Origin: a virus
IMG/VR virus record: IMGVR_UViG_3300025121_000023
Coordinates: 48,561 to 112,560 of that record
Reading direction: 5' to 3' (one strand)
DNA: 64,000 bases
Within the stretch, counting starts at the first letter, position 1. Each line of letters begins with the position of its first letter. A program made the position numbers and the translations under genes. Positions 1 through 64,000 of this stretch are shown in pieces. Below the pieces are notes generated by a model that saw only the letters and a program-made list of their open reading frames with translations, ran no database searches and had not been told where the DNA came from.

Positions 1-870
1 ATATATAGGACAATCTTCATCACTATTTTGTCTACTTTTATGTAAATATCCATTTGATTTAATATATGATAAAAATTTAATTAAATGATTATTTGAATTA
101 TAATATATTCTATCTACAAAATATTTATTTTTAACTTGTTTATCATTTATTTCAGAAAGTTTCCATATTAAAGCTCTACCATCTATTTTACTTTTATCTT
201 TTTCATTATGTAAAATTATCAGTCGTACTGTAGGTGAATTTATAGCATAAAATTTTAAAAATCCACTACACATAGCTTTATTCATACAAGAATTTGTTAA
301 TGGTGTATTTATATCAAAATATGCAATTTGATTTTTATTATAATAATGCACAATATCATCACCTTGTACTATTTCGAATAAATCATAATCTTTTGTTAAT
401 ACAGTGGCATACATGTCCATAAATGATTGTATATCATTATCTGGATATCCGTTTGGTTTAAATTCATTAGGAAATAATTTATTTATTAATTTACCTATTT
501 TTATTTTTATTTTATATTTTTTTAATTCATTTTCATAGAAATTGATATAGCTTTTAATAGTATAATTATTATAATTATTAATTTTATTAATATCATTGTG
601 TATAATATCTATAATTTTATTAGATGTAATAAAAGATAATTTATCTTTTTCGTCATAAATAACATCTAACATCGTTTCTTTTTTATATTCTTCTTCTTTT
701 GATGTTTTTAATAATTTATATGCAATTGGATGTATTATTTCTTTTAAAATTGCTTTTAAATTATCTGATAAATAAAAAGGTAAAGCACCATCTTTTATTG
801 ATAAATCATCAGAATAATATTCTAATATTTTATCTATTCTATAATCATCAAAATATTTTATTATTTTCAT
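1..870 (-). CDS. Tagged paralogous phage protein, 3' end outside window
   Basis: The reading frame opens with an ATG at 870 and stays open to the window edge, so the C-terminus is missing. The product begins MKIIKYFDDYRIDKILEYY, a version of the N-terminal tag found on many proteins here. It is a paralog of the two proteins at 27275-29107 and 29094-30677. They share a segment around HPI..LL, a GKLINKLFPNEF-type segment followed by a D-I-x-S-F motif, an NSCM...C motif and a GRALIWKL motif. I do not recognise a characterised family. The conserved Cys/Asn motif could be catalytic, but that is a guess. The paralogy is certain; the function is unknown. Confidence 0.75.
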   Translation of the reverse strand, partial: MKIIKYFDDYRIDKILEYYSDDLSIKDGALPFYLSDNLKAILKEIIHPIAYKLLKTSKEEEYKKETMLDVIYDEKDKLSFITSNKIIDIIHNDINKINNYNNYTIKSYINFYENELKKYKIKIKIGKLINKLFPNEFKPNGYPDNDIQSFMDMYATVLTKDYDLFEIVQGDDIVHYYNKNQIAYFDINTPLTNSCMNKAMCSGFLKFYAINSPTVRLIILHNEKDKSKIDGRALIWKLSEINDKQVKNKYFVDRIYYNSNNHLIKFLSYIKSNGYLHKSRQNSDEDCPIY

Positions 871-908
871 TAATGAAATTCATTTTTTTTTATATTATAA
901 ATTATTTT

Positions 909-2345
909 TTAGTCACTTGTTTTTACTCTTGGTACCATTTGTTTTGCAACTTCTGCACCTAATAAATCATATAATATTGATGTTTCGTTTGCTTGTCCTT
1001 TTTTACCTTCTCCACCAGCTTGATTAATAAATACTTCTGGCCATTTTGTATTTGCTAAGTTTTTAGAAACAGCATTTTGAATATCAAATGTCCATTTCAT
1101 TTTTTCTTGAGGTGTTAAACCAGCACTTACAAGTTTTTGATTTTCATAAGCTTGTGCGTCAGCAGCAACTTTTTTAGATTTTGCATCAATAACTGCTTTA
1201 TCAAATAGTGTTTTTGATTCAGTTAAAGCGAATATGGCAACTTTAGCATTTGTTTCCGCAGTAATAGTTTTTTCTATTTGTAGTTTTTCTAATCTAGCTT
1301 GTTCTCCTGCTTTATTAGCTTCACCTTCTTCATATAAACGTTTTCTATTATATACCGCTTTTTCTGCCATTTGTTTTTCTAATTGTGTAGCAGCAACTTG
1401 CTCTTTTTGTTTATCTAAACGTTCATCAAATTTATCTTCCCAATCAATTTTATTAACAACGGCAAGAATAACTTTTAATCCATATACATCTCTTAATGAT
1501 TCACCAGTTCTAACAGGTTCTAAAACTCCTTGTGAATTTTTAGCATATTTAATTTTATATTTTTTTCTTTCTCCGTTAGAATTATCATTTACTGTTCGTG
1601 TTTTACCAAGTTTACCAATAGTATCAGCATCTTGATGATTTGACACTTCTTCTAATTCATACATACCATTTTCTAATTGATCTGCAAATGCTCTATCAAA
1701 TTCAGCAGAAGCACCAGCAATATAATCTTGAGCTGACATAAGTTTAGCAGTATTTTTTAAAACAGCATCTCTAAATGGTATAATACGAGAATATACAAGA
1801 TTACGTTCAGAACGATTATCTGTTGCAACTTTTAAGAATTTAGATTCGTGTTCAATGTTTATACTAATAACAACTGTATTAGCTACATCACCTTTTACAG
1901 CATCATTAAATTCTCGTTCAGTAGATTTAACAATATAAGTATATTCTGATTCTTGTTTTATTTCTGTTTCAGGTAAAACATCTTTAATAGATATTTGATG
2001 TGAAATATCAATCAATCTACCCCACCATTTTGTTTTAATACCTTGTGACATAACAGGTTTAGCAGTACCCCATAAGTATTGAACAGCATAAGCTTTTCCA
2101 GGTTGTGCATAAAAGAAAGCACCAGGTATTGCTAGAACAAACAATCCAATTAGAAATATACCTAGTGATTTTTTCCAAGTAAAATTTAACAAAAAATCAG
2201 GAGATTTGCGAGCTACTAATTTATTAATCATTTGATTGTTTCTACCTAAAGATTGTTGTACAACATCTTCTCGATGTAAAAAGGGTTTCATAACTAATGT
2301 TGCAATAGATAAAAGCAACAAAATAATTCCAATAAGTGTAATCAT
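909..2345 (-). CDS. SPFH/Band 7 (prohibitin-stomatin-like) membrane protein
   Basis: This 478-residue protein has two hydrophobic N-terminal segments (about residues 1-20 and 60-80). A Band 7/SPFH-like domain follows, then a long charged helical region rich in Glu, Lys, Gln and Ala (about residues 300-400) typical of flotillin or prohibitin coiled coils. SPFH proteins form ring-shaped membrane scaffolds and often control membrane proteases. The phage protein could act on the host inner membrane, for example in superinfection exclusion or lysis timing, but that is inference. No partner protease lies next to it. The ATG at 2345 is preceded by an AT-rich leader without a Shine-Dalgarno sequence, as is usual in this window. 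Confidence 0.75.
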   Translation of the reverse strand: MITLIGIILLLLSIATLVMKPFLHREDVVQQSLGRNNQMINKLVARKSPDFLLNFTWKKSLGIFLIGLFVLAIPGAFFYAQPGKAYAVQYLWGTAKPVMSQGIKTKWWGRLIDISHQISIKDVLPETEIKQESEYTYIVKSTEREFNDAVKGDVANTVVISINIEHESKFLKVATDNRSERNLVYSRIIPFRDAVLKNTAKLMSAQDYIAGASAEFDRAFADQLENGMYELEEVSNHQDADTIGKLGKTRTVNDNSNGERKKYKIKYAKNSQGVLEPVRTGESLRDVYGLKVILAVVNKIDWEDKFDERLDKQKEQVAATQLEKQMAEKAVYNRKRLYEEGEANKAGEQARLEKLQIEKTITAETNAKVAIFALTESKTLFDKAVIDAKSKKVAADAQAYENQKLVSAGLTPQEKMKWTFDIQNAVSKNLANTKWPEVFINQAGGEGKKGQANETSILYDLLGAEVAKQMVPRVKTSD

Positions 2346-2454
2346 AATTTTTATTTGTTTTTAATTAATACTAATTTAATGTTTTTTATTTTATAATTTA
2401 ATAGATATTAATCTATTAAGGAGAATCTTTATTTCTATATTTTTTCGGCATATA

Positions 2455-2817
2455 TTAATGTTTAAATTTATTAAAATTGGCAATTCTTTGTATTTGTTCA
2501 CCAGTAAAACCAGCTTTTACTAATGCTTTTCTAAATGGTTTCCATACATTTTGTATTTGTGGTTCACCATTAGAAAAACCAGTATAATCAAATGTTCCCC
2601 ATCGTTGAACTACAGCTTTAGTTCTTCTGACTAATTTTTCATTATCCTGAATTAATTTAGCCATTGATGTAGCACTTGATTCAAATGGTGATCCATTTCC
2701 AAAAGAAGTACTTTTTTGCCAAGCTAACCCTTCAGCTCTTTCAATATCTTTATTAGTTGGCACCAAAATATCAACATCTATATCACAAGCTTTAAGCTTT
2801 ACTTTTGTTGTAGACAT
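2455..2817 (-). CDS. Hypothetical protein, 120 aa
   Basis: A small soluble protein with no transmembrane segment or recognisable domain. It begins MSTTKVKLKACDIDVDIL, and the C-terminal half has a mixed aromatic and basic composition (Trp and Phe around QIQNVWKPFRKALVKAGF). The ATG is at 2817. It lies between the SPFH gene and a small gene broken by a tandem duplication, all on the minus strand, so co-transcription is likely. No function can be assigned. Confidence 0.7.
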   Translation of the reverse strand: MSTTKVKLKACDIDVDILVPTNKDIERAEGLAWQKSTSFGNGSPFESSATSMAKLIQDNEKLVRRTKAVVQRWGTFDYTGFSNGEPQIQNVWKPFRKALVKAGFTGEQIQRIANFNKFKH

Positions 2818-2821
2818 AATT

Positions 2822-3102
2822 TTAATATTTAAGTTGTTCTATTTTCTTTTGAATATGTTTTATTTTTTTTGCTTTATTTCTATAAAAATCAGATACATAT
2901 TGTTTATAAAACCTTTGTTCATCTGAATTATTTGATATAGCTAAATAAGATATATGATTAGGTATTTCCTCATCTTGTGTATTATAAAGTTGTTTTTTAT
3001 AATACTTTATTGATTTACGTAATCTCCAATAACGTTTTGTAAATACTTTATTGATTTACGTAATCTCCAATAACGTTTTGTAAATATTCTAAATATTTTC
3101 AT
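2822..3102 (-). pseudogene. Small basic protein gene disrupted by a 41-bp tandem duplication
   Basis: From the ATG at 3102 the frame reads MKIFRIFTKRYWRLRKSIKY and then hits a stop, because a 41-bp unit is duplicated in tandem (3001-3041 and 3042-3082) and 41 is not a multiple of 3. Removing one copy restores an open frame of about 79 residues that continues SIKYYKKQLYNTQDEE and ends KKIEQLKY at 2822. The intact protein would be small, basic and helical. Either the duplication is a recent inactivating mutation, or it is an assembly or strain variant. The function is unknown. Confidence 0.7.
3001..3082. repeat. 41-bp perfect tandem duplication
   Basis: Positions 3001-3041 are repeated exactly at 3042-3082. 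The unit begins AATACTTTATTGATTTACG and ends AACGTTTTGTA. It shifts the frame of the small minus-strand gene containing it. The perfect identity points to a recent event. Confidence 0.95.
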
Positions 3103-3105
3103 TTT

Positions 3106-3516
3106 TTATAAATTTCCAATTATCCATTCATCACCAATCATTTCTAAACATGATTCTCTATCATCATTAAACCCATGCCAATTATTTGCCCATTCTTTTA
3201 ATGATAGATATAATTTTTTTAAATAATCATATCTATCATCATCATTTTTAAATTTTTTTTCTACTTCACTTCCCATATTATCAAAAGTAGGAATATAAAA
3301 ATAATCTACTCTATTAATAATACTTCCAGATACATAGAATTTACTTACAGCAATATTTAACCTTTCTTTCGATGTGTATTTTTCTTCATAATTACTATCA
3401 AAATCATATTCAAATCTTTTATCTTTTTCTATAAATTTAATTTTAATTAAATTTACAACATCTCCGTTATTGATTATATTAAGTAATCTTATTTTTAATT
3501 TTAATTTTATTTTCAT
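3106..3516 (-). CDS. Hypothetical protein, 136 aa
   Basis: A soluble protein with a basic N-terminus (MKIKLKLKIRLLNIINN) and a C-terminal part rich in Trp, Asp and Glu (LKEWANNWHGFNDDRES). It sits three bases upstream of the broken small gene and downstream of another small minus-strand gene, so it probably belongs to the same operon. No family is recognised and no membrane segment or signal peptide is visible. Confidence 0.65.
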   Translation of the reverse strand: MKIKLKLKIRLLNIINNGDVVNLIKIKFIEKDKRFEYDFDSNYEEKYTSKERLNIAVSKFYVSGSIINRVDYFYIPTFDNMGSEVEKKFKNDDDRYDYLKKLYLSLKEWANNWHGFNDDRESCLEMIGDEWIIGNL

Positions 3517-3561
3517 AATAGTTTGTAAATGTATAAATTATTTTTTATATTTCCTAATTTA

Positions 3562-3843
3562 TCATTTTTTTTCTAAATATCCTAATTTCATTAGTTTTAT
3601 AACACCATCATTAATTTCAGATTTTGTTAAAGTAAATCCAGAATATTCAAATTCGTTTTCGATTGCATCATATAAAATATCATCTAATTGAAAACGTTCA
3701 GCTATATTTCCATCAATCCATCCACATAATAATGATAATAATTTAATGTGATTTTTTGTTCTTTTATTCCAATTATCTAAATCATCACTTAGTGGGAACA
3801 AATCATTATGTTCTTCATATTTATCTGTTAATCCAAAATACAT
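3562..3843 (-). CDS. Hypothetical protein, 93 aa
   Basis: A small acidic protein beginning MYFGLTDKYEEHNDLF. The middle (about residues 35-75) is compatible with a small helical DNA-binding or regulatory fold, but no motif proves this. It is the first gene downstream of a host-type promoter at 3877-3908 and may head a minus-strand operon running to 2455 or beyond. The last residues (LGYLEKK) suggest a short winged-helix-like end, which is speculation. Confidence 0.65.
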   Translation of the reverse strand: MYFGLTDKYEEHNDLFPLSDDLDNWNKRTKNHIKLLSLLCGWIDGNIAERFQLDDILYDAIENEFEYSGFTLTKSEINDGVIKLMKLGYLEKK

Positions 3844-3876
3844 ATAATAATTTTAATTTTATTTTAAAATCAGATA

Positions 3877-3908
3877 CAAAGATATAATTAATATTTTAAA
3901 CCACCAAA
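3877..3908 (-). promoter_or_regulatory. Bacteroidota-type promoter upstream of the 3843 gene
   Basis: On the minus strand TTTG (3908-3905) and TATCTTTG (3884-3877) are separated by 20 bases. This matches the known Bacteroidota consensus of a -33 TTTG/TTG and a -7 TAnnTTTG. It lies about 35 bases upstream of the ATG at 3843. Confidence 0.6.
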
Positions 3909-3951
3909 TCTTTTTACCTTTTTGACCATCAAATTTTTATATATAGATAAT

Positions 3952-4710
3952 ATGGTAGTTAGTGAAACAGTTGAAATAAATATTGAACGTAGAAATATAA
4001 CTTTTTATAGAAAATTAGGCTATGAGTTAAAAGTTGGAACAAAATTAGTAATTCCAGTTAATCAATTAATGATAGGCGCTAAAAATAAAATAAAAATATT
4101 TTGTGATATATGTAATATACATTTTTATGTAGTATATAAAGATTATTTAAATTCTAATAAAAACCATAATTTTGATGTGTGTAATAAATGTAAATTTGAA
4201 AAAATTAAAATAACTAATAATAAAAAATATGGGTGTGATTCACCATTACAAAATAATAAAATATTACAAAAATTTATTGAAACTAATAATAAAAAATATG
4301 GTGGAAATTCTTCTAGTAATAGCCAAAAAGTATTAGATAAACAAAGAAAAACTAGAATTAAAAATAAAATAGAAATACCATCTGATATACCTATTGGAGA
4401 ATTTAAAAAATATAGAAACAGAGTAGATACATTTACTAATAAAAATAAAAAAGAATTATTTAATAGTTGGAATGGTTATGATTTTTATGATGGAGAATAT
4501 ATTAAAGATAATCTTAAATTACATTTTAATGGTAAAAATTATCCTACAATAGAACATAAAACATCTGTATTTTATGGATTTATGAATAAAATATCTGAAG
4601 AAGAAATATCCAAATTAGAAAATCTGGCTATTACTAAAAAAAGTATAAATAGTTCAAGAGGAAATAAAAATTTTGATTTATTCAGAGAAAGTTTTAATAA
4701 AATTATTTAA
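3952..4710 (+). CDS. HNH homing endonuclease with zinc-ribbon and NUMOD-like front end
   Basis: The frame is open from a TTG at 3922, but the ATG at 3952 follows a phage promoter motif directly and is the better start. The N-terminal part has a Cys-x2-Cys pair (IFCDIC) and a second pair (CNKCKFEK), then repeats with N-K-K-Y-G that resemble NUMOD-type DNA-binding repeats. The C-terminal part has an HNH-like signature: PTIEHKTSVFYGF followed by NLAITKKSINSS. It is a paralog of the gene at 31231-32148. It is convergent with the DNA ligase gene and overlaps its 3' end by 33 bases, a typical position for an invasive endonuclease gene. Its target was probably in or near the ligase gene. Confidence 0.75.
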   Translation: MVVSETVEINIERRNITFYRKLGYELKVGTKLVIPVNQLMIGAKNKIKIFCDICNIHFYVVYKDYLNSNKNHNFDVCNKCKFEKIKITNNKKYGCDSPLQNNKILQKFIETNNKKYGGNSSSNSQKVLDKQRKTRIKNKIEIPSDIPIGEFKKYRNRVDTFTNKNKKELFNSWNGYDFYDGEYIKDNLKLHFNGKNYPTIEHKTSVFYGFMNKISEEEISKLENLAITKKSINSSRGNKNFDLFRESFNKII

Positions 4711-5904
4711 GTATTCTTGATATTCTAACTCATTTGGAGATTTTGTAATTACCCGAATTAATTGTGGAATAATTTCTCCCTTCTTCGCTATTTCTACTGT
4801 ACAACCAGGATATACTTTATTTTCTATAATCCAACCTAAATTATGTAAACTTGCTCTTTTAACTATTGTGCCATCTAATTCAGTTGGATGAAATAAAGCT
4901 ATAGGGGTAAGTTCACCATCTTTACCTAAATTCCATATAATATCATTTATAACTGTTTCTACTTTATTAGGTACAAATTTAACTGCACAAGCCCAATGAG
5001 GATGATGATTATTTTCACCTAATTCTTTCCAATATTTAGGTGGAAAATTTAATACTATACCATCTAAAGCATATTCACAATTAGCTCTATATTCTTTAAA
5101 TTTAGGATAAATTTCATTAAAAAAATGATTAAAATTGGTAGTTTCTAATGAAAATATATCACCAAATCCAATACTTTTAAGAGTATCTAATTGATTTTCT
5201 GGTCTAATAATTGTATCACCATCAAATATATCCATTCTAAAAGCAACAAAGCTCATATCATTAATAATTTCGGTAGGAACACCATCTGGTGTATTTAAAA
5301 TTCCAGCTAACCAATTACGAGGATTATCAACTTTATTTGGGTTTGAATATTTTTCTTCCCATATAGCAGTAGGTATAATTACTTCACCTCTAATAACTAC
5401 TTTTTTAAATACTTTGTATTTATCAGGTAATGTATTAGGAACTAATAATTTGATTTTTTCTGTTCGGTCTAAACCGCCACCTTCTTCTTCATTACCACGT
5501 GTTAAGGCAATATATAAGCATCCATAGTGGTAATTAATTTCCATAGAGTTTCCATCAAGTTTAGGTGTGCAAGTTATTATAGGATTTACTACTTTATTAA
5601 AAAAGTTTTTAATATCAATAGGATATAATTCTTCATCAACAGGTTGAGTAACCTGATATTTTTTTAATGATTGCATTGGAAAGGTATGATGAAAACGTAA
5701 TTCACGTTCACCTATTTTTAATTCTTCTACTAAATTATATTTTGCAAGAATTTCAAGAGATGGACAATCTATAATATTAGGTATTAAAGAACCCATTTCT
5801 CGAAGTTCGTTTTCTAATGTATCATAAACAGAATCAGATACTTCTGTTTTACCATTGTAATACAGATATTTCCATTTTAATAGAATTTTTTCCTTTTCGT
5901 ACAT
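4678..5904 (-). CDS. ligA: NAD-dependent DNA ligase, short form (Ia, adenylation and OB domains)
   Basis: It seals nicks in DNA using NAD+. The Ia domain (SDSVYDTLENELRE, about residues 23-36) binds NMN. The adenylation domain contains HHTFPMQSL, the active-site lysine K115 in KLDG, TRGNEEEGGG, VIRGEV, NPRNWLAGIL and a DGIVLNF motif. HPHWACAVKF and an OB fold (GELTPIALF, VKRASLHNLGW, KKGEIIPQLIRV) follow. Cellular LigA is about 670 residues and continues with zinc-finger, helix-hairpin-helix and BRCT domains; this protein stops at 408, just after the OB fold. The end coincides with the convergent endonuclease gene, so the C-terminal part was either lost or is encoded elsewhere. The upstream 48-bp repeat carries a host-type promoter. 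Confidence 0.9.
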   Translation of the reverse strand: MYEKEKILLKWKYLYYNGKTEVSDSVYDTLENELREMGSLIPNIIDCPSLEILAKYNLVEELKIGERELRFHHTFPMQSLKKYQVTQPVDEELYPIDIKNFFNKVVNPIITCTPKLDGNSMEINYHYGCLYIALTRGNEEEGGGLDRTEKIKLLVPNTLPDKYKVFKKVVIRGEVIIPTAIWEEKYSNPNKVDNPRNWLAGILNTPDGVPTEIINDMSFVAFRMDIFDGDTIIRPENQLDTLKSIGFGDIFSLETTNFNHFFNEIYPKFKEYRANCEYALDGIVLNFPPKYWKELGENNHHPHWACAVKFVPNKVETVINDIIWNLGKDGELTPIALFHPTELDGTIVKRASLHNLGWIIENKVYPGCTVEIAKKGEIIPQLIRVITKSPNELEYQEYLNNFIKTFSE

Positions 5905-5928
5905 TATTTAATTGATTAAAAATTATTT

Positions 5929-5976
5929 TACAAAGATATAATAAATTTCTTAAACAACAAGATTATTGAAGTTTTA
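5929..5976 (-). repeat. 48-bp promoter-bearing repeat, copy 1
   Basis: It is near-identical (47 of 48 bases) to 6655-6702. It ends at the first bases of the stop codon region of the 5974-6633 gene and lies upstream of the ligase gene. On the minus strand it carries TTG and TATCTTTG elements. Confidence 0.85.
5931..5960 (-). promoter_or_regulatory. Bacteroidota-type promoter for the ligase gene
   Basis: On the minus strand TTG (5960-5958) and TATCTTTG (5938-5931) are separated by 19 bases, fitting the TTG-N17-23-TAnnTTTG pattern. It lies 27 bases upstream of the ligase ATG. Confidence 0.6.
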
Positions 5977-6633
5977 TGAATTTTTTTTTAATAGCTGATT
6001 AGTTATAATATTTATGAATTTTTTTATACCAACTGGTTCATATTGATAAATATCATTAAATATATCACTAGAATCATTAATATCTATAAGATAAAAAGTA
6101 GGACCACCACCTTCATCGGTAATTGCATCAAAATTAAATTTAACTGTTTTATCACCTAAATCGATTTCAGTTTTATATCCAATAGTCCATTTTATGCCAT
6201 TACGATTCATAACATCTTTACCTTCTAACGTAATTGCATTACCATTATGAGGAAGATAATTAATATCAAAACCAGCATCCAAAATAGATTTTGAAATAGA
6301 ACCAACAAATCTATTATCGAGTTTTTTATTACAAAGATAAGATAATTTATCAGAAAATTTATTTGGGACAGAATTTTCATCAAAAGTTATTTGAATTTCT
6401 TCTGTAGTTGCACCTAAAGTTAAAGCTTTATTTCCAAAATCAGAAAAAGAACCACTATATTTTTTCCATTTTTCATTATAATTAAGATTAAGACTATTAA
6501 GTTTTAATCCACTAACAAATCTAGCAATAGCTTTGTTTTTGTCTTTTATCATTTTTGCAACTAATTCACCATTTTCATTTTTTAATGATAAATTCAACAT
6601 ACGGTTCCAATCTTTATCTATTATTTTCACCAT
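5974..6633 (-). CDS. Hypothetical protein, 219 aa
   Basis: A soluble protein without transmembrane segments. It starts MVKIIDKDWNRMLNLSLKN and contains a Gly-rich turn (DEGGGPTFYLIDIND) in the C-terminal third. I do not recognise a family. It is a separate transcription unit: its own host-type promoter lies in the second copy of the 48-bp repeat upstream, and the first copy follows its stop codon and drives the ligase gene. The shared promoter suggests co-regulation with the ligase, probably early in infection. Confidence 0.65.
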   Translation of the reverse strand: MVKIIDKDWNRMLNLSLKNENGELVAKMIKDKNKAIARFVSGLKLNSLNLNYNEKWKKYSGSFSDFGNKALTLGATTEEIQITFDENSVPNKFSDKLSYLCNKKLDNRFVGSISKSILDAGFDINYLPHNGNAITLEGKDVMNRNGIKWTIGYKTEIDLGDKTVKFNFDAITDEGGGPTFYLIDINDSSDIFNDIYQYEPVGIKKFINIITNQLLKKNS

Positions 6634-6654
6634 AATATAATATTTTAATTTGAG

Positions 6655-6702
6655 TACAAAGATATAATAAATTTCTTAAACAACAAAATTATTGAAGTTT
6701 TA
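6655..6702 (-). repeat. 48-bp promoter-bearing repeat, copy 2
   Basis: Differs from 5929-5976 at one base. It lies 21 bases upstream of the gene starting at 6633 and carries the same promoter elements. Confidence 0.85.
6657..6686 (-). promoter_or_regulatory. Bacteroidota-type promoter for the 6633 gene
   Basis: On the minus strand TTG (6686-6684), a 19-base spacer and TATCTTTG (6664-6657). Identical in layout to the ligase promoter. Confidence 0.6.
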
Positions 6703-6766
6703 AATTATTTTTAAATGTTGTATATCAAGAACAGGGACTATACATAAAAGTATTATAAGTTAATAT

Positions 6767-7900
6767 TTAATTAATTCCGAAATATCCTTTTAAAGCTTTT
6801 TTACCTTCTTCTTCCATAATATTTATAATTCTTCTATTATTTTCTAATATTATAATATTTAAATAATAAAGAATTTTAATAAATTTATCTAATTCACTTG
6901 TAGTTATTTTTGCACCACTTAATTCAGATAATTCTACAATTGTATTTGTAGTAGGAATTCTATCACCTTTTTGTTTAACTTTACCATAAATTAATTCTAA
7001 TAAGAAATTAAATTTATGCCATTTTCTAAATTCGGGAGTACTAATAATAGTATCTTCATATTCTAATATGACTTTATAATCATAAAATTTATCAAAATAA
7101 ATACCTAACATAATTATAATTTCTATTGCACTTGAAATTAAAATTAATGCCCAAATATTTGTTTTATTTTCTTCTACACTTGATTCTAATTTAGTAGTTT
7201 CAGTTTGAATAATTCTGTTAGCATCAGAATCTCTTCTATCTTCGTAACTTCTGATTAATGCATTGTTATTATCTATTTTAATATTATTAGCACTTATTAA
7301 ATTGGTATATTTAGTTTTATAATTAGTTTTAGATGCTTGATTTGAATAATCAGTATTTTGTTCATTTAATAATTTATTTTCATCCATTAAAGGTTTAATA
7401 TATTGTTCAAAATAAAATGTATTTATTGAATCTACTTTCGTATTTATTTTATTTTCTGTTGTAGTTTTAAATACTTCTTGATTATCAACAAATCGTTTAG
7501 CACCATTTAAACTAAAATAAAAAGAACCTAATACAAGTATTGATACACCTATTAAAAACCCTACCATAGAAGATTTAAATAAATCAAATCCTCGTTTAAT
7601 AAATTCAAGACTAAACATCCCAAATACAAATCTTTTTAATAATTCAAACATTGTTAAAAAAAATATTATTCCAAATGTTATAAAAATACTATTACTAATA
7701 TCATTAAATGAACTAAAAAATATGGCTTGTAAAAAGAAAAAAGCAAGAAATACAGATACACCGTTACCAAACCAAGAAAACCAATATAAAAATTTATCTA
7801 CCCATTTAAATCTTTCTGAATAACTCTTTACTAACGTTCTACTTTTTAACTCGATATATTTATCGAAATTTATTTTTGATTTGTTTATATTGTCAAACAT
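6767..7900 (-). CDS. Membrane protein with four or five helices and a coiled-coil domain
   Basis: A 377-residue protein. Hydrophobic segments appear at about residues 40-65, 70-90, 110-135 and 245-270. Between the third and fourth lies a roughly 100-residue stretch rich in Asn, Lys and Glu that looks extended or coiled (TKVDSINTFYFEQYIKPLM onward). The C-terminal 100 residues are soluble and could form a small winged-helix-like domain. No family is recognised. A role at the host inner membrane is likely from topology alone. The gene is alone between the 6633 gene and the TnpB element. Confidence 0.65.
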   Translation of the reverse strand: MFDNINKSKINFDKYIELKSRTLVKSYSERFKWVDKFLYWFSWFGNGVSVFLAFFFLQAIFFSSFNDISNSIFITFGIIFFLTMFELLKRFVFGMFSLEFIKRGFDLFKSSMVGFLIGVSILVLGSFYFSLNGAKRFVDNQEVFKTTTENKINTKVDSINTFYFEQYIKPLMDENKLLNEQNTDYSNQASKTNYKTKYTNLISANNIKIDNNNALIRSYEDRRDSDANRIIQTETTKLESSVEENKTNIWALILISSAIEIIIMLGIYFDKFYDYKVILEYEDTIISTPEFRKWHKFNFLLELIYGKVKQKGDRIPTTNTIVELSELSGAKITTSELDKFIKILYYLNIIILENNRRIINIMEEEGKKALKGYFGIN

Positions 7901-7950
7901 ATGTATTTTTATTTTATTTTAATTATGTATTTTATATAGTTCTGTATTTT

Positions 7951-9293
7951 GATGACAAATAATGACATCTGATACATTTTTTTCCTAATTCAACGACAAA
8001 ACTATTGTTTCATCTCCAAAGGCGTTAATTTGGGTGAACTCGACCCTATTTATTTTATCATCTTTAATTGATTTCAATCTTATACCTTCATTTTTAATGT
8101 TTATTGCTGCGTTTAAATCCCTGTTTAGTACAGAATTGCATTTTGAACAAGTCCATTCTCTATCTTTCATAGTTAATTTATCATTTTTAACTCCACAACA
8201 ACTACATTTTTTTGATGATGGAAAAAATCTATCAATTTGTATTACTTCTCTATCATACCATATAGCTTTGTATTCTAAAATTGTTTTAAATTTATTTAAT
8301 GATAATTCTTGAATTGATTTAGCTAAATGATGATTTTTTAACATTCCACTTACATTTAAGTCTTCAATAACTATAGTTTGGTTTTCTCTAAGTAATTGAT
8401 TAACTACACTATGTAAATAGTTTTCTTTTATATTTGTTATTTTTTCATGATATTTTGATAATTTTATCCTTATTTTTTGTTTATTTTTTGAACCTTTTTG
8501 TTTTCGTGAAAGCAACTGATTTAACCTTTTAAGTTTTTTTTCATTATTTCTAGTTGATTTTATATTTTTAAATACTTGGTTATCAGATGATACGATAAAA
8601 TCTTTTATACCTAAATCAATACCTATAATATTATTTTTAGGTTTTTGTAATATTTTATTTGGCTTATCAATTAAAATGCTAAAATAATATTTATTTGATT
8701 TAGTTTTAGTTAATGTACCAGATTTAATTAAATATTTATTTTTATTTAAATAAATTTCATCTTGTCTTGAACATTTAAAATGAATATCTTTTAATGGTCT
8801 AATTATATTTATTCGATTTCCATTGATTTTACCGATGGCATCAACAGGAAATCTACAAGATTGTTTGTTGTGTTTTGATTTAAATTTTGGAAATCCATTA
8901 CCATTACTAAAAAATGATTTATAAGCAATATCTAAATTAACTAAACTCTGTTGTAAAACCTTTGAATGGCTATCTTTTAACCAATTAAATTCTTCGATTG
9001 CTTTTAAATTAGTTAAATATTTTCCTGTTTCTACAAAAGAAACTGATTTTTTATGATTATTATATTGATCAATTTTATGAGCTAAACAATTGTTATAAAC
9101 AAATCTGGATGATCCAATTAATTTATTCACATAAATTGTTTGTTCATTATTTAAATATAATCTTGTTTTTATTGCTTTTAACATTTTTAAATTATTGTTA
9201 GTTTTTTACTTACATTATATATTAAATAAAAAATATGATATTTTTCCATTTTAAAAAAGTGATTATAATTGACAATATTTTACATTATTTGTC
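7951..9293 (-). mobile_element. IS200/IS605-type element carrying only tnpB (boundaries approximate)
   Basis: The tnpB gene is flanked by short inverted motifs: GACAAATAATG at 7953-7963 and CATTATTTGTC at 9283-9293. Each can be drawn as part of an imperfect hairpin (GATG..CATC at 7951-7969; GACAA..TTGTC at 9271-9293), which is how this family marks its ends. There is no tnpA transposase in the window, so movement would need TnpA in trans. The guide RNA of TnpB systems usually spans the 3' end of tnpB and the element end, here about 7950-8100 on the minus strand. The ends are inferred from the motifs only. Confidence 0.5.
7985..9184 (-). CDS. tnpB: TnpB, RNA-guided nuclease of an IS605-family element
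   Basis: A 399-residue protein of normal TnpB length. The RuvC-like catalytic residues are all visible: D190 in GIDLGIKDF, E274 in IEDLNVSGM and D356 in NRDLNAAINI. A zinc finger (C327/C330 and C346/C349) lies between the last two. TnpB is an RNA-guided DNA endonuclease that helps maintain the element by cutting the emptied donor site. It looks intact and probably active. It sits on the minus strand in the gap between the membrane protein gene and the tagged plus-strand genes. Confidence 0.93.
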   Translation of the reverse strand: MLKAIKTRLYLNNEQTIYVNKLIGSSRFVYNNCLAHKIDQYNNHKKSVSFVETGKYLTNLKAIEEFNWLKDSHSKVLQQSLVNLDIAYKSFFSNGNGFPKFKSKHNKQSCRFPVDAIGKINGNRINIIRPLKDIHFKCSRQDEIYLNKNKYLIKSGTLTKTKSNKYYFSILIDKPNKILQKPKNNIIGIDLGIKDFIVSSDNQVFKNIKSTRNNEKKLKRLNQLLSRKQKGSKNKQKIRIKLSKYHEKITNIKENYLHSVVNQLLRENQTIVIEDLNVSGMLKNHHLAKSIQELSLNKFKTILEYKAIWYDREVIQIDRFFPSSKKCSCCGVKNDKLTMKDREWTCSKCNSVLNRDLNAAINIKNEGIRLKSIKDDKINRVEFTQINAFGDETIVLSLN

Positions 9294-9404
9294 GTTAAAA
9301 AATATAAATATACTTAATACTTTTTACTTATATATTTATTATAATAAATAGTTTATTTAAAAACAATTTTTTTATATATAATTAATATAAAACTAAATAT
9401 ATAG

Positions 9405-9923
9405 ATGAAAAAATTTAAGGAATTTATTAACGAAAATATAAAAAGTATACTAAAAGGTAAATCTGATGAAGATGTTATTGAACAATTAAAAAAATTAGAT
9501 AATAATGAAAGAATTCAAAAAATAATTGAATTACAGTCATATTGGGAATTATTACCAAGAGATTTAAAAGGAGTTTGTATTTTTTTTGGAGATTTAATAT
9601 TAAATGGTGATGAAGGTCATAATAAATTAGAATTTTTACCACCCGATTTTATTGTTACTGGTGATTTAGATGTTAGTTATAATGAAATTAGATATTTACC
9701 AAAAAACTTGATAGTTAAGGGTGATTTGGATTGTACAGATAATCAATTAACTGAAATACCAAAAGATTTAATTGTTGGTGGTATTTTATATATAGAATAT
9801 AATTATATAAAGGAAATACCAGAAACTATAAATGCTAGTGCAATTATATGTAGTAGACAAGACTTAGTACCTAAAAAAAAGGTAAAAAAACCAAAAAATT
9901 TTACAGGAAAATTTATTAATTAA
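9405..9923 (+). CDS. Tagged leucine-rich-repeat-like protein
   Basis: The N-terminus, MKKFKEFINENIKSILKGKS, combines the capsid-targeting-like peptide (MKKFKEFINE) with the second tag module (NIKSILKGKSDEDVIEQL). From about residue 60, short repeats follow of the form L-x-x-L-P-x-x-L-x-V-x-G-x-L-x-x-x-x-N, a solenoid-like leucine-rich repeat. The protein ends KNFTGKFIN, an ending shared with the LRR proteins at 39153-40219. It is therefore one of three LRR members of the tagged set. The role is unknown; LRRs usually bind proteins, so packaging and delivery to a host target would be a consistent inference. Confidence 0.8.
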   Translation: MKKFKEFINENIKSILKGKSDEDVIEQLKKLDNNERIQKIIELQSYWELLPRDLKGVCIFFGDLILNGDEGHNKLEFLPPDFIVTGDLDVSYNEIRYLPKNLIVKGDLDCTDNQLTEIPKDLIVGGILYIEYNYIKEIPETINASAIICSRQDLVPKKKVKKPKNFTGKFIN

Positions 9924-9925
9924 TT

Positions 9926-10522
9926 ATGAAAAATTACAAACAATTCAACGAAAACAAATTGCCTAAAATAAAAAAAGGTATTAAAGAAATATTAAAACCA
10001 TTTAAAGAAAATGAAATTGATATATTTGATACATTTAATTTAGATAAACAAAATTTTAATATAAAAGATTATATAGAAAATCTGTATAATAATGCCGATT
10101 TTAATCATAAAATAGAAAAAAAAGGTTTAAAAAAAGGAAAACTTCAAGATACTAAATATAATGAAGTATTACTATATGATAGATATGTTCTTAGATTTTT
10201 CTTTATTTATAAAAAAGATGCAATCGAAATTGAAGAACCTAAATTTATTTTAGTTCAATATTATGATAAGAAAAAAAATATATTAAGTTCAATTAAATTA
10301 TATAAAAATAAAAACAATACCCAAGATTTCTATGAAGATTTAACTGATGCTACTATCGAAATTGAAAAAGGTGATGATAATTTTATTTATAAAACATCTA
10401 ATTCTGGAAATAATTGGGAATTAAAAAATCCAAAAGATGTCCAAGGTGATTTTAAAGACTCATTAGATAAAACAGAAATTAAAAAAATATTAAAAGACAA
10501 AAATACAAAAGTGAGTAAATGA
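9926..10522 (+). CDS. Tagged hypothetical protein, 198 aa
   Basis: It starts two bases after the previous stop and begins MKNYKQFNENKLPKIKKGIK, a clear tag with a possible cleavage point after QFNE. The rest is Lys-, Asp- and Asn-rich with a predicted beta-strand middle (YDRYVLRFFFIYKKD and PKFILVQYYD). No family is recognised. It is probably translated together with the LRR protein upstream. Confidence 0.7.
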   Translation: MKNYKQFNENKLPKIKKGIKEILKPFKENEIDIFDTFNLDKQNFNIKDYIENLYNNADFNHKIEKKGLKKGKLQDTKYNEVLLYDRYVLRFFFIYKKDAIEIEEPKFILVQYYDKKKNILSSIKLYKNKNNTQDFYEDLTDATIEIEKGDDNFIYKTSNSGNNWELKNPKDVQGDFKDSLDKTEIKKILKDKNTKVSK

Positions 10523-10577
10523 AAAAAAAATTTAAATTCATTTTAATATAAATTAAAAAACAAAAAAAGATAAATAG

Positions 10578-11021
10578 ATGGAATCCAAAAATAATTATAA
10601 ATATATTGTTATAAATATACCTACAGTAAATTTTGAAAATCGTTTATATACAACAAATAAATTAGTTAAAATAATTCGAATGTTATATAAAAACAATATT
10701 CTAATATGGAATTTTAATGAAAATACTAATGTTGATAATTGGGTAAGACTTTCTTTAATTGATTTGGATGAAGATAGATATATTATAGATGAAATGAATA
10801 TAAAAAATACAGATGATATAGCATTTTTTGAAAAATATCCCGTTTATATATATATTAACTTATATATAAATGATTTGTGGTATGATTATGATTATGACTA
10901 TCAAAGGGAGGATGATCCACACGTTTATTCAAATGTAGATATAAGAGATTTTAAAAGTATAATAGAAACTGGTAAAATACCAATTAAACCCGATTATTCA
11001 CCAAGGAAATATAGGGTTTAA
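10578..11021 (+). CDS. Hypothetical protein, 147 aa, related to a C-terminal domain of the 13731 gene product
   Basis: A soluble acidic protein. Its end (VDIRDFKSIIETGKIPIKPD) resembles residues about 265-290 of the isochorismatase-like protein at 13731-14846 (FSTFRGIIEYGEIIPDYRPR). Both have an aromatic and acidic beta segment before it (YVFVD or YIYINLYINDLWYDYD type). This small domain is therefore found both alone and fused within the same region. The tag is absent. The function is unknown. Confidence 0.65.
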   Translation: MESKNNYKYIVINIPTVNFENRLYTTNKLVKIIRMLYKNNILIWNFNENTNVDNWVRLSLIDLDEDRYIIDEMNIKNTDDIAFFEKYPVYIYINLYINDLWYDYDYDYQREDDPHVYSNVDIRDFKSIIETGKIPIKPDYSPRKYRV

Positions 11022-11029
11022 TTGTTAGT

Positions 11030-11485
11030 TCATCCAGTAATATCTTTAATTTCTTTTTTAGAATCTCTATCTTTGATATAATTTCTTTTATCTGCAACCT
11101 TTCTACCTTTTGCTAATGCTATTTCCATTTTAAAAAACCCTTTATCGTTAGTATAAAGTTTCAATGGAACAATAGATAAACCTTTTTCTTCAATTTCAAT
11201 TTTTAGTTTAAGCAATTGCTTTTTATGTAATAATAATTTTCTATCCCTTATAGGATCAACATTATTATAAGAACCTTCTTCTAATATAGATATATTCATA
11301 CCTTTAATAAATAATTCATTATCGATAAAAATACAATATGTACCGTTTATGTTAACTTTATTATCTCTTACTGATTTAACTTCTGTGCCTGTTAAAACAA
11401 TACCAGCTTCGATTTTATTTATAATTTCAAAATCAAAATATGCTCGTTTATTTTTAAATGTACTTGTTAATTTTTTCTTTTTCAT
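11030..11485 (-). CDS. smpB: SsrA-binding protein SmpB
   Basis: SmpB binds tmRNA and brings it to stalled ribosomes in trans-translation. The 151-residue length is typical. Family signatures are visible: NKRAYFDFEI near the N-terminus, EAGIVLTGTEVKSVRDNKVN, the DPIRDRKLLLHKKQ segment, and the C-terminal ALAKGRKVADKRNYIKDRD tail that acts as the codon-anticodon mimic. The start overlaps the stop of the upstream gene by one base (TAATG), so the two are translationally coupled. A phage SmpB is rare. It might support or redirect host tmRNA during a translation-heavy infection. No tmRNA was found in this window. Confidence 0.92.
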   Translation of the reverse strand: MKKKKLTSTFKNKRAYFDFEIINKIEAGIVLTGTEVKSVRDNKVNINGTYCIFIDNELFIKGMNISILEEGSYNNVDPIRDRKLLLHKKQLLKLKIEIEEKGLSIVPLKLYTNDKGFFKMEIALAKGRKVADKRNYIKDRDSKKEIKDITG

Positions 11486-11820
11486 TATTTTCCTGGGATT
11501 ACATAAAGTTCAATAGTGGATACTTGTTTTAATAAATTGAAAAATTCTTCTCTATATTCATAACTAATACTTTCTAAAGTAGAAGGTAATTCATTACCAT
11601 TAAGAGGAATATATACATATCCTTTTGTAAATGGTTTATCTTTAATATTTACAGAATATACTATGACACCTATCGCATCTGTATTATATTTAGCACTTAC
11701 ACCATTAACAGTAAAGGTTAGTGATTTTTCAGTCTTTACTACTATTATAGTATCTAATATATTTACTTCATTATGATCAATTACGTGTTCATGTGGTTTA
11801 TTAAAAATTATCTTTTTCAT
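11485..11820 (-). CDS. Hypothetical protein, 111 aa, coupled to smpB
   Basis: A small beta-rich soluble protein without a recognised domain, beginning MKKIIFNKPHEHVIDHNEV. Its stop overlaps the smpB start by one base, so the two products are made from the same transcript in a fixed ratio. That arrangement suggests a role in the same process as SmpB, but nothing in the sequence shows it. Confidence 0.65.
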   Translation of the reverse strand: MKKIIFNKPHEHVIDHNEVNILDTIIVVKTEKSLTFTVNGVSAKYNTDAIGVIVYSVNIKDKPFTKGYVYIPLNGNELPSTLESISYEYREEFFNLLKQVSTIELYVIPGK

Positions 11821-11906
11821 TCTTGTTTATTATTTTTTAATTACAAATATAATAAATATATTGTAATTTACTATATTTGTTTATATAATTTTATATATAT
11901 TATATT

Positions 11907-12743
11907 ATGAGTGTAAAAAGTTTTAAAAATTTTGTAAATGAAAATATTAAAGATCTACTAGTTGGTAAATCATCAGAAGATATTAAAAATCAACTTAAAG
12001 GTAAATCTTTTTCAGAAATATTGAATTTAACAAAGAAGTATAATATTTATTTTATGGATTTTTTTACAAAAAAAGAACTTAAAGATATTTTTAAAGATTG
12101 TTCATTTAAAGAAATTTATGATCAAATAAGATTTAATGGTGATATAGAAAATATATTTACAAGAGATGAAATAAAAGAATTATTAAAAAAAGATGTACTT
12201 AGTAGCACTACTACATATCTTCATAATTACGATTTAAAATTAAATAATTTATTTACAAAAGAAGAAGTAAGAGAATTATTAAAAAAAAATAAATGGTATG
12301 ATGTATTTAAATTTTTAAAAGATAATGATAAATCGTACAAAGAATATTTATCAAAAAATGATATAATTGAATTAGCTGAAAACCGTTTTGGCAAAAAAAT
12401 ACATAATATATTTGATTTAATCAATATTATGTTTTATAACGGAAATATAAATATATTTGACATATTCACAAAAGAAGAAATAAAAAAAGAGTTAGATAAA
12501 ATATATTTTTATTATCATAATGATATTATAAAAATGTATAAATTGCCGTTTGATTTAGTATATCCTACAAAAGAACAATTAATTGATTTAATACAAAGAT
12601 TTTATTATGAAGAAAAAAATATAAGTCGTAATCAAATTAACAATTATTTAAATCAATTTAATATTGATTTAGATAATCCAAAGTATTTAAATATATCTAA
12701 ATTAGAAAAAGATGTACAAAAAAATCGTAATGAAGTTAAATAA
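11907..12743 (+). CDS. Tagged helical-repeat protein
   Basis: It begins MSVKSFKNFVNENIKDLLVG and continues with KSSEDIKNQLKG, so both tag modules are present. The body contains repeats of about 45 residues built around F-T-K-E-E-[LIV]-K-E-L-L (DFFTKKELKDIF, NIFTRDEIKELL, NLFTKEEVRELL, DIFTKEEIKKEL), an all-helical repeat that I cannot name. The promoter motif TTTTATATATA ends only a few bases upstream of the ATG, so the transcript may be leaderless. The function is unknown. Confidence 0.75.
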   Translation: MSVKSFKNFVNENIKDLLVGKSSEDIKNQLKGKSFSEILNLTKKYNIYFMDFFTKKELKDIFKDCSFKEIYDQIRFNGDIENIFTRDEIKELLKKDVLSSTTTYLHNYDLKLNNLFTKEEVRELLKKNKWYDVFKFLKDNDKSYKEYLSKNDIIELAENRFGKKIHNIFDLINIMFYNGNINIFDIFTKEEIKKELDKIYFYYHNDIIKMYKLPFDLVYPTKEQLIDLIQRFYYEEKNISRNQINNYLNQFNIDLDNPKYLNISKLEKDVQKNRNEVK

Positions 12744-12828
12744 GAATTAGTATAAGGTGCTGTTATGAAAGGAAATTTTGTAAATTAAGAAAATTTATAT
12801 ATAGTTATAGAAATAAATAAAATTAGAT

Positions 12829-13689
12829 ATGAAAAGATTAAAAAAATTCAAACAATTTATAACAGAAGATGTAGATATTACAGCACAAGATTTAAAACAT
12901 CCAGTTGATGAACCTATACAACAAGGTATTCCAACATCTCAAATGCAAGTACAAGGTCAACCAATACAAAATCAACCACAAGTACAACCACAAATGCCTA
13001 TACAACCTAAAAAATTAACATTGGATAAATATCGTAATATGATAGATTATACATTGTTAAAGGATAATGTAAGTAAAGAATTATTACAAAATTTTATAGA
13101 AGAAGCAATTCGACAAAAATTTTATGCTATTTGTATATTACCTAAGTATGTGGCTGATGCTGAATTTATTATTGATGATAGAAATTTAAAAATAGTCACT
13201 GTTATAGATTATCCAAATGGAACAGCAACAGCAAACGAAAAATTAGTAGAAACTACTGAAGCATTAGCAGATGGTGCAACCGAAATTGATATGGTTATGG
13301 ATTTTAAAGCATTGAAAGATGCTTATTTAGATGAAAATGAAGAATCACAAGAATCTACATATCAAATATTACAAAAAGAAATAAAAACTGTCGGTGATGA
13401 ATGTCATAGAAACGGTGCCATATTAAAAGTTATTGTAGAAGCAGAATTATTAACATTAGAAGAATTAGCAAAAGCTTGTGAATTAGTTACCAATGGTGGT
13501 GCTGATTTTATAAAAACATCAACAGGAACTAATAATAAACCAGTAGAATTAGTTAAAGTAAAAGAAATGAGAAGATTATTACCTGATTATGTTAAAATTA
13601 AAATATCGGGTGGTGTAAGGACATTACAACAATGTGAAGATTTTTATCAATATATTGATAGAATAGGTACATCTATTATTTTAAAGTAG
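12829..13689 (+). CDS. deoC: Deoxyribose-phosphate aldolase with N-terminal packaging-like tag
   Basis: The enzyme cleaves 2-deoxyribose 5-phosphate to glyceraldehyde 3-phosphate and acetaldehyde, the last step in salvaging deoxynucleoside sugars. The TIM-barrel catalytic residues are present: the Schiff-base lysine K229 in ADFIKTSTG, D154 in EIDMVM, K200 in ILKVIVE, and the ISGGVRT phosphate-binding loop near 260. The core covers residues 62-286, the normal DeoC length. In front is a tag (MKRLKKFKQFITED) and a Gln/Pro-rich linker of about 40 residues (QQGIPTSQMQVQGQ and on). A tagged, linker-separated enzyme fits delivery in the virion, but expression-only roles cannot be excluded. Confidence 0.93.
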   Translation: MKRLKKFKQFITEDVDITAQDLKHPVDEPIQQGIPTSQMQVQGQPIQNQPQVQPQMPIQPKKLTLDKYRNMIDYTLLKDNVSKELLQNFIEEAIRQKFYAICILPKYVADAEFIIDDRNLKIVTVIDYPNGTATANEKLVETTEALADGATEIDMVMDFKALKDAYLDENEESQESTYQILQKEIKTVGDECHRNGAILKVIVEAELLTLEELAKACELVTNGGADFIKTSTGTNNKPVELVKVKEMRRLLPDYVKIKISGGVRTLQQCEDFYQYIDRIGTSIILK

Positions 13690-13730
13690 TTATTAAATTA
13701 AATATATATTACAAAATGAATTGTATTTAA

Positions 13731-14846
13731 ATGAGTAGAGTATTAGTAATTGTTGATGTTCAAAAAGAATTTGATGATTTTATCCAACGTGATTTAGTAG
13801 ATGAATTATATGATTATGCAGAAAAATTTGAAAAAGTATATCAGATATGGGATTCTAATAAAAATCAAATAAAACCAACTTATGAATTTCCTAACCAGGT
13901 TAAATCAGTTAAAAAGAAATTCGGTAGAAACCATTTTAATAATAAAGTCCAAAAATTTACACAAGATATTGAAGATGTATCTAAAGAAGGTACTACTTTT
14001 AAATTAACAAAAGGAAATGGATATATTATTAGAGTAGATAACAATCATCAATGGTTTTATGTTAATCCAGAAATTACCGATTTAATTGAAGAATTAAAAG
14101 ATGATGAAGTTGTTTTAGTTGGTGGTGCTGATGGTGAATGTCTTGAAGATGTTAAAGTAGCATTTGAAGCTTTTGGATTAAATTATAGAATTAATAAAAA
14201 ATATGTTTATAGTGCCAAAACAGATAAAAATGATACGATTAAAGATAATATTAGTGAAGCTAAAAAACAAAAATTTGAATATGATGAAATTTGTTATAAA
14301 GTTCAAGATCAAGAAGATGAAGATTTTATTAAATCATATTTAACAACACAAGGGTATGATTATACAGGACTTAATTCAATACATACAAAACCATATTATT
14401 TATTTGTTGATATTAAAAAAGGTAATTTAACACATGATACTATACATAGTCTTGATAGGCTTGGTGGTTTAATTAATTATACAAAAGAATATGAATATAG
14501 TATATATCCAGTAGTTTTTGATAGATCTAGTTTTAGTACTTTTAGAGGTATTATAGAATATGGAGAAATAATACCAGATTATAGACCAAGAAGAAAACTT
14601 AATGAATCTATAAAAGATATTTTAAAAGGAAAATCAAAAGAAGATATTGAAAATGCTATGGAAGATTTATTAACTAAAATAACTGATGAAGCAATAGAAT
14701 TATTTCCGAAAAAATTTACTGAATGGACAGATACATATAAATATTTTGAAAAATATAGAGATATAATAAAAAAATACATATTACAAAGTTATACTATTAG
14801 TAATGTTATTTATTATATTGTTAATGGATACGCAGAAAAAAAATAA
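13731..14846 (+). CDS. Isochorismatase-like cysteine hydrolase fused to two further domains
   Basis: Residues 1-170 look like the cysteine hydrolase (isochorismatase/nicotinamidase) fold: VLVIVDVQKEF at the start carries the catalytic Asp, and VVLVGGADGECLEDVKVAFE carries the likely nucleophilic Cys. A beta domain shared with the protein at 10578-11021 follows (about 210-290). The C-terminal 80 residues contain an internal copy of the second tag module (LNESIKDILKGKSKEDIENA) followed by helices. Nicotinamidase-type activity would affect NAD metabolism, but the substrate cannot be read from the sequence. It lies immediately downstream of deoC. Confidence 0.7.
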   Translation: MSRVLVIVDVQKEFDDFIQRDLVDELYDYAEKFEKVYQIWDSNKNQIKPTYEFPNQVKSVKKKFGRNHFNNKVQKFTQDIEDVSKEGTTFKLTKGNGYIIRVDNNHQWFYVNPEITDLIEELKDDEVVLVGGADGECLEDVKVAFEAFGLNYRINKKYVYSAKTDKNDTIKDNISEAKKQKFEYDEICYKVQDQEDEDFIKSYLTTQGYDYTGLNSIHTKPYYLFVDIKKGNLTHDTIHSLDRLGGLINYTKEYEYSIYPVVFDRSSFSTFRGIIEYGEIIPDYRPRRKLNESIKDILKGKSKEDIENAMEDLLTKITDEAIELFPKKFTEWTDTYKYFEKYRDIIKKYILQSYTISNVIYYIVNGYAEKK

Positions 14847-14876
14847 ATTTCATTTTGAAAACTTTCTTTGGAATGT

Positions 14877-16583
14877 TTAATTAAAAGTAATATTCGAAAA
14901 TAAATTTTTCTTTTCTACCGATAATATTCTATCAAATATTTTAGAATCAACATCTTCTAATCCATGATGCATTAGAATTAAATTTATTTTATTTTCAATT
15001 GAAAAGTCTTTTAACAAATCTAATATTAAACTAATATAATCTTTATTAATTGAGTTAAATACTTCATCCATAAATAATATATTTATATTTTTAATTTCTC
15101 TTACTAATTTAATATAAGATATAGCAATACAAATATTTACCATTTTCATTTCACCAGTAGATTCAGTTTCCGGATTTATTAATTCTCCTCTATCATATAT
15201 ATCAGCATCAAAATTATCATTCAAATGAACAGTATAAGGAAAGTTTATTTTTTCTAATAATTCGGTTAATGTTTTATTGATAGGTGGTATTAAAGAAGCT
15301 ATAATAGATTTTCTTGCACCATTATCACCTAATATTTTAGATAATTCTGTTAATGTATTAATTTCTTTTTTTATTAATTCTAATCTATTTAACTTTTCTT
15401 TTTTATTTTCTAATAATTTTTTACCTTTTAATTTTAATTCTTCCACTATATCAGAATTATCCATATCATATGAATCATATTTATATTTTAATATTTTAGC
15501 ATCAGTTTTTATATTAGACAAATCATCTATTAATTGTCGTCTACCTTTATTAATAACATTTAATTGACTACTAATACTTTGATTTTCATCTTTATAATTA
15601 TTTATTAATGATTCATTTTTTAATATTTTTTCTGTATATTCTGTTTCTTTTATTTTTAATTCATATAATAATTTAATATGTTCATCAGTATCTAAATTAC
15701 TATTACAATACGGACATAAACCAGAATCAAATATTTTTATTTTATTTCTAACTTCAACTAATTCTGTTCTTCTTCTAACATTTTCATTTTCATTAGAATT
15801 AATATGGTTTTTATGTTCTTGTAATTTAACATCAAATTCTGAAATTTTATTTTCTATGTTTTTAATTTCGGATAATTTTTCATTATATTTTATTTTAATA
15901 TCTGATATTTTATTTTTTAGATCTTCTTTAGTATAATCTTTATTAGTTGATTTGCTATTTTTAATTATTTGAATATATTCTTTTAATTCTTTATCAATAT
16001 TAGTTAATTCTATTGCTATTTTTTCTTTTTCTTTTTTATTTTGATTTATTAATTCTTTATTAATAGAATAATAATCATCTATTTCTTCCATATTAAATAA
16101 TCTATTCAATAAATTCCTTTTATCTTCTGGTTTTAATTGAATAAAATTTAGAAAATCATTAATACTTAATGATATGAATGATTTAAATGTTTGATAATTA
16201 AAACCGATAAAATTTTCTTTTTCAATATCGTTCATTAATTTATATCGTTCAGTAAAATTTTCATTATTTACTTTGATATTAAAATCGTTTGGTGCAATTT
16301 TTCTAACTATATCAATATTATCTCCTTTACTATTTAGAAAAAATAGTTCTACTTCTAAATTTTTATTTGTCCTATTTGGGAAATCTTTTAATGGAATTTT
16401 AGCTGATTTTTTTCCTCTAACTTGATTAAAGATACAAAGGTCTATGGCAGAAGCAATTACACTCTTACCAGCACCATTGGTTCCGTGGATAAGCCATAAT
16501 CCACCATCATCATTAAATGTAATTTCCTGGATTTTATTTCCATAAGAAGCGATATTTTTAAATCTTAATTTTTTTAAATTCAT
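14877..16583 (-). CDS. Rad50/T4 gp46-like recombination endonuclease ATPase subunit
   Basis: An SMC-type ATPase of 568 residues. Walker A is at residues 34-41 (GTNGAGKS). Two coiled-coil arms flank a zinc-hook CPYC at 290-293. The ABC signature (STGEMKMVNICIA) is near residue 480 and Walker B (INILFMDEVF) near 510. T4 gp46 pairs with the gp47 nuclease to resect DNA ends in recombination-dependent replication. No gp47 homologue lies next to it. The start overlaps the stop of the upstream ribbon-helix-helix gene (ATGA). It is convergent with the isochorismatase-like gene, 30 bases apart. Confidence 0.88.
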   Translation of the reverse strand: MNLKKLRFKNIASYGNKIQEITFNDDGGLWLIHGTNGAGKSVIASAIDLCIFNQVRGKKSAKIPLKDFPNRTNKNLEVELFFLNSKGDNIDIVRKIAPNDFNIKVNNENFTERYKLMNDIEKENFIGFNYQTFKSFISLSINDFLNFIQLKPEDKRNLLNRLFNMEEIDDYYSINKELINQNKKEKEKIAIELTNIDKELKEYIQIIKNSKSTNKDYTKEDLKNKISDIKIKYNEKLSEIKNIENKISEFDVKLQEHKNHINSNENENVRRRTELVEVRNKIKIFDSGLCPYCNSNLDTDEHIKLLYELKIKETEYTEKILKNESLINNYKDENQSISSQLNVINKGRRQLIDDLSNIKTDAKILKYKYDSYDMDNSDIVEELKLKGKKLLENKKEKLNRLELIKKEINTLTELSKILGDNGARKSIIASLIPPINKTLTELLEKINFPYTVHLNDNFDADIYDRGELINPETESTGEMKMVNICIAISYIKLVREIKNINILFMDEVFNSINKDYISLILDLLKDFSIENKINLILMHHGLEDVDSKIFDRILSVEKKNLFSNITFN

Positions 16584-16738
16584 TTATTTTTTTCGTCTTC
16601 TATTTTTTGTATTTCTTTTTTCACAAAATTTTCTATTAGTTTAGATTTATTAAATTGTTTATTATCTTCAATATATTCATCTAATACGTTATTAACTTTT
16701 TTATCAATAGTAATAGTAATTTTACTTCTTTTTTTCAT
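16580..16738 (-). CDS. Small ribbon-helix-helix-like protein, 52 aa
   Basis: Too short for a typical gene-finder cut-off. It reads MKKRSKITITIDKKVNNVLD and continues EYIEDNKQFNKSKLIENFVK, the pattern of a ribbon-helix-helix DNA-binding protein: a short beta strand (KITITID) then two helices joined by a N-K-S-K turn. The TGA stop overlaps the ATG of the gp46-like gene (ATGA), which implies coupled translation. It may autoregulate the recombination operon from the 118-base gap that separates it from a divergent RHH gene. Confidence 0.7.
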   Translation of the reverse strand: MKKRSKITITIDKKVNNVLDEYIEDNKQFNKSKLIENFVKKEIQKIEDEKNK

Positions 16739-16856
16739 AAAATGTTTTTTTATTTATTATATATTAAAAGGTGTTTAAAGTTTTTTAATAATTTTTACCA
16801 TTTTTGTCATTTTTGACTTTTAATATTTTATATATACTATAAAACAAATATAAATT

Positions 16857-17018
16857 ATGAAAGTAAAAACGAAAACGAAAGTAGAATTATCCATATCATT
16901 TGATGATGATTTATTAAAATATATAAAAGAAAATTATGTAAATAGATCTAAATTTATTGAATATTGTGTTATACAAGAATTATCTAAATTTGATAAATAT
17001 AAAAATAAATTATCATAA
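16857..17018 (+). CDS. Small ribbon-helix-helix-like protein, 53 aa
   Basis: It reads MKVKTKTKVELSISFDDDLL and continues KYIKENYVNRSKFIEYCVIQ, again a beta strand followed by two helices with an N-R-S-K turn, like the divergent protein at 16580-16738. Its TAA shares one base with the ATG of the zinc-ribbon endonuclease at 17018, so the two are coupled. It could repress endonuclease expression. A phage-type promoter motif (TTTTATATATA) precedes it by about 15 bases. Confidence 0.7.
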   Translation: MKVKTKTKVELSISFDDDLLKYIKENYVNRSKFIEYCVIQELSKFDKYKNKLS

Positions 17019-18121
17019 TGAAAAGAAAAACTACCGATGAATTTATATTAGATGCACAAAAAGTTCACAAAGATAAATATAATTATTCATTAGTTGATTA
17101 TATAAATACTAAAACTAATGTTAAAATTATATGTAATATACACGGAGAATTTGAACAATTACCAGCCAATCATTTGATAGGTAAGGGTTGTTATAAATGT
17201 GGAAGAATAACAACAACAAAGAAAAAATCTTTATCTACTGACGAATTTATAATACGTTCCAAAAAAATTCACAATAATAAATATGATTATAATTTAGTAA
17301 AATATATAAATAATAAAACCAAAGTTAAAATTATATGTCCTGAACACGGATTATTTGAACAAATACCTAATTATCATATAAACAATGGAAGTGGTTGCCC
17401 TAAATGTAAATTTGAAAAAATAGCAAAGTTATATTCCAGAAGTAATAATGATTTTTTATTACAGGCAAAAAAAATTCACGGGAATATATATGATTATTCG
17501 TTAGTAAATTATAAAAATGATATAACAAAAGTAAAATTAATATGCTTAATACACGGAGAATTCGAACAAACACCCAATAAACATTTAAAGGGTAGAGGTT
17601 GTCAAAAATGTGGAGGAACAAGTCTAAAAACAACAGAACAATTTATTATAGATGCTAAAAAAATACATAATAAAAAGTATGATTATAAATTAGTTAATTA
17701 TAAAGGGAATCGAATTAAAATTAAAATTATTTGTAATGAACACGGGATATTTAATATAATTCCAGTTAAACATTTAATAGGTAGAGGTTGTCCTAAATGT
17801 AGAGAAACAATAGGAGAAACCAAAGTTAGAACATTATTAGAAAATAATAATATAAGTTATGAAATACAAAAGACATTTGATGGATGTATATATGAAAAAT
17901 CTTTAAAATTTGATTTTTATTTACCTGATAAAAATATAGCAATTGAGTTTGATGGGATACAACATTTTGAACCCATTGAATGGTTTGGGGGAGAAAAAAG
18001 ATTTAAAATTCAACAAAAAATAGATTTAATTAAAACTAATTATTGTAAGGATAATAATATTAAATTAATAAGAATATCGTATTTGGAAAATGTTGATATT
18101 AAACTTAATGCTTTCTTTTAA
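17018..18121 (+). CDS. Zinc-ribbon-repeat (DUF723-type) homing endonuclease with Vsr-like nuclease domain
   Basis: Four tandem repeats of about 60 residues (5-265) each have the form F-I-x-x-A-K-K-I-H-x-x-K-Y-D-Y-S-L-V, then I-C-x-x-H-G-x-F-x-Q-x-P-x-x-H-L and G-x-G-C-x-K-C. They resemble the treble-clef DNA-binding repeats of DUF723 proteins. The C-terminal 100 residues form a PD-(D/E)XK/Vsr-like nuclease: FDFYLPDKNIAIEFDGIQHF carries the Asp and Glu, and IKLIRISY follows. It is probably a free-standing homing endonuclease. It is translationally coupled to the upstream ribbon-helix-helix gene and followed by a fragment of another endonuclease at 18280. Confidence 0.8.
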   Translation: MKRKTTDEFILDAQKVHKDKYNYSLVDYINTKTNVKIICNIHGEFEQLPANHLIGKGCYKCGRITTTKKKSLSTDEFIIRSKKIHNNKYDYNLVKYINNKTKVKIICPEHGLFEQIPNYHINNGSGCPKCKFEKIAKLYSRSNNDFLLQAKKIHGNIYDYSLVNYKNDITKVKLICLIHGEFEQTPNKHLKGRGCQKCGGTSLKTTEQFIIDAKKIHNKKYDYKLVNYKGNRIKIKIICNEHGIFNIIPVKHLIGRGCPKCRETIGETKVRTLLENNNISYEIQKTFDGCIYEKSLKFDFYLPDKNIAIEFDGIQHFEPIEWFGGEKRFKIQQKIDLIKTNYCKDNNIKLIRISYLENVDIKLNAFF

Positions 18122-18279
18122 AAAATTTTTTAATTATCATAAATAATATAGATTAAAAATTTAATTTTGTTTTATTAATTTATGAATTCATATGATTAAT
18201 GAATTATTTAAATGCTTTTAACATATAATTTAATGAAAACTTTTTTTTTCTATAAGTATATATTAAAAGAAATAGTGGA

Positions 18280-18444
18280 ATGATATTAAAAATAATATCA
18301 AAAAATGATTTTATAAAAAATAGTTTAGGATCTTATAAATCATCTTTAAAAAATAAATGGTTAGATGAAATATGTAACTATATATTAAAAATTGAATACA
18401 GGATATATGACAAATACTATGATTCAAGGCGATTGTCTTGTTGA
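18280..18444 (+). pseudogene. Fragment of a homing-endonuclease DNA-binding domain
   Basis: A 54-residue frame, MILKIISKNDFIKNSLGSYK then SSLKNKWLDEICNYI. The F-x-x-x-x-x-x-x-Y-x-x-x-x-x-x-x-W-L-D-E-I-C pattern is typical of a NUMOD-like module found in phage homing endonucleases. The frame runs into the methyltransferase gene and stops at 18444, so it is probably a truncated remnant rather than a working gene. It could still be translated: a promoter-like AT motif lies just upstream. Confidence 0.5.
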
Positions 18445-19180
18445 AATGCAAAAAATCGAAGATAAATCTATTGATATGATCTTTGCTGACCTACCTTTTG
18501 GAACTACAAACTGCAAATGGGATTCACCAATAGATTTAAATTTATTATGGATACAATATAAAAGAATAATCAAAGACAATGGTACTATTTTATTATTTGC
18601 TCAAACACCGTTTGATAAAGTGCTAGGATGTTCAAATTTAGAATGGTTAAGGTATGAATGGATTTGGGAGAAAACACAACCAACAGGTCATCTTAATGCA
18701 AAAAAGATGCCGATGAAAGCACATGAAAATATACTAGTATTCTATAAACATCTTCCAGTATACAACCCTATTAAAACTTTTGATCATAAAAGAAAAGTAT
18801 CCACAGCACATCATAAAAGAAATACTAATCAAGGTGAAATTTATCACGAACATGGTAAATTTGTAGATTATGATAGTACAGAAAGATACCCAAGAAGCGT
18901 ATTGAAATTTGCAAGTGATAAACAGAAAGTTAATTTACATAGCGCACAAAAACCATTATTATTATGTGAATATATGATTAAAACCTATACTAATGAGGGG
19001 GATACAGTATTAGATAATGTTATGGGATCTGGAACGATTGGAGTTGCGTGTTTTAATTTAAATAGAAATTTTATTGGAATGGAAATATATAAAGATATTT
19101 TTGATATTGCTAAAAAAAGAATTCAATTCCATTCACGTAGAATTAAATTAAAAAAATTATTAAAAAACATAAATCAATAA
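18407..19180 (+). CDS. DNA methyltransferase (N6-adenine or N4-cytosine, beta-type motif order)
   Basis: Motif IV comes first (ADLPFG, a variant of DPPY) and motif I near the C-terminus (DNVMGSGTIGVACF), the order of beta-class amino-methyltransferases. The middle carries FAQTPFDKVLG, EWIWEKTQPTGHLNAKK, and ERYPRSVLKFASDKQK, all typical of a widespread phage methyltransferase family. No restriction partner is present, so it probably protects phage DNA or regulates it. The frame is open from a TTG at 18392; ATG at 18407 is preceded by CAGGA and is the better start, with ATG 18416 also possible. The target sequence cannot be inferred. Confidence 0.88.
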   Translation: MTNTMIQGDCLVEMQKIEDKSIDMIFADLPFGTTNCKWDSPIDLNLLWIQYKRIIKDNGTILLFAQTPFDKVLGCSNLEWLRYEWIWEKTQPTGHLNAKKMPMKAHENILVFYKHLPVYNPIKTFDHKRKVSTAHHKRNTNQGEIYHEHGKFVDYDSTERYPRSVLKFASDKQKVNLHSAQKPLLLCEYMIKTYTNEGDTVLDNVMGSGTIGVACFNLNRNFIGMEIYKDIFDIAKKRIQFHSRRIKLKKLLKNINQ

Positions 19181-19184
19181 AAAG

Positions 19185-19307
19185 TTGAATTTATATACAA
19201 TATTAAATTTTTATGTGTTGATTTTATATACATTGTATAAAAAATCAACACCACTATAAATATATTATAATCAGCAGTTTATAAATTTAGTGCTGAATTT
19301 ATATACA
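19185..19307. repeat. Three short direct repeats and two hairpins in a 248-base gap
   Basis: TTGAATTTATATACA (19185-19199), TTGATTTTATATACA (19218-19232) and CTGAATTTATATACA (19293-19307) are near-identical. A second hairpin, TCAGCA/TGCTGA (19271-19276 and 19291-19296), lies beside the third copy. They may be protein-binding or promoter sites for the GcvH-like operon. Confidence 0.5.
19215..19251. terminator. Perfect 11-bp inverted repeat after the methyltransferase gene
   Basis: GTGTTGATTTT (19215-19225) pairs perfectly with AAAATCAACAC (19241-19251) around a 15-base loop. It lies 35 bases after the methyltransferase stop. A terminator is likely, although no long T run follows. Confidence 0.5.
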
Positions 19308-19428
19308 TAAATCTTTAAAATATTTTTATTTCAGAACTATTAATTATCTATCATACAACGTATTGTTTCATTTGGTATTATAATTGTTTATAATAACTTA
19401 AATTATTAACAAAAAAAATCCAAATAAA

Positions 19429-20118
19429 ATGGCAATATTATTATTAATTTCGTTTCTTATAGTTATGTTATCTATAGATGCGATAATTCAGTACAAAAGA
19501 AAAAATAAAGAAGATGTATCAGTAAAAAATTATTTTAATACAACTGATTTATTAGACGAAAAAAAAATTATTATACCAAGAGGTATACTTTTTGACAAAA
19601 CACATACTTGGACACATATGAAAAAATATGGTAATGTTAGAGTAGGTGTTAATGATTTTCTACAACATATTATTGGTGATATAACAAAAGTAATTATGAA
19701 AAACAACAATGAATATGTTAAAAGAAATGATTTATTATTATCTATTATTCAAAATGGTAAAAAAATTAATTTATATTCACCAGTGAATGGTAAAATTGTT
19801 TGTTGTAATAATAATTTATTAAAAAATTCTAATTTAATAAATGAATCTCCTTATGAAGATGGGTGGATATATGAAATATCCCCTACTAATTGGGAAAAAG
19901 ATATAAAAAGTATGTTAATGGATAAAACTGCTTTTGAATGGATTGAAACAGAATTTGTAAGATTTAAAGATTTTTTAACTAATACACAATTAAAAAATAA
20001 AGAAGAATTAATAATATTACAAGATGGCGGAGAAATAAAAGACAAAATACTATCTAATTTTGGTCCTGAAATGTGGGAAGAATTTCAGTTAAATTTCATC
20101 AATAAAAATAAATTATAA
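19429..20118 (+). CDS. Membrane-anchored GcvH-like lipoyl-domain protein, copy 1
   Basis: An N-terminal hydrophobic helix (residues 1-22) is followed by a domain like the H protein of the glycine cleavage system: RGILFDKTHTWTHMKKYG, VRVGVNDFLQHIIGDI, LYSPVNGKIV and a SPYEDGWIYEISP segment. In GcvH the lipoylated lysine lies eight residues before the Pro of Y-[SA]-P; here that position is Gly and the lysines are one and two residues further on. Lipoylation is therefore uncertain. The C-terminus has LQDGGEIKDKILSNF and an amphipathic end. It pairs with the paralog four bases downstream. Confidence 0.65.
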   Translation: MAILLLISFLIVMLSIDAIIQYKRKNKEDVSVKNYFNTTDLLDEKKIIIPRGILFDKTHTWTHMKKYGNVRVGVNDFLQHIIGDITKVIMKNNNEYVKRNDLLLSIIQNGKKINLYSPVNGKIVCCNNNLLKNSNLINESPYEDGWIYEISPTNWEKDIKSMLMDKTAFEWIETEFVRFKDFLTNTQLKNKEELIILQDGGEIKDKILSNFGPEMWEEFQLNFINKNKL

Positions 20119-20122
20119 CAAA

Positions 20123-20824
20123 ATGGATCCAAATACATATATAAATATATTCGAAACAAAAGGTTTAGAATATATTTTAACAATACTATATTTTGCAATT
20201 TTAATACCATTTTGGATTGTTTTAAACAATCCAAAAGTGAGAAAGTATCTTAAAGATAAAATAAAAGTTATAACATTAAGCATATTAAAAATACCACGTG
20301 GTATATTTTTCAGTAAGAATTATACGTGGTCATATTTAGAAAAATCTGGTTTGGCTAATGTTGGTGTTAATGATTTATTTCAACATTTTGTTGGTAATGT
20401 GGAAGTAAAACATATTAGAAAGACAGGTGATTTAATAAGAAAAGGACAAATAATAACATTAATAAGTAAAAATGATAAAATACTTAAAATAAGCTCTCCT
20501 ATATCTGGGGAAATTGTTAAAATTAATAAATCATTAGAAATTAATTCAGAATTATTAAATGATAATCCATATAATAAAGGTTGGTTTTATTCTATTAAAC
20601 CTAGTGATTGGTCTAATGAAACAAAAAAATATTTTTTATCAGAAGATTCTGTAAATTGGGTTAATAATCAATTATCTGTTTTTAAAGATTTTTTATCTAA
20701 TTCTATATCATCAGATAATAATTTAATTTTACAAGATGGTGGTGAATTATTAGATAATACATTATCTGAATTGCCAATTAATGTATGGAATGATTTTCAA
20801 AAAGAATTTTTAAATGATATTTAA
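20123..20824 (+). CDS. Membrane-anchored GcvH-like lipoyl-domain protein, copy 2
   Basis: A paralog of the gene just upstream, with the same layout: a hydrophobic helix at about residues 15-35, a GcvH-like domain (RGIFFSKNYTWSYLEKSG, ANVGVNDLFQHFVGNV, ISSPISGEIVKIN, NPYNKGWFYSIKP) and a C-terminal LQDGGELLDNTL motif. Again the lysine is one residue off the canonical lipoyl site, so both copies changed in the same way. The codons for IPRGIF contain the palindrome ATACCACGTGGTAT (20291-20304). The two proteins probably act as a pair at the membrane; the role is unknown. Confidence 0.65.
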   Translation: MDPNTYINIFETKGLEYILTILYFAILIPFWIVLNNPKVRKYLKDKIKVITLSILKIPRGIFFSKNYTWSYLEKSGLANVGVNDLFQHFVGNVEVKHIRKTGDLIRKGQIITLISKNDKILKISSPISGEIVKINKSLEINSELLNDNPYNKGWFYSIKPSDWSNETKKYFLSEDSVNWVNNQLSVFKDFLSNSISSDNNLILQDGGELLDNTLSELPINVWNDFQKEFLNDI

Positions 20825-20840
20825 AAATAAATAATTATTT

Positions 20841-21293
20841 TTATAATAAATTTGAATATGGTTCAATTTTAGTAATTAATTTTAATGCTTGATTTTTTGT
20901 TATAGTTGTGTATTTATCTTCATCGAATATATAGATAACTTTTGAAAATTCATATATCTTTAAATTTCCATAATCATAGTTTATGTTTAACCCACACTTA
21001 TCTATCATTATCTTTAACCTTTGTATGAACTCAATTAAATTATCATGATCAGTTATATACATTGAACCTATATCTGTATTTATACATATTGAACCTATAA
21101 CTGATACTGATACATATTCCATATTCTGAAAACCAATGTATAAAAACATAGTGGTATCTTTATCAGATATTGCTTCATTAAATGACCAATCAATAGTACC
21201 TATTTTTCCATTTTGCAATTTTTTATGTTGAGCTTGACAAAATCCAATTAATGATACCATTATCATTAACATAATTAATTTAGTTTTTATCAT
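20841..21293 (-). CDS. Secreted hypothetical protein with Bacteroidota-type signal peptide
   Basis: A 150-residue protein beginning MIKTKLIMLMIMVSLIGFCQ, a hydrophobic signal peptide ending in CQAQ, as in many Bacteroidota exported proteins. The C of GFCQAQ might alternatively be a lipobox, but the following residues fit signal peptidase I better. The mature part is a small mixed alpha-beta domain without a recognised family. It has its own promoter in the large palindrome at 21322-21372. A role in the periplasm or at the cell surface, for example exclusion of other phages, would fit but is inference. Confidence 0.7.
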   Translation of the reverse strand: MIKTKLIMLMIMVSLIGFCQAQHKKLQNGKIGTIDWSFNEAISDKDTTMFLYIGFQNMEYVSVSVIGSICINTDIGSMYITDHDNLIEFIQRLKIMIDKCGLNINYDYGNLKIYEFSKVIYIFDEDKYTTITKNQALKLITKIEPYSNLL

Positions 21294-21321
21294 AATTTAA
21301 TTTTTTAAGTTTATATTTAAA

Positions 21322-21372
21322 ATTAAAGTACAAAGATAATAAAAATAATTTTTATTATCTTTGTACTTTAAT
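21322..21372. promoter_or_regulatory. Perfect 25-bp-arm palindrome containing promoter elements on both strands
   Basis: Arms 21322-21346 and 21348-21372 are exact inverted copies around a single A. Each strand contains TATCTTTG (minus 21338-21331, plus 21356-21363), the Bacteroidota -7 element. The minus copy lies about 40 bases upstream of the secreted-protein gene. The palindrome also follows the stop of the aaRS-like gene and could act as its terminator. Confidence 0.7.
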
Positions 21373-21424
21373 AATATTTTTTTGTGTCTATTTTAATAAA
21401 TTTTTTATGAATTTAGATTTATTT

Positions 21425-22348
21425 TTATATGTACAGTGCTTTTGCTTTTCTTCTTTGCCTAGTATTTTTACCAATAGTTAAAAGATTTTTTAATTTCATT
21501 GCTCTATGTAATCTTGTAATACCTATACCAGCACCATATCTTTCAATCATTGGTAATGATAAATATTCTTTTAATTCATCTTCAACTCTTTCTTTTGAAA
21601 ATTTATCATATAATAATTTAGAGTATTCACCATCTGATATTGTATGAAAACTATCTAACATTTGTTTTGTATCACACGATCTTTCAGCGGCACCAAATGT
21701 TTCTTGACCACATATAATAAAATCACATTTATTATATAATTCATCACCTGTTTTTTCATCTACCCCATGATATGACATATTAAAAAAAGGCGATGTTCTC
21801 TTTGGGAAATGTGTTATTGCTACTACATCACCATATTCTTCCCACATCATATTTTCGTGTTCAGATTCTAAAATATCTACACCATATTTATCACATAATT
21901 CATTATAAGTAAAGAATGGTATATCTTCTATACTTTCTACAAATCCTAAATGTACACTTAATTCACTCATAGTTCTTATAAGTCCTTGAAAATCACCTTT
22001 ATGTTCAAACTCAAACATTCCAAAAATTTTTTTGTGTCGATTTTCAATAGGGTTTTTTTCATCTCTATATGAAGTAGTTGTACAATATATTCCATCTGCT
22101 TCTTCTGGCATAGTTAATAATATCATCTCCAAACTCATTTGATTTGTCTGTGCCAACGGCCAAGTGTTTCCATCAAATGAAAATGATCTTAATGTAGATG
22201 GATCTTCACAAGCTGCTAAAATAGATTTTATTGGTGATGGAAATACTTCTTTGTAATTTTTTTGGCTAAAAAAAGACCTCATTAATTTAATAATGAGGTC
22301 AAAGTCTTGAGGACCAATTACTTCTTGATTAAAAATTTTTTTCGTCAT
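21425..22348 (-). CDS. Class II aminoacyl-tRNA-synthetase-like catalytic domain, possibly asparagine/aspartate type
   Basis: A 307-residue stand-alone catalytic core. Motif 2 is visible as TTSYRDEKNP...GMFEFEHKGD and motif 3 as ERYGAGIGITRLHRAMKLK. SPIKSILAACED and WPLAQTNQMSLEMILLTM correspond to the motif 1 region. Asp/Asn synthetases carry an N-terminal OB domain that binds the anticodon, and it is missing. Such cores can be amino-acid ligases or modify tRNA or proteins (compare AsnA or PoxA/EpmA), so tRNA charging should not be assumed. A phage-type promoter motif lies about 50 bases upstream on the minus strand. Confidence 0.7.
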   Translation of the reverse strand: MTKKIFNQEVIGPQDFDLIIKLMRSFFSQKNYKEVFPSPIKSILAACEDPSTLRSFSFDGNTWPLAQTNQMSLEMILLTMPEEADGIYCTTTSYRDEKNPIENRHKKIFGMFEFEHKGDFQGLIRTMSELSVHLGFVESIEDIPFFTYNELCDKYGVDILESEHENMMWEEYGDVVAITHFPKRTSPFFNMSYHGVDEKTGDELYNKCDFIICGQETFGAAERSCDTKQMLDSFHTISDGEYSKLLYDKFSKERVEDELKEYLSLPMIERYGAGIGITRLHRAMKLKNLLTIGKNTRQRRKAKALYI

Positions 22349-22447
22349 AAATGTTTTTTTTTAAGGGCAAAAAATTACCCAAAAACAGTCTTGTTATATA
22401 TTAATATTTTATGTTCTATTTTTTCTAAAAATGAATTATACAAATTA

Positions 22448-22478
22448 AAAAAGGTGAATAAAATTTATTCACCTTTTT
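22448..22478. terminator. Bidirectional intrinsic terminator
   Basis: AAAAAGGTGAATAAA (22448-22462) pairs perfectly with TTTATTCACCTTTTT (22464-22478). On the minus strand the stem is followed by a run of six T. It lies directly after the structured element at 22481-22530. Confidence 0.75.
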
Positions 22479-22560
22479 GAGCATATCTGTGGAATTTAAC
22501 CACCCCTAATCACAGGTTTGTGATTTATGCAAACATTACACCTTAATAGCAATTATTATT
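22448..22560 (-). ncRNA. Candidate small structured RNA ending in a terminator
   Basis: The stretch between the aaRS-like gene and the next endonuclease holds no gene but can fold. An outer stem GCATA/TATGC (22481-22485 with 22526-22530) encloses two hairpins, GTGG/CCAC (22489-22492 with 22500-22503) and ATCACA/TGTGAT (22509-22514 with 22519-22524). A competing pairing, CTGTG/CACAG (22487-22491 with 22511-22515), would break both. Read on the minus strand, the element is followed by the terminator, and an AT-rich promoter motif lies upstream at about 22600. It is too short for a tRNA. It matches no riboswitch I know. Confidence 0.35.
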
Positions 22561-22646
22561 TATATATTTAATTTTTAAATTAGTTTAAATTAAATTAATA
22601 TATAATTATATATTAAAAAAATTATATGATAATTTAAAAGAAACAA

Positions 22647-23552
22647 ATGAATAAATTAACATTAGAAAAATTTATCGAAAAATCTAAAAAAATACATGGT
22701 GATAAATATGATTATAGTTTAATTATTACTTTTGAAAATAATAAATCTAAAATAGATATCATTTGTCCAATACACGGTATATTTAAACAAAGATTGTCAA
22801 GTCATTTTACATACGGTTGTAGCAAATGTTCATTTGATGAACTAAAAACAAAACCAGAAGACTTTTTTATAAAAGTTAATAAAAAATATAATTCGTTTTT
22901 TAGTTATAATGAAAATAGTTTTGTAGATATGAATACCCCTATGAAAATAATATGCCCTATTCATGGAGAATTTTTGCAAAAACCTAGTAATCACTTATAT
23001 AGAAAAGGTTGTAAAAAATGTAAAAATGAAAAAATAGGTAATTTAAAAAGAAATAAGTTAGATTATTTCATAAACCAATCTAATATTGTTCATAATAGTT
23101 TTTTTGATTATACAAACGTAATTTACATAGATAATAAAACTAAAGTTAAAATTAATTGTCCAACACATGGTATATTTAAACAAAGACCAGATGATCATAT
23201 AAGAGGTATTGGTTGCCCTATTTGTAATGAAAGTAAAGGAGAAAAACAATTAAGAATTATATTAAAAAAATATAATATTGAATTTGAAATACAAAAAATA
23301 TTTAAAAATTGTAAAAACGTAAGAACATTACCATTTGATTTTTATTTACCTGAAAAAAATATATGCATTGAATATGACGGAGAACAACATTTCAAAGAAA
23401 ATACTTTTTGGGGTGGTAAAGATGCTTTTAAAAAACAACAAATGAGAGATAAAATAAAAACCGATTTTTGCAAAAAAAATAATATAAAATTACTTCGTAT
23501 AAGATACGATGAAAATATAAAAGAAAAATTATCTAATTATTTAAATATTTAA
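22647..23552 (+). CDS. Zinc-ribbon-repeat (DUF723-type) homing endonuclease
   Basis: Three repeats of about 60 residues (F-I-x-K-S-K-K-I-H-G-D-K-Y-D-Y-S, I-C-P-I-H-G-x-F-x-Q, G-C-x-x-C) span residues 5-195. They are followed by a Vsr-like nuclease domain with DFYLPEKNICIEYDGEQHF and IKLLRIRYDENI. The gene lacks one repeat compared with the homologue at 17018. An 87-base segment of its nuclease domain is almost identical to the next gene. It is likely a free-standing homing endonuclease; its target is unknown. Confidence 0.8.
   Translation: MNKLTLEKFIEKSKKIHGDKYDYSLIITFENNKSKIDIICPIHGIFKQRLSSHFTYGCSKCSFDELKTKPEDFFIKVNKKYNSFFSYNENSFVDMNTPMKIICPIHGEFLQKPSNHLYRKGCKKCKNEKIGNLKRNKLDYFINQSNIVHNSFFDYTNVIYIDNKTKVKINCPTHGIFKQRPDDHIRGIGCPICNESKGEKQLRIILKKYNIEFEIQKIFKNCKNVRTLPFDFYLPEKNICIEYDGEQHFKENTFWGGKDAFKKQQMRDKIKTDFCKKNNIKLLRIRYDENIKEKLSNYLNI
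23379..23465 (+). repeat. 87-bp segment shared with the next endonuclease gene (copy 1)
   Basis: It matches 24510-24596 with a single difference (ATG against ATA), although the rest of the two genes is much more diverged. This suggests recent gene conversion. Confidence 0.85.
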
Positions 23553-23594
23553 CAACAGTATATATCGATTTAATAGAAAAAGATAAAGAAACAA

Positions 23595-24683
23595 ATGGGT
23601 AAACGAAAAACAAATAACGAATGGTATGATTTATTTAATAATAAACACAATTTTAAATATAAATATATTGATATTATTACAGAAAAAAATAGAAGATTCG
23701 TAGTATTTGATTGTGGAAAACATGATATACAAAAACAAAGAATAGAACAGCATTTAAAAGGGTTTGGCTGTCAAAAATGTTATAATAATGAAAAAAAAAT
23801 AAATAGTAATCATTTTATAAATGCTATGAATGAAATTCATAATAATAAATACTCTTATATCGATGGTTATAAAAATATGAAAACTAAAATAAAAATAAAA
23901 TGTGAAAAACATGGTATTTTTTATTTATATCCGATTCATCATAAAAATGGGCAAGGTTGTAAAAAGTGCAAAATGGATAAACATAACGAATTAAAATTAT
24001 TTAAATTTATTAATAATGCAAATATTAAACATAATTTTAAATTTAGATATGATAAATTTATTTATAACGGGTATAATAAAAAATCTATTATTACTTGTCC
24101 TATTCATGGTGATTTTTTAATGAGTTCCTATAGTCATTTAAAAGGTAGAGAATGTAAAAAATGCAAAATTGACGAACAAACTAAAACAAATAAACAATTC
24201 TTATTAGATGCTAATAAAATACATAATAATTTTTATATTTATCCAGAAAAATATGTAAATTCTAATAGAAAAATGTTAATTATTTGTCCATTACATGGTT
24301 CATTTTATCAATTACCAAAAAATCACACATCAAATAAACAAGGTTGTCCTAAATGCAATAGAAGTAATGGTGAATTGGAAATAGAAATGTTATTAAATGA
24401 TTTTAATTTAAAATATATTATTGAATATAAATTCGAAAAATGTATAAATAAATTACCATTACCATTTGATTTTTATTTACCAGAACATAATTTGTGTATT
24501 GAATATGATGGAGAACAACATTTCAAAGAAAATACTTTTTGGGGTGGTAAAGATGCTTTTAAAAAACAACAAATAAGAGATAAAATAAAAACCGATTATT
24601 GTAAAGAAAATAATATACATTTACTTCGCATAAGATATGATGAAAATATATTAGAAAAATTAAATTTTATCTTGACATTATAA
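23595..24683 (+). CDS. Zinc-ribbon-repeat (DUF723-type) homing endonuclease
   Basis: It begins MGKRKTNNEWYDLFNNKHNF and holds four or five zinc-ribbon repeats, some degenerate, followed by the nuclease domain (LPFDFYLPEHNLCIEYDGEQ...IHLLRIRYDENI). It overlaps the 3' end of the convergent neck-protein gene by 17 bases. With the gene at 25594 on the other side, the neck gene is flanked by endonucleases. The 42-base gap to the previous endonuclease contains a TATATAT promoter motif. Confidence 0.8.
   Translation: MGKRKTNNEWYDLFNNKHNFKYKYIDIITEKNRRFVVFDCGKHDIQKQRIEQHLKGFGCQKCYNNEKKINSNHFINAMNEIHNNKYSYIDGYKNMKTKIKIKCEKHGIFYLYPIHHKNGQGCKKCKMDKHNELKLFKFINNANIKHNFKFRYDKFIYNGYNKKSIITCPIHGDFLMSSYSHLKGRECKKCKIDEQTKTNKQFLLDANKIHNNFYIYPEKYVNSNRKMLIICPLHGSFYQLPKNHTSNKQGCPKCNRSNGELEIEMLLNDFNLKYIIEYKFEKCINKLPLPFDFYLPEHNLCIEYDGEQHFKENTFWGGKDAFKKQQIRDKIKTDYCKENNIHLLRIRYDENILEKLNFILTL
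24510..24596 (+). repeat. 87-bp segment shared with the previous endonuclease gene (copy 2)
   Basis: Partner of 23379-23465; it covers the catalytic Asp/Glu region of the Vsr-like nuclease domain. Confidence 0.85.
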
Positions 24684-25497
24684 AAAACGAATTATTAGGT
24701 GAATTATCTTTTATTTCTTTTTCTATTTTTTCTAACTTTGTTTCACCTTGTGAAATTAAGTCAGTTGCTGAGTATTGAAATCCACCAGGAAGATTAAAGA
24801 TAAGTCTACCAAGCATTTGTCCTAATCTTATTGTACATAATGCAACAATATATTTTTTGAAAAAATTATCTTTGAAAACTTCTTCTTGTTGAATTCTAAC
24901 ATAACAATCTAGCATAAACGAACTTCTGACTTCATCAAGAATATTTAATCTTTTATTAACAGGATTAAATGAATATTTAGTAAAATGTCTTGCTAATTTA
25001 TTTACCTCATCACTGAATGCAGATAGAATCTGACGATAAGTTGCTAATTCTCCTACGTTAGTTACAAAAGATGTTAAATATGGTTGATTAGTAACACCAA
25101 AATTTATTGATAAGTTTGGTGCTTGAATCCCAATTCTGAATAACGAAGGATCGTTGATTTCTGATATTTTTACAACATTTTCAACTTCTTCGGGTAATAC
25201 AATATAACCTACTGCTGTATATTGTTCTGAATTAATAAAATCTTTATCTAATCTGTAATATGTCTTCATTACAGCAAATTGATAATTTTTATAAAACCAT
25301 TCTAATGCATCTTCTTTAATTATTCTTTGAATTTCTATATCAGGTAAAACTTTTGGTAACATACCGGAAAATGTTAAATCGGCTTGAACAAAATCGACTA
25401 ATTCCTCTAATGTCATTCTATCATTATTTAGTTGATAATTGTCATTATTTAATGCCCAATTATCCATATTCATATCATTAGCATTTCTTATAGCCAT
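24667..25497 (-). CDS. Neck protein, T4 gp13-like (head completion)
   Basis: A 276-residue protein. The N-terminal half has DIEIQRIIKEDALEWFYKNY and KTYYRLDKDFIN, followed by VGYIVLPEEVENVVKISEI. Head-completion proteins of the gp13 type have this order: an acidic helix with D-A-L-x-F/W-F, then Y-I-x-V-P-x-x-V-x-x-V-V-K. Later comes FTKYSFNPVNKRLNIL. Gp13 with gp14 seals the filled head and connects the tail. The assignment rests on motif order and not a search. A divergent pair of phage-type promoters lies at 25518-25574. Confidence 0.5.
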   Translation of the reverse strand: MAIRNANDMNMDNWALNNDNYQLNNDRMTLEELVDFVQADLTFSGMLPKVLPDIEIQRIIKEDALEWFYKNYQFAVMKTYYRLDKDFINSEQYTAVGYIVLPEEVENVVKISEINDPSLFRIGIQAPNLSINFGVTNQPYLTSFVTNVGELATYRQILSAFSDEVNKLARHFTKYSFNPVNKRLNILDEVRSSFMLDCYVRIQQEEVFKDNFFKKYIVALCTIRLGQMLGRLIFNLPGGFQYSATDLISQGETKLEKIEKEIKDNSPNNSFFIMSR

Positions 25498-25517
25498 TTA
25501 TATTTATTTATTTTTAT

Positions 25518-25530
25518 TTATATATTAAAA
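25518..25530 (-). promoter_or_regulatory. Phage-type promoter motif for the neck gene
   Basis: TTTTAATATATAA on the minus strand, 21 bases upstream of the neck-protein ATG. Identical to the plus-strand motif at 25562-25574. Confidence 0.5.
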
Positions 25531-25561
25531 TTATAAAATCATAAAAACTTAGGTGCTTATA

Positions 25562-25574
25562 TTTTAATATATAA
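25562..25574 (+). promoter_or_regulatory. Phage-type promoter motif for the 25594 endonuclease
   Basis: TTTTAATATATAA, 19 bases upstream of the ATG. It forms a divergent pair with 25518-25530. Confidence 0.5.
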
Positions 25575-25593
25575 GAATAAACATTAAAAAAAT

Positions 25594-27240
25594 ATGATAT
25601 TAGAAAAAGATAAAGAAATATTTATAAATGGTTCTATGCTTAATAGATATAAAAATTTAGGATATGATGTAAAAGATATAGGTACATATATTATACATAC
25701 AAAAGATTTACTAGATAGTAGTCACATATTAGTTAAATGTAAATGTGATAATTGTGGGAGTATAAAAAATATAAGATATTGTAATTACAAATTAAATATT
25801 AATAAAAATATAAAATATTTTTGTAATGATTGTAAATTAGAAAGAATTGAAAAAACTAATTTAAAAAAGTATGGAGAAAAAAGCACATTATTAGTAGACA
25901 TATTTAAAAATAAACGAAACGATACTATGATAGAAAAATATGGCAATATTATCCCATTAAAAAATAATGTTATTGTAGATAAATTTAAAAAAACAAATAT
26001 GGAAAAATATGGAAATAATTGTTCATTATTAAATAAAAATATAAAACAAAAATCAATAAAAACAAACATAGAAAAATATGGAGTAGAACATTATTCTAAA
26101 ACCAATGATTTTAAAGATAAAATTAAAAATACAATTTTACAAAAATATGGAGTAGAACATTATTCTAAAACCAATGATTTTAAAGATAAAATTAATGAGT
26201 ACACAATAAATAGAATTTTAAATAAGCATGATTTAAATATAATTAATATAAATGGAGATAATTATAATTGCAAATGTAATAAAAATCATATATTTAATAT
26301 TAATTATGGTCTATTAAAAAATAGATTAAGATTTAATATTACTGTTTGTACTATATGTAATCCTATTAATGATCATATTTCTGATAAAGAAAATAAATTA
26401 TTAGATTTTATTAAAGAAAATTATAACGGGAAAATAATAGAAAATGATAGAAATATAATTAAACCTTATGAATTAGATATTTACTTACCTGATTTAAAAT
26501 TATCATTCGAATTTAACGGAGTTTATTGGCATAACGAATTATTTAAATCAAATAACTATCATAAAAATAAATCCGATTTATGTGATGAACAAAATATTCA
26601 GCTTATACATATTTATGAGGATGATTGGATTTATAAACAAGATATAGTTAAATCAATGATATTAAATAAATTAGATAAATCTTTAAATAAAATATATGCA
26701 AGAAAAACAGAAGTAAAAGAAGTAACAGATAATAAATTAGTTAGAGAATTTTTAAATAAAAATCACATTCAGGGATTTGTTGGTTCAAAAATTAAAATAG
26801 GATTATTTTATAAAGATGAATTAGTTAGTTTAATGACTTTTGGTAAATTGAGAAAAGCTATGAATTCGTCTTCAAGTGATGGACAATTTGAAATGCTTAG
26901 ATATTGTAATAAATTAAATACTAATGTAATTGGAGGTGCTAGTAAATTGTTTAAATATTTTATTAAGAGTTATGAATTTAAAGAAATAACTACATATGCG
27001 GATAGAAGTTATTCTAATGGTAAATTGTATGAAGTATTAGGATTCAAATTTATACATAAAACTGATCCAAATTATTATTATGTCATTGATAGTATTAGAT
27101 ATCATAGATTTAATTATAGGAAAGATGTTTTAATTAAAGAAGGATATGATGCTAATAAAACAGAACACCAAATTATGTTAGAAAGAAAGATTTATAGGAT
27201 TTATAATTCTGGTAATTTAAAATTTGAATTTATAATTTAA
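25594..27240 (+). CDS. Homing endonuclease with zinc-ribbon/NUMOD front, Vsr-like nuclease and GNAT/Mom-like C-terminus
   Basis: A 548-residue modular protein. Residues 1-95 carry a zinc ribbon (CKCDNCG and FCNDCK). Residues 95-200 hold five repeats with K-Y-G that resemble NUMOD DNA-binding repeats. Another Cys cluster follows. The nuclease domain (about 275-360) has ELDIYLPDLKLSFEFNG, YWHNE and IQLIHIYEDDW. The C-terminal 170 residues (VREFLNKNHIQGFVG, LVSLMTFGK, NVIGGASKLFKYFIK, ITYADRSYSNGKLYEVLGF) look like a GNAT fold related to the Mom protein family. Two close homologues lie at 34426 and 56028. It probably homes; what the GNAT-like part does is unknown. Confidence 0.75.
   Translation: MILEKDKEIFINGSMLNRYKNLGYDVKDIGTYIIHTKDLLDSSHILVKCKCDNCGSIKNIRYCNYKLNINKNIKYFCNDCKLERIEKTNLKKYGEKSTLLVDIFKNKRNDTMIEKYGNIIPLKNNVIVDKFKKTNMEKYGNNCSLLNKNIKQKSIKTNIEKYGVEHYSKTNDFKDKIKNTILQKYGVEHYSKTNDFKDKINEYTINRILNKHDLNIININGDNYNCKCNKNHIFNINYGLLKNRLRFNITVCTICNPINDHISDKENKLLDFIKENYNGKIIENDRNIIKPYELDIYLPDLKLSFEFNGVYWHNELFKSNNYHKNKSDLCDEQNIQLIHIYEDDWIYKQDIVKSMILNKLDKSLNKIYARKTEVKEVTDNKLVREFLNKNHIQGFVGSKIKIGLFYKDELVSLMTFGKLRKAMNSSSSDGQFEMLRYCNKLNTNVIGGASKLFKYFIKSYEFKEITTYADRSYSNGKLYEVLGFKFIHKTDPNYYYVIDSIRYHRFNYRKDVLIKEGYDANKTEHQIMLERKIYRIYNSGNLKFEFII
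26072..26195 (+). repeat. 55-bp in-frame direct repeat in the 25594 endonuclease
   Basis: The segment beginning AAAAATATGGAGTAGAACAT at 26072 is repeated at 26141 (69 bases apart, 23 codons). It duplicates one K-Y-G DNA-binding repeat unit, so the repeat number can change. Confidence 0.85.
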
Positions 27241-27274
27241 TATATAATATCAAATTATAATTTTAACAATAAAT

Positions 27275-29107
27275 ATGAAACTCATAAATAAATTTAATGA
27301 TTTTGTAAATTTGATATTAGAAAACGCAAATTCACAAAAAATGCCTTTTGTTTTAAGTCAAAGGTTATATAAATTTTTGCAGCAAATTAAACACCCAATA
27401 TCAGATGAATTATTAGATGCATATTATTATGAAAATGAAACACCAGTTACTTTAATAGATTATGACGAAGATAAATTAGGATACTTTAAAGTTATAAAAT
27501 CTTCTAATTTATTTAATTATATGTCTAAAACACATTATAAATATAATAAAGACGCATTAAATAATAGTGTAGATTTACAAAATGATTTAAAAAAATACTT
27601 TCTTAGAACTAAATATGAAGATATGTATTGGACACAAAATAAAGAAAGTATGAAAATAGGTAAATTAATTAATACAATATTTCCTAATAAGTTTAAAGCA
27701 AATGGTGTACATGGTAAAGATATTGAATCATTTATTAATATGTTTAAATCAAAATTAGTAGATAGATTCAAAAATATTAAAATTGTTGATGGTGATTTAC
27801 TTAAAAAATATTATTATGAAGAAAATTATTCAAATATAAATTCATCATCGCCTTTATATAATTCTTGTATGAGAACCAAAAGATGTCAATTGTATGTTAA
27901 TTTTTATGCTATAAATAATGTTAAATTATTAGTTTTAATGTCTGATAAAGACGATGAACAAGACAAAATTATAGCTAGAGCATTATTATGGCCAATTGTA
28001 AAAGTAACAAATCCAGTTGATGAAGAAATTATATTTAATAAAGAAATGACATTTATGGATAGAATTTATTTTACAAATGATTATGATATAGATACATTAA
28101 AAGAATATGCTAATAGAGAAGGTTGGTTACATAAAAAATTTCAAACTTCATCATATTCTAGTGATATTTATAATCCTGATACAAATGAATATAAAAACTT
28201 ACAATTATTTACATCTAATAATTTTAAAAATGCAATTAAATATCCCTATATGGATACAATGAAATGGTTTAATGAATCTAAAGGTTATTTAACTAATAGA
28301 AGAATATATGATAATGATAGTAATGTATTTTTCTTAGAATCGACAGATGGTAGCCATGAAATTATTAGTTCATCACATCGTGATAATGTAGAAAATGGAG
28401 ACGATTTATATTACTCGGAATTTTATGATGATCATATTGATATTAATAGTGATATATATGTTTGGTGTGAATTAGGTGAAGATTATAGAACATATGATGA
28501 TGCAGAAACAATAACAGATTATAATGGTTATAATGTGAGATATGCAACCGAAGAGTATGTTGAAAATAATATGGCATATTCTGAGGCGGAAAGAAGATAT
28601 ATTGATAATGATGATGTATTACATTTATCTTTTTATGATGACGTAGTTAGTAGAGATTATGCTCAAGAAGAAATATATTATAGTGAAATTGATGATGAAT
28701 ATTATTATGATAACGATTGTGTATATTCTGATTTTCATAATACTTATATATATTATGAAGATGCAGTAAGTGTATTATGTGATATTAACTTTAATCCTAA
28801 AGATATAGAAGATATTGGATATTATGAATATGATAACAGAAAAGTTAATGATGGATCATATGATATTGCAATTATAAATGGTATAGATATAGAGGTAGAT
28901 TCAGATATTTTAGAAGATCATTTTGTTAAAATAATTTATGATATAGATAATGAAAGTGGAATAGAATCATATAAATATGGTTTAGACGATGGTAAAGGAT
29001 ATTTTCGTTGGAACGGCAAATATTATGCGAATAAATTTAAAGATAAATTTACTGGACAATTAAGATTATGGGAAAATAAAATAAGAAGATTTAATGAAAA
29101 TAATTAA
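27275..29107 (+). CDS. Tagged paralogous phage protein with NSCM and GRALLW motifs
   Basis: A 610-residue paralog of the proteins at 1-870 and 29094-30677. It begins MKLINKFNDFVNLILENANS, a variant tag. Common motifs are KHPISDELLD, TLIDYDEDKLGYF, GKLINTIFPNKF with DIESFI, NSCMRTKRCQLYVNFYAINN, and RALLWPIVK. The C-terminal third is made of short repeats with Y-S-x-x-D-x-x-Y-Y-x-x-D, rich in Tyr and Asp, which may bind metal or form beta turns. It overlaps the start of the next paralog by 14 bases. The family is unknown to me. Three copies in 64 kb suggest an important host-directed role. Confidence 0.75.
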   Translation: MKLINKFNDFVNLILENANSQKMPFVLSQRLYKFLQQIKHPISDELLDAYYYENETPVTLIDYDEDKLGYFKVIKSSNLFNYMSKTHYKYNKDALNNSVDLQNDLKKYFLRTKYEDMYWTQNKESMKIGKLINTIFPNKFKANGVHGKDIESFINMFKSKLVDRFKNIKIVDGDLLKKYYYEENYSNINSSSPLYNSCMRTKRCQLYVNFYAINNVKLLVLMSDKDDEQDKIIARALLWPIVKVTNPVDEEIIFNKEMTFMDRIYFTNDYDIDTLKEYANREGWLHKKFQTSSYSSDIYNPDTNEYKNLQLFTSNNFKNAIKYPYMDTMKWFNESKGYLTNRRIYDNDSNVFFLESTDGSHEIISSSHRDNVENGDDLYYSEFYDDHIDINSDIYVWCELGEDYRTYDDAETITDYNGYNVRYATEEYVENNMAYSEAERRYIDNDDVLHLSFYDDVVSRDYAQEEIYYSEIDDEYYYDNDCVYSDFHNTYIYYEDAVSVLCDINFNPKDIEDIGYYEYDNRKVNDGSYDIAIINGIDIEVDSDILEDHFVKIIYDIDNESGIESYKYGLDDGKGYFRWNGKYYANKFKDKFTGQLRLWENKIRRFNENN

Positions 29108-30677
29108 AAATTATAATGAATATTTATTTGAATTATTATTTGAACAAATCGATAACGAATTACCTGTTAAAATAAGTGATAGATTGTTAAACATATTGAT
29201 AGAAATTAAACATCCTATTTCTACATATTTATCTAGTCTTAATTCAATGAATATTAATAAACCAATTACATTAATTGATTATGATGATGATAATTTAGAT
29301 AAATTTACATTAGCACAATCTGAAAAAATTTATGATTATATCAGAAAATTATTAGGTGATTATAAAAATAAAGAAACACTAAAACACCTTTTTATTTCAA
29401 ATTATAAAGATAAAGATTTTTGGGATAAAAACAGAACATCATATAAAATAGGAAAAGTTATAAATAGATTACAACCAGGTAGATTTTTACCAAACGGAAA
29501 ACCAGGTGAAGACATTGAATCGTTCATTAATGAAATAAAATCAGCAAGAACAAACATTTTCTCAAAATTTAAAATAGTAGAAGGTAATGAATTAAAAAAA
29601 TACTATAATCAAAACACATACGAATATGGTAAAAATTCAACTTTACATAACTCTTGTATGAGATATGATTATTGTTCTGATTATTTTAATTTTCTTATTA
29701 TAAATAATGTTAAGATGTTAATTTTAATGTCAGATAATAATAAAGATAAAATAAAAGGTAGAGCATTAATTTGGAAATTAAGTGAGTTAAATCATAAAGA
29801 TACTAATAGAATATTTATGGATAGAATTTATACAATAAATGATTATGATGTATATAAGTTTAAAAGTTATGCTAAAAAAGAAGGTTGGTTATATAAAGAT
29901 ATCCAAAATAATTCAACAAATCGGATTGTTGATCCGTTAGATAATACTATAAAGGAAAGATATATGAAAATTAATAATATAGAATATACGTTTCCATTTC
30001 CTTATATGGATTCATTTAAATATTATAATACAGATAAAGAATATTTATCAACTACGTTTGATGATGATTATGAATATGAATTAAATTCAACTGATGGTGG
30101 TTATATTGATAAAGAAGATAATGAATTCAGTTATTTTACAAACGAATGGGCATCTTTAAATTACGCAGAAGAACATTGGAATTATTCAGAAAAAGAAAAT
30201 ACTTGGATAAATAAAGAAGATAGTGTTTATGTTGATCATATACAAACATATGTTTCTAGATATTATGCATTAGACAATTATGCATATAATAAACACGATG
30301 ATAAATTTTATGATAGAGATTATTGTGAATATTCTGATACAAACTATAATTGGATTCCTAAAAAATATGCTATAGAAGTTTTTGATTATATTGATAGAGA
30401 AGATAATGGAATCGAATGGCGAGATATTAGAGATAAAGATTATATAAAATTGTTAAATAAAAATGGTAAAATAGAATATTATGATGAACATTTTAAAGAT
30501 GAATTTGATATAAAATATGATTTTAATAAAAAAATGGATTATTATGAAATGAAAAAGAGACTTAAAGTCTCTTTTTTTTATTTTTTAGATTTTTTAGGTT
30601 TTTCATCATTAAGAAGATTATCCATACTTACATCAGCAGACATACGATATACTTTTGTAGCTCTAGATATATTTTGA
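29094..30677 (+). CDS. Tagged paralogous phage protein reading through a terminator
   Basis: A 527-residue paralog of the upstream gene, beginning MKIIKNYNEYLFELLFEQID. It shares KHPIS, TLIDYDDDNLDKF, GKVINRLQPGRF with DIESFI, NSCMRYDYC and GRALIWKLSELN. It has fewer Tyr/Asp repeats. After KKMDYYEMKKRL the frame does not stop but runs through the terminator hairpin at 30552-30576 and about 100 bases of sequence antisense to the VWA gene. The last 40 residues are therefore probably non-functional or the result of a lost stop. Confidence 0.7.
   Translation: MKIIKNYNEYLFELLFEQIDNELPVKISDRLLNILIEIKHPISTYLSSLNSMNINKPITLIDYDDDNLDKFTLAQSEKIYDYIRKLLGDYKNKETLKHLFISNYKDKDFWDKNRTSYKIGKVINRLQPGRFLPNGKPGEDIESFINEIKSARTNIFSKFKIVEGNELKKYYNQNTYEYGKNSTLHNSCMRYDYCSDYFNFLIINNVKMLILMSDNNKDKIKGRALIWKLSELNHKDTNRIFMDRIYTINDYDVYKFKSYAKKEGWLYKDIQNNSTNRIVDPLDNTIKERYMKINNIEYTFPFPYMDSFKYYNTDKEYLSTTFDDDYEYELNSTDGGYIDKEDNEFSYFTNEWASLNYAEEHWNYSEKENTWINKEDSVYVDHIQTYVSRYYALDNYAYNKHDDKFYDRDYCEYSDTNYNWIPKKYAIEVFDYIDREDNGIEWRDIRDKDYIKLLNKNGKIEYYDEHFKDEFDIKYDFNKKMDYYEMKKRLKVSFFYFLDFLGFSSLRRLSILTSADIRYTFVALDIF
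30552..30576. terminator. Bidirectional terminator between convergent genes
   Basis: AAAAAGAGACTT (30552-30563) and AAGTCTCTTTTT (30565-30576) are perfect inverted copies, followed by further T. It lies within the reading frame of the 29094 gene and just past the stop of the VWA gene. Confidence 0.8.
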
Positions 30678-31219
30678 TAAGCATCAGATAAACCTACACT
30701 ATTGTTAGCAAAAGCATATGAATTACCTCTTGATATACCGATTGATTCTGCGGTAAATGCCGCATTTTCATCAGCCCCCAAAAATATAAATTCCCAATTA
30801 AAATCATCTTTCATTTCTTGAACTAATTTTTTTGTTTGCTCTTTTGAAAATTGTTTACTATTGTTTTCTTGACCATCTGTCAATATTACACAGAGAGTTT
30901 TTTCAGGTCTTTTATCTTTTGGTAAATTGCCAAGTTTATTAATTTCATTGTTAATTGTTTTACATACAGAATCATAAATTTTTGTCATACCACCAGTTAC
31001 ATAATTATTTTTATCAAATAATTTGCATTCTTGAATATCTTGATCATCATAAAGTGGTTTATAAACATCACTAAATAGTATTGTTGATACTAACGCATTA
31101 CCATCAACTGATTTTTGTTCTGTTAAGAATTCATTAAATCCGTTTATTGCCATATCAATCATCGAACTCATCGAACCTGATTTATCTATTATATTTATTA
31201 TTTTTACATATTTTTTCAT
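30578..31219 (-). CDS. VWA-domain protein with intact metal-ion-dependent adhesion site
   Basis: A 213-residue single-domain protein. The MIDAS motif is complete: D-x-S-G-S in IIDKSGSMSSM (residues 12-16), the Thr in GGMTKIYDSV and the Asp in VILTDGQENNS. VWA domains bind partner proteins through a coordinated Mg2+. In phages they occur near tellurite/TerY-like or chaperone-type systems, but no MoxR-type ATPase is near here. The C-terminus is Lys-rich. A protein-interaction role is the safe statement. Confidence 0.85.
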   Translation of the reverse strand: MKKYVKIINIIDKSGSMSSMIDMAINGFNEFLTEQKSVDGNALVSTILFSDVYKPLYDDQDIQECKLFDKNNYVTGGMTKIYDSVCKTINNEINKLGNLPKDKRPEKTLCVILTDGQENNSKQFSKEQTKKLVQEMKDDFNWEFIFLGADENAAFTAESIGISRGNSYAFANNSVGLSDAYQNISRATKVYRMSADVSMDNLLNDEKPKKSKK

Positions 31220-31230
31220 TTTTTCTAATA

Positions 31231-32148
31231 TTATTTTTTAAAATCGCTATGATTTTTTATTTTCTTTTTACTATTTATTGATCTTTTAGTAATACATAAA
31301 TTATTTATACTAGCTATTATATGTGGATTTATATTGTTTTTAAATCCATAAAAAACACTTATTTTATGATCAATTGTTGGGTATAATTTATTACTATAAT
31401 GTAATTTTAAATAATCTTCTATATATTCATTGTCATAATAATCTAAACCATCCCAATTTTCAAATAGTTTATTTTTTAATCTTCTAGTTAATTTATTTAT
31501 TAAATCTCTATAAACAGTATAATCATTTTTTTGGATATTGGAACATTGTAGTCCTTTATCTTCTTTTGTTTTTCTTATTTTATTTAATACTTCATCACAT
31601 TCAAAAATATTATATGTTCCGAATTTATCGAATATAGTTTTTTTTGATTTTTTCATTATTTCTTCTGATTGTGCTGAACATATATGTCCATATTTATCTA
31701 AATTAGTATTATACATTTTTTCTTTAACACTATCTACTTTCATAACATTATCAACTCCGTATTTTTCAATACAAGTTTTTTTAATATCTATGTTAGCTGA
31801 ACATTTTTTACAATAATAATGTCCTTTTCTTTTTATAATAGTATTGTATGCTTTATATGTTTTAATAAATTCTTTTTTACAATTATCACATATAGCTGTT
31901 ATTTTAATATGAGAAGATTTAGATAATTTATTAATATCAATATCAATTAAATCATTTTTATTAAAATCTTTGTTATTGATATAAATGCGATAATGTTTAA
32001 GATTTTTAAATCTAATCTTAATAAATTTTTCTTTAATCATAAGACATAAATAAGTTTTTAATTTATTAATTAAATAATAAATAGAATTGAAAAACTTATT
32101 TATATTTATATCTGCTAATAAAAAATTATCAACAAAACCGCCTTCCAT
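31231..32148 (-). CDS. HNH homing endonuclease with zinc-ribbon and NUMOD-like front end
   Basis: A 305-residue paralog of the gene at 3952-4710. A zinc ribbon (AICDNCKKEF and YCKKCSAN) and K-Y-G repeats (CIEKYGVDNVMK, KYGHICSAQS, FGTYNIFECDEV) lead to an HNH-type domain (YPTIDHKISVFYGF, then NLCITKRSINSKK). The frame has an extra N-terminal segment (MEGGFVDNFLLADINI); the methionine at MIKEKFIKIRFK (about residue 37) is a likelier start, since homologues begin there. It lies between the VWA gene and the zinc-ribbon protein gene on the same strand. Confidence 0.75.
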   Translation of the reverse strand: MEGGFVDNFLLADININKFFNSIYYLINKLKTYLCLMIKEKFIKIRFKNLKHYRIYINNKDFNKNDLIDIDINKLSKSSHIKITAICDNCKKEFIKTYKAYNTIIKRKGHYYCKKCSANIDIKKTCIEKYGVDNVMKVDSVKEKMYNTNLDKYGHICSAQSEEIMKKSKKTIFDKFGTYNIFECDEVLNKIRKTKEDKGLQCSNIQKNDYTVYRDLINKLTRRLKNKLFENWDGLDYYDNEYIEDYLKLHYSNKLYPTIDHKISVFYGFKNNINPHIIASINNLCITKRSINSKKKIKNHSDFKK

Positions 32149-32157
32149 AATTATATA

Positions 32158-33036
32158 TTAAATTTTTTCGCCACATTTTGGGCAATAATTAAATTTACGG
32201 TTTCTCAATCTATAACCGCAATCGCTACAATAATCTCGTATTTTAAAATCATATTCTTCTTTTTGTGATACTGGTTTAAGTTGGAATTCAACTATATAAA
32301 ATGGATGATTTTCAAATTCTATTTCTACTTGATGAAAATCTTGATTAGATTCACTTCCTTTTTCAATTCTTCCGGTTTCTTCTAAACTTTCATTTATTTT
32401 AGTAATTTCACTATCAAAATTAACATATATAGGTGAATAATATGAAGAAGCTGTTGTTGTAACAAAATCAGTACCAGCAGTAGAATTTATAAGTGCATTA
32501 TAAGAATAATGATTATATATTCTTGAATTAGAATTCTTAGAATTAATATCAGTAAAAGTTCCTTTTAATTCTGATTTATCTGTTCTTTTACGTTTACGAT
32601 TACCTTTTCCTGGTTTTTGACTATTTGTATAGATATACGTATTAGAACTCGTATAGGTTTGAACTTGTTTTTCTTTAAAGAATTTAATTTCAATTATACC
32701 ATTATTTTCGACAGCTTTTTTAGAAGCTTCGTTACCTTTATCGTATGTATATGTTTCAAATATCATACGTTTTTTGTCATCTACAAATCGGTCTAATGTA
32801 GTGACTTCGCCTGGATTTAAAATTAATAAATTATTAGAAAACTTTTTATTTAATCCAATTTGAACACCAACCTTTTCGCTCAATGGATTGAATAAGCGAA
32901 TTGCAAATTCTTGTCTATTTTCCAAAAAGATAATGTTGTTTTGATAAGTTTTTGTTTCGTCAAGGGAACTTGTCCTTGCATTTCTTGATAGTATTACCGC
33001 AGAGGGCATACTATCGTTTAAACGATAATGTGTCAT
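32158..33036 (-). CDS. Hypothetical protein with C-terminal zinc ribbon
   Basis: A 292-residue protein. The N-terminal 110 residues are beta-rich (EFAIRLFNPLSEKVGVQIGL, LLILNPGEVTTLDRFVD, KRMIFETYTYD). A low-complexity basic middle follows (GKGNRKRKRTDKSELKG) with Ser/Tyr-rich segments. The C-terminus has two Cys pairs, YCSDCGYRLRNRKFNYCPKC, a zinc ribbon. I do not recognise the family. The long 5' untranslated stretch and a TATATATATA motif at about 33145 suggest strong expression, so a virion or abundant host-interaction protein is plausible. Confidence 0.65.
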   Translation of the reverse strand: MTHYRLNDSMPSAVILSRNARTSSLDETKTYQNNIIFLENRQEFAIRLFNPLSEKVGVQIGLNKKFSNNLLILNPGEVTTLDRFVDDKKRMIFETYTYDKGNEASKKAVENNGIIEIKFFKEKQVQTYTSSNTYIYTNSQKPGKGNRKRKRTDKSELKGTFTDINSKNSNSRIYNHYSYNALINSTAGTDFVTTTASSYYSPIYVNFDSEITKINESLEETGRIEKGSESNQDFHQVEIEFENHPFYIVEFQLKPVSQKEEYDFKIRDYCSDCGYRLRNRKFNYCPKCGEKI

Positions 33037-33230
33037 TTTATAAATTTTATTTTTTGTTTGTGAGTTGCTAGTTTTTTTCTTGCTAAATTAACAAGTTTAA
33101 GCCTTTTTACTGACTCAAAACCAACAAAACCAAATTTATCTTACATATATATATAATTTATATGCCCCGTCAAAGAAAACCGTTAAATCTTTATTTTATG
33201 TGATGAATTTGACTTTTTTGGCTTTCATTA

Positions 33231-33244
33231 TTTAATATATATAA
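33231..33244 (+). promoter_or_regulatory. Phage-type promoter motif before the structured RNA region
   Basis: TTTAATATATATAA on the plus strand. It points into 33250-33510, where no plus-strand gene exists, supporting a plus-strand non-coding transcript. Confidence 0.4.
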
Positions 33245-33249
33245 TAATT

Positions 33250-33510
33250 AAATAAAAGTTCTTTGAAATGATTTAATGGTTTTGATCTACAAACCTAGAT
33301 TAAGTAAAATCATTGAGGTTTAAGTATGTAAATACTTGATAGTCAAACATTTAACGAAAACCAAGTTAAGTGTCATTAAAAATGTTTAAAAATATTTTTA
33401 AACTGTGTGTCAGGGACTGATTTCGCAGTATAAACAAAAAGACGGTGAGGCGTTGACAATAGTCAAGTCTATGAAACGTTGAAACACATTAATATTTATT
33501 TGATGTGTAG
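33250..33510 (+). ncRNA. Candidate structured non-coding RNA with pseudoknot potential
   Basis: The 505-base gap between two minus-strand genes contains no open frame but a dense set of complementary segments. These are AATGATTT/AAATCATT (33267-33274 with 33307-33314), ATCTA/TAGAT (33285-33289 with 33296-33300), AAACCT/AGGTTT (33291-33296 with 33316-33321, a pseudoknot with the first two), AAGTAT/ATACTT (33322-33337), AAACATTT/AAATGTTT (33345-33352 with 33380-33387), the palindrome 33384-33403, ACTG/CAGT (33416-33429), TTGAC/GTCAA (33453-33466) and ACACAT/ATGTGT (33484-33508). A promoter motif precedes it. It has higher GC than the surrounding spacers. No known class was matched. Confidence 0.4.
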
Positions 33511-33541
33511 TTCATATAATAGTTTAATTATTTTTAATATA

Positions 33542-33901
33542 TTAATTCATTTTGCACATTACATCTTTTATTTTTAAATATCTAGTTTCTAAAGGATTTA
33601 GGTATCTAAATCTACTATTTTTATATGTTTTTTTTATATCAAAATCATTTATAATATGTACAACATTTTCATCACCATCTATAACAGTATAGGTTTTACC
33701 GATTTTTACCCCAATTACATCTTTAGATCGATGATATTTGAAAAATGAACCACGAACATCAATACATATTATTATATCGTTTTTTTTAAAAGCCATTTTT
33801 ATTTCTAATTTTGAGTTAATGAATCCTGGATTACATACTAAGTCGAATGTTAGTATTTTTTGTATATCTACTGTTCCACGTGGAACATTTTTAAATACCA
33901 T
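33542..33901 (-). CDS. Small hypothetical protein, parS-like palindrome inside
   Basis: About 119 residues from the ATG at 33901; a TTG at 33928 and an ATG at 33796 are alternatives. The C-terminal part, from MAFKKNDIIICIDVRGSFF through GVKIGKTYTVIDGDENVVHI to YKNSRFRYL, resembles a common small phage domain with a K-x-Y-T-V-I-D core and a beta-barrel pattern. The N-terminal 35 residues (VDIQKILTFDLVCNPGFINS) look like the end of a different protein, so this may be a fusion. The palindrome TGTTCCACGTGGAACA lies in the N-terminal codons (VPRGT). The function is unknown. Confidence 0.6.
   Translation of the reverse strand: MVFKNVPRGTVDIQKILTFDLVCNPGFINSKLEIKMAFKKNDIIICIDVRGSFFKYHRSKDVIGVKIGKTYTVIDGDENVVHIINDFDIKKTYKNSRFRYLNPLETRYLKIKDVMCKMN
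33872..33887. other. parS-like 16-bp palindrome, site 1
   Basis: TGTTCCACGTGGAACA, a perfect palindrome. It matches the bacterial parS pattern TGTTNCACGTGNAACA bound by ParB. It lies inside a coding region. Confidence 0.7.
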
Positions 33902-33917
33902 TTCTAATGAAATTATT

Positions 33918-34292
33918 TTATTTTTCAACTTTGTTCATTAAGTTAATCAATTTTAACTTTCTTTCAAAACCTTTTATGATATTTTTTATATTTTCTTTAA
34001 GACTAGGATTAATTTTAGTATTTGCTGATGATAAAATTTTATATATTTTTAACAATTCATTTTCTATTATAGTTTTAGAATTACCTATTACATTAGGTGG
34101 TGGATAAATACATTCTACTTTTGTTTGTTGGTCACGTACAGGAAGCCAATACATTTTTACATTCTTATTAGTATCGTTATACATTTGACTATACATACTT
34201 ATGATTTCATGTATTGTTTGTTTAGCTCGTTGTACTGATAATCCATCTATATTAATATAGATTGCTAATATTATTAATTCTTTTTCTTTCAT
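33918..34292 (-). CDS. Hypothetical protein, 124 aa
   Basis: A soluble protein beginning MKEKELIILAIYINIDGLSV. It contains YWLPVRDQQTKVECIYPPPN in the middle and a helical, Lys-rich C-terminus. The pattern resembles small structural or scaffolding-associated phage proteins, but I cannot name it. Its stop lies 16 bases before the ATG of the next minus-strand gene, so they form an operon. Confidence 0.65.
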   Translation of the reverse strand: MKEKELIILAIYINIDGLSVQRAKQTIHEIISMYSQMYNDTNKNVKMYWLPVRDQQTKVECIYPPPNVIGNSKTIIENELLKIYKILSSANTKINPSLKENIKNIIKGFERKLKLINLMNKVEK

Positions 34293-34395
34293 ATTATATT
34301 CTTTTTTAAAAATCCTAATCTACTATATGTATATTATATGAACTACATAATCTTAAGTTTAAATTATTTTTAAATTTCTAAATTGTCTGTTTTTA

Positions 34396-34408
34396 TTTTA
34401 ATATATAA
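34396..34408 (+). promoter_or_regulatory. Phage-type promoter motif for the 34426 endonuclease
   Basis: TTTTAATATATAA, 17 bases upstream of the ATG; identical to the motif at 25562. Confidence 0.5.
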
Positions 34409-34425
34409 AAATAAAACTTATTGTA

Positions 34426-36021
34426 ATGATTTTGTCTAAGTATGTTAATATAAAGATTTCTAATAATTTAATTAATTATTATACTATTTTAAATTATGAA
34501 TTTAATTCTAATGAAATTATAAAAGTATTAGTTAAAGATTTACCTAAAAACAGTAGTCATAAAGTTAAAGTTAAATGTGATATTTGCAATAATGAAAAAG
34601 AAATATCATTAAATAGATATATAATTAATACTAAAAATAAAACATTACCTTATGCATGTAGTAGAATGTGTGCTGAAATAAAAAATAAAAATACGTGTTT
34701 AAAAAAATATGGAGTTGATAATATATCAAAATTGGATTTTATTAAAAATAAAAAAGAAAAAACTTGTTTAGATAATTTTGATGTTAAGTATCCACAACAA
34801 TCTAATGAAATTTTTTTAAAATCAAAAAAAACTAAAAAAGAAAAATATAATAACGAAAATTATAATAATTCGAAAAAAAGAAAAAAAACTAATATAGATA
34901 AATATGGTTTCATATCACCAACACAAAATGAACATATTATTAAAAAAATAAAAGATAAACAATTTATATTTTATAAAAATATTATATTAAATAAATATAA
35001 ACATTTAAATATAATAGATTATGATATTGATGATAAATATATTTTAAAATGTGATTGTGGAAAAAATCATAATTTCAAAATACATTATAAATTAATATGG
35101 CATAGATCTAAAAACAATAGTCCTTTATGTACTATATGCAATCCGATTAGCAAAAATATATCAGGATTAGAAATATCATTATTAAATTTTATAAAAGAAA
35201 ACTATAAAGAAGAAATTATTATAAATAATAGAAATATAATAAATCCTTATGAATTAGATATTTATTTACCCGATTTAAAATTAGCATTTGAATTTAATGG
35301 ACTATATTGGCATAATGAATTAAATAAAGATAAAAATTATCATAAAAATAAATCTGATTTATGTGAAGAAAAAGGAATTCAATTAATTCATATTTACGAA
35401 GACGATTGGATTTATAAACAAGATATAATTAAATCAATGATATTAAATAAGTTAGGTAAAACATCAAATAGAATATTTGCAAGAAAAACTGAAATAAAGG
35501 AAGTAACAGATAACAATTTAGTTAGAGAATTTTTAGAAGAAAATCACATTCAAGGATTTGTTGGTTCAAAAGTTAAAGTAGGATTATTTTATAAAGATGA
35601 ATTAGTTAGTTTAATGACTTTTGGTAAAACCAGAAAACCACTCGGGCAAAAAAATAATGATAAATCATATGAAATGTTAAGATTTTGTAATAAACTAAAT
35701 ACAAATGTAATTGGAGGGGCAAGTAAACTATTTGAATATTTTATTAAAAATTATGAATTTGAAGAAATAATAACATATGCAGATAGAAGTCATTCGAATG
35801 GTAAATTATATAAAATATTGGGATTCAAATTTATACATAAAACCGATTCAAATTATTATTATATTATAGATGGAATAAAACATTATAGATTTGGATTTAG
35901 AAAAGATATTTTAGTTAAAGAAGGATATGATGCAAACAAAACAGAACACGAAATTATGTTAGAAAGAAATATTTATAGAATTTATAATTCTGGTAATTTA
36001 AAATTTAAATATTTAAGATAA
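34426..36021 (+). CDS. Homing endonuclease with Vsr-like nuclease and GNAT/Mom-like C-terminus
   Basis: 531 residues with the same architecture as 25594-27240: zinc ribbon (KCDICNNEKEI), K-Y-G repeats (LKKYGVDNISK, IDKYGFISPTQ), nuclease domain (ELDIYLPDLKLAFEFNGLYW, IQLIHIYEDDW) and the C-terminal GNAT-like domain (LVSLMTFGKTRKPLG, NVIGGASKLFEYFIK, YADRSHSNGKLYKILGF). Its 3' end overlaps by 9 bases the convergent DNA polymerase gene, which stops before its catalytic C-terminal half. The endonuclease thus probably sits at the breakpoint of a split polymerase gene. Confidence 0.78.
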   Translation: MILSKYVNIKISNNLINYYTILNYEFNSNEIIKVLVKDLPKNSSHKVKVKCDICNNEKEISLNRYIINTKNKTLPYACSRMCAEIKNKNTCLKKYGVDNISKLDFIKNKKEKTCLDNFDVKYPQQSNEIFLKSKKTKKEKYNNENYNNSKKRKKTNIDKYGFISPTQNEHIIKKIKDKQFIFYKNIILNKYKHLNIIDYDIDDKYILKCDCGKNHNFKIHYKLIWHRSKNNSPLCTICNPISKNISGLEISLLNFIKENYKEEIIINNRNIINPYELDIYLPDLKLAFEFNGLYWHNELNKDKNYHKNKSDLCEEKGIQLIHIYEDDWIYKQDIIKSMILNKLGKTSNRIFARKTEIKEVTDNNLVREFLEENHIQGFVGSKVKVGLFYKDELVSLMTFGKTRKPLGQKNNDKSYEMLRFCNKLNTNVIGGASKLFEYFIKNYEFEEIITYADRSHSNGKLYKILGFKFIHKTDSNYYYIIDGIKHYRFGFRKDILVKEGYDANKTEHEIMLERNIYRIYNSGNLKFKYLR

Positions 36022-37527
36022 TTCTTTTTCTAATTGTTTTAGTTCTCTTTCATAATCTTTTAATTCTTCATTAGCATCCATCATCATTTTTTTATATTTT
36101 TTACGTTCTTTATAAATTTCAGCCATAACTTGTTTAACTACACCATCTTCATTTTTAAATACAGCACCATTTAATGTTATGATATCATCTTTATCTAATT
36201 GAATTTTATGACCATTAAATATTGAATATACTGGTTCATCAGTATTATGTAATTGTTTAATTATATCATAAATTGTTTTGCCTTTATCTTTTAATAATTG
36301 TCCTTTATAACTATCAGCACTAATATTAAATTGTCTCATTGTAGTCGGATACAATGATGCAAAATCGAAACAACAAGTCCAACTATTCATTCCAACAATA
36401 GGGTCTTTAACCCAACCACCTTTAACTAATAATTCAACATCGTTTGTAACATCACTATGTGTATTATCTTTAACAAATACTACATTTTTTTCATTTCTCA
36501 TTTTACTTCTTAATATTCCTTCAGTAACGGGTAATGTTTTAAAAGCATCTGTTATTTTAACTTTTGATAATGTAGATATACCATATAAAACATCAATATA
36601 TCTTTGTTTATTGTGTATTTGTTGTACTAGAATTGAATCGACAGCATTGTATAAAACAAATTTAGTATAATCATTTGCATATAAATATTTTAAATTTCCT
36701 TCATAATTAATTTTTTTCACACCTAATATATTTTGAGATACAAAATCTAGTGAATTAGACTCCTTGACCTTAATTGTTGAATCCCATTTTGCATATAATT
36801 CCATATAATCTACTATTATTCTATGTGCAGGAAGTTCAGAATTATCATTTTCTTCCCATGCTTTTCTCAATACACCAGTAAAAGAAGATATTGTCGGATC
36901 AATTCCTAAATTTCGTGCTCTATTAACAAGATACACCCAATCATAACTAATTACATACCAACCTGTTATAACTGGCATCTTTGGTATAAGAACTTTGAAA
37001 AAATTCAGTAACATATCATATTCACTATCATATTGTTTATATAGAAATTCATATTTTGTACCGAATTTTTCAAATTGGTTATTAATGTTACTTTCTACAG
37101 AATCAGATTGTGATTTATTAAATTTTTTAGTTCCTATAACAAGTACTTTATTTTTATTAACTATTGATATAGTTTGAACTTCCCCGTTTGCTTTTAATGG
37201 ATTAATTTTTTCATCTAAAATCTCATTTTCTATATCCACAAAAAATATTTCAGGTTCATTATATTCGAATATCATTTCTTTTTCTTCATTAGGTAATGCA
37301 TCTAAAAAATCATAAACACTATAACGGTTGGGATATCGGCTGTAAATTTCTTTCACCGTATTACCATTCCAGGTGACAAATTTACCATGTCTATCTCTAT
37401 CATCTTCTTCACATATTATAAATTTTGTCGGATTTGGCCAATTATAATATTTAAGTTTGATACTACCATGTTTATCTATATAACTTACAATAAGTTTTTG
37501 TGATCTAAATTCATAATCTACGAGCAT
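36013..37527 (-). CDS. Family B DNA polymerase, N-terminal part (exonuclease plus palm motif A)
   Basis: A T4 gp43-type replicative polymerase fragment of 504 residues. The 3'-5' exonuclease motifs are present: FFVDIE (D98, E100), GWYVISYDWVYL (Exo II, about 189-200) and YNAVD (Y293, D297). Polymerase motif A is DFASLYPT (D388). The protein ends KKYKKMMMDANEELKDYERE shortly after, so motif B (K-x3-N-S-x-Y-G) and motif C (Y-x-D-T-D) are missing. Full-length gp43 is about 900 residues. Split gp43 genes with an endonuclease at the break are known from T4-like phages. The second half is not in this window. Confidence 0.9.
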   Translation of the reverse strand: MLVDYEFRSQKLIVSYIDKHGSIKLKYYNWPNPTKFIICEEDDRDRHGKFVTWNGNTVKEIYSRYPNRYSVYDFLDALPNEEKEMIFEYNEPEIFFVDIENEILDEKINPLKANGEVQTISIVNKNKVLVIGTKKFNKSQSDSVESNINNQFEKFGTKYEFLYKQYDSEYDMLLNFFKVLIPKMPVITGWYVISYDWVYLVNRARNLGIDPTISSFTGVLRKAWEENDNSELPAHRIIVDYMELYAKWDSTIKVKESNSLDFVSQNILGVKKINYEGNLKYLYANDYTKFVLYNAVDSILVQQIHNKQRYIDVLYGISTLSKVKITDAFKTLPVTEGILRSKMRNEKNVVFVKDNTHSDVTNDVELLVKGGWVKDPIVGMNSWTCCFDFASLYPTTMRQFNISADSYKGQLLKDKGKTIYDIIKQLHNTDEPVYSIFNGHKIQLDKDDIITLNGAVFKNEDGVVKQVMAEIYKERKKYKKMMMDANEELKDYERELKQLEKELS

Positions 37528-37629
37528 TCTATTTAATGGTTTTTTTTGTTTATAACCCCATAATCTTTTAACATTTTTTGGGTTTTAAAATTTTATATAT
37601 GCTTATATAAAAATAATATTATTTAGTTT

Positions 37630-37917
37630 ATGGATAAATAAGGAAAATTTTTAATAAAAGCATTTAAAAAACATAGTCAAAAATATGATTATAGTTTAGT
37701 TAAAAATAAAAATTATAGAATAAAGATTAAAATAATTTGTTAAGAACACGATGAACTTAATCAAGAACTATTAAATTATTTAAGATGATAAGACTGCCCA
37801 AAATATGTAGGTGTTAAAAAAAGTACAAAAGATGATTTTGTACAAAATGCAAGTATAATTCATAATAATAAATATTATTATTCGAAAATTGTATATAAAA
37901 ATAACAAAAATGAAAAA
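37630..37917 (+). pseudogene. Relic of a zinc-ribbon-repeat homing endonuclease
   Basis: One frame starting at ATG 37630 gives KAFKKHSQKYDYSLVKNKN and RIKIKIIC, then EHDELNQELLNYL, DCPKY and later DDFVQNASIIHNNKYYYSKI. It is recognisable as two repeats of the family at 17018, 22647 and 23595. Four in-frame stops (TAA and TGA) interrupt it, the His-Gly of the repeat is damaged, and the nuclease domain is absent. It ends against the stop of the minus-strand gene at 37918. Apart from this relic the 390-base gap contains only an AT-rich promoter-like stretch near 37590. Confidence 0.75.
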
Positions 37918-38331
37918 TTATTTACCAAAACCCATTTTCCTAAAATCTGGTTCAATTGTTGGTATAGGATGACCGTTTCTATCTAAATCACCTGGCATAC
38001 CATCTTGTAAATACGCACCACTTTCATGTGGGACATCATTTTCATCATAAGGTGGACGACACACAGTAGGATTATCTTCTTTTGATTCTAGAACATCTTC
38101 TTCCCAATCATAATCAAATTCAATTTCATATTTATTTAATATTGATTTTAATCTAGAAGCATCTAAGTCATCTGTTATAACAATTTTAAACGGTTCTTTG
38201 ACATCTATTGTATGTTTAGTTACTTTTTTACTAGTATCCCATGAACGTATAGCTCTACTATTTTCATCGCTAAATAGGTTTTCTATTCCTTCATTAACAA
38301 ATTTTTTAAAATTGGTTTTTAAATATTTCAT
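37918..38331 (-). CDS. Tagged hypothetical protein, 137 aa
   Basis: It begins MKYLKTNFKKFVNEGIENLF, a tag with a probable cleavage point after KKFVNE. The rest is acidic, with a small alpha-beta segment (PFKIVITDDLDASRLKSILN) and a Pro/Gly-rich C-terminus. No family is recognised. The phage-type motif TTTAATATATAA lies about 20 bases upstream on the minus strand, so it has its own promoter. Confidence 0.7.
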   Translation of the reverse strand: MKYLKTNFKKFVNEGIENLFSDENSRAIRSWDTSKKVTKHTIDVKEPFKIVITDDLDASRLKSILNKYEIEFDYDWEEDVLESKEDNPTVCRPPYDENDVPHESGAYLQDGMPGDLDRNGHPIPTIEPDFRKMGFGK

Positions 38332-38364
38332 GTTTTGTTTTTAATTTTTATTATATATTAAATA

Positions 38365-39156
38365 TTACAATGTATTTTTAAATATATACGCTACTAAATC
38401 ATTAGCAGCTTTTTGGTCTTTACCACCAATATGCCACATAATACTATCTGTTTTAATTTCATTAATAGGTTTATATTCTTTATAATCATAAATATATAAA
38501 AGATCACCATTTTCTGATATTACATTCCAATTAAAAATAGTTCTATAATCTTCTCCGTAATCTGGTTCGCCAAATAATTTTACTAAATCATCATATTGTG
38601 CTTCTACTTCACTAAGTTTCCAACCACTATCACTTATTTTAGTAGATGTAAAAATAACATCTGGATTTCCTGGCAAGTTTTTTAATATTTCTTCTTTTGA
38701 TTTAGGTTTTAGTATGTTTCTTATATTTTCGTTTAAAGTTCTATAATAAATATATGCTAATAAATTATTCTTATCTATAGGGTTTGTACCACCAATATGC
38801 CATTTAAATGATAACATATTTTTTAATTTTACTGCTAAATAACCTGATGTATCGTCATAAATACTAACTGTTCTTCCACTAGTAGTTTTAAGTGTCCATA
38901 TAAAATTATTACCAGCTCTTCTACTTTTTTTATTTGCCCATCTTCTTTCTGGTTCACCAAATAATTTTACTAAATCATCATAAGATGTTTCAATATAACC
39001 TAATAAAAATATTCCTGCTAGTCCTTTTAATCTAGTAGGAATGAATGATGCATTTGGATCACCTGTAGTTGATATTGCTTTAATCATTTCATCATTAGAT
39101 TTCGGTTGAAGTAAATCTTTTACACTTTCTTTATATTGTTTATATGTCTTTATCAA
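38365..39156 (-). CDS. Tagged protein with two tandem copies of an unknown domain
   Basis: The tag MIKTYKQYKESVKDLLQPKS opens a domain of about 110 residues with Y-D-D-L-V-K-L-F-G-E-P, W-x-L/V, Y-I-Y-D and W-H-I-G-G. At about residue 138 a second tag-module copy appears (LNENIRNILKPKSKEEILKN), followed by a second copy of the same domain (AQYDDLVKLFGEPD, WHIGGKDQ). The gene thus arose by fusion of two tagged genes, and the internal tag lost its own start. The first gene of the tandem cluster runs into it with a 4-base overlap. Confidence 0.72.
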   Translation of the reverse strand: MIKTYKQYKESVKDLLQPKSNDEMIKAISTTGDPNASFIPTRLKGLAGIFLLGYIETSYDDLVKLFGEPERRWANKKSRRAGNNFIWTLKTTSGRTVSIYDDTSGYLAVKLKNMLSFKWHIGGTNPIDKNNLLAYIYYRTLNENIRNILKPKSKEEILKNLPGNPDVIFTSTKISDSGWKLSEVEAQYDDLVKLFGEPDYGEDYRTIFNWNVISENGDLLYIYDYKEYKPINEIKTDSIMWHIGGKDQKAANDLVAYIFKNTL

Positions 39157-39659
39157 AATAAAAGTCCTCCTTTTACACCTTTTGGTTTTTTTGTATCTTT
39201 TGGTAACAGATTATCATGACAATATAAATCACCTTTAACAACTAAATTTTCTGGTAATTTTTTTAATTGATTATATCTACAATCTAAATAACCTTTAACA
39301 ATTAAATTATCAGGTAAACTTTTTAACCTATTAAAACTACAATTTAAATCACCTTCAACAACTAAATTTTCAGGTAAATTAGTTAATTTATTATCATAAC
39401 AATATAAATAACCTTCAACAGTTAAATTATCAGGTAAACTAGTTAATTGATTATTACTACAATTTAAATTTCCATAATAAGTACAAATACCTTTGTTATT
39501 TCTAGGTAGTAAATCGTAATCTAATTGATATTTAATTATTATATATTCAATTTTTTTATTATCAGATAATCCTTCTAATGCTTTAATCATTTCATCTTTA
39601 GATTTCGGCTGAAGTAAATCTTTTACTGACTCATTATATTGTTTATATGTTTTTATCAT
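39153..39659 (-). CDS. Tagged leucine-rich-repeat protein
   Basis: It begins MIKTYKQYNESVKDLLQPKS and then DEMIKALEGLSDNKKIEYII. Five repeats of 20-21 residues follow: L-x-V-x-G-x-L-x-C-x-x-N-x-L-T-S-L-P-x-N, a short leucine-rich-repeat solenoid. It ends KKPKGVKGGLLF. It is very similar to the gene upstream, and their starts and stops overlap by four bases. The repeat Cys residues are regularly spaced, as in some LRR families. Probably delivered with the virion, if the tag means that. Confidence 0.78.
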   Translation of the reverse strand: MIKTYKQYNESVKDLLQPKSKDEMIKALEGLSDNKKIEYIIIKYQLDYDLLPRNNKGICTYYGNLNCSNNQLTSLPDNLTVEGYLYCYDNKLTNLPENLVVEGDLNCSFNRLKSLPDNLIVKGYLDCRYNQLKKLPENLVVKGDLYCHDNLLPKDTKKPKGVKGGLLF

Positions 39660-40219
39660 AATATAAAATCTCCTGTTACTCCTTTTGGTTTTTTAATATC
39701 TTTTGGCAATAGATTATCATAACAAATTAAATAACCATCAACAACTAAATTTTCAGGCAAACTAGTTAACTTATTATATCTACAATCTAAATCACCATTA
39801 ACAGTTAAATTTTTTGGTAAAATAGTTAATTCATTAAAACTACAATTTAAATAACCATTAACAATTAAATTATCAGGCAAACTAGTTAACTTATTATATC
39901 TACAATCTAAATCACCATTAACAACTAAATTTTCTGGTAAACTAGTTAATTTATTATCACTACAATTTAAATTACCATTAACAACTAAATTGTCAGGCAA
40001 ACTAGTTAATTCATAAATACTACAATTTAAATGACCATAATAAGTACAAATACCTTCGCTATTTCTAGGTAATAAAGAATAATCTAATTGATATTGAATT
40101 ATTATATATTCAATTTTTTTATTATCAGATAATCCTTCTAATGCTTTTTTTACATCTTCATTAGATTTCGGTTGAAGTAAATCTTTTACTGATTCGTTAT
40201 ATTGTTTAAAAGTTTTCAT
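39656..40219 (-). CDS. Tagged leucine-rich-repeat protein
   Basis: It begins MKTFKQYNESVKDLLQPKSN, then about six repeats (SIYELTSLPDNLVVNGNLNC and so on), and ends KKPKGVTGDFIL. It is a close tandem copy of the gene at 39153 with one more repeat. At the DNA level the repeat units are about 60 bases long and highly similar, so unequal exchange may change the number. The same fold occurs at 9405-9923. Confidence 0.78.
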   Translation of the reverse strand: MKTFKQYNESVKDLLQPKSNEDVKKALEGLSDNKKIEYIIIQYQLDYSLLPRNSEGICTYYGHLNCSIYELTSLPDNLVVNGNLNCSDNKLTSLPENLVVNGDLDCRYNKLTSLPDNLIVNGYLNCSFNELTILPKNLTVNGDLDCRYNKLTSLPENLVVDGYLICYDNLLPKDIKKPKGVTGDFIL

Positions 40220-40233
40220 ATTTTTTAATTATA

Positions 40234-40434
40234 TTAAATAAAATAATCAATTTCATCAGATGCTTCATTTATAATAATATCTATAAATTTTTTTTCATTT
40301 TCTGATAAGTTATTATACCAATTTGCAATTTCTAATTTTATATTATCATCTAATTGTGTTTTAAAAAAAAATAATCCACTATTGTTAATTATTTCATTAT
40401 CTGATTTTAATTTATTAAATAATTTAATTTTCAT
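40234..40434 (-). CDS. Small hypothetical protein, 66 aa
   Basis: An acidic helical protein beginning MKIKLFNKLKSDNEIINNSG, with no recognised domain. It lies between the LRR gene and a small beta-rich gene on the same strand with short gaps, so it is probably part of the same operon. The case as a gene rests on context and its clean frame. Confidence 0.55.
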   Translation of the reverse strand: MKIKLFNKLKSDNEIINNSGLFFFKTQLDDNIKLEIANWYNNLSENEKKFIDIIINEASDEIDYFI

Positions 40435-40443
40435 AATTATATT

Positions 40444-40725
40444 TTATTTTACAGTTATATCATAACTTTCGTGTTGTCCATAATAAATTCCACCAATTGT
40501 ACCAGAAAAAAATAATCTATAAATACCTGGTTCAGTAAATGTTATTGTAAAATTATCATCACAAAAAACTGTTAAATCATCACTTCTTCTACGATATTGA
40601 CAATTTTCTGGAATTGCACCAGAAATAAGTTTTAATTGAATTTTTTCATTAAGAACTATTGGTGAAAGAATAGTTACCAATGCTGACATACTTACACCCA
40701 TACTTACATTACTTTTATCACTCAT
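40444..40725 (-). CDS. Small beta-rich protein, possibly Ig-like
   Basis: A 93-residue protein. The second half (NFTITFTEPGIYRLFFSGTI then YDITVK) has the pattern of an Ig-like or fibronectin-like beta sandwich. It starts with a Ser/Met-rich segment, MSDKSNVSMGVSMSALV. A minor virion decoration protein would fit, but this is inference. It is tightly packed (5 bases) behind the acidic tagged protein gene. Confidence 0.6.
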   Translation of the reverse strand: MSDKSNVSMGVSMSALVTILSPIVLNEKIQLKLISGAIPENCQYRRRSDDLTVFCDDNFTITFTEPGIYRLFFSGTIGGIYYGQHESYDITVK

Positions 40726-40730
40726 ATAAT

Positions 40731-42116
40731 TTAATCTTTTGTTTTTATAAATTTTTGAAGTTCTCTTAACTTATTATAATCTGGTTTATCTTTATCTAAT
40801 TCGTCATTAATAATATTTTCAAGTTCTCCTTGACTCATATTAATATAACTTTTTTCTTTATTAACTTTTTCTTCTTTTGGTTCAATTGATTCTGGTCTTG
40901 GCAATCTCTGTGCTCGTTGTAATGGTTCTTCATAAATTTCTTCTTTGTATGTTTCGGTAGGTTCTTCTAATATTGCTAAAACATTTTCAACAATTTTATA
41001 TCTTCTCATTAATATATCAGATTGATCTATATCTCCACTTAATATTATCTTAATTAATTCAACAAAATCTTTATCTTTAAGCATAATTAATTCACCATAA
41101 ATAAATTCTTTAATTGCTATTCTACTTACTTCTAATGGAAATTTTCTTTCTAAATAACTATTAAAATAATCTCTTAAATCAGCAGCAATAAAAGGACCAT
41201 ATTTGATATCTTCTTGTTCATCTTCTAATGAATCAACAGCATTTAATAATTTTTTAGCCATTTTTTCGTTTTCTGGTATTGCATTAGCTGCCATTAATTC
41301 ATAAATTGCTTTAACTGTTTCGTGAATAAGCATAGGTAAATCTAGTACTCTTACTTTAATTACTGGTGTCATATCTTCTTGTTCTCCTTCACTTCGATCT
41401 TCACTTTGATCTTCGCCTTTATTACTTTTCTTATTTGATTTTTTCCAATCAATTTCACTCATATTCGCCATTTCTGGCATTTCTTCCATCATATCACTTA
41501 AATCTGGCTTATTTGGATCCCAGTCAAATTTTCTATTTATATTTAAAAATTCTGTATAGTCCTGTAATAATCTTGGATCTATTGCATCTACCTTATCTTT
41601 TGCAGCAAACATCATACTATGAACATTTTGTGCTTCACCTTGCATAATATTATTTAAAATTTTTCTTTTACTAATACTTTCCTCCGGCAATTCAAATGTA
41701 TTTTCTATATCAAAATCAGAATTATAATTAATTTCATTATCTTCATCATCTTCATCATTTTCATCATCATCATCTTTTTCTTCTTTTTCTGGTTTATTTA
41801 TAGCTTTTTGAACCATTTCCATTTTTTCTGAATCATCAGGTAAAACTATTTTAATATCAAGTTCAACACCATCTAATATAGATCCATAATGGTCTAATAT
41901 TATTTGTTTTCCGATTTCTGTTAATTCTTCAAGATGTCCTTGTTGTTTTATCATTATATCTTGTGTTAATCTCATAGCATTCATAAAATCATTACGTTGA
42001 GGACCACTACCAAACATTTTTATAGATTTTTCTTCTATATTTTTAAGATAATCTTCTGGAAGAGTATCTTTAATATTAGCTTCAAATAATTCATTAAACC
42101 TTTTTAATTTTTTCAT
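40731..42116 (-). CDS. Large acidic tagged protein, possible assembly or internal virion protein
   Basis: It begins MKKLKRFNELFEANIKDTLP; the tag is less typical, with a possible cut after NELFE. Residues 50-110 form a helical domain (PQRNDFMNAMRLTQDIMIK), followed by a very acidic stretch (KEEKDDDDENDEDDEDNEIN) and further helical domains (RKFDWDPNKPDLSDMMEEM, VRVLDLPMLIHETVKAIYEL). The acidic low-complexity region and tag are reminiscent of scaffold or internal core proteins removed or processed during head maturation. No family is recognised; the conserved central part probably defines one. Confidence 0.7.
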   Translation of the reverse strand: MKKLKRFNELFEANIKDTLPEDYLKNIEEKSIKMFGSGPQRNDFMNAMRLTQDIMIKQQGHLEELTEIGKQIILDHYGSILDGVELDIKIVLPDDSEKMEMVQKAINKPEKEEKDDDDENDEDDEDNEINYNSDFDIENTFELPEESISKRKILNNIMQGEAQNVHSMMFAAKDKVDAIDPRLLQDYTEFLNINRKFDWDPNKPDLSDMMEEMPEMANMSEIDWKKSNKKSNKGEDQSEDRSEGEQEDMTPVIKVRVLDLPMLIHETVKAIYELMAANAIPENEKMAKKLLNAVDSLEDEQEDIKYGPFIAADLRDYFNSYLERKFPLEVSRIAIKEFIYGELIMLKDKDFVELIKIILSGDIDQSDILMRRYKIVENVLAILEEPTETYKEEIYEEPLQRAQRLPRPESIEPKEEKVNKEKSYINMSQGELENIINDELDKDKPDYNKLRELQKFIKTKD

Positions 42117-42117
42117 T

Positions 42118-42378
42118 TTATTTAGAATATTTATTTTTTAAGAAATTTTCTATTTCTTTATCACCTTTAGATAATTCTAAAAACTTATTTGCAACTTCTT
42201 TAACAGTTGCTTTTGGTCTAGGATTTATTGAAGGTTTATCTCTTCTTATAGGTGAAGGTCTACCAGGTACTGTATTAGGTTTAACTCCTGGTTTAGTTAT
42301 TGGTTTTACTGTTGGTTCAGCTACATCTATTTCTACACCTTCTTGTAAGAAAATTTTAAACGATTTTATTTTTTTCAT
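42118..42378 (-). CDS. Small tagged protein with Pro-rich linker
   Basis: 86 residues. It starts MKKIKSFKIFLQEGVEIDVA with a likely cut after IFLQE. A Pro/Lys-rich linker (KPITKPGVKPNTVPGRPSPI) follows and then a helical end (VKEVANKFLELSKGDKEIEN). Its stop and the start of the next gene are one base apart. If the tag is removed, what remains is a short basic peptide, comparable to T4 internal proteins that bind DNA. Confidence 0.7.
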   Translation of the reverse strand: MKKIKSFKIFLQEGVEIDVAEPTVKPITKPGVKPNTVPGRPSPIRRDKPSINPRPKATVKEVANKFLELSKGDKEIENFLKNKYSK

Positions 42379-42397
42379 ATCTTTATTATTATTTTAT

Positions 42398-42724
42398 TTA
42401 TAATTCAATTTTTGTTAATCCAGTTCCATTCCAATCTGGATATAATATATATAATTTTTCAATCCATTTATCATGAGCAAAATCTAAAATATCAGCACCA
42501 TCACTAATTCTATTATATGCTGAATTAATATTATTTCCAAATGTAATAGTAACATAATTATTGTAATCATTAGTATAACTTGTTGAATCTGTATATACTT
42601 TAATTCTAGAATATACATAAGTAGAATCTATATTTAATCTTATATCTTCTATTCTTATATAACATGAATTTAAATTAATTCCACCTTGTATAGTAATTCC
42701 ACTATTTGAACATTGTATTGCCAT
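42398..42724 (-). CDS. Small beta-rich hypothetical protein, probably structural
   Basis: A 108-residue protein, beginning MAIQCSNSGITIQGGINLNS. Short beta segments and a Ser/Thr/Asn-rich composition resemble small tail or baseplate phage proteins. It is the first minus-strand gene downstream of the divergent promoter pair at 42751-42773. Confidence 0.6.
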   Translation of the reverse strand: MAIQCSNSGITIQGGINLNSCYIRIEDIRLNIDSTYVYSRIKVYTDSTSYTNDYNNYVTITFGNNINSAYNRISDGADILDFAHDKWIEKLYILYPDWNGTGLTKIEL

Positions 42725-42750
42725 TTTATTTAAATCATTTTTGTTTATTT

Positions 42751-42762
42751 TTATATATTAAA
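42751..42762 (-). promoter_or_regulatory. Phage-type promoter motif, minus arm of a divergent pair
   Basis: TTTAATATATAA on the minus strand, 27 bases upstream of the ATG at 42724. It abuts the plus-strand motif directly. Confidence 0.5.
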
Positions 42763-42773
42763 TTTTATATATA
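42763..42773 (+). promoter_or_regulatory. Phage-type promoter motif, plus arm of a divergent pair
   Basis: TTTTATATATA, 26 bases upstream of the ATG at 42800. Confidence 0.5.
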
Positions 42774-42799
42774 GAATAAATAAAAATTAATTAATTATT

Positions 42800-43738
42800 A
42801 TGGAAAGAAATAATAAAATTAACGAAGCGTTAATGAGAGATAGTACTAAAAAACAAATGCAAAATTTGTTAAAAGATATAAATCACCAAGGTGGAGATAT
42901 AGGCAGCAAAGTCAGAAAAGACGAAAAAACTAAAGAAGATAAAATGCCTAATGCAGTATATATGGATAATCCGTTTGATAGCGATAGATTTATAGATACG
43001 TGGGAACATTTTTCAACTCATGATGCTCATAATAGAACTACTACTGATAAAATGAATGATAGTAAAAGAGGTGGAGTTGTTGAAAGTTTTGAAAAATTTA
43101 CTAGCATAAAGGAAGATTTTGATGAAGAAGATTTCGATGAAGAAGATTTCGATGAAGCTGCTGTAAGTCTTATAAATGATTTAAAATATAATTATAATGT
43201 TACTGACCAAGAAATTAATCAACTTAGAAATTTATTGGAAGATGGTAATAAAGAAGAATTTGTTAAAAGATATATTAAAAAAACAGGTAAAACTGTTTCT
43301 GAATTACCTGAAGCTATTTTAGCATCTGAATTATTAGAAAAAGTATCTACTAAAACATCTACTAAAGTATCTACTAAAACATCTACTAAAACTCCAAAAA
43401 AAGAAGAAAAAGTCGTATTAGGAATTAATGATTGGATACAAACATTAGATTCTGATGTTATTGGTAATTGTTGTGATAAAACAAAACCTATGTTTGTAAA
43501 TAGACCAAATATAACTAATAGATCATCATATGATGTTTTAAGAACAGGAAAATTTATTGAATTTGAAGGTTATACTGGACAAATAATAGGTATTAAAGGT
43601 AATCAAATAGAGTTAGACATCATAGATGAAAATAATAAACACGTTAGTAAAACGTTTCCTTTAAATCAAGTTTTAAAAGCATTAAAAAATAACGAAATAG
43701 AAGTAGATAAAGAAAAAAAGAAAAATAAAGAAAAATAA
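42800..43738 (+). CDS. Phage protein with repeated acidic motif and SH3-like C-terminus
   Basis: 312 residues, beginning MERNNKINEALMRDSTKKQM, which is a weak tag at best. Around residues 95-105 is VVESFEKFTSIKEDFDE, followed by three copies of E-D-F-D-E. A Thr/Lys/Ser-rich linker (KVSTKTSTKVSTKTSTKT) precedes a compact C-terminal domain: GKFIEFEGYTGQIIGIKGNQ and IELDIID, a likely small barrel. The gene is the only one on the plus strand in this 15-kb stretch. It may be a virion or assembly protein; the function is unknown. Confidence 0.65.
   Translation: MERNNKINEALMRDSTKKQMQNLLKDINHQGGDIGSKVRKDEKTKEDKMPNAVYMDNPFDSDRFIDTWEHFSTHDAHNRTTTDKMNDSKRGGVVESFEKFTSIKEDFDEEDFDEEDFDEAAVSLINDLKYNYNVTDQEINQLRNLLEDGNKEEFVKRYIKKTGKTVSELPEAILASELLEKVSTKTSTKVSTKTSTKTPKKEEKVVLGINDWIQTLDSDVIGNCCDKTKPMFVNRPNITNRSSYDVLRTGKFIEFEGYTGQIIGIKGNQIELDIIDENNKHVSKTFPLNQVLKALKNNEIEVDKEKKKNKEK
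43112..43156 (+). repeat. Three 15-bp repeats coding E-D-F-D-E
   Basis: GAAGATTTYGATGAA occurs three times in tandem without interruption. Slippage can change the number in whole codons. Confidence 0.9.
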
Positions 43739-43840
43739 GACGTTTAAGGCTATATTTAATTCTGATAAGGAATTCTATATGAATAATGAAATAATTGATT
43801 ATAATGAATATATATAGTGTTAAAATGGATATTTAAAACA

Positions 43841-43871
43841 AAAAGGGATATAAATAAAATATATCCCTTTT
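43841..43871. terminator. Bidirectional terminator between convergent genes
   Basis: AAAAGGGATATA (43841-43852) pairs perfectly with TATATCCCTTTT (43860-43871). Runs of A and T flank both sides. It separates the 42800 gene from the minus-strand gene ending at 43891. Confidence 0.8.
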
Positions 43872-43890
43872 TTATAAACGAAAAACTAAA

Positions 43891-44721
43891 TTAACTTAAT
43901 TTTTCTATTTTATCTTCTAATTCAGAAGCTTTAATAACTTCTAATTCACCATTTTCTTCTGGATCTTTAGTTTTTAAAACTTCATCTAATGCAGCACCCC
44001 ATAATTTACAATCTTCTTTAATACGTTCAACAATAACATTGTAAGCATTAAATAATTTATTAGTTCCTGCTATTTTATAAAGAATAGATCTAAAATGTCT
44101 ATAATCAGAACCAGAACCTTTAACTTTAAAATTTTTAATTAAATGATGTAAAATTAAAATCATTTGAATTTTCATGTCAAATACATATTCAGTTTTACTT
44201 TTATCTTCATTATACTTTTCTATCGCATCTTTCCAAAATTCTTCATATAATTTAATATAATTAAAAACATCATCACTATTATATTCAATAGTTTTTGTTA
44301 AAATTTTATCTAAAAACTTTATTTCTTCTGATGATAAAATAATTTTAAAAAATACTTCATTTAAATAATTTATAAAAGCATTTACTAAATAATTGGATAA
44401 TGCATAAACTTTATCAACATCACTAATTTGCATTTCTTTTACTAAATCTGAATTAGGATCATATTTTCTAAGTAAATTATGAATAGATTCTTTTTTAGCA
44501 TCAATTGATTTAATAGATTCTTCACTAAGATATTTGCTAGCATAATCATTTAAAACATTATTAGCTTCGTTATTTTTATGAGCTTTATTTTTATGTGCAA
44601 TTTCACCAACAGCATTATAATATCCATTGATATCAAAATCTTTATCAATAATTATATCTAATTCTTCTAATTCTTTAGCTTTATCTAAATATTCTTGAAA
44701 TTTATCGTCTTTTTCTAACAT
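43891..44721 (-). CDS. Hypothetical helical protein, 276 aa
   Basis: A mostly helical, acidic protein without membrane segments. It begins MLEKDDKFQEYLDKAKELEE and ends SELEDKIEKLS. The middle shows a long hydrophobic helix (DMKIQMILILHHLIKNFKV). It shares its MLxxD start and spacing with the next gene upstream. It lies in the tail/assembly operon, downstream of the tape-measure-like gene; a chaperone for tail assembly would fit this place, but nothing else supports it. Confidence 0.6.
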   Translation of the reverse strand: MLEKDDKFQEYLDKAKELEELDIIIDKDFDINGYYNAVGEIAHKNKAHKNNEANNVLNDYASKYLSEESIKSIDAKKESIHNLLRKYDPNSDLVKEMQISDVDKVYALSNYLVNAFINYLNEVFFKIILSSEEIKFLDKILTKTIEYNSDDVFNYIKLYEEFWKDAIEKYNEDKSKTEYVFDMKIQMILILHHLIKNFKVKGSGSDYRHFRSILYKIAGTNKLFNAYNVIVERIKEDCKLWGAALDEVLKTKDPEENGELEVIKASELEDKIEKLS

Positions 44722-44739
44722 TTTTATTTATTTATTTTT

Positions 44740-45159
44740 TTAATCTTGTTCTTCTTTATTTTGAACAATTAATCTTTCTGTTTCATTTGCTCTTTCAACT
44801 TCTTTATAAGTATATTTATTTACAATACCAAAAGAAGTTTTTAAAATAGATTGTACAATTTTAAATGTTCCTTTATCTAAATTCATTTCTATTTTATCTA
44901 ATTCTTGTTCAAATAAAATTCGTCTAATTTTATCATCAAACTTATTAAAATAATCTTCATTAATAGTAACTATTACTTCTGCATTTAATAAAACTGCGAA
45001 ATTATCTGGAATTTTTTTAATTGTAATTAAACATTTTTGTTTTGTATTTGTCTGAAAAATATATTTCAAATCCATCGCAAATACAAATTCTTGTTCTGTT
45101 GTTTTAAAGAAACTTCTTATATCTTCATCTAATTCGTAATATTGATCTGTTTTTAACAT
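44740..45159 (-). CDS. Possible inactive metallopeptidase-like protein
   Basis: 139 residues, with EQEFVFAMDLKYIFQTNTK and an I-x-x-x-P-x-x-F-A-V-L-L-N-A-E-V segment. Phage metallopeptidase-like proteins of this size carry an H-E-L-x-H-I motif after such a segment. The corresponding place here reads LFEQELDKIEMNLDKGTFKI, without the histidines, so zinc binding is unlikely. The resemblance is from memory of the pattern and not verified. It may have kept only a structural role. Confidence 0.5.
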   Translation of the reverse strand: MLKTDQYYELDEDIRSFFKTTEQEFVFAMDLKYIFQTNTKQKCLITIKKIPDNFAVLLNAEVIVTINEDYFNKFDDKIRRILFEQELDKIEMNLDKGTFKIVQSILKTSFGIVNKYTYKEVERANETERLIVQNKEEQD

Positions 45160-45178
45160 TTTTTATTTATTTATTTTT

Positions 45179-45640
45179 TTATATTAATATTTGATTAATT
45201 AGATATATTCCCAATATTAATAAAAGTCCAATTCCAATCCCCCAAAAAGATAATAATAAATAACCAATTACACTAAAAATAGTTATTAATGTCAACCATA
45301 TTATACGACTTGCTAATTTAGCAGTATTTATATATTTATATCTAAATGCTATTCCTACTTGTATATCATTTAATTCAATAACTTCCATAAGCCCTATTAA
45401 TTCACTTAAACCAATTGATACAAAATATTGATCGATGTTTTTTATTTCATTTTTTAATAATTTATCAAGATAATTTGGACCTAAATTTTTAATAGCTTCC
45501 ATTTCTTCTTTAGGTATTGTATATGTTTTATATAATCTCCAAACCCAATCATATGAAATACCATGTAATTTTTTTAATTCTTTTTTATTTGCTTTAATAA
45601 TTTTTCTATATATGAAAAAATTTTTTAAATTATTAGCCAT
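45179..45640 (-). CDS. Small membrane protein with C-terminal hydrophobic hairpin
   Basis: 153 residues. The first 100 residues are soluble and basic-helical (ANNLKNFFIYRKIIKANKKE, then ISYDWVWRLYKTYTIPKEEM). The last 45 residues hold two hydrophobic segments (IIWLTLITIFSVIGYLLLSF and IGIGLLLILGIYLINQILI) separated by a Gly turn. A membrane-anchored phage protein, or one with a lysis or tail-membrane role, is possible. It is just downstream of the tape-measure-like gene. Confidence 0.6.
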   Translation of the reverse strand: MANNLKNFFIYRKIIKANKKELKKLHGISYDWVWRLYKTYTIPKEEMEAIKNLGPNYLDKLLKNEIKNIDQYFVSIGLSELIGLMEVIELNDIQVGIAFRYKYINTAKLASRIIWLTLITIFSVIGYLLLSFWGIGIGLLLILGIYLINQILI

Positions 45641-45669
45641 GCTTTTTTAATTTATTTTTTATATGTTCG

Positions 45670-45701
45670 TTGAATGAATTATGAATTTATAGTTCATTCA
45701 A
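45670..45701. terminator. Inverted repeat after the tape-measure-like gene
   Basis: TTGAATGAA (45670-45678) and TTCATTCAA (45693-45701) pair perfectly with a 14-base loop. The 137-base gap it sits in holds no other feature. It may terminate or attenuate the transcript entering the 45640 gene. Confidence 0.4.
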
Positions 45702-45777
45702 TTATACCTTATATTTTAAAAATAATTAAAAGTTTAATTATGATTTTCAAAAATGTTTAGTTTTAAACAAAAAAAAA

Positions 45778-48201
45778 TTAACTTTGAATTGTATCGGTAG
45801 TATTTACATTTTGTCCACCTTTATCTTGAATTACATATATTAATAATTCATCAAATTTTGATAAAACATTATCAAACTTTTCTAATATTTTATCATTAGA
45901 TATTGTTTGTGATTGGTCTAATGCTGCAATATTTTCTACTACTTGTGGAGATACTTGTTTTTGATATGCTTGTCCAGATGAACCTTCTACACTAATAACA
46001 TTTGATAATTGTTTTTTATTATCATCTAAAACTTTTAATACTTTTTTAAGTTGGGCATCATCAACAGCAGACATAATTGTTATACTAGCTGTTAAATTAT
46101 TTAATTTATCAATACCATCAGTATTTAATTTATCTAATTGTTTTACTAAATCTTTAATAGAATCTGTAAATTTATCTATAATTTTTACTTTATTTTCATC
46201 TAATGTACTGAAACTTTCAGTAAATGCAGATATTGCTGATGCAGTATTTTTAGCCCAGGTTTGATCAGGTCCTCCTGCCCAAGTTCCGTTTGCTAATTCT
46301 TTGGATACTTTAACCATTGATTTAGCAATATTAACCATAAAATCTCCAAATTTATCATCTGAACTACCAAACACTTTACCTAATAACGATTGTTTTGCAC
46401 TCATCGCTTCATATGCATTGACAAATGGCATTATAGACATAGATACACCTTCTGCCCATTCTTTTTTAGGATAACCACTATCCCAACCGTCATATCCTCC
46501 TAATACTTTTGCAACTTCTATCATTCCGTTAGCTACAGAATTCATAAATTTTGTAAATTTTTCTGAATCAACTTCTTTACTAAAGAAACTTGTATCTGTT
46601 GATGCATCTAATGCCTGTGCAAATGCACCTAACGCTAATCCAATTCCTTCTGCCCATTTTTTTGTTGGTCCACCTGTAAAATTACCACCAGCTAACGTTA
46701 AAGACGCATCTTTAATAGCTGTTGCTATTGTTGCTACATGTGGTAGTCCTCTATTTAATAAAAGCCCTACACCTGGGATACCTAATGCCATTGTTCCTAT
46801 ACTAAATGCCGCTAATGCTAATCCAGTGCCTAATGCCCATTTTAATGATGGATATTTTCCATAATCACCTGTTGAAAAAATATGAGATGCTGCAACTATT
46901 GATGCCGCAACAACTGGAACTAATAAAGCGCCTGCTCCTATTGCTAATGCTCCTATACCAGTCATTGCAATTATACCTAAAGCTAATACGGCAGGTGTAA
47001 ATAATAATACTGCTAATCCTACACCAGCAGACCATTTTAATGATGGATAATTGCCATCATATTTTCCATAATTTAATATCCAACTAGAAATCATAATAGC
47101 ACCCGCAACAGTAATTATACCTAATGATCCTACTAATAATTGTTTTATTCCTATTTTTGATAATATAAAAACAGTAGGCGTAAACATTAAAATAGATAGA
47201 CCAATTATAAATGATCCTATTAGTAATGATATTGGATCTTTTATTGGCTGAAATAATAAAAATGCCCAAGATGCAGCAACTATACCAGCAGCAATAATTG
47301 GTAAAATTAATGTTGTAGCTAATATTTTTTTATAATTTATATTATCACCTAATACCTTCATCACAAACATTATACCAATTGATGCAATACCTAATCCTAT
47401 ACCAACTATAGCTAATGACAATACTTTATCCCAGGATACTGGTTGCATATTTTGTAATACAAAGCTAGATAATACTAAACCACCTGCTATAGCTGGTAAT
47501 ATTATAGGTAAAAGTAAATATTTTGCAATATCTTTAGGTTCAAATGACATATTTCTTATTGCCATAGATATAAATAAAACAGCCACACCTAATGCTCCTG
47601 CTACAAATACAAGCGATAACATTTGCATTGGATTTAACGATTGAAACCCTTGTAAAATAATACTTGATATAGTTATAGCAGTTGACATTACAATAAATGC
47701 TAATCCTATCATTAATGCTTTTTGAGGTGTCAAATCTTTCATTTTACCTATTTCAGCAAATGCATATGAAACAGCTAATATACCTGCACTTAATGCTAAA
47801 ACAGATAAAAAATCTATGTTACCTACTAATTGAAATGCTAAACCGATTGCTAATACGCCACCCGCTATTAACATAATAACTTCTACTCCACTAACAATTT
47901 TTTCTTTATTTTCTTTATCTTGTACTTTACCAAATAGACCAGATTCTTTTTGTTTTCTAGATTCTTTTATTTCTTCTAAAATTTCTTTTGTTCTATTATC
48001 TACACTTTTAGATACTTCTAATATTTTTTTAATGTCTTCTGATATCTTCCCTATCTTATCACCATCCAAAGTCGAAGCCATGTGATTGATAGCATCATCA
48101 CCTTTTTTATTTTGTTCTTGTAATAATTCTACAATATTTTCTAATGCTGTAGTAAAATTTTGTAGATTATCTATAAACGCTTGATCTAATTTTGAAGCCA
48201 T
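45778..48201 (-). CDS. Tape-measure-like protein with long hydrophobic centre
   Basis: 807 residues. The N-terminal 110 residues are coiled-coil (LQNFTTALENIVELLQEQNK). Residues about 115-480 contain ten or more hydrophobic helices rich in Gly, Ala and Ile. The second half holds repeats with G-x-Y/F-x-x-x-P-x-x-x-W-A-x-G-[VIA]-x-x-A: GNYPSLKWSAGVGLAVL, YGKYPSLKWALGTGLALAAF, GGPTKKWAEGIGLALGAFAQ and GGPDQTWAKNTASAISAF. This arrangement of coiled coil plus hydrophobic stretch is typical of tail tape-measure proteins, which set tail length and reach the membrane. The domain order supports it, but an infection-related membrane protein cannot be excluded. Confidence 0.6.
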   Translation of the reverse strand: MASKLDQAFIDNLQNFTTALENIVELLQEQNKKGDDAINHMASTLDGDKIGKISEDIKKILEVSKSVDNRTKEILEEIKESRKQKESGLFGKVQDKENKEKIVSGVEVIMLIAGGVLAIGLAFQLVGNIDFLSVLALSAGILAVSYAFAEIGKMKDLTPQKALMIGLAFIVMSTAITISSIILQGFQSLNPMQMLSLVFVAGALGVAVLFISMAIRNMSFEPKDIAKYLLLPIILPAIAGGLVLSSFVLQNMQPVSWDKVLSLAIVGIGLGIASIGIMFVMKVLGDNINYKKILATTLILPIIAAGIVAASWAFLLFQPIKDPISLLIGSFIIGLSILMFTPTVFILSKIGIKQLLVGSLGIITVAGAIMISSWILNYGKYDGNYPSLKWSAGVGLAVLLFTPAVLALGIIAMTGIGALAIGAGALLVPVVAASIVAASHIFSTGDYGKYPSLKWALGTGLALAAFSIGTMALGIPGVGLLLNRGLPHVATIATAIKDASLTLAGGNFTGGPTKKWAEGIGLALGAFAQALDASTDTSFFSKEVDSEKFTKFMNSVANGMIEVAKVLGGYDGWDSGYPKKEWAEGVSMSIMPFVNAYEAMSAKQSLLGKVFGSSDDKFGDFMVNIAKSMVKVSKELANGTWAGGPDQTWAKNTASAISAFTESFSTLDENKVKIIDKFTDSIKDLVKQLDKLNTDGIDKLNNLTASITIMSAVDDAQLKKVLKVLDDNKKQLSNVISVEGSSGQAYQKQVSPQVVENIAALDQSQTISNDKILEKFDNVLSKFDELLIYVIQDKGGQNVNTTDTIQS

Positions 48202-48209
48202 TTATTTAA

Positions 48210-48584
48210 TCATTTTGTTTTATATTTGCTTGTATCCTTTAATTTTTGATTTTTATCATCAAGTTCGTGGACATCGGTATCTAAATTTTCTATATTTTGT
48301 TGCAATTTTTCAATTGTTTGTTCTAATTCATCTTTCTTTTGTAATAATAATTCTTTATTATCAGTAGTATAAGTATCTATTTCCATTTTATTGATTTTTT
48401 CAATTAAATCTTCTAATTCTTGTTTTTTCAAATCAATATTATCTCTTAGTTTTTGTATTTCTGCTGATGCATCTTCTATTTTAGTTTCGTCATACCCATC
48501 GATATTATCATCACCATCAATCATGTTTTGCATAATTTCTTCATATGATTCACAAAATAATTTATATGTTTTTAAAGTTTTCAT
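48210..48584 (-). CDS. Tagged coiled-coil protein
   Basis: 124 residues, beginning MKTLKTYKLFCESYEEIMQN with a possible cut after LFCE. From residue 40 to 115 the sequence is a continuous heptad coiled coil (IQKLRDNIDLKKQELEDLIE and so on). It is eight bases upstream of the tape-measure-like gene on the same strand. A core, scaffold or internal virion protein is a natural guess from tag and fold. Confidence 0.72.
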   Translation of the reverse strand: MKTLKTYKLFCESYEEIMQNMIDGDDNIDGYDETKIEDASAEIQKLRDNIDLKKQELEDLIEKINKMEIDTYTTDNKELLLQKKDELEQTIEKLQQNIENLDTDVHELDDKNQKLKDTSKYKTK

Positions 48585-48599
48585 TTTTTATCTTTTGTT

Positions 48600-49556
48600 T
48601 TAATTATTTTTACCTTTAATTTTTTTATTTTTATTAGTTTGTTTATTAATGATAGGTTGTTTAGCATTTTGTTGAATTTGACTTTGCATTTTTTTATTTT
48701 CTTCTTGTTTCTTATTTTCTTGTTCTTTTTGTATTTGTTCAAAACCTTTTTTCATTTGTACTTGTTTTTTAGCATCATATTTATCATCATTTTTAGGATT
48801 TTTAAGATTTTTATTTGCTTGTTCTTGATCTTTTTTTAATTGTTCTTTTTTTGATATTTGTGCTTGTGCTTGTTTAACTTCATCTTTTGTAACTACATGT
48901 TTTTGAGTTGTACCAGATATTTGTGGTTGTGTTGTATTAGATGATGGAATTTGTTTAACATTTTGTCTATGTTCTACACCTTTAATAAATTCTCTAATAA
49001 TATATTTATTATCTTTTTTATAATTTAATTCACCTTTTAACCATTCTTTATCTTCATTATTACTATATAAATCAAATATTTTTTTAAAATCAAAAATTAA
49101 ATACTGACCAGTTATTCCTTCACTATCTTTTTCAAAATCTTTTACATATTTTGAATATAATTTTGATTCATGTCTATTTAATTTGCCTAAAATTTGATTA
49201 GAAACTATATTATATTTATAAATAAATTTAGGATAATCTTTTGTTTTATCTTGTACTGGTTCTGAACTATGAACTTGGATTTTATAAATTATATATTTAT
49301 CTTTATAACTTTCCCCATTATGATCAGTTACATCCCAATTTCCATTATATTTAAAAGTAGTATAATAAAATTCTTTTTCTACTATACTTTTGCCATCTAT
49401 AGTTTTACCTATAAAATTTATCATATTTTTTTTAATAGATAATTTAACACTATTAATAATTCCTATAATATTATTTGTTATTTTTTTTATAATATCTTTA
49501 TCTTTTGCTACTGCAACTTCTTCATTAATAAAATTTTTATAATTCTTATACGACAT
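48600..49556 (-). CDS. Tagged protein with Lys/Gln-rich C-terminus
   Basis: 318 residues, beginning MSYKNYKNFINEEVAVAKDK. The middle third is a mixed fold (YYTTFKYNGNWDVTDHNGES, KYIIYKIQVHSSEP). The C-terminal 110 residues are low-complexity and very rich in Lys, Gln and Asn (KKEQLKKDQEQANKNLKNPK), like the basic tails of DNA-binding internal proteins. It sits between the large tagged protein and the coiled-coil protein. A packaged DNA-associated protein is a reasonable inference. Confidence 0.7.
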   Translation of the reverse strand: MSYKNYKNFINEEVAVAKDKDIIKKITNNIIGIINSVKLSIKKNMINFIGKTIDGKSIVEKEFYYTTFKYNGNWDVTDHNGESYKDKYIIYKIQVHSSEPVQDKTKDYPKFIYKYNIVSNQILGKLNRHESKLYSKYVKDFEKDSEGITGQYLIFDFKKIFDLYSNNEDKEWLKGELNYKKDNKYIIREFIKGVEHRQNVKQIPSSNTTQPQISGTTQKHVVTKDEVKQAQAQISKKEQLKKDQEQANKNLKNPKNDDKYDAKKQVQMKKGFEQIQKEQENKKQEENKKMQSQIQQNAKQPIINKQTNKNKKIKGKNN

Positions 49557-49557
49557 T

Positions 49558-51711
49558 TTATTTATTTATTTTTTCATTGATTAATATTCTTTTCAAATTA
49601 TGGATATTATCAATAAATTCTGGATTAGTTGAAAATTTAAGTTCTGTCATATCTGATGTTATTCCATACTTTTCGTTTAATGTATCTAATATTGGTAATG
49701 GTCCATTTACTAATAATTTTTTAATAAAAATATCTACTGGATTTTTAGCATTTTTAGTTGATGCATCTAAAACAACCTTATTTGTTGTATCTAATCCAAA
49801 TCCATATAATTTATTTAAATTTTCTACCTTAAAATTTTTAATATTATATACTGATGTTCCTTTAGCTGTATACAAATACATTAAAATAATATTATTAGGT
49901 TTATAAGTTTCATAACCATCTTCACGTATTAAATGTTTTTGTGATGTTGCTACAATGTAAGTTGTTTGAAAATTAAAATCACCATTACCAAAATTTTTAA
50001 CAGTATCTTTAGGAACTAAACTTTTAACTAATGTATTATATTTAATATATTCTGTTATTTTAGTTATATCTTTTTCTGCTGCTAATTTTTCTAAATCAAC
50101 AGTTCCTAATAATCTATACACATAATGATTTTTACCTTCGATAACTATTTTATCTTGAACATAAATAAAATCACCATCTATTAATCTAAGTATACCACAT
50201 TTATCTTTATCACTAAATTTAGTTCTTGTTAATCCTAATGCTTTATTCTGTGATAATGATGCTTCAATTTTCATATTTTTAGATTTATCTACAATACTAC
50301 CTTTTTTATTGTTTTCTTCATCTAATTTTTGAAGTTGATCTGTATCTAATTTTTTCTTTAATACTCTTGGATCAATTTGATCTACAATCATAAATCTAGA
50401 AAATTTACCTTTTGAATCCTCTACCATTTTATCCCAAGTATTTTTTAACTTTAATCTAGCAGAAGTATCTGCTTTACCATAAATTCTTTCTGCTGCTAAT
50501 TGTATTTTTATAATAGATGATTTATTTTCTATTACATAATTTGTTAACTTTTCTTTTTCTGTTTTATTTTCAAATAATTTTGATAATCTTACATCATCAT
50601 ATTTAATATTTTTAAGTCCAATAAACCTAGATTCAAAACTAGTTAATTCATCACCTAATTTACGATCAACATTAAATCCTGTATTAATTCCTCTAAATTC
50701 TTCTGTTAATAAACTTTCATCAAATTTAGATATATTTGTATCATCATCTTTTGGATTTATTCTTTTGAGTATTATTTTTTTTCCTTTTGTAACATCTTCG
50801 ATAAGATCTTTCATATTTATTAATAAATTAACATTTGCTTGATATTTATTTAAATCATATTCCATTTCTTTTTTCTTACTATCACTTATTTTATTATCTT
50901 TTAATAATTCATTTATTTCATCAATGCCACCTTTATTAATTATTTGAATGGCTCTATTTATACTTTGTATTTCTTTTTTTAAATCATCAGCATTATCTAT
51001 ACCGTTTTCAATATCTGCTAATTGTTGTTTTATTTTATTATAGTACGTTTTTAAATCATCATCAGGTTCAACTTCTGTTTGAATAGTTACTTCATTATTT
51101 GTTTTTTTATTATCTATTGTTTTTTCTTTTTCTTTTGGTATTTCACCACTAGTATTACTATTATTATCAGCACTATTATTACCAGTACTACTAGTAACTG
51201 ATGTCTGTATATCAAATATTACTTGTATAATACCATTTTTAACTACAAATCCAGTACTATCTTTTTCATTGTTATAAGTTCCATCACTTACTACTTTACC
51301 CTCTTTATTAATAACTTTTGAACCTTTAACATAATTTGTTATAAGAGATTTATTTTCATTTACAAATTTAACAACATCCAGAATATTTATAATATTTCCT
51401 TCAACATCTTTTATTTTTGTAACATTATAAGATTCGTCCGGATCTATCATACTTATTCCGTGTTTTTTACAATATCTAACTAAATTAGCTAAGTATTCTC
51501 TTTGTAATGAATTTTTATATAATAATAATACACCTTCATTAACTTTTCTTTTCATAAAAGTAAATATATTAATAATGGCACTACCTACTAATGTATTTTC
51601 TGCACCTGCAAAATTTCCTTTAACATTTACAAATGGATCGTTGTTATCACCAACATCTTCTGTTATTTGTCTATATTCAACAAAATCATTATATTTATTT
51701 AAAATTTTCAT
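49558..51711 (-). CDS. Large tagged protein, 717 aa, possible internal virion protein
   Basis: It starts MKILNKYNDFVEYRQITEDV. A domain around residues 40-130 (FAGAENTLVGSAIINIFTFM, LQREYLANLVRYCKKHGISM) is followed by a Thr/Ser/Asn-rich linker (TSSTGNNSADNNSNTSGEIP). Helices and a longer C-terminal mixed domain follow, with FVYVQDKIVIEGKNHYVYRL-like strands near residue 530. No family is recognised. It lies in the same operon as the tape-measure-like gene. The upstream motif AATATATAGTTATA at about 51740 on the minus strand is a plausible promoter. Confidence 0.65.
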   Translation of the reverse strand: MKILNKYNDFVEYRQITEDVGDNNDPFVNVKGNFAGAENTLVGSAIINIFTFMKRKVNEGVLLLYKNSLQREYLANLVRYCKKHGISMIDPDESYNVTKIKDVEGNIINILDVVKFVNENKSLITNYVKGSKVINKEGKVVSDGTYNNEKDSTGFVVKNGIIQVIFDIQTSVTSSTGNNSADNNSNTSGEIPKEKEKTIDNKKTNNEVTIQTEVEPDDDLKTYYNKIKQQLADIENGIDNADDLKKEIQSINRAIQIINKGGIDEINELLKDNKISDSKKKEMEYDLNKYQANVNLLINMKDLIEDVTKGKKIILKRINPKDDDTNISKFDESLLTEEFRGINTGFNVDRKLGDELTSFESRFIGLKNIKYDDVRLSKLFENKTEKEKLTNYVIENKSSIIKIQLAAERIYGKADTSARLKLKNTWDKMVEDSKGKFSRFMIVDQIDPRVLKKKLDTDQLQKLDEENNKKGSIVDKSKNMKIEASLSQNKALGLTRTKFSDKDKCGILRLIDGDFIYVQDKIVIEGKNHYVYRLLGTVDLEKLAAEKDITKITEYIKYNTLVKSLVPKDTVKNFGNGDFNFQTTYIVATSQKHLIREDGYETYKPNNIILMYLYTAKGTSVYNIKNFKVENLNKLYGFGLDTTNKVVLDASTKNAKNPVDIFIKKLLVNGPLPILDTLNEKYGITSDMTELKFSTNPEFIDNIHNLKRILINEKINK

Positions 51712-51787
51712 ATTAATTACTTGATATTTTTGTATAACTATATATTATTTTTTCAAACTACAATAATTATGTATTCTTTAATTTTTA

Positions 51788-52954
51788 TCATAAATTTTTA
51801 TCAATAAAATATCTTTCGAATCTTACCCCTTTGTATATATATTTTCTTCCAAATATAGTAAAATAATCATCTGTAAATATTGGTCTTTCTACATGATTAA
51901 TACTATCGAATATTACAACACCTCTATAAAAAATTTTAAACGGTTCACCATCACTAATATATGTTTGATAAAAATCTTTTATTTTAGGCGATTTAAATGT
52001 TTTTACTGGTATATTATCTTTTGGATTAACTTTTGTATTATGTTGATCTGTTCCACGTGGAACAATTTCAATATCATCTATTTTAGATTCTTCTTCTATA
52101 ATTATATTTTCTATTTCATTTGAAACTTCAATAGTCTTTTCAACTTCAACTATTTTATCTATATACACAATCTTTTCAACTTCTTTTGGAACTTCAACTA
52201 TCTTTTCAACTTCAACTATTTTATCTATATACACAATCTTTTCAACTTCAACTATTTTTTCTATTTCTTTATCTACATATACAATCTTTTCAACTTCAAC
52301 TATTTTATCTACATATACAATCTTTTCAACTTCTTTTGGAACTTCAACTATCTTTTCAACTTCAACTATCTTTTCAACTTCAACAATTTTTTCTATTTCT
52401 TTATCTACATATATAATCTTTTCAACTTCAACTATTTTTTCTATTTCTTTATCTACATATATAATCTTTTCAACTTCTTTTGGAATTTCAACAATTTTAT
52501 GTATTGGGTTTTCTATAATTTCATCTATTTTTGGTTCTACTTTTAAATATTCCATCATATTATCTGTATATTCATTAGATGATTTATTTACTACATCTAT
52601 TAACATTTGATTAATTAAATCTTGATTAATATTATTAGGTTTTGGTTCTATTTCAACTTTAAATACATTTATTTCTTCTTTAACAATATTTGCTATTTCT
52701 TCTAAATCTTTTTTATCTTTTTGATTTTCGGTTTCTTCTATTTTTTTATAAAGTTCTTCTAACTTATTATTTAATTTATTAATATCCCCTTTTAATTCAT
52801 TTTTAATTTCATTTTTAATCTTAGATTTATTTATTAAGGGTTTAGGTGTATCTATAGGCTTATCTTCCTTTATTTTTTCGGGTTTAGTTTTTTTAATTTG
52901 CATTTCTTCTTTATCCCAGAATTCATTATATTTTTTATTTGTAATTTTAGCCAT
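51788..52954 (-). CDS. Repetitive protein with V-E-K-I-V-x-V-D-K units
   Basis: 388 residues. The N-terminal 140 residues are Lys/Glu-rich helices. Residues about 155-275 consist of units like E-K-I-V-E-V-E-K-I-V-Y-V-D-K and P-K-E-V-E-K-I-V-Y, an alternating charged/hydrophobic pattern that could form a long beta or coiled fibre. The C-terminal 70 residues form a compact domain (FYQTYISDGEPFKIFYRGVV). The second parS-like palindrome falls between repeat and C-terminal domain, in the codons for VPRGT. It resembles linker or fibre proteins of phage tails. No specific family is recognised. Confidence 0.65.
   Translation of the reverse strand: MAKITNKKYNEFWDKEEMQIKKTKPEKIKEDKPIDTPKPLINKSKIKNEIKNELKGDINKLNNKLEELYKKIEETENQKDKKDLEEIANIVKEEINVFKVEIEPKPNNINQDLINQMLIDVVNKSSNEYTDNMMEYLKVEPKIDEIIENPIHKIVEIPKEVEKIIYVDKEIEKIVEVEKIIYVDKEIEKIVEVEKIVEVEKIVEVPKEVEKIVYVDKIVEVEKIVYVDKEIEKIVEVEKIVYIDKIVEVEKIVEVPKEVEKIVYIDKIVEVEKTIEVSNEIENIIIEEESKIDDIEIVPRGTDQHNTKVNPKDNIPVKTFKSPKIKDFYQTYISDGEPFKIFYRGVVIFDSINHVERPIFTDDYFTIFGRKYIYKGVRFERYFIDKNL
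52049..52064. other. parS-like 16-bp palindrome, site 2
   Basis: TGTTCCACGTGGAACA, identical to the site at 33872-33887 and preceded by the same C. It lies in the 51788-52954 gene. Confidence 0.7.
52130..52490 (-). repeat. Degenerate tandem coding repeat
   Basis: Units built from ATCTTTTCAACTTCAACTAT and TTATCTACATATACA variants alternate over about 360 bases (plus-strand reading). They code for the E-K-I-V repeats of the 51788 gene product. They keep the reading frame and are interrupted irregularly, unlike a CRISPR array. Confidence 0.85.
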
Positions 52955-53004
52955 ATTTTATAAATTATTCTGTCGTTTTTTTCTTAGACATTTTTGCTTT
53001 TTAT

Positions 53005-53016
53005 TTTTAATATATA
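53005..53016 (+). promoter_or_regulatory. Phage-type promoter motif for the 53043 gene
   Basis: TTTTAATATATA on the plus strand, 26 bases upstream of the ATG; a second ATATATATA stretch follows. Confidence 0.45.
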
Positions 53017-53042
53017 CCATATATATAAAAATAAGAAGAGCT

Positions 53043-53816
53043 ATGAGTAAATTGATCCGTTATAACCAATATAATTTTTTAAAAGAAAATTTTCCTATGC
53101 AATTAATTAAGGAAAGCACGGAATTCGCTGACATGCAGCTTGGTCAAGCAACTAACCCATTAGGTCCTGGGTTTGGATTTGCTACTGATCCAACTATGAG
53201 CATATACTCAGATGATTCATCACCCTATATAGATAATTATTCAAGAATGAGTCAAATGGTATCGGATTTAGGTAGAGTTATGAAAGATATACATACAGCA
53301 TTAAAAGGTGCAGGAACATCAAAATATGATTATTTTCTTGAAGATATAGATGAATATAAATCATTAAAAATATTAAGAATATTTATTAATACAGAATTAA
53401 AATTAGATATATATGTATCGTTTATTTTTATGGATGATGAGTTCTTTGGTGTATTTAGAAGTTTCAATGGAATAAATAAACCAAAATTTGATACAGATTT
53501 ATTAACTGATAAAAGATTTAATTATTTTGATAAAGAATATTATATCAAATTAAATAATTATTTTTATAAAATTATCTATAATTGGTTTATACCAGAAATA
53601 GGCAATTATAAAGTATTAAGTGATGATTTTAAAGTTAAAAATTCAATAGGTGATGATATTATAATTAAAAAGAATACAACAATTTATTTAAAAGGATATA
53701 ATACTGATCCTAATAATGATCCATATTTAATAATTAGATATAAAGATGAAATATATAAAATAATTAAAAATAATTATTATTACTTTAAATACTGGTGTCA
53801 AAAATTAAAAAATTAA
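53043..53816 (+). CDS. Tag-like hypothetical protein, 257 aa
   Basis: It begins MSKLIRYNQYNFLKENFPMQ, which keeps the aromatic/basic pattern and an E where cleavage would occur (FLKE), but it is the least typical tag. Residues 25-75 are Gly/Pro/Ser/Met-rich (GQATNPLGPGFGFATDPTMS), and the rest is a mixed domain with TELKLDIYVSFIFMDDEFFG and a C-terminal Ser/Asp-rich beta part. No family is recognised. A rare AGAAGAG stretch seven bases before the ATG could act as a ribosome-binding site. Confidence 0.65.
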   Translation: MSKLIRYNQYNFLKENFPMQLIKESTEFADMQLGQATNPLGPGFGFATDPTMSIYSDDSSPYIDNYSRMSQMVSDLGRVMKDIHTALKGAGTSKYDYFLEDIDEYKSLKILRIFINTELKLDIYVSFIFMDDEFFGVFRSFNGINKPKFDTDLLTDKRFNYFDKEYYIKLNNYFYKIIYNWFIPEIGNYKVLSDDFKVKNSIGDDIIIKKNTTIYLKGYNTDPNNDPYLIIRYKDEIYKIIKNNYYYFKYWCQKLKN

Positions 53817-53832
53817 TAAATAATATAATTAT

Positions 53833-54108
53833 ATGAAAGGTTATAACAATTATATAAATGAAAAAAAGAAAACAAAAAATATAGAAACACTATCTAAATT
53901 AAAAGATTATATTATAATAAAAGATGATATAGGAGAATTCTATTTTGTAAATAATATTACTAAAACAACTTGTGGAGAAAAAAATAAAATGAATAAAAAT
54001 TTTAAAGATTTTAAAACAGATGAAGACGGAAGAATATTAGCAGAATGTATCAATTGTAAAACAAAAGGATTATTATTAGATCATATAGATGAAATCATTT
54101 TCAAATAA
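53833..54108 (+). CDS. Small tagged protein with Cys pair
   Basis: 91 residues, beginning MKGYNNYINEKKKTKNIETL with a likely cut after NNYINE. A later part has TTCGEKNKMNKNFKDF and ECINCKTKG, so one Cys-x2-Cys and one single Cys; a zinc site is possible but incomplete. Its stop is one base from the stop of the convergent histidine kinase gene. The function is unknown. Confidence 0.65.
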   Translation: MKGYNNYINEKKKTKNIETLSKLKDYIIIKDDIGEFYFVNNITKTTCGEKNKMNKNFKDFKTDEDGRILAECINCKTKGLLLDHIDEIIFK

Positions 54109-54109
54109 T

Positions 54110-56026
54110 TTAAATATATTTTTTAATCATATTAATTAAATCTTTCTTAATAATTGGTTTAGTTAAATATCCATTACATCCAGAATTTAATGCATATTCT
54201 TTATCTTCAGATAATGCATAAGCAGTTACTATAATTATAGGTATATATTTATCTATTTCTCTTATTTTTTTAGTTGCTCCATATCCATCTAAAATAGGCA
54301 TTTTTACATCCATCAATATCATATCAATGTTAGAATTTCTTTCAAATTCTAACACCGCATCTAATCCATTAGTAACTCTTATTAAATTAAGTTCGTATTT
54401 TAATAACATTTTTGATATTAATAAATAATTTATATCTTCATCTTCTGCAATTAAAATAGTTTTATCTTTTATTTTTAATTCATCGAATTTTATATTTTCA
54501 TCTTTTTTTTCCTTTAAAGTATCATTATCAATTTGAATTGTAAAATAAAAAATAGAACCATTATCCATATTAGATTCAATCCATATTTTTCCACCCAATA
54601 AAGTTATTAAAGATTTAGAAATAGATAAACCTAATCCATTACCACCATAAATTTTATTTAATCCAAGATCTACTTGTCTAAATCTATCAAATATTATTTC
54701 TCTATTTTCTTCTTTAATACCAATACCAGTATCTTTAACATAAAATTTAACATACTTATTTATTATTTCATATCCAAATTCTACATATCCATAATCAGTA
54801 AATTTTAATGCATTTGATAATAAATTAATTAAAATTTGTTCTAATCTAACTTTATCAGTACTTATAACTATATTTTTAATATCTTCATTATAGATTAAAT
54901 TAACATCTGATTTAGAATTTTCATTTTTAAAAATTTCAAATAAATGCGACATAATTGGTTTTAGTTCGATTTTTTCTTTTGTTATTATTAATTGATTAGC
55001 TTCAATTTTGGATATATCTATTAAATCATTTATTATTTTTATTAATTGTTCAGAACTTTTATTAATATAATTTATGTAAGTTTTTATTTTATCTGGTCTT
55101 ATATCATTTGTTGCAAATAAACTAGAAAACCCAACTATACTATTTAATGGTGTCCTAATTTCATGAGACATATTAGCAAGAAATGCTGATTTTAATTTAT
55201 CACTTTCGATTGCTTTATTTTTAGCCTTTCGTAATGATATATTTTGTTTTTTTAATTTTTCTTCTATTTTAATTTTATCTGTAATATCTTCTTTAATAAC
55301 CATAAAATTATAAATTTCATCATTATTATTTTTTATCGGATTAATAATTGTTTTTTCAATATATATATCACCATTTTTCTTTTTATTAATAAGATTACCT
55401 TCCCATATATTACCTGTTACTATAGTTTTCCATAAATTTTCAAATGTTTTTTTAGGTATTAAATTAGAATTTAATATTCTATGATTTTTACCAATAACAT
55501 CTTTAATATTATATCCTGTTAATTTTGTAAAATATGGATTAACATATTCTATTATACCATTTTTATCAGTAATAATCATAGTTAATGGTAATTGATCAAT
55601 GGCTGTTTTTAGTTTTTTGTTTTCTTCTTCTTGTTTTTTACGGTGACTTATATCATTAATAATTATAAACATACTATCATAACCATTTATTACAGGTGAT
55701 GCATAAACTTCAACATCTTTTAATTCACCATTTTTTAATTTATGGATAAAATTAAAAAAATTAGAATCATTTTTCATAGCTTTCATCATTAAATTATCTA
55801 TATATTGTGGTTCTAAACAGTTTATATCATATATTGTTTTATTTAATATTTCTTCTTTTGTATATCCATAAAATTTTATTGCTGAATTATTAACATCAAT
55901 TATCTGTTTAGTTCTATAATCAATTTGCAACATCATTGCTTTATTATTAGTAAAAAAGGATTTAAACTTTTCTTCACTTTTTTCTAATTTTTTTTCTAAT
56001 TCATCGTATGTAGGTTTATCTTTCAT
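54110..56026 (-). CDS. Soluble hybrid histidine kinase (PAS-PAS-HisKA-HATPase-REC)
   Basis: 638 residues, no transmembrane helix. Two PAS domains (about 15-125 and 135-255) sense a cytoplasmic signal. The dimerisation domain has the phospho-acceptor H288 in MSHEIRTPLNS. The ATPase domain has the N box (NLLSNALKF, about 401-409), G1 (DTGIGI, D432) and G2 (GNGLGLSI, 463-470). The receiver domain has acidic residues E528-E530, acceptor D573 in LMDVKMP, T601 and K623, all intact. No output domain follows, so phosphate must pass to another protein, presumably a host HPt or response regulator. Base composition matches the neighbours, and a homing endonuclease sits two bases upstream. Such genes are very unusual in phages. 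Confidence 0.95.
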   Translation of the reverse strand: MKDKPTYDELEKKLEKSEEKFKSFFTNNKAMMLQIDYRTKQIIDVNNSAIKFYGYTKEEILNKTIYDINCLEPQYIDNLMMKAMKNDSNFFNFIHKLKNGELKDVEVYASPVINGYDSMFIIINDISHRKKQEEENKKLKTAIDQLPLTMIITDKNGIIEYVNPYFTKLTGYNIKDVIGKNHRILNSNLIPKKTFENLWKTIVTGNIWEGNLINKKKNGDIYIEKTIINPIKNNNDEIYNFMVIKEDITDKIKIEEKLKKQNISLRKAKNKAIESDKLKSAFLANMSHEIRTPLNSIVGFSSLFATNDIRPDKIKTYINYINKSSEQLIKIINDLIDISKIEANQLIITKEKIELKPIMSHLFEIFKNENSKSDVNLIYNEDIKNIVISTDKVRLEQILINLLSNALKFTDYGYVEFGYEIINKYVKFYVKDTGIGIKEENREIIFDRFRQVDLGLNKIYGGNGLGLSISKSLITLLGGKIWIESNMDNGSIFYFTIQIDNDTLKEKKDENIKFDELKIKDKTILIAEDEDINYLLISKMLLKYELNLIRVTNGLDAVLEFERNSNIDMILMDVKMPILDGYGATKKIREIDKYIPIIIVTAYALSEDKEYALNSGCNGYLTKPIIKKDLINMIKKYI

Positions 56027-56027
56027 T

Positions 56028-57569
56028 TTATATTAAATTTTCATATATATATTTTAAATTGCCAGAATTATAAATTCTATAAATTCCTCTTTCTAACATA
56101 ATTTCATGTTCTGTTTTATTTTTATTAAATCCTTTTTTAACTAAAATATCTTTTCTAAATCCAAATCTATATTGTTTTATTCCATCTATTATATAATGAT
56201 AATTTGGTTTAGTTTTATATATAAAATTAAAACCAATAATTTCATATAATTTTCCATTCGAATGACTTCTATCCGCATATGTAATTATATTTTTAAAATC
56301 ATATTTTTTTATAAAATATTTAAATAATTTTGAAGCACCACCTATTACATTAGTGTTTAATTTATTACAAAACCTTAACATTTCATATAATTTTTCGTTA
56401 TATTTTTGTCCAAGCGGTTTCCTCGTTTTACCAAAAGTCATTAAACTAACTAATTCATTTTCATAAAACAATCCTAATTTAATTGATGATCCTACAAAAC
56501 CTTGAATATGATTTTCATTTAAAAATCCTCTAACTAATTTATTATCAGTTATTTCTTTAATTTCAGTTTTTCTTGCATAAATTTTATTTGGATTTTTACT
56601 TAACTTATTTAAAATCATTGATTTAACTATATCCTGTTTATAAATCCAATCATCTTCATAAATATGTATAAGTTGAATATTTTGCTTTTCACATAATTCG
56701 GTTTTCATAAGATGGTAATTTTTATCTTTATTTAATTCATTATGCCAATTAAATCCATTAAATTCAAATGCTAATTTTAAATCAGGTAAGTAAATATCTA
56801 ATTCATAAGGTTTAATTTTTTGTCTATCATTTTTTATAATTTTACCATTATAATTATTTTTAATGAAATTATAAAATATATCTTCTATTCCAAAAATTGT
56901 TCTACCTATTTTATGACACTTTGTACATAAAATAGATTTAATTTCTTTTCTATTATATAATAAATCATATTTTATATTAAATGTATGATTTTTATTTTGA
57001 TCACAATCTATTTTTATTATTTTGTTTTCATAATTCCCACTAATAATATTTAAATCTTTATGTTTATTTCTTAATCTAAATATCCAAGATTCCGATAATG
57101 TTTTTTTCTTTTTTTCTTTAATGTTTTTTAATTTAGATACATTATCAACATTATATTTTTCTTTTAACGTATTTATCATTTTATTTTTAATATTATTATT
57201 CATTAAAGCTGATTCAACACCATATTTTTCTAACATTATTTTTTTATTTTTAATCTGATATTCTTTTAATTTAAATATTGAATCTTCACCATATCGTTCT
57301 TTTAGAGTGTTCTTAATTTTTATATTTTTGCATTTTGTACAATAATATTTTTCGGTATGGTTTTTTGTTTGTGTTATATAATTTTTATAAATAATTGATT
57401 TAACAATATTACAATTCATACATTTTACACTAATCTTAATATGAGAACCTAAAGGTAAATCTAATAGTTTTATCTTTAACATATCATCATTTAATATATA
57501 TCCTTTTGATTTATAATATTTTCTATTAATATTTGTTATATTAACAAATATTTCTTCATTTACTATCAT
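56028..57569 (-). CDS. Homing endonuclease with Vsr-like nuclease and GNAT/Mom-like C-terminus
   Basis: 513 residues, the third member of the family at 25594 and 34426. A zinc ribbon (KCMNCN and YCTKCKN), K-Y-G/R-Y-G repeats (LKERYGEDSIFK, LEKYGVESALM), nuclease core (ELDIYLPDLKLAFEFNGFNW, IQLIHIYEDDW) and GNAT-like domain (LVSLMTFGKTRKPLG, NVIGGASKLFKYFIK, YADRSHSNGKLYEIIGF) are all recognisable. It is inserted between the WYL-like gene (five bases upstream) and the histidine kinase gene (one base downstream), so all three are co-directional. Confidence 0.78.
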   Translation of the reverse strand: MIVNEEIFVNITNINRKYYKSKGYILNDDMLKIKLLDLPLGSHIKISVKCMNCNIVKSIIYKNYITQTKNHTEKYYCTKCKNIKIKNTLKERYGEDSIFKLKEYQIKNKKIMLEKYGVESALMNNNIKNKMINTLKEKYNVDNVSKLKNIKEKKKKTLSESWIFRLRNKHKDLNIISGNYENKIIKIDCDQNKNHTFNIKYDLLYNRKEIKSILCTKCHKIGRTIFGIEDIFYNFIKNNYNGKIIKNDRQKIKPYELDIYLPDLKLAFEFNGFNWHNELNKDKNYHLMKTELCEKQNIQLIHIYEDDWIYKQDIVKSMILNKLSKNPNKIYARKTEIKEITDNKLVRGFLNENHIQGFVGSSIKLGLFYENELVSLMTFGKTRKPLGQKYNEKLYEMLRFCNKLNTNVIGGASKLFKYFIKKYDFKNIITYADRSHSNGKLYEIIGFNFIYKTKPNYHYIIDGIKQYRFGFRKDILVKKGFNKNKTEHEIMLERGIYRIYNSGNLKYIYENLI

Positions 57570-57574
57570 AAACC

Positions 57575-58474
57575 TTATTTCTTTTTAACAAATGAATATA
57601 ATTTCCATTCATTTATATTATCTATTTTTTTATATTTATTTAATTGATTTATAAATGATAAACTTGTAGTTTGGTCAGGTAAAGATAATATTGTTTTGAA
57701 TGTTCCTTCTAATTTTCTATCAACATATAGTTTTATTAAACTATCTTTTTTTCCTTGTGCTCCTAAAATTGCAATATAATTATTTCCTATTACTGATTTT
57801 AAAAATGCTATTTTCATTAATCCTTGTTTTTTCTTATCAAAATATTCATTTTCCCAAGGATTTTCTAAATTTAAAATTGTTTCTGTATCTTTTACTTCAA
57901 TAGATGTAATACCTTGTTCTTGAATTTTAGTTTCGTCTTCATCTTCTATTAAACCTTGTTGTACTAACTTAAATTGATTTCTACGAATCATATTAAAATC
58001 TGCTGCTGCATATGTAGTATCGGTCATCACTCTATCGTTTCGTTTATATCCAATTGGTGGTAATCTAAAAAAATCACCTACAAACATCATTGATTTCATA
58101 TTCGATGTTTTAAATAATCTCCATACTTTTTTAGTATTTTTCTTTTCTGATACAGACCAACCATCTAAGTGCCAACCTCTTACAAGAACATTACCAGTAT
58201 TTGTGTTTCTACCTAAAACTAAAGGACATATAACTCTTTCACGACCACCTCTCCAAGAATCTTTATCACCTCTATAATTAATTAAAATAATCATACCGAA
58301 TTGAATAGCTTTAATCATAAGTTCTCTATTATAAGGAATAGGTTTATTAACAGGAAAATTCTTAATTAAATCTGGGTTTATTTTATCTTCATTTAATCGT
58401 TGCCAATTAACACGAGGGCTCATATATAAATCACCTCTATTATAATATAATTTGTAATGTTCTCTCTTCATCAA
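57575..58474 (-). CDS. Possible WYL-type regulatory protein
   Basis: 299 residues. The region about 50-150 has IQFGMIILINYRGDK, GGRERVICPLVLGRNTNTGN, VLVRGWHLDGWSVS and KVWRLFKTSNMKSMMF, the strand order of a WYL domain: I-x-Y, R-x-I-x-P, and R-x-F-x-x-x-x-I. The classic W-Y-L residues are not obvious, so the call is tentative. WYL domains bind nucleic acids or nucleotides and regulate defence or repair genes. The rest is unrecognised. Upstream on the minus strand is the phage-type motif TTTTTAATATATA at about 58495. Confidence 0.4.
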   Translation of the reverse strand: MMKREHYKLYYNRGDLYMSPRVNWQRLNEDKINPDLIKNFPVNKPIPYNRELMIKAIQFGMIILINYRGDKDSWRGGRERVICPLVLGRNTNTGNVLVRGWHLDGWSVSEKKNTKKVWRLFKTSNMKSMMFVGDFFRLPPIGYKRNDRVMTDTTYAAADFNMIRRNQFKLVQQGLIEDEDETKIQEQGITSIEVKDTETILNLENPWENEYFDKKKQGLMKIAFLKSVIGNNYIAILGAQGKKDSLIKLYVDRKLEGTFKTILSLPDQTTSLSFINQLNKYKKIDNINEWKLYSFVKKK

Positions 58475-58561
58475 ATGAAATACTTTTTACATATATATTA
58501 AAAAAGTATAACTAAAATAAATGATAAAGTGAAAATATTAATTTTTTTAAAAAGGCATAAA

Positions 58562-58810
58562 CTATTTTTTAATATTTGAAGAAATGTAATTTTTATAAAA
58601 TGTGATTTTTTTCATATCGTGTAAAATCTTTAAACAATCATCACAAACACCTAATATATAGATATCACCATCTAATGAACTACCAAATCCTGCTGATATT
58701 TTATCAACAATTCCATCAGCCCACATACAATTCTCTAAACTATCATCTGGTGAACCAATTATCTTTTTAATTAATTTATTACACCTTATACAATTATAAC
58801 TAGTTTTCAT
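58562..58810 (-). CDS. Small zinc-ribbon-like protein, 82 aa
   Basis: The sequence MKTSYNCIRCNKLIKKIIGS has a Cys-x2-Cys pair at the start and VCDDCLKILH has a second at about residue 56. Two pairs with a roughly 45-residue loop suggest a zinc ribbon; the loop is acidic (SPDDSLENCMWADGIVDKIS). A phage-type motif sits upstream on the minus strand at about 58835. The function is unknown. Confidence 0.65.
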   Translation of the reverse strand: MKTSYNCIRCNKLIKKIIGSPDDSLENCMWADGIVDKISAGFGSSLDGDIYILGVCDDCLKILHDMKKITFYKNYISSNIKK

Positions 58811-58956
58811 TTAAATTTATTTAATTTAAAATATATATTAAAATATATATTTTAAGTTTTAAAAAATTATAAATAAATATATGCTAACATTAGATAATTT
58901 TATGAATTTCGAAATTATTAATTTAAATTAATTAATTTCATATTTCTATATATTTT

Positions 58957-58969
58957 TTTTAATATATAA
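58957..58969 (+). promoter_or_regulatory. Phage-type promoter motif for the second histidine kinase
   Basis: TTTTAATATATAA, 21 bases upstream of the ATG at 58991. The kinase gene is thus under phage control. Confidence 0.5.
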
Positions 58970-58990
58970 TTTAAAATGTAATATTTATAA

Positions 58991-60886
58991 ATGATAGATA
59001 TAATTTATATAGGTAATAATAAAAATAATCGTTTTGAAATATTAAATGCTAATGATAATTATTTTATTAATAGATTTGATTGGAAAGAATATAATTTATC
59101 TACATTAAATAACAATATCGATTTAATAGTTTTAGAAGAACCTACAGATACAAAATTTAAAGGGACTTGTAAGGAAATTAAAAATTCTGGACTATTTAAT
59201 AATATTCCCATAGTCGTTTTAATGTCTACATTTATAGAAGGTGATTGTACAGCCGATTTAATAATATCAGATAGTATTAATGATATTGAATTTTCATATC
59301 ATATAAAAACTGTAATTAAAAATAGAATTATTAAAAAACAATTAGATAAAGAAAAAAAACTTTATGAAACAATTTATAATGAACAAGATAAGTATAGAAA
59401 TATGATTGAAAATATGAAAAGTGGAGTTGGTGTTTTACAATCATTTGATAATGGAAATACATTTGTTTTTATAGAATTTAATAAATATGCTCAAAATTTA
59501 TTTAAAAAAAGAGATGTAATAGGAAAAAAAATATTAGACGCATTACCAGAATTAAAAGATACCGACATTAATGAAATTATATATGATGTTTGGAAAAATG
59601 GTAAATCTAAAAAAATAGATGAATTTAAATTTTGTGATAATAAAAATGATATTTGGGGATCAGCTTTTATTTATAAATTAGTAACTACTGACGAAATAGT
59701 ATGTATTATAGATAATATAACAGATCATAAAAATATACAAGATAGATTAAATTTTGAAAAAGAAAATGCTATAGAAATTAATAAATTTAAAAGTGCATTA
59801 TTAATTAATATGGCACACGAAATAAGAGTACCTATTCAATCTATAATGGGATTTACTGATTTAATAATTAAAAATAATTTAACAAAAGAAAAAATTTTAA
59901 ATTATCTTGATATAATTAAAAGTTCATCTGACTCATTATTAACAATAGTTAATGACATTACCGAATTATCTAAAATTGAAAATAATAAAATAAAAATTCA
60001 TAAAAACCCATTTAATGTTAAATTATTAATGAACAATTTAAGTATTGAATGTAAAGAAAATTTTAGAAAATATACTGATATTAAATTTAAATTAGATATT
60101 CCAAAATACGAATATGTATTATATAGTGATCATGGAAAAATAAAACAAGTTTTGAATAATTTAATTAACAATGCTTTAAAATTTACAAATAAAGGTACAA
60201 TAACTTGTGGATATATATTAAAAAGAAATGATATTGAATTTTTTGTTAAAGATACTGGTATTGGAATAGATAAAAAAAATATAGATATTGTATTTGAACG
60301 TTTTGTACAATTAAATGATAAAGAAGTAAATAAACACGGGTTAGGATTAGGTCTAACTATATCTAAATCAATTGTAGAATTATTAGGTGGAAAAATATGG
60401 GTTACTTCTAAAAAAAATGTAGGATCTACATTTTATTTTTCAATTCCATTAGAAAAAGGAATTGAAGATGATATTAAAATAAGTAAAATATCCTTAAATA
60501 ATTTAAATAAAAGTTATGATTGGAAAAATAAAAAAGTTTTGATTGTCGAAGATAATTTTAATAATTACCTATTAACCGAAATTGTTTTATCTCAAACCAA
60601 TATTATAATCGATCACGCCAAAGATTTAAATAATTTTATTAATTTAATAAATAAAAATGCTTATGATATTATATTAATGGATTTTCAATTACCTGATGGT
60701 GATGGTTATGATCTTTTAGAATACATGAACCAAAATAATATACATACACCTGTAATTATAATTTCGGCATTTGCATCTAAAGATGATGAATTGGAATTAT
60801 ATAAATTAGGAATAGATTCTTATATGGCTAAACCTATTAAATGGGATTATCTATATCATAGTATGGATAAAATATTATCTAAATAA
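58991..60886 (+). CDS. Second soluble hybrid histidine kinase (pseudo-receiver/PAS-HisKA-HATPase-REC)
   Basis: 631 residues, no transmembrane helix. The N-terminal 110 residues have a receiver-like pattern (IDLIVLEEPTD, IPIVVLMSTF) without the acceptor Asp. A PAS domain follows (about 130-250). The HisKA domain carries H276 in MAHEIRVPIQS. The ATPase domain has NLINNALKF, DTGIGI (D421) and HGLGLGLTI. The receiver domain has E520/D521, acceptor D564 in LMDFQLP, S592 in place of the usual Thr, and K614. The catalytic residues look intact. It differs from the 54110 protein in the N-terminal sensor, so the two probably sense different signals. Confidence 0.94.
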   Translation: MIDIIYIGNNKNNRFEILNANDNYFINRFDWKEYNLSTLNNNIDLIVLEEPTDTKFKGTCKEIKNSGLFNNIPIVVLMSTFIEGDCTADLIISDSINDIEFSYHIKTVIKNRIIKKQLDKEKKLYETIYNEQDKYRNMIENMKSGVGVLQSFDNGNTFVFIEFNKYAQNLFKKRDVIGKKILDALPELKDTDINEIIYDVWKNGKSKKIDEFKFCDNKNDIWGSAFIYKLVTTDEIVCIIDNITDHKNIQDRLNFEKENAIEINKFKSALLINMAHEIRVPIQSIMGFTDLIIKNNLTKEKILNYLDIIKSSSDSLLTIVNDITELSKIENNKIKIHKNPFNVKLLMNNLSIECKENFRKYTDIKFKLDIPKYEYVLYSDHGKIKQVLNNLINNALKFTNKGTITCGYILKRNDIEFFVKDTGIGIDKKNIDIVFERFVQLNDKEVNKHGLGLGLTISKSIVELLGGKIWVTSKKNVGSTFYFSIPLEKGIEDDIKISKISLNNLNKSYDWKNKKVLIVEDNFNNYLLTEIVLSQTNIIIDHAKDLNNFINLINKNAYDIILMDFQLPDGDGYDLLEYMNQNNIHTPVIIISAFASKDDELELYKLGIDSYMAKPIKWDYLYHSMDKILSK

Positions 60887-60966
60887 TATATTTTTTACCT
60901 TGTTATTTTATCAAATATAAATTATTTTTTATAAAAAAAGTAATTTTTTTTATTTAAAACAGATCT

Positions 60967-60979
60967 TTTTAATATATAA
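60967..60979 (+). promoter_or_regulatory. Phage-type promoter motif four bases before an ATG
   Basis: TTTTAATATATAA ends at 60979 and the ATG of the next gene is at 60984. If this is the -10 region, the transcript would start at or near the ATG and be leaderless. Confidence 0.5.
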
Positions 60980-60983
60980 TTAT

Positions 60984-61247
60984 ATGGAAATAAGAAACGA
61001 AAATTTCGAAAAAGGAAAAGAAAGTACTATTCGAACAGAAAAATATAAAAAATATGCTAAAATACTTACACAAGTAGAAACAAATCTTTTATATAAAAAA
61101 GAAATTATTAAAGATAATTTAAAATTAGAAAACCAACGAGAAGATGATATTACACAATTACTAAAAATAATTTCTGATGAATTGAAAAATGATGGTATAA
61201 CTAAAATTATGGTTAATGGAAGAATTTTAAGAATTATTGAAGATTAA
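60984..61247 (+). CDS. Hypothetical protein, 87 aa
   Basis: A helical, charged protein beginning MEIRNENFEKGKESTIRTEK. No tag, membrane segment or domain is visible. It is 48 bases before the virion structural gene and has its own promoter motif, so it may be the first gene of the fibre operon. The function is unknown. Confidence 0.6.
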   Translation: MEIRNENFEKGKESTIRTEKYKKYAKILTQVETNLLYKKEIIKDNLKLENQREDDITQLLKIISDELKNDGITKIMVNGRILRIIED

Positions 61248-61294
61248 AATTTAACCTACGTATATTTTATATATAATAAAAAAATTAAATTAAT

Positions 61295-62680
61295 ATGGCT
61301 AATTCATATGTAAGAGTTCCACCTGATGGAGTAGGTAAAAAAATATATTCTCAATCTCATACAATAGGTGCTGATAGTGTTCAAGTTCAAGGTATTCACA
61401 TAGTAGATCCAACTGATCCAACAATAGGACAAAGAATAGATCAAAAAGGTTCTGCATATACTCGCTTTGCTGAAGGTGAACCTATTATGTCATCTTATGA
61501 ATTATTAAAAGTAACTGATGAAAATTTAATAGGAGTTTATGAACATACAATTGATTCTTATGATGATTTGTTTTATACAGATATAGTTAATAGCGGAACT
61601 TCGGTATTTGATGAATCTATTTCAAGTGTTAAATTATCAACTACATCAAATGCAACATCTAAAGTAGTAAGAACTACAAATAGATATCATTATTATCAAC
61701 AAGGTGTTCCACAATTAATAATCATGGCTACATCTTGTGGTGATAACGGTAAAACTAATAATATTAGAAGATGGGGTTATTATGATGATAATGATGGAAT
61801 GTTTTTTGAATTAAATGGAACTACTTTATATGTAGTACATCGTTCTAATATTACTGGTTCTCCAGTAGATGTTAAAGTTGCACAGGCTGATTGGAATATT
61901 GATAAATTAGATGGTACTGGTATTTCAGGAATAAATTTAGATGTTACTACAGTATGGCAATATTTTTTTAATGCTAACTGGCCAGGTGGAACATGTAGAA
62001 TGGGTGTTTATGATACTTTAGGTAGAATTGTATGTCACGAATTTACAAATTCTGGTAATATTTCTGCACCTACAATAAGAACATTATCATTACCTATAAG
62101 ATGGGAAAATGCAAATGTCGGTTCTGTTGCATCTGGTAGTGATTTAAATGAAATTATGGCTGTTGTAAAAACTGAAGGAAAACCAGATTATACTTTTTGG
62201 AGATTTAGTGATATCGAAACATTGGGTAAAGTAGTCACTGATCCATATACACCAGTTTTATCAGCTAAAGCAAAAATACTTTTAGATAATGGTAGTCATA
62301 ATCACATAGAAACTTATCCAGAAACATTATCCGTTTTTAGTTCAGGTGCTTCTATAAAAGTTGATTTAGTATGGTGTGATTCTGAAATTCTTTCTGGCGC
62401 AACTTGGTTATTAGATAGTGTAGATGGTCCTATTTTAGGTGATGATGAAGCAGTTTCTATTGATACAGAAGCAGATAGTTATTGGCAATCAATTACACAT
62501 TATGTTACTGCAAATATTCCTACAAATATTAATTTAACACCTTTTTTTGAATTAAATGATGAAGGTATTACATTAAGTGCAGATGGTCTTACACAAGGAG
62601 CTTTAAGTTTTGTAGTAACTTTATTAGAAGGAACGTCTGCAACTGTTTCTATGAATATGTCATATAGAGGACTTTATTAA
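61295..62680 (+). CDS. Virion structural protein, probably tail or baseplate associated
   Basis: 461 residues, beta-rich, no signal peptide. The pattern IRRWGYYDDNDGMFFELNGT, LYVVHRSNITGSPVD and VAQADWNIDKLDGTG, followed by W-Q-Y-F-F-N and MGVYDTLGRIVCHEF, is known from structural proteins of large myoviruses and their relatives. The C-terminus (NTSLPIRWENANV-like LSLPIRWENANVG and on) is also typical. Its exact place in the virion is not shown by the sequence. The next gene begins 78 bases later and encodes another surface-like protein. Confidence 0.7.
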   Translation: MANSYVRVPPDGVGKKIYSQSHTIGADSVQVQGIHIVDPTDPTIGQRIDQKGSAYTRFAEGEPIMSSYELLKVTDENLIGVYEHTIDSYDDLFYTDIVNSGTSVFDESISSVKLSTTSNATSKVVRTTNRYHYYQQGVPQLIIMATSCGDNGKTNNIRRWGYYDDNDGMFFELNGTTLYVVHRSNITGSPVDVKVAQADWNIDKLDGTGISGINLDVTTVWQYFFNANWPGGTCRMGVYDTLGRIVCHEFTNSGNISAPTIRTLSLPIRWENANVGSVASGSDLNEIMAVVKTEGKPDYTFWRFSDIETLGKVVTDPYTPVLSAKAKILLDNGSHNHIETYPETLSVFSSGASIKVDLVWCDSEILSGATWLLDSVDGPILGDDEAVSIDTEADSYWQSITHYVTANIPTNINLTPFFELNDEGITLSADGLTQGALSFVVTLLEGTSATVSMNMSYRGLY

Positions 62681-62758
62681 TAAGTATATTTTTTTAATAC
62701 TATTCTTTTTTTAATACTACTCTTTTTATATATATTTAAAAATATTCTACTATAATAA

Positions 62759-64000
62759 ATGCTAATATATGATTTCGGATATTGGGAAAATTGGTTAAAT
62801 CCACATAAAGTTACATTTGATCCTGAAAATAAACTTATTATAATAAATCCTGGTGTAACTTCACTAGATGTTGGTATTGATTTATATAGTGATTGGAAAG
62901 AATGGGTTTTACAATATGATAATGCTAAATGGGCATCCGCCTTTAGATCAATTGGAGGTGACCCTACATCATCTACACAGAATGCACCTGCTTATTATTT
63001 CTTAACTAATGGTTGGAAAATTTATGCAGAAGATGTTGAAGTAGTTATTCAGTTAAATCTTTATTCAGATGATGGGTTAAGTCCATTTATTATTAATAAT
63101 GCTGCCGTAACAAATAGAGGTTCTGACGTTCCTATTGTAAAATCAGAATTAGAACAAAGATTGACTTATGGAGATAGAATATATTATGACGAAAATTCAC
63201 CTTATTCTGGTGTTATTTATCCTTATGGAACTATTGCTCAACCTATTAATAATCCAGAAGATGCTGAATCAATTGCAGCGGCATTTGGTATAACCCAATT
63301 TTATTCATTAAGTGATGTAACATTATTAAGTACAACAACAACTTGGGAAGGATATTCAGTTGTTGCAGCAAATGCTAATTTAACTGCTATGTTAGATGTT
63401 GAAGCTTATCATAATAATATGGTATGGACAGGATTTATAATTGATGGTAATTTTGGTCACGGTGTTGTTAAATTAGAAAACTGTGTTATTATAAATGCAT
63501 TATATTTATCTGGTGAAATAAAAAATAGTCAAATTAATGGTACTATTATTGTTTCTAATGATTTAGTTATATCTGGTTGTTATGGTGGTATTGCAGGTTC
63601 TTCTACACCAATTTTTGATATGAATTCTGGAAATACTACATCTTTATCATTAAGATCTTTTTCGGGTGGTGTTCAAATAATAAATTGTGATACTTCCGGA
63701 TGTACTACTACAATTGAACTTATTGCAGGGCAAGTCAAATTAGAACCTAGTTGTACTGCTGGTTATATTGATTTACGTGGTGTTGGTTATATTACCAATA
63801 ATTCAAATGGTTCAACAGTTAAAACAACAGGATTTATTGACTCATATGAAGAATTTATTAACGAATCAAAAACACTTAACGAACAATTATCATATCAAAA
63901 CGAATTATTCTATGATCCAATTAATGGTATAACAGGTATAACATATCCCGTTGGAACATCTGCCTATCCTTCAAATAATATTCCTCATTTATATTATTTA
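62759..64000 (+). CDS. Fibre-like virion protein, 3' end outside window
   Basis: Starting at ATG 62759 the frame stays open to the window end (414 codons). The first 100 residues (MLIYDFGYWENWLNPHKVTF, SLDVGIDLYSDWKEWVLQYD, AKWASAFRSIGGDPTSS) resemble the N-terminal head domain of phage fibre proteins. Later residues show short repeated beta strands (HGVVKLENCVIINALYLSGE, LSLRSFSGGVQIINCDTSGC), the pattern of a right-handed beta-helix. A receptor-binding or long tail-fibre role is likely. A TTTTTATATATAT motif precedes it. Confidence 0.72.
   Translation, partial: MLIYDFGYWENWLNPHKVTFDPENKLIIINPGVTSLDVGIDLYSDWKEWVLQYDNAKWASAFRSIGGDPTSSTQNAPAYYFLTNGWKIYAEDVEVVIQLNLYSDDGLSPFIINNAAVTNRGSDVPIVKSELEQRLTYGDRIYYDENSPYSGVIYPYGTIAQPINNPEDAESIAAAFGITQFYSLSDVTLLSTTTTWEGYSVVAANANLTAMLDVEAYHNNMVWTGFIIDGNFGHGVVKLENCVIINALYLSGEIKNSQINGTIIVSNDLVISGCYGGIAGSSTPIFDMNSGNTTSLSLRSFSGGVQIINCDTSGCTTTIELIAGQVKLEPSCTAGYIDLRGVGYITNNSNGSTVKTTGFIDSYEEFINESKTLNEQLSYQNELFYDPINGITGITYPVGTSAYPSNNIPHLYYL

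Follow-up and report, generated by a model that had tools for sequence, protein, structure and literature searches.

Hybrid histidine kinases in a megaphage genome fragment and their recurrent locus in related phages

Two hybrid histidine kinases and their sensory fronts

Two hybrid histidine kinases, referred to here as K1 and K2, are encoded in the 64,000-nucleotide stretch of viral DNA analysed (the window). K1 (54110..56026, minus strand; 638 aa) has the architecture PAS-PAS-HisKA-HATPase-REC, recognised by Pfam and by its motifs, and K2 (58991..60886, plus strand; 631 aa) comprises a putative degenerate receiver-like N-terminus, a PAS-like region and HisKA-HATPase-REC, as indicated by Pfam, an orthologue on the phage contig L214, a phage-only clade and synteny. 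Indeed, the ORFs and the Pfam domains (E values for HisKA, HATPase_c and Response_reg of 1e-18, 2e-22 and 2e-21 in K1, behind two PAS domains, and of 3e-13, 3e-25 and 6e-22 in K2, whose N-terminal front is not recognised by Pfam) bear out a first-pass annotation, made from the sequence alone, that had placed two such kinases here. The window corresponds to bases 48,561-112,560 of an IMG/VR virus record (IMGVR_UViG_3300025121_000023), a 112,560-bp fragment in which end repeats are absent. Its DNA polymerase (36013-37527) shares 56% identity with that of LR756501 (735 kb), 41-43% with those of 634-642 kb genomes, 33% with that of LR756500 and about 28% with those of Lak phages; by this core protein, the phage is nearest to the 634-735 kb genomes of the Mahaphage clade. 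This clade was defined in PMC7162821; LR756501 is a member with predicted hosts among the Bacteroidetes, was reported in 2020 as the largest phage, and is one of the largest genomes described as both complete and curated by hand (PMC7162821). Should the window phage have a genome as large as those of related phages, the record covers little of it, and partners may be encoded in the missing part.

The phospho-acceptor histidine and the N, G1, F and G2 boxes of HisKA-type kinases are present in K1 and K2 alike, and both receivers keep the acidic pair, the phospho-Asp, the Thr/Ser and the Lys, as in hybrid kinases. The HisKA phosphatase motif is E/DxxT/N after the phospho-acceptor histidine; its threonine is kept in K1 (HEIRT), whereas T/N is replaced in K2 (HEIRV), so the initial statement that every catalytic residue is kept holds for the kinase boxes and the receiver residues but not for this motif of K2. 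Phosphatase activity of K2 is doubtful, and both a phosphatase ability of K1 and a kinase bias of K2 would hang on one residue. No membrane helix was found in K1 or K2, in line with the first reading, the highest 19-residue hydropathy being 1.26 and 1.57, respectively. No domain lies C-terminal to the receiver in either protein; the lack of an output domain noted earlier is thus real but not phage-specific, full-length bacterial relatives of K1 ending likewise. The GC3 of K1 and K2 is 0.08, versus a mean of 0.10 for the phage genes.

The two sensory fronts differ. The second PAS domain of K1 matches, in the PDB, 3ewk (3.6e-28), which we take to be MmoS, 2gj3 (NifL, 8e-16) and 8dik (Aer, 2e-13), and also 9qq6 (NifL). 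The PAS domains of MmoS, NifL and Aer bind flavin (FAD), and the second PAS domain of K1, which is nearest in sequence to these flavin-binding domains, could do the same. The N-terminus of K2 (58991..59350, plus strand) is a putative pseudo-receiver in which the phospho-Asp position is occupied by E (Q in L214) and the acidic pair is lost; its first 120 residues are also present in the L214 orthologue (29%). PDB matches of this front are mostly response regulators but weak (best E 0.0086), the hhalign probability against receivers is 6%, and in the AlphaFold model of K2 (mean pLDDT 51) the front is unusable. A faint resemblance to a receiver devoid of its phospho-Asp is what these matches suggest.

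The kinase locus in the window and in related phages

Both kinases are flanked by phage genes, as had been recognised from the start, together with the homing endonuclease beside K1 (56028..57569, minus strand; phrog_3339, PHROG 7e-110), which lies directly upstream of K1 on the same strand with a gap of 1 bp. The left flank of the kinase locus is formed by p299 (57575..58474, minus strand), a conserved Mahaphage protein with 54% identity in LR756501 whose matches in the phage collection are found only in LR7xxxxx megaphage records, and the outer left flank by p257 (53043..53816, plus strand), another conserved Mahaphage protein, identified by 49% identity in LR756501 and by synteny. Between p299 and K2, an 82-aa ORF (58562..58810, minus strand) occupies the place of a RuvC-like gene of the relatives, and K2 is followed by an 87-aa ORF (60984..61247, plus strand) in the position of a Mahaphage protein of about 95 aa, to which homology is undetectable. 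The phage-type promoter proposed ahead of K2 did not survive: as a late promoter, TATAAATA was rejected because its count is at chance level (54 occurrences in the window versus 54.6 expected).

In LR756501, the gene order is p717, p257, p299, RuvC-like gene, hybrid kinase and gene of about 95 aa; the window has the same order, with identical orientations (p717, p257, p299, K2, small ORF). A kinase is encoded at the K2 locus, in the same orientation, in LR756501, L111, L112, L207, L211, L218, L232 and L263 (L238 gave the same match values as L207), and the conserved flanks in the kinase-bearing relatives are p299 and the RuvC-like gene on one side and the gene of about 95 aa on the other. At the same locus, the nearest relative of the window phage, L110 (DNA polymerase 71% identical), carries another gene set, in which a membrane kinase, a lone receiver and a kinase whose receiver is N-terminal follow one another; in the L113, L114 and L117 versions of the locus, a kinase is absent. 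Furthermore, the gap between p299 and p257 is about 28 bp in L110 versus 3.76 kb in the window, where it holds a 91-aa ORF, K1 and the homing endonuclease, so this stretch was either gained here or lost in L110. The gene of about 95 aa accompanies a kinase in all eight IMG/VR contigs found to carry it; as a dedicated kinase partner, however, it was rejected, because distant copies are also encoded by the 634-642 kb phages, which have no HisKA kinase; it is thus an old Mahaphage protein. The model of this protein has no good PDB match, and its viral relatives number one.

Relatives of the window DNA polymerase are encoded in 417 IMG/VR stretches. A HisKA protein is encoded in four of 50 relatives chosen by their DNA polymerase, and all four share 54% or more polymerase identity with the window; none was found in the other 46 records, many of them fragments, nor in five of six reference genomes (W02-W06). 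Although many records are fragmentary, this absence from most Mahaphage relatives suggests that the kinase function is dispensable. The IMG/VR scans rest on short conserved peptides, so only part of the relatives is detected, and many records are fragments; single-protein scans with over-specific patterns gave no match. In addition, L214, another AT-rich phage contig, carries two hybrid kinases. Two related phage kinases, that of L107 and the hybrid of L110, are missing the C-terminal receiver, so transfer via that receiver would not be universal. PHROGs families without assigned function match kinases of the K1/K2 type; such proteins are thus already present, unnamed, in public phage data. 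Some other kinase matches from public phage records turn out to be bacterial DNA; MW462191 was discarded on this ground, its kinase lying between genes for aminopeptidase N and glutamine synthetase adenylyltransferase. Phage hybrid kinases had been called very rare; kinases are rare in public phage records, but they recur in one megaphage branch.

Phylogeny, origin and selection

Two trees were computed, one of the HisKA-HATPase core (65 rows) and one of the receiver. Three phage-only clades are present in the core tree: (A) the eight K2-locus kinases, with a support of 100/99, (B) K2 with the L110 kinase of the same locus and an L214 kinase (100/87), and (C) the kinases of L198, L201 and L205 (100/99), which are short (410-428 aa) with a front nearly absent. 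A single origin of clades A and B (AU p 0.42), or of all three (AU p 0.43), is neither rejected nor shown. The core tree needs ten label changes, at least three of them forced by starred branches, which indicates repeated exchange of kinases between phages and bacteria.

A search for a donor by phylogeny had been advised in the first-pass annotation. K1 is about 40% identical over residues 11-635 to Bacteroidota hybrid kinases, and in the receiver tree it falls with a Bacteroidales sequence (support 85), yet no supported sister of K1 was found in the core tree; K1 would be a separate acquisition whose nearest relatives are Bacteroidota kinases. The stretches around its closest bacterial relatives have a GC content of 43-50%. 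For K2, none of 297 Bacteroidota genomes encodes a relative above 35% identity. K1 and the second L214 kinase were considered as a conserved pair and rejected: they are 43% identical (core and receiver), yet they are not sisters in either tree.

The dN/dS ratio is 0.07 for the closest pair (LR756501 and L111) and 0.18-0.20 against L112, values for more distant pairs being rough with synonymous sites near saturation. Purifying selection is thus shown by sequence comparison for at least one closely related kinase pair, and the shared locus and clades show, on the same kind of evidence, that within one Mahaphage branch the K2-locus kinases have been passed on by descent. Synteny, phage-only clades and purifying selection together argue that K1 and K2 are phage genes.

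Possible partners, function and known systems

No HPt was detected by Pfam in seven phage records, and a scan of short ORFs in the phage loci for HPt-like motifs gave no match; HPt is encoded in 86 of 99 Bacteroidota genomes, in many cases within large proteins and in some in small ones. LR756501 encodes a 123-aa lone receiver in which the acidic pair, Asp, Thr and Lys are intact, some 310 kb from its kinase, and the W04 and W05 megaphages encode lone receiver-like proteins and no HisKA kinase. A look for HPt or regulator genes elsewhere in the genome, as initially recommended, yielded no HPt, and no lone receiver within the 112 kb of the window phage. A self-contained phosphorelay, with its own HPt and terminal regulator, was found in none of the phage records tested.

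We consider it an even bet that K1 and K2 function as phage-owned sensor kinases in the cytosol, within a phosphorelay completed by host HPt proteins or by lone phage receivers. In brief, K1 would sense an intracellular host condition, probably the redox or oxygen state, via its flavin-type PAS domain, and K2 another signal, via its PAS-like region and putative dead receiver domain. Each kinase would autophosphorylate and pass the phosphate to its own receiver; as no HPt was found in the phages, the next step would most likely be a host HPt, with altered phosphorylation of host response regulators. In phages with a lone receiver (LR756501, L110), that receiver would be the likely end point. 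K2, devoid of the phosphatase-motif threonine, may lean towards net kinase activity. The proteins are intact and no phage HPt is detectable; each transfer step is predicted. A host phosphorelay, the target proposed from the beginning, is therefore reasonable given the HPt counts, but because LR756501 and L110 encode lone receivers, the target need not be a host protein. The further suggestion that host stress or surface responses are reprogrammed is conjecture, and the one that the two kinases counteract each other finds no direct support, the sole hint being the phosphatase-motif threonine present in K1 and not in K2.

Other readings were weighed. Somewhat unlikely, the kinases could signal to lone phage receivers, and perhaps to each other, timing phage functions, with host HPt unneeded or borrowed: the intact lone receiver of LR756501 (some 310 kb from its kinase), the L110 array (membrane kinase, lone receiver, hybrid kinase) and the two hybrid kinases of L214 would fit, but the 112 kb of the window phage hold no lone receiver, W04 and W05 have lone receivers without HisKA, and the trees do not pair the second kinase of the window with that of L214. 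That the kinases are phosphate sinks or decoys, mainly damping a host two-component pathway such as envelope stress or defence, is unlikely; fully kept ATP-binding motifs would be superfluous for a pure sink, K2 lacks the phosphatase-motif threonine and the receiver-ended layout is shared with bacterial relatives of K1, even if the HExxT motif of K1 and receivers without output domain would suit it.

K1 alone might be host cargo acquired with the homing endonuclease and not, or no longer, useful, K2 being functional. The absence of the K1-endonuclease stretch from L110 and the want of a supported phage sister speak for this, but K1 is intact, with all motifs and a phage composition (GC3 0.08), which suggests long residence without decay and makes the idea improbable. 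An assembly chimera, which the first-pass annotation had named as one possible refutation, or misbinned host DNA is hardly credible: some public "phage" kinases are bacterial DNA (e.g. MW462191), but the composition of K1 and K2 is phage-like and the K2-locus kinase recurs, with conserved flanks, in the curated LR756501 genome and in independent metagenome contigs. With the recurrent locus and the phage-only clade, chimerism is excluded for K2; it is unlikely for K1.

Two-component signalling is usually cellular, and a kinase locus inherited in a megaphage branch makes virus-run sensing testable, with specific predictions: the partners should be HPt proteins of the host or lone receivers of the phage, and K1 should respond to redox. 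The K2-type locus shows, at the level of predicted proteins, that megaphages keep sensor proteins of their own. More tentatively, and with less than even chances, one lineage among the largest phages known may operate a sensory phosphorelay of its own, with inherited kinases at a fixed locus and variants adding a membrane sensor and lone receivers, to monitor and steer the host. The conserved locus also shows that kinase genes of huge phages need a synteny check before they are dismissed as host contamination.

Among the nearest solved relatives of the catalytic part of K1 and K2 are PDB 6qrj and 7p8e, which we presume to be the Caulobacter hybrid kinase ShkA. ShkA contains a pseudo-receiver; it follows the kinase core, whereas the putative one of K2 would be N-terminal. 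Soluble hybrid kinases of the Bacteroidota, PAS(n)-HisKA-HATPase-REC with several paralogues per genome, share the domain order and receiver end of K1, but they are bacterial genes with longer fronts (extra PAS or other N-terminal parts) and 43-50% GC. The open-access literature searched, including large jumbo phage and megaphage papers, gave no description of a conserved megaphage kinase locus; histidine kinases are mentioned in PMC7824862 merely as a contrast. The precedents found there for phage histidine kinases are AgrC and PhoR only, both single auxiliary genes. The Clostridium difficile phage phiCDHM1 encodes an AgrC histidine kinase (PMC3901668), which resembles K1 and K2 as a phage kinase gene without a phage response regulator, but belongs to a peptide quorum-sensing locus of a temperate phage, is annotated from its HATPase, has similar copies in host strains and has no reported receiver domain (PMC3901668). 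The phoR genes of soil phage contigs, for which control over a two-component pathway of the host has been proposed, also keep the kinase motifs and have a dN/dS below 1, but they are PhoR-type auxiliary genes in assorted phages (PMC10987575) and not hybrid kinases retained at one locus of a phage branch.

Two-component genes in related phages

In the phage contig L110 (IMGVR_UViG_3300033508_000293), the closest relative of the window phage, an array encoding a membrane histidine kinase with the domain order 4HB_MCP-HAMP-PAS-HisKA-HATPase, a lone receiver and a hybrid kinase (L110:1940-6205) comes close to a complete two-component set. Three other AT-rich phage contigs (L198, L201 and L205) encode short HisKA-HATPase-REC kinases (410-428 aa), which almost lack a sensor part and group as a phage-only clade. 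Lone receiver-like proteins are encoded by the 735-kb megaphage LR756501 (L022:7282-7653), LR756500 (L023:3660-4013) and LR756504 (L024:3936-4418); no HisKA kinase is present in the latter two.

A conserved protein of ~95 aa with no assigned function (L006:11686-11964 and homologues) is encoded behind the kinases of clade A, a phage-only clade of kinases at the K2 locus to which K2 itself does not belong, and remote copies are found in the 634-642 kb phages. A small fold is predicted for it with confidence; the PDB gives no good match.

Mobile elements and other genes

Within the 64-kb window, four homing endonucleases (25594-27240, 34426-36021, 56028-57569 and 31231-32148) are relatives of phrog_3339 or phrog_12131. 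One accompanies the hybrid kinase K1, and in L214, another AT-rich phage contig, a relative immediately precedes the second kinase. An IS605-type TnpB/OrfB (7985-9184, minus strand) has a relative in the kinase locus of L110.

The window also encodes a glycine cleavage H-protein-like domain (20123-20824, plus strand; PF01597, 1.3e-18), preceded by an N-terminal hydrophobic segment, and a 307-aa class II tRNA synthetase-like core (21425-22348, minus strand; PF00152, phrog_29758). Outside the window, the same record carries a nicotinamide phosphoribosyltransferase-like gene (L003:3545-4723; phrog_448), possibly one member of a set for NAD salvage.

A shared N-terminal motif

More than 12 window proteins share an N-terminal motif, e.g. 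MKTFKQYNE or MKKFKEFINE (9405, 9926, 11907, 12829, 37918-42378, 48210-51711, 53043 and 53833); it is absent from the kinases K1 and K2. The motif resembles the sequence that targets internal head proteins of T4 to the capsid, and its bearers are possibly a large set packaged in the head.
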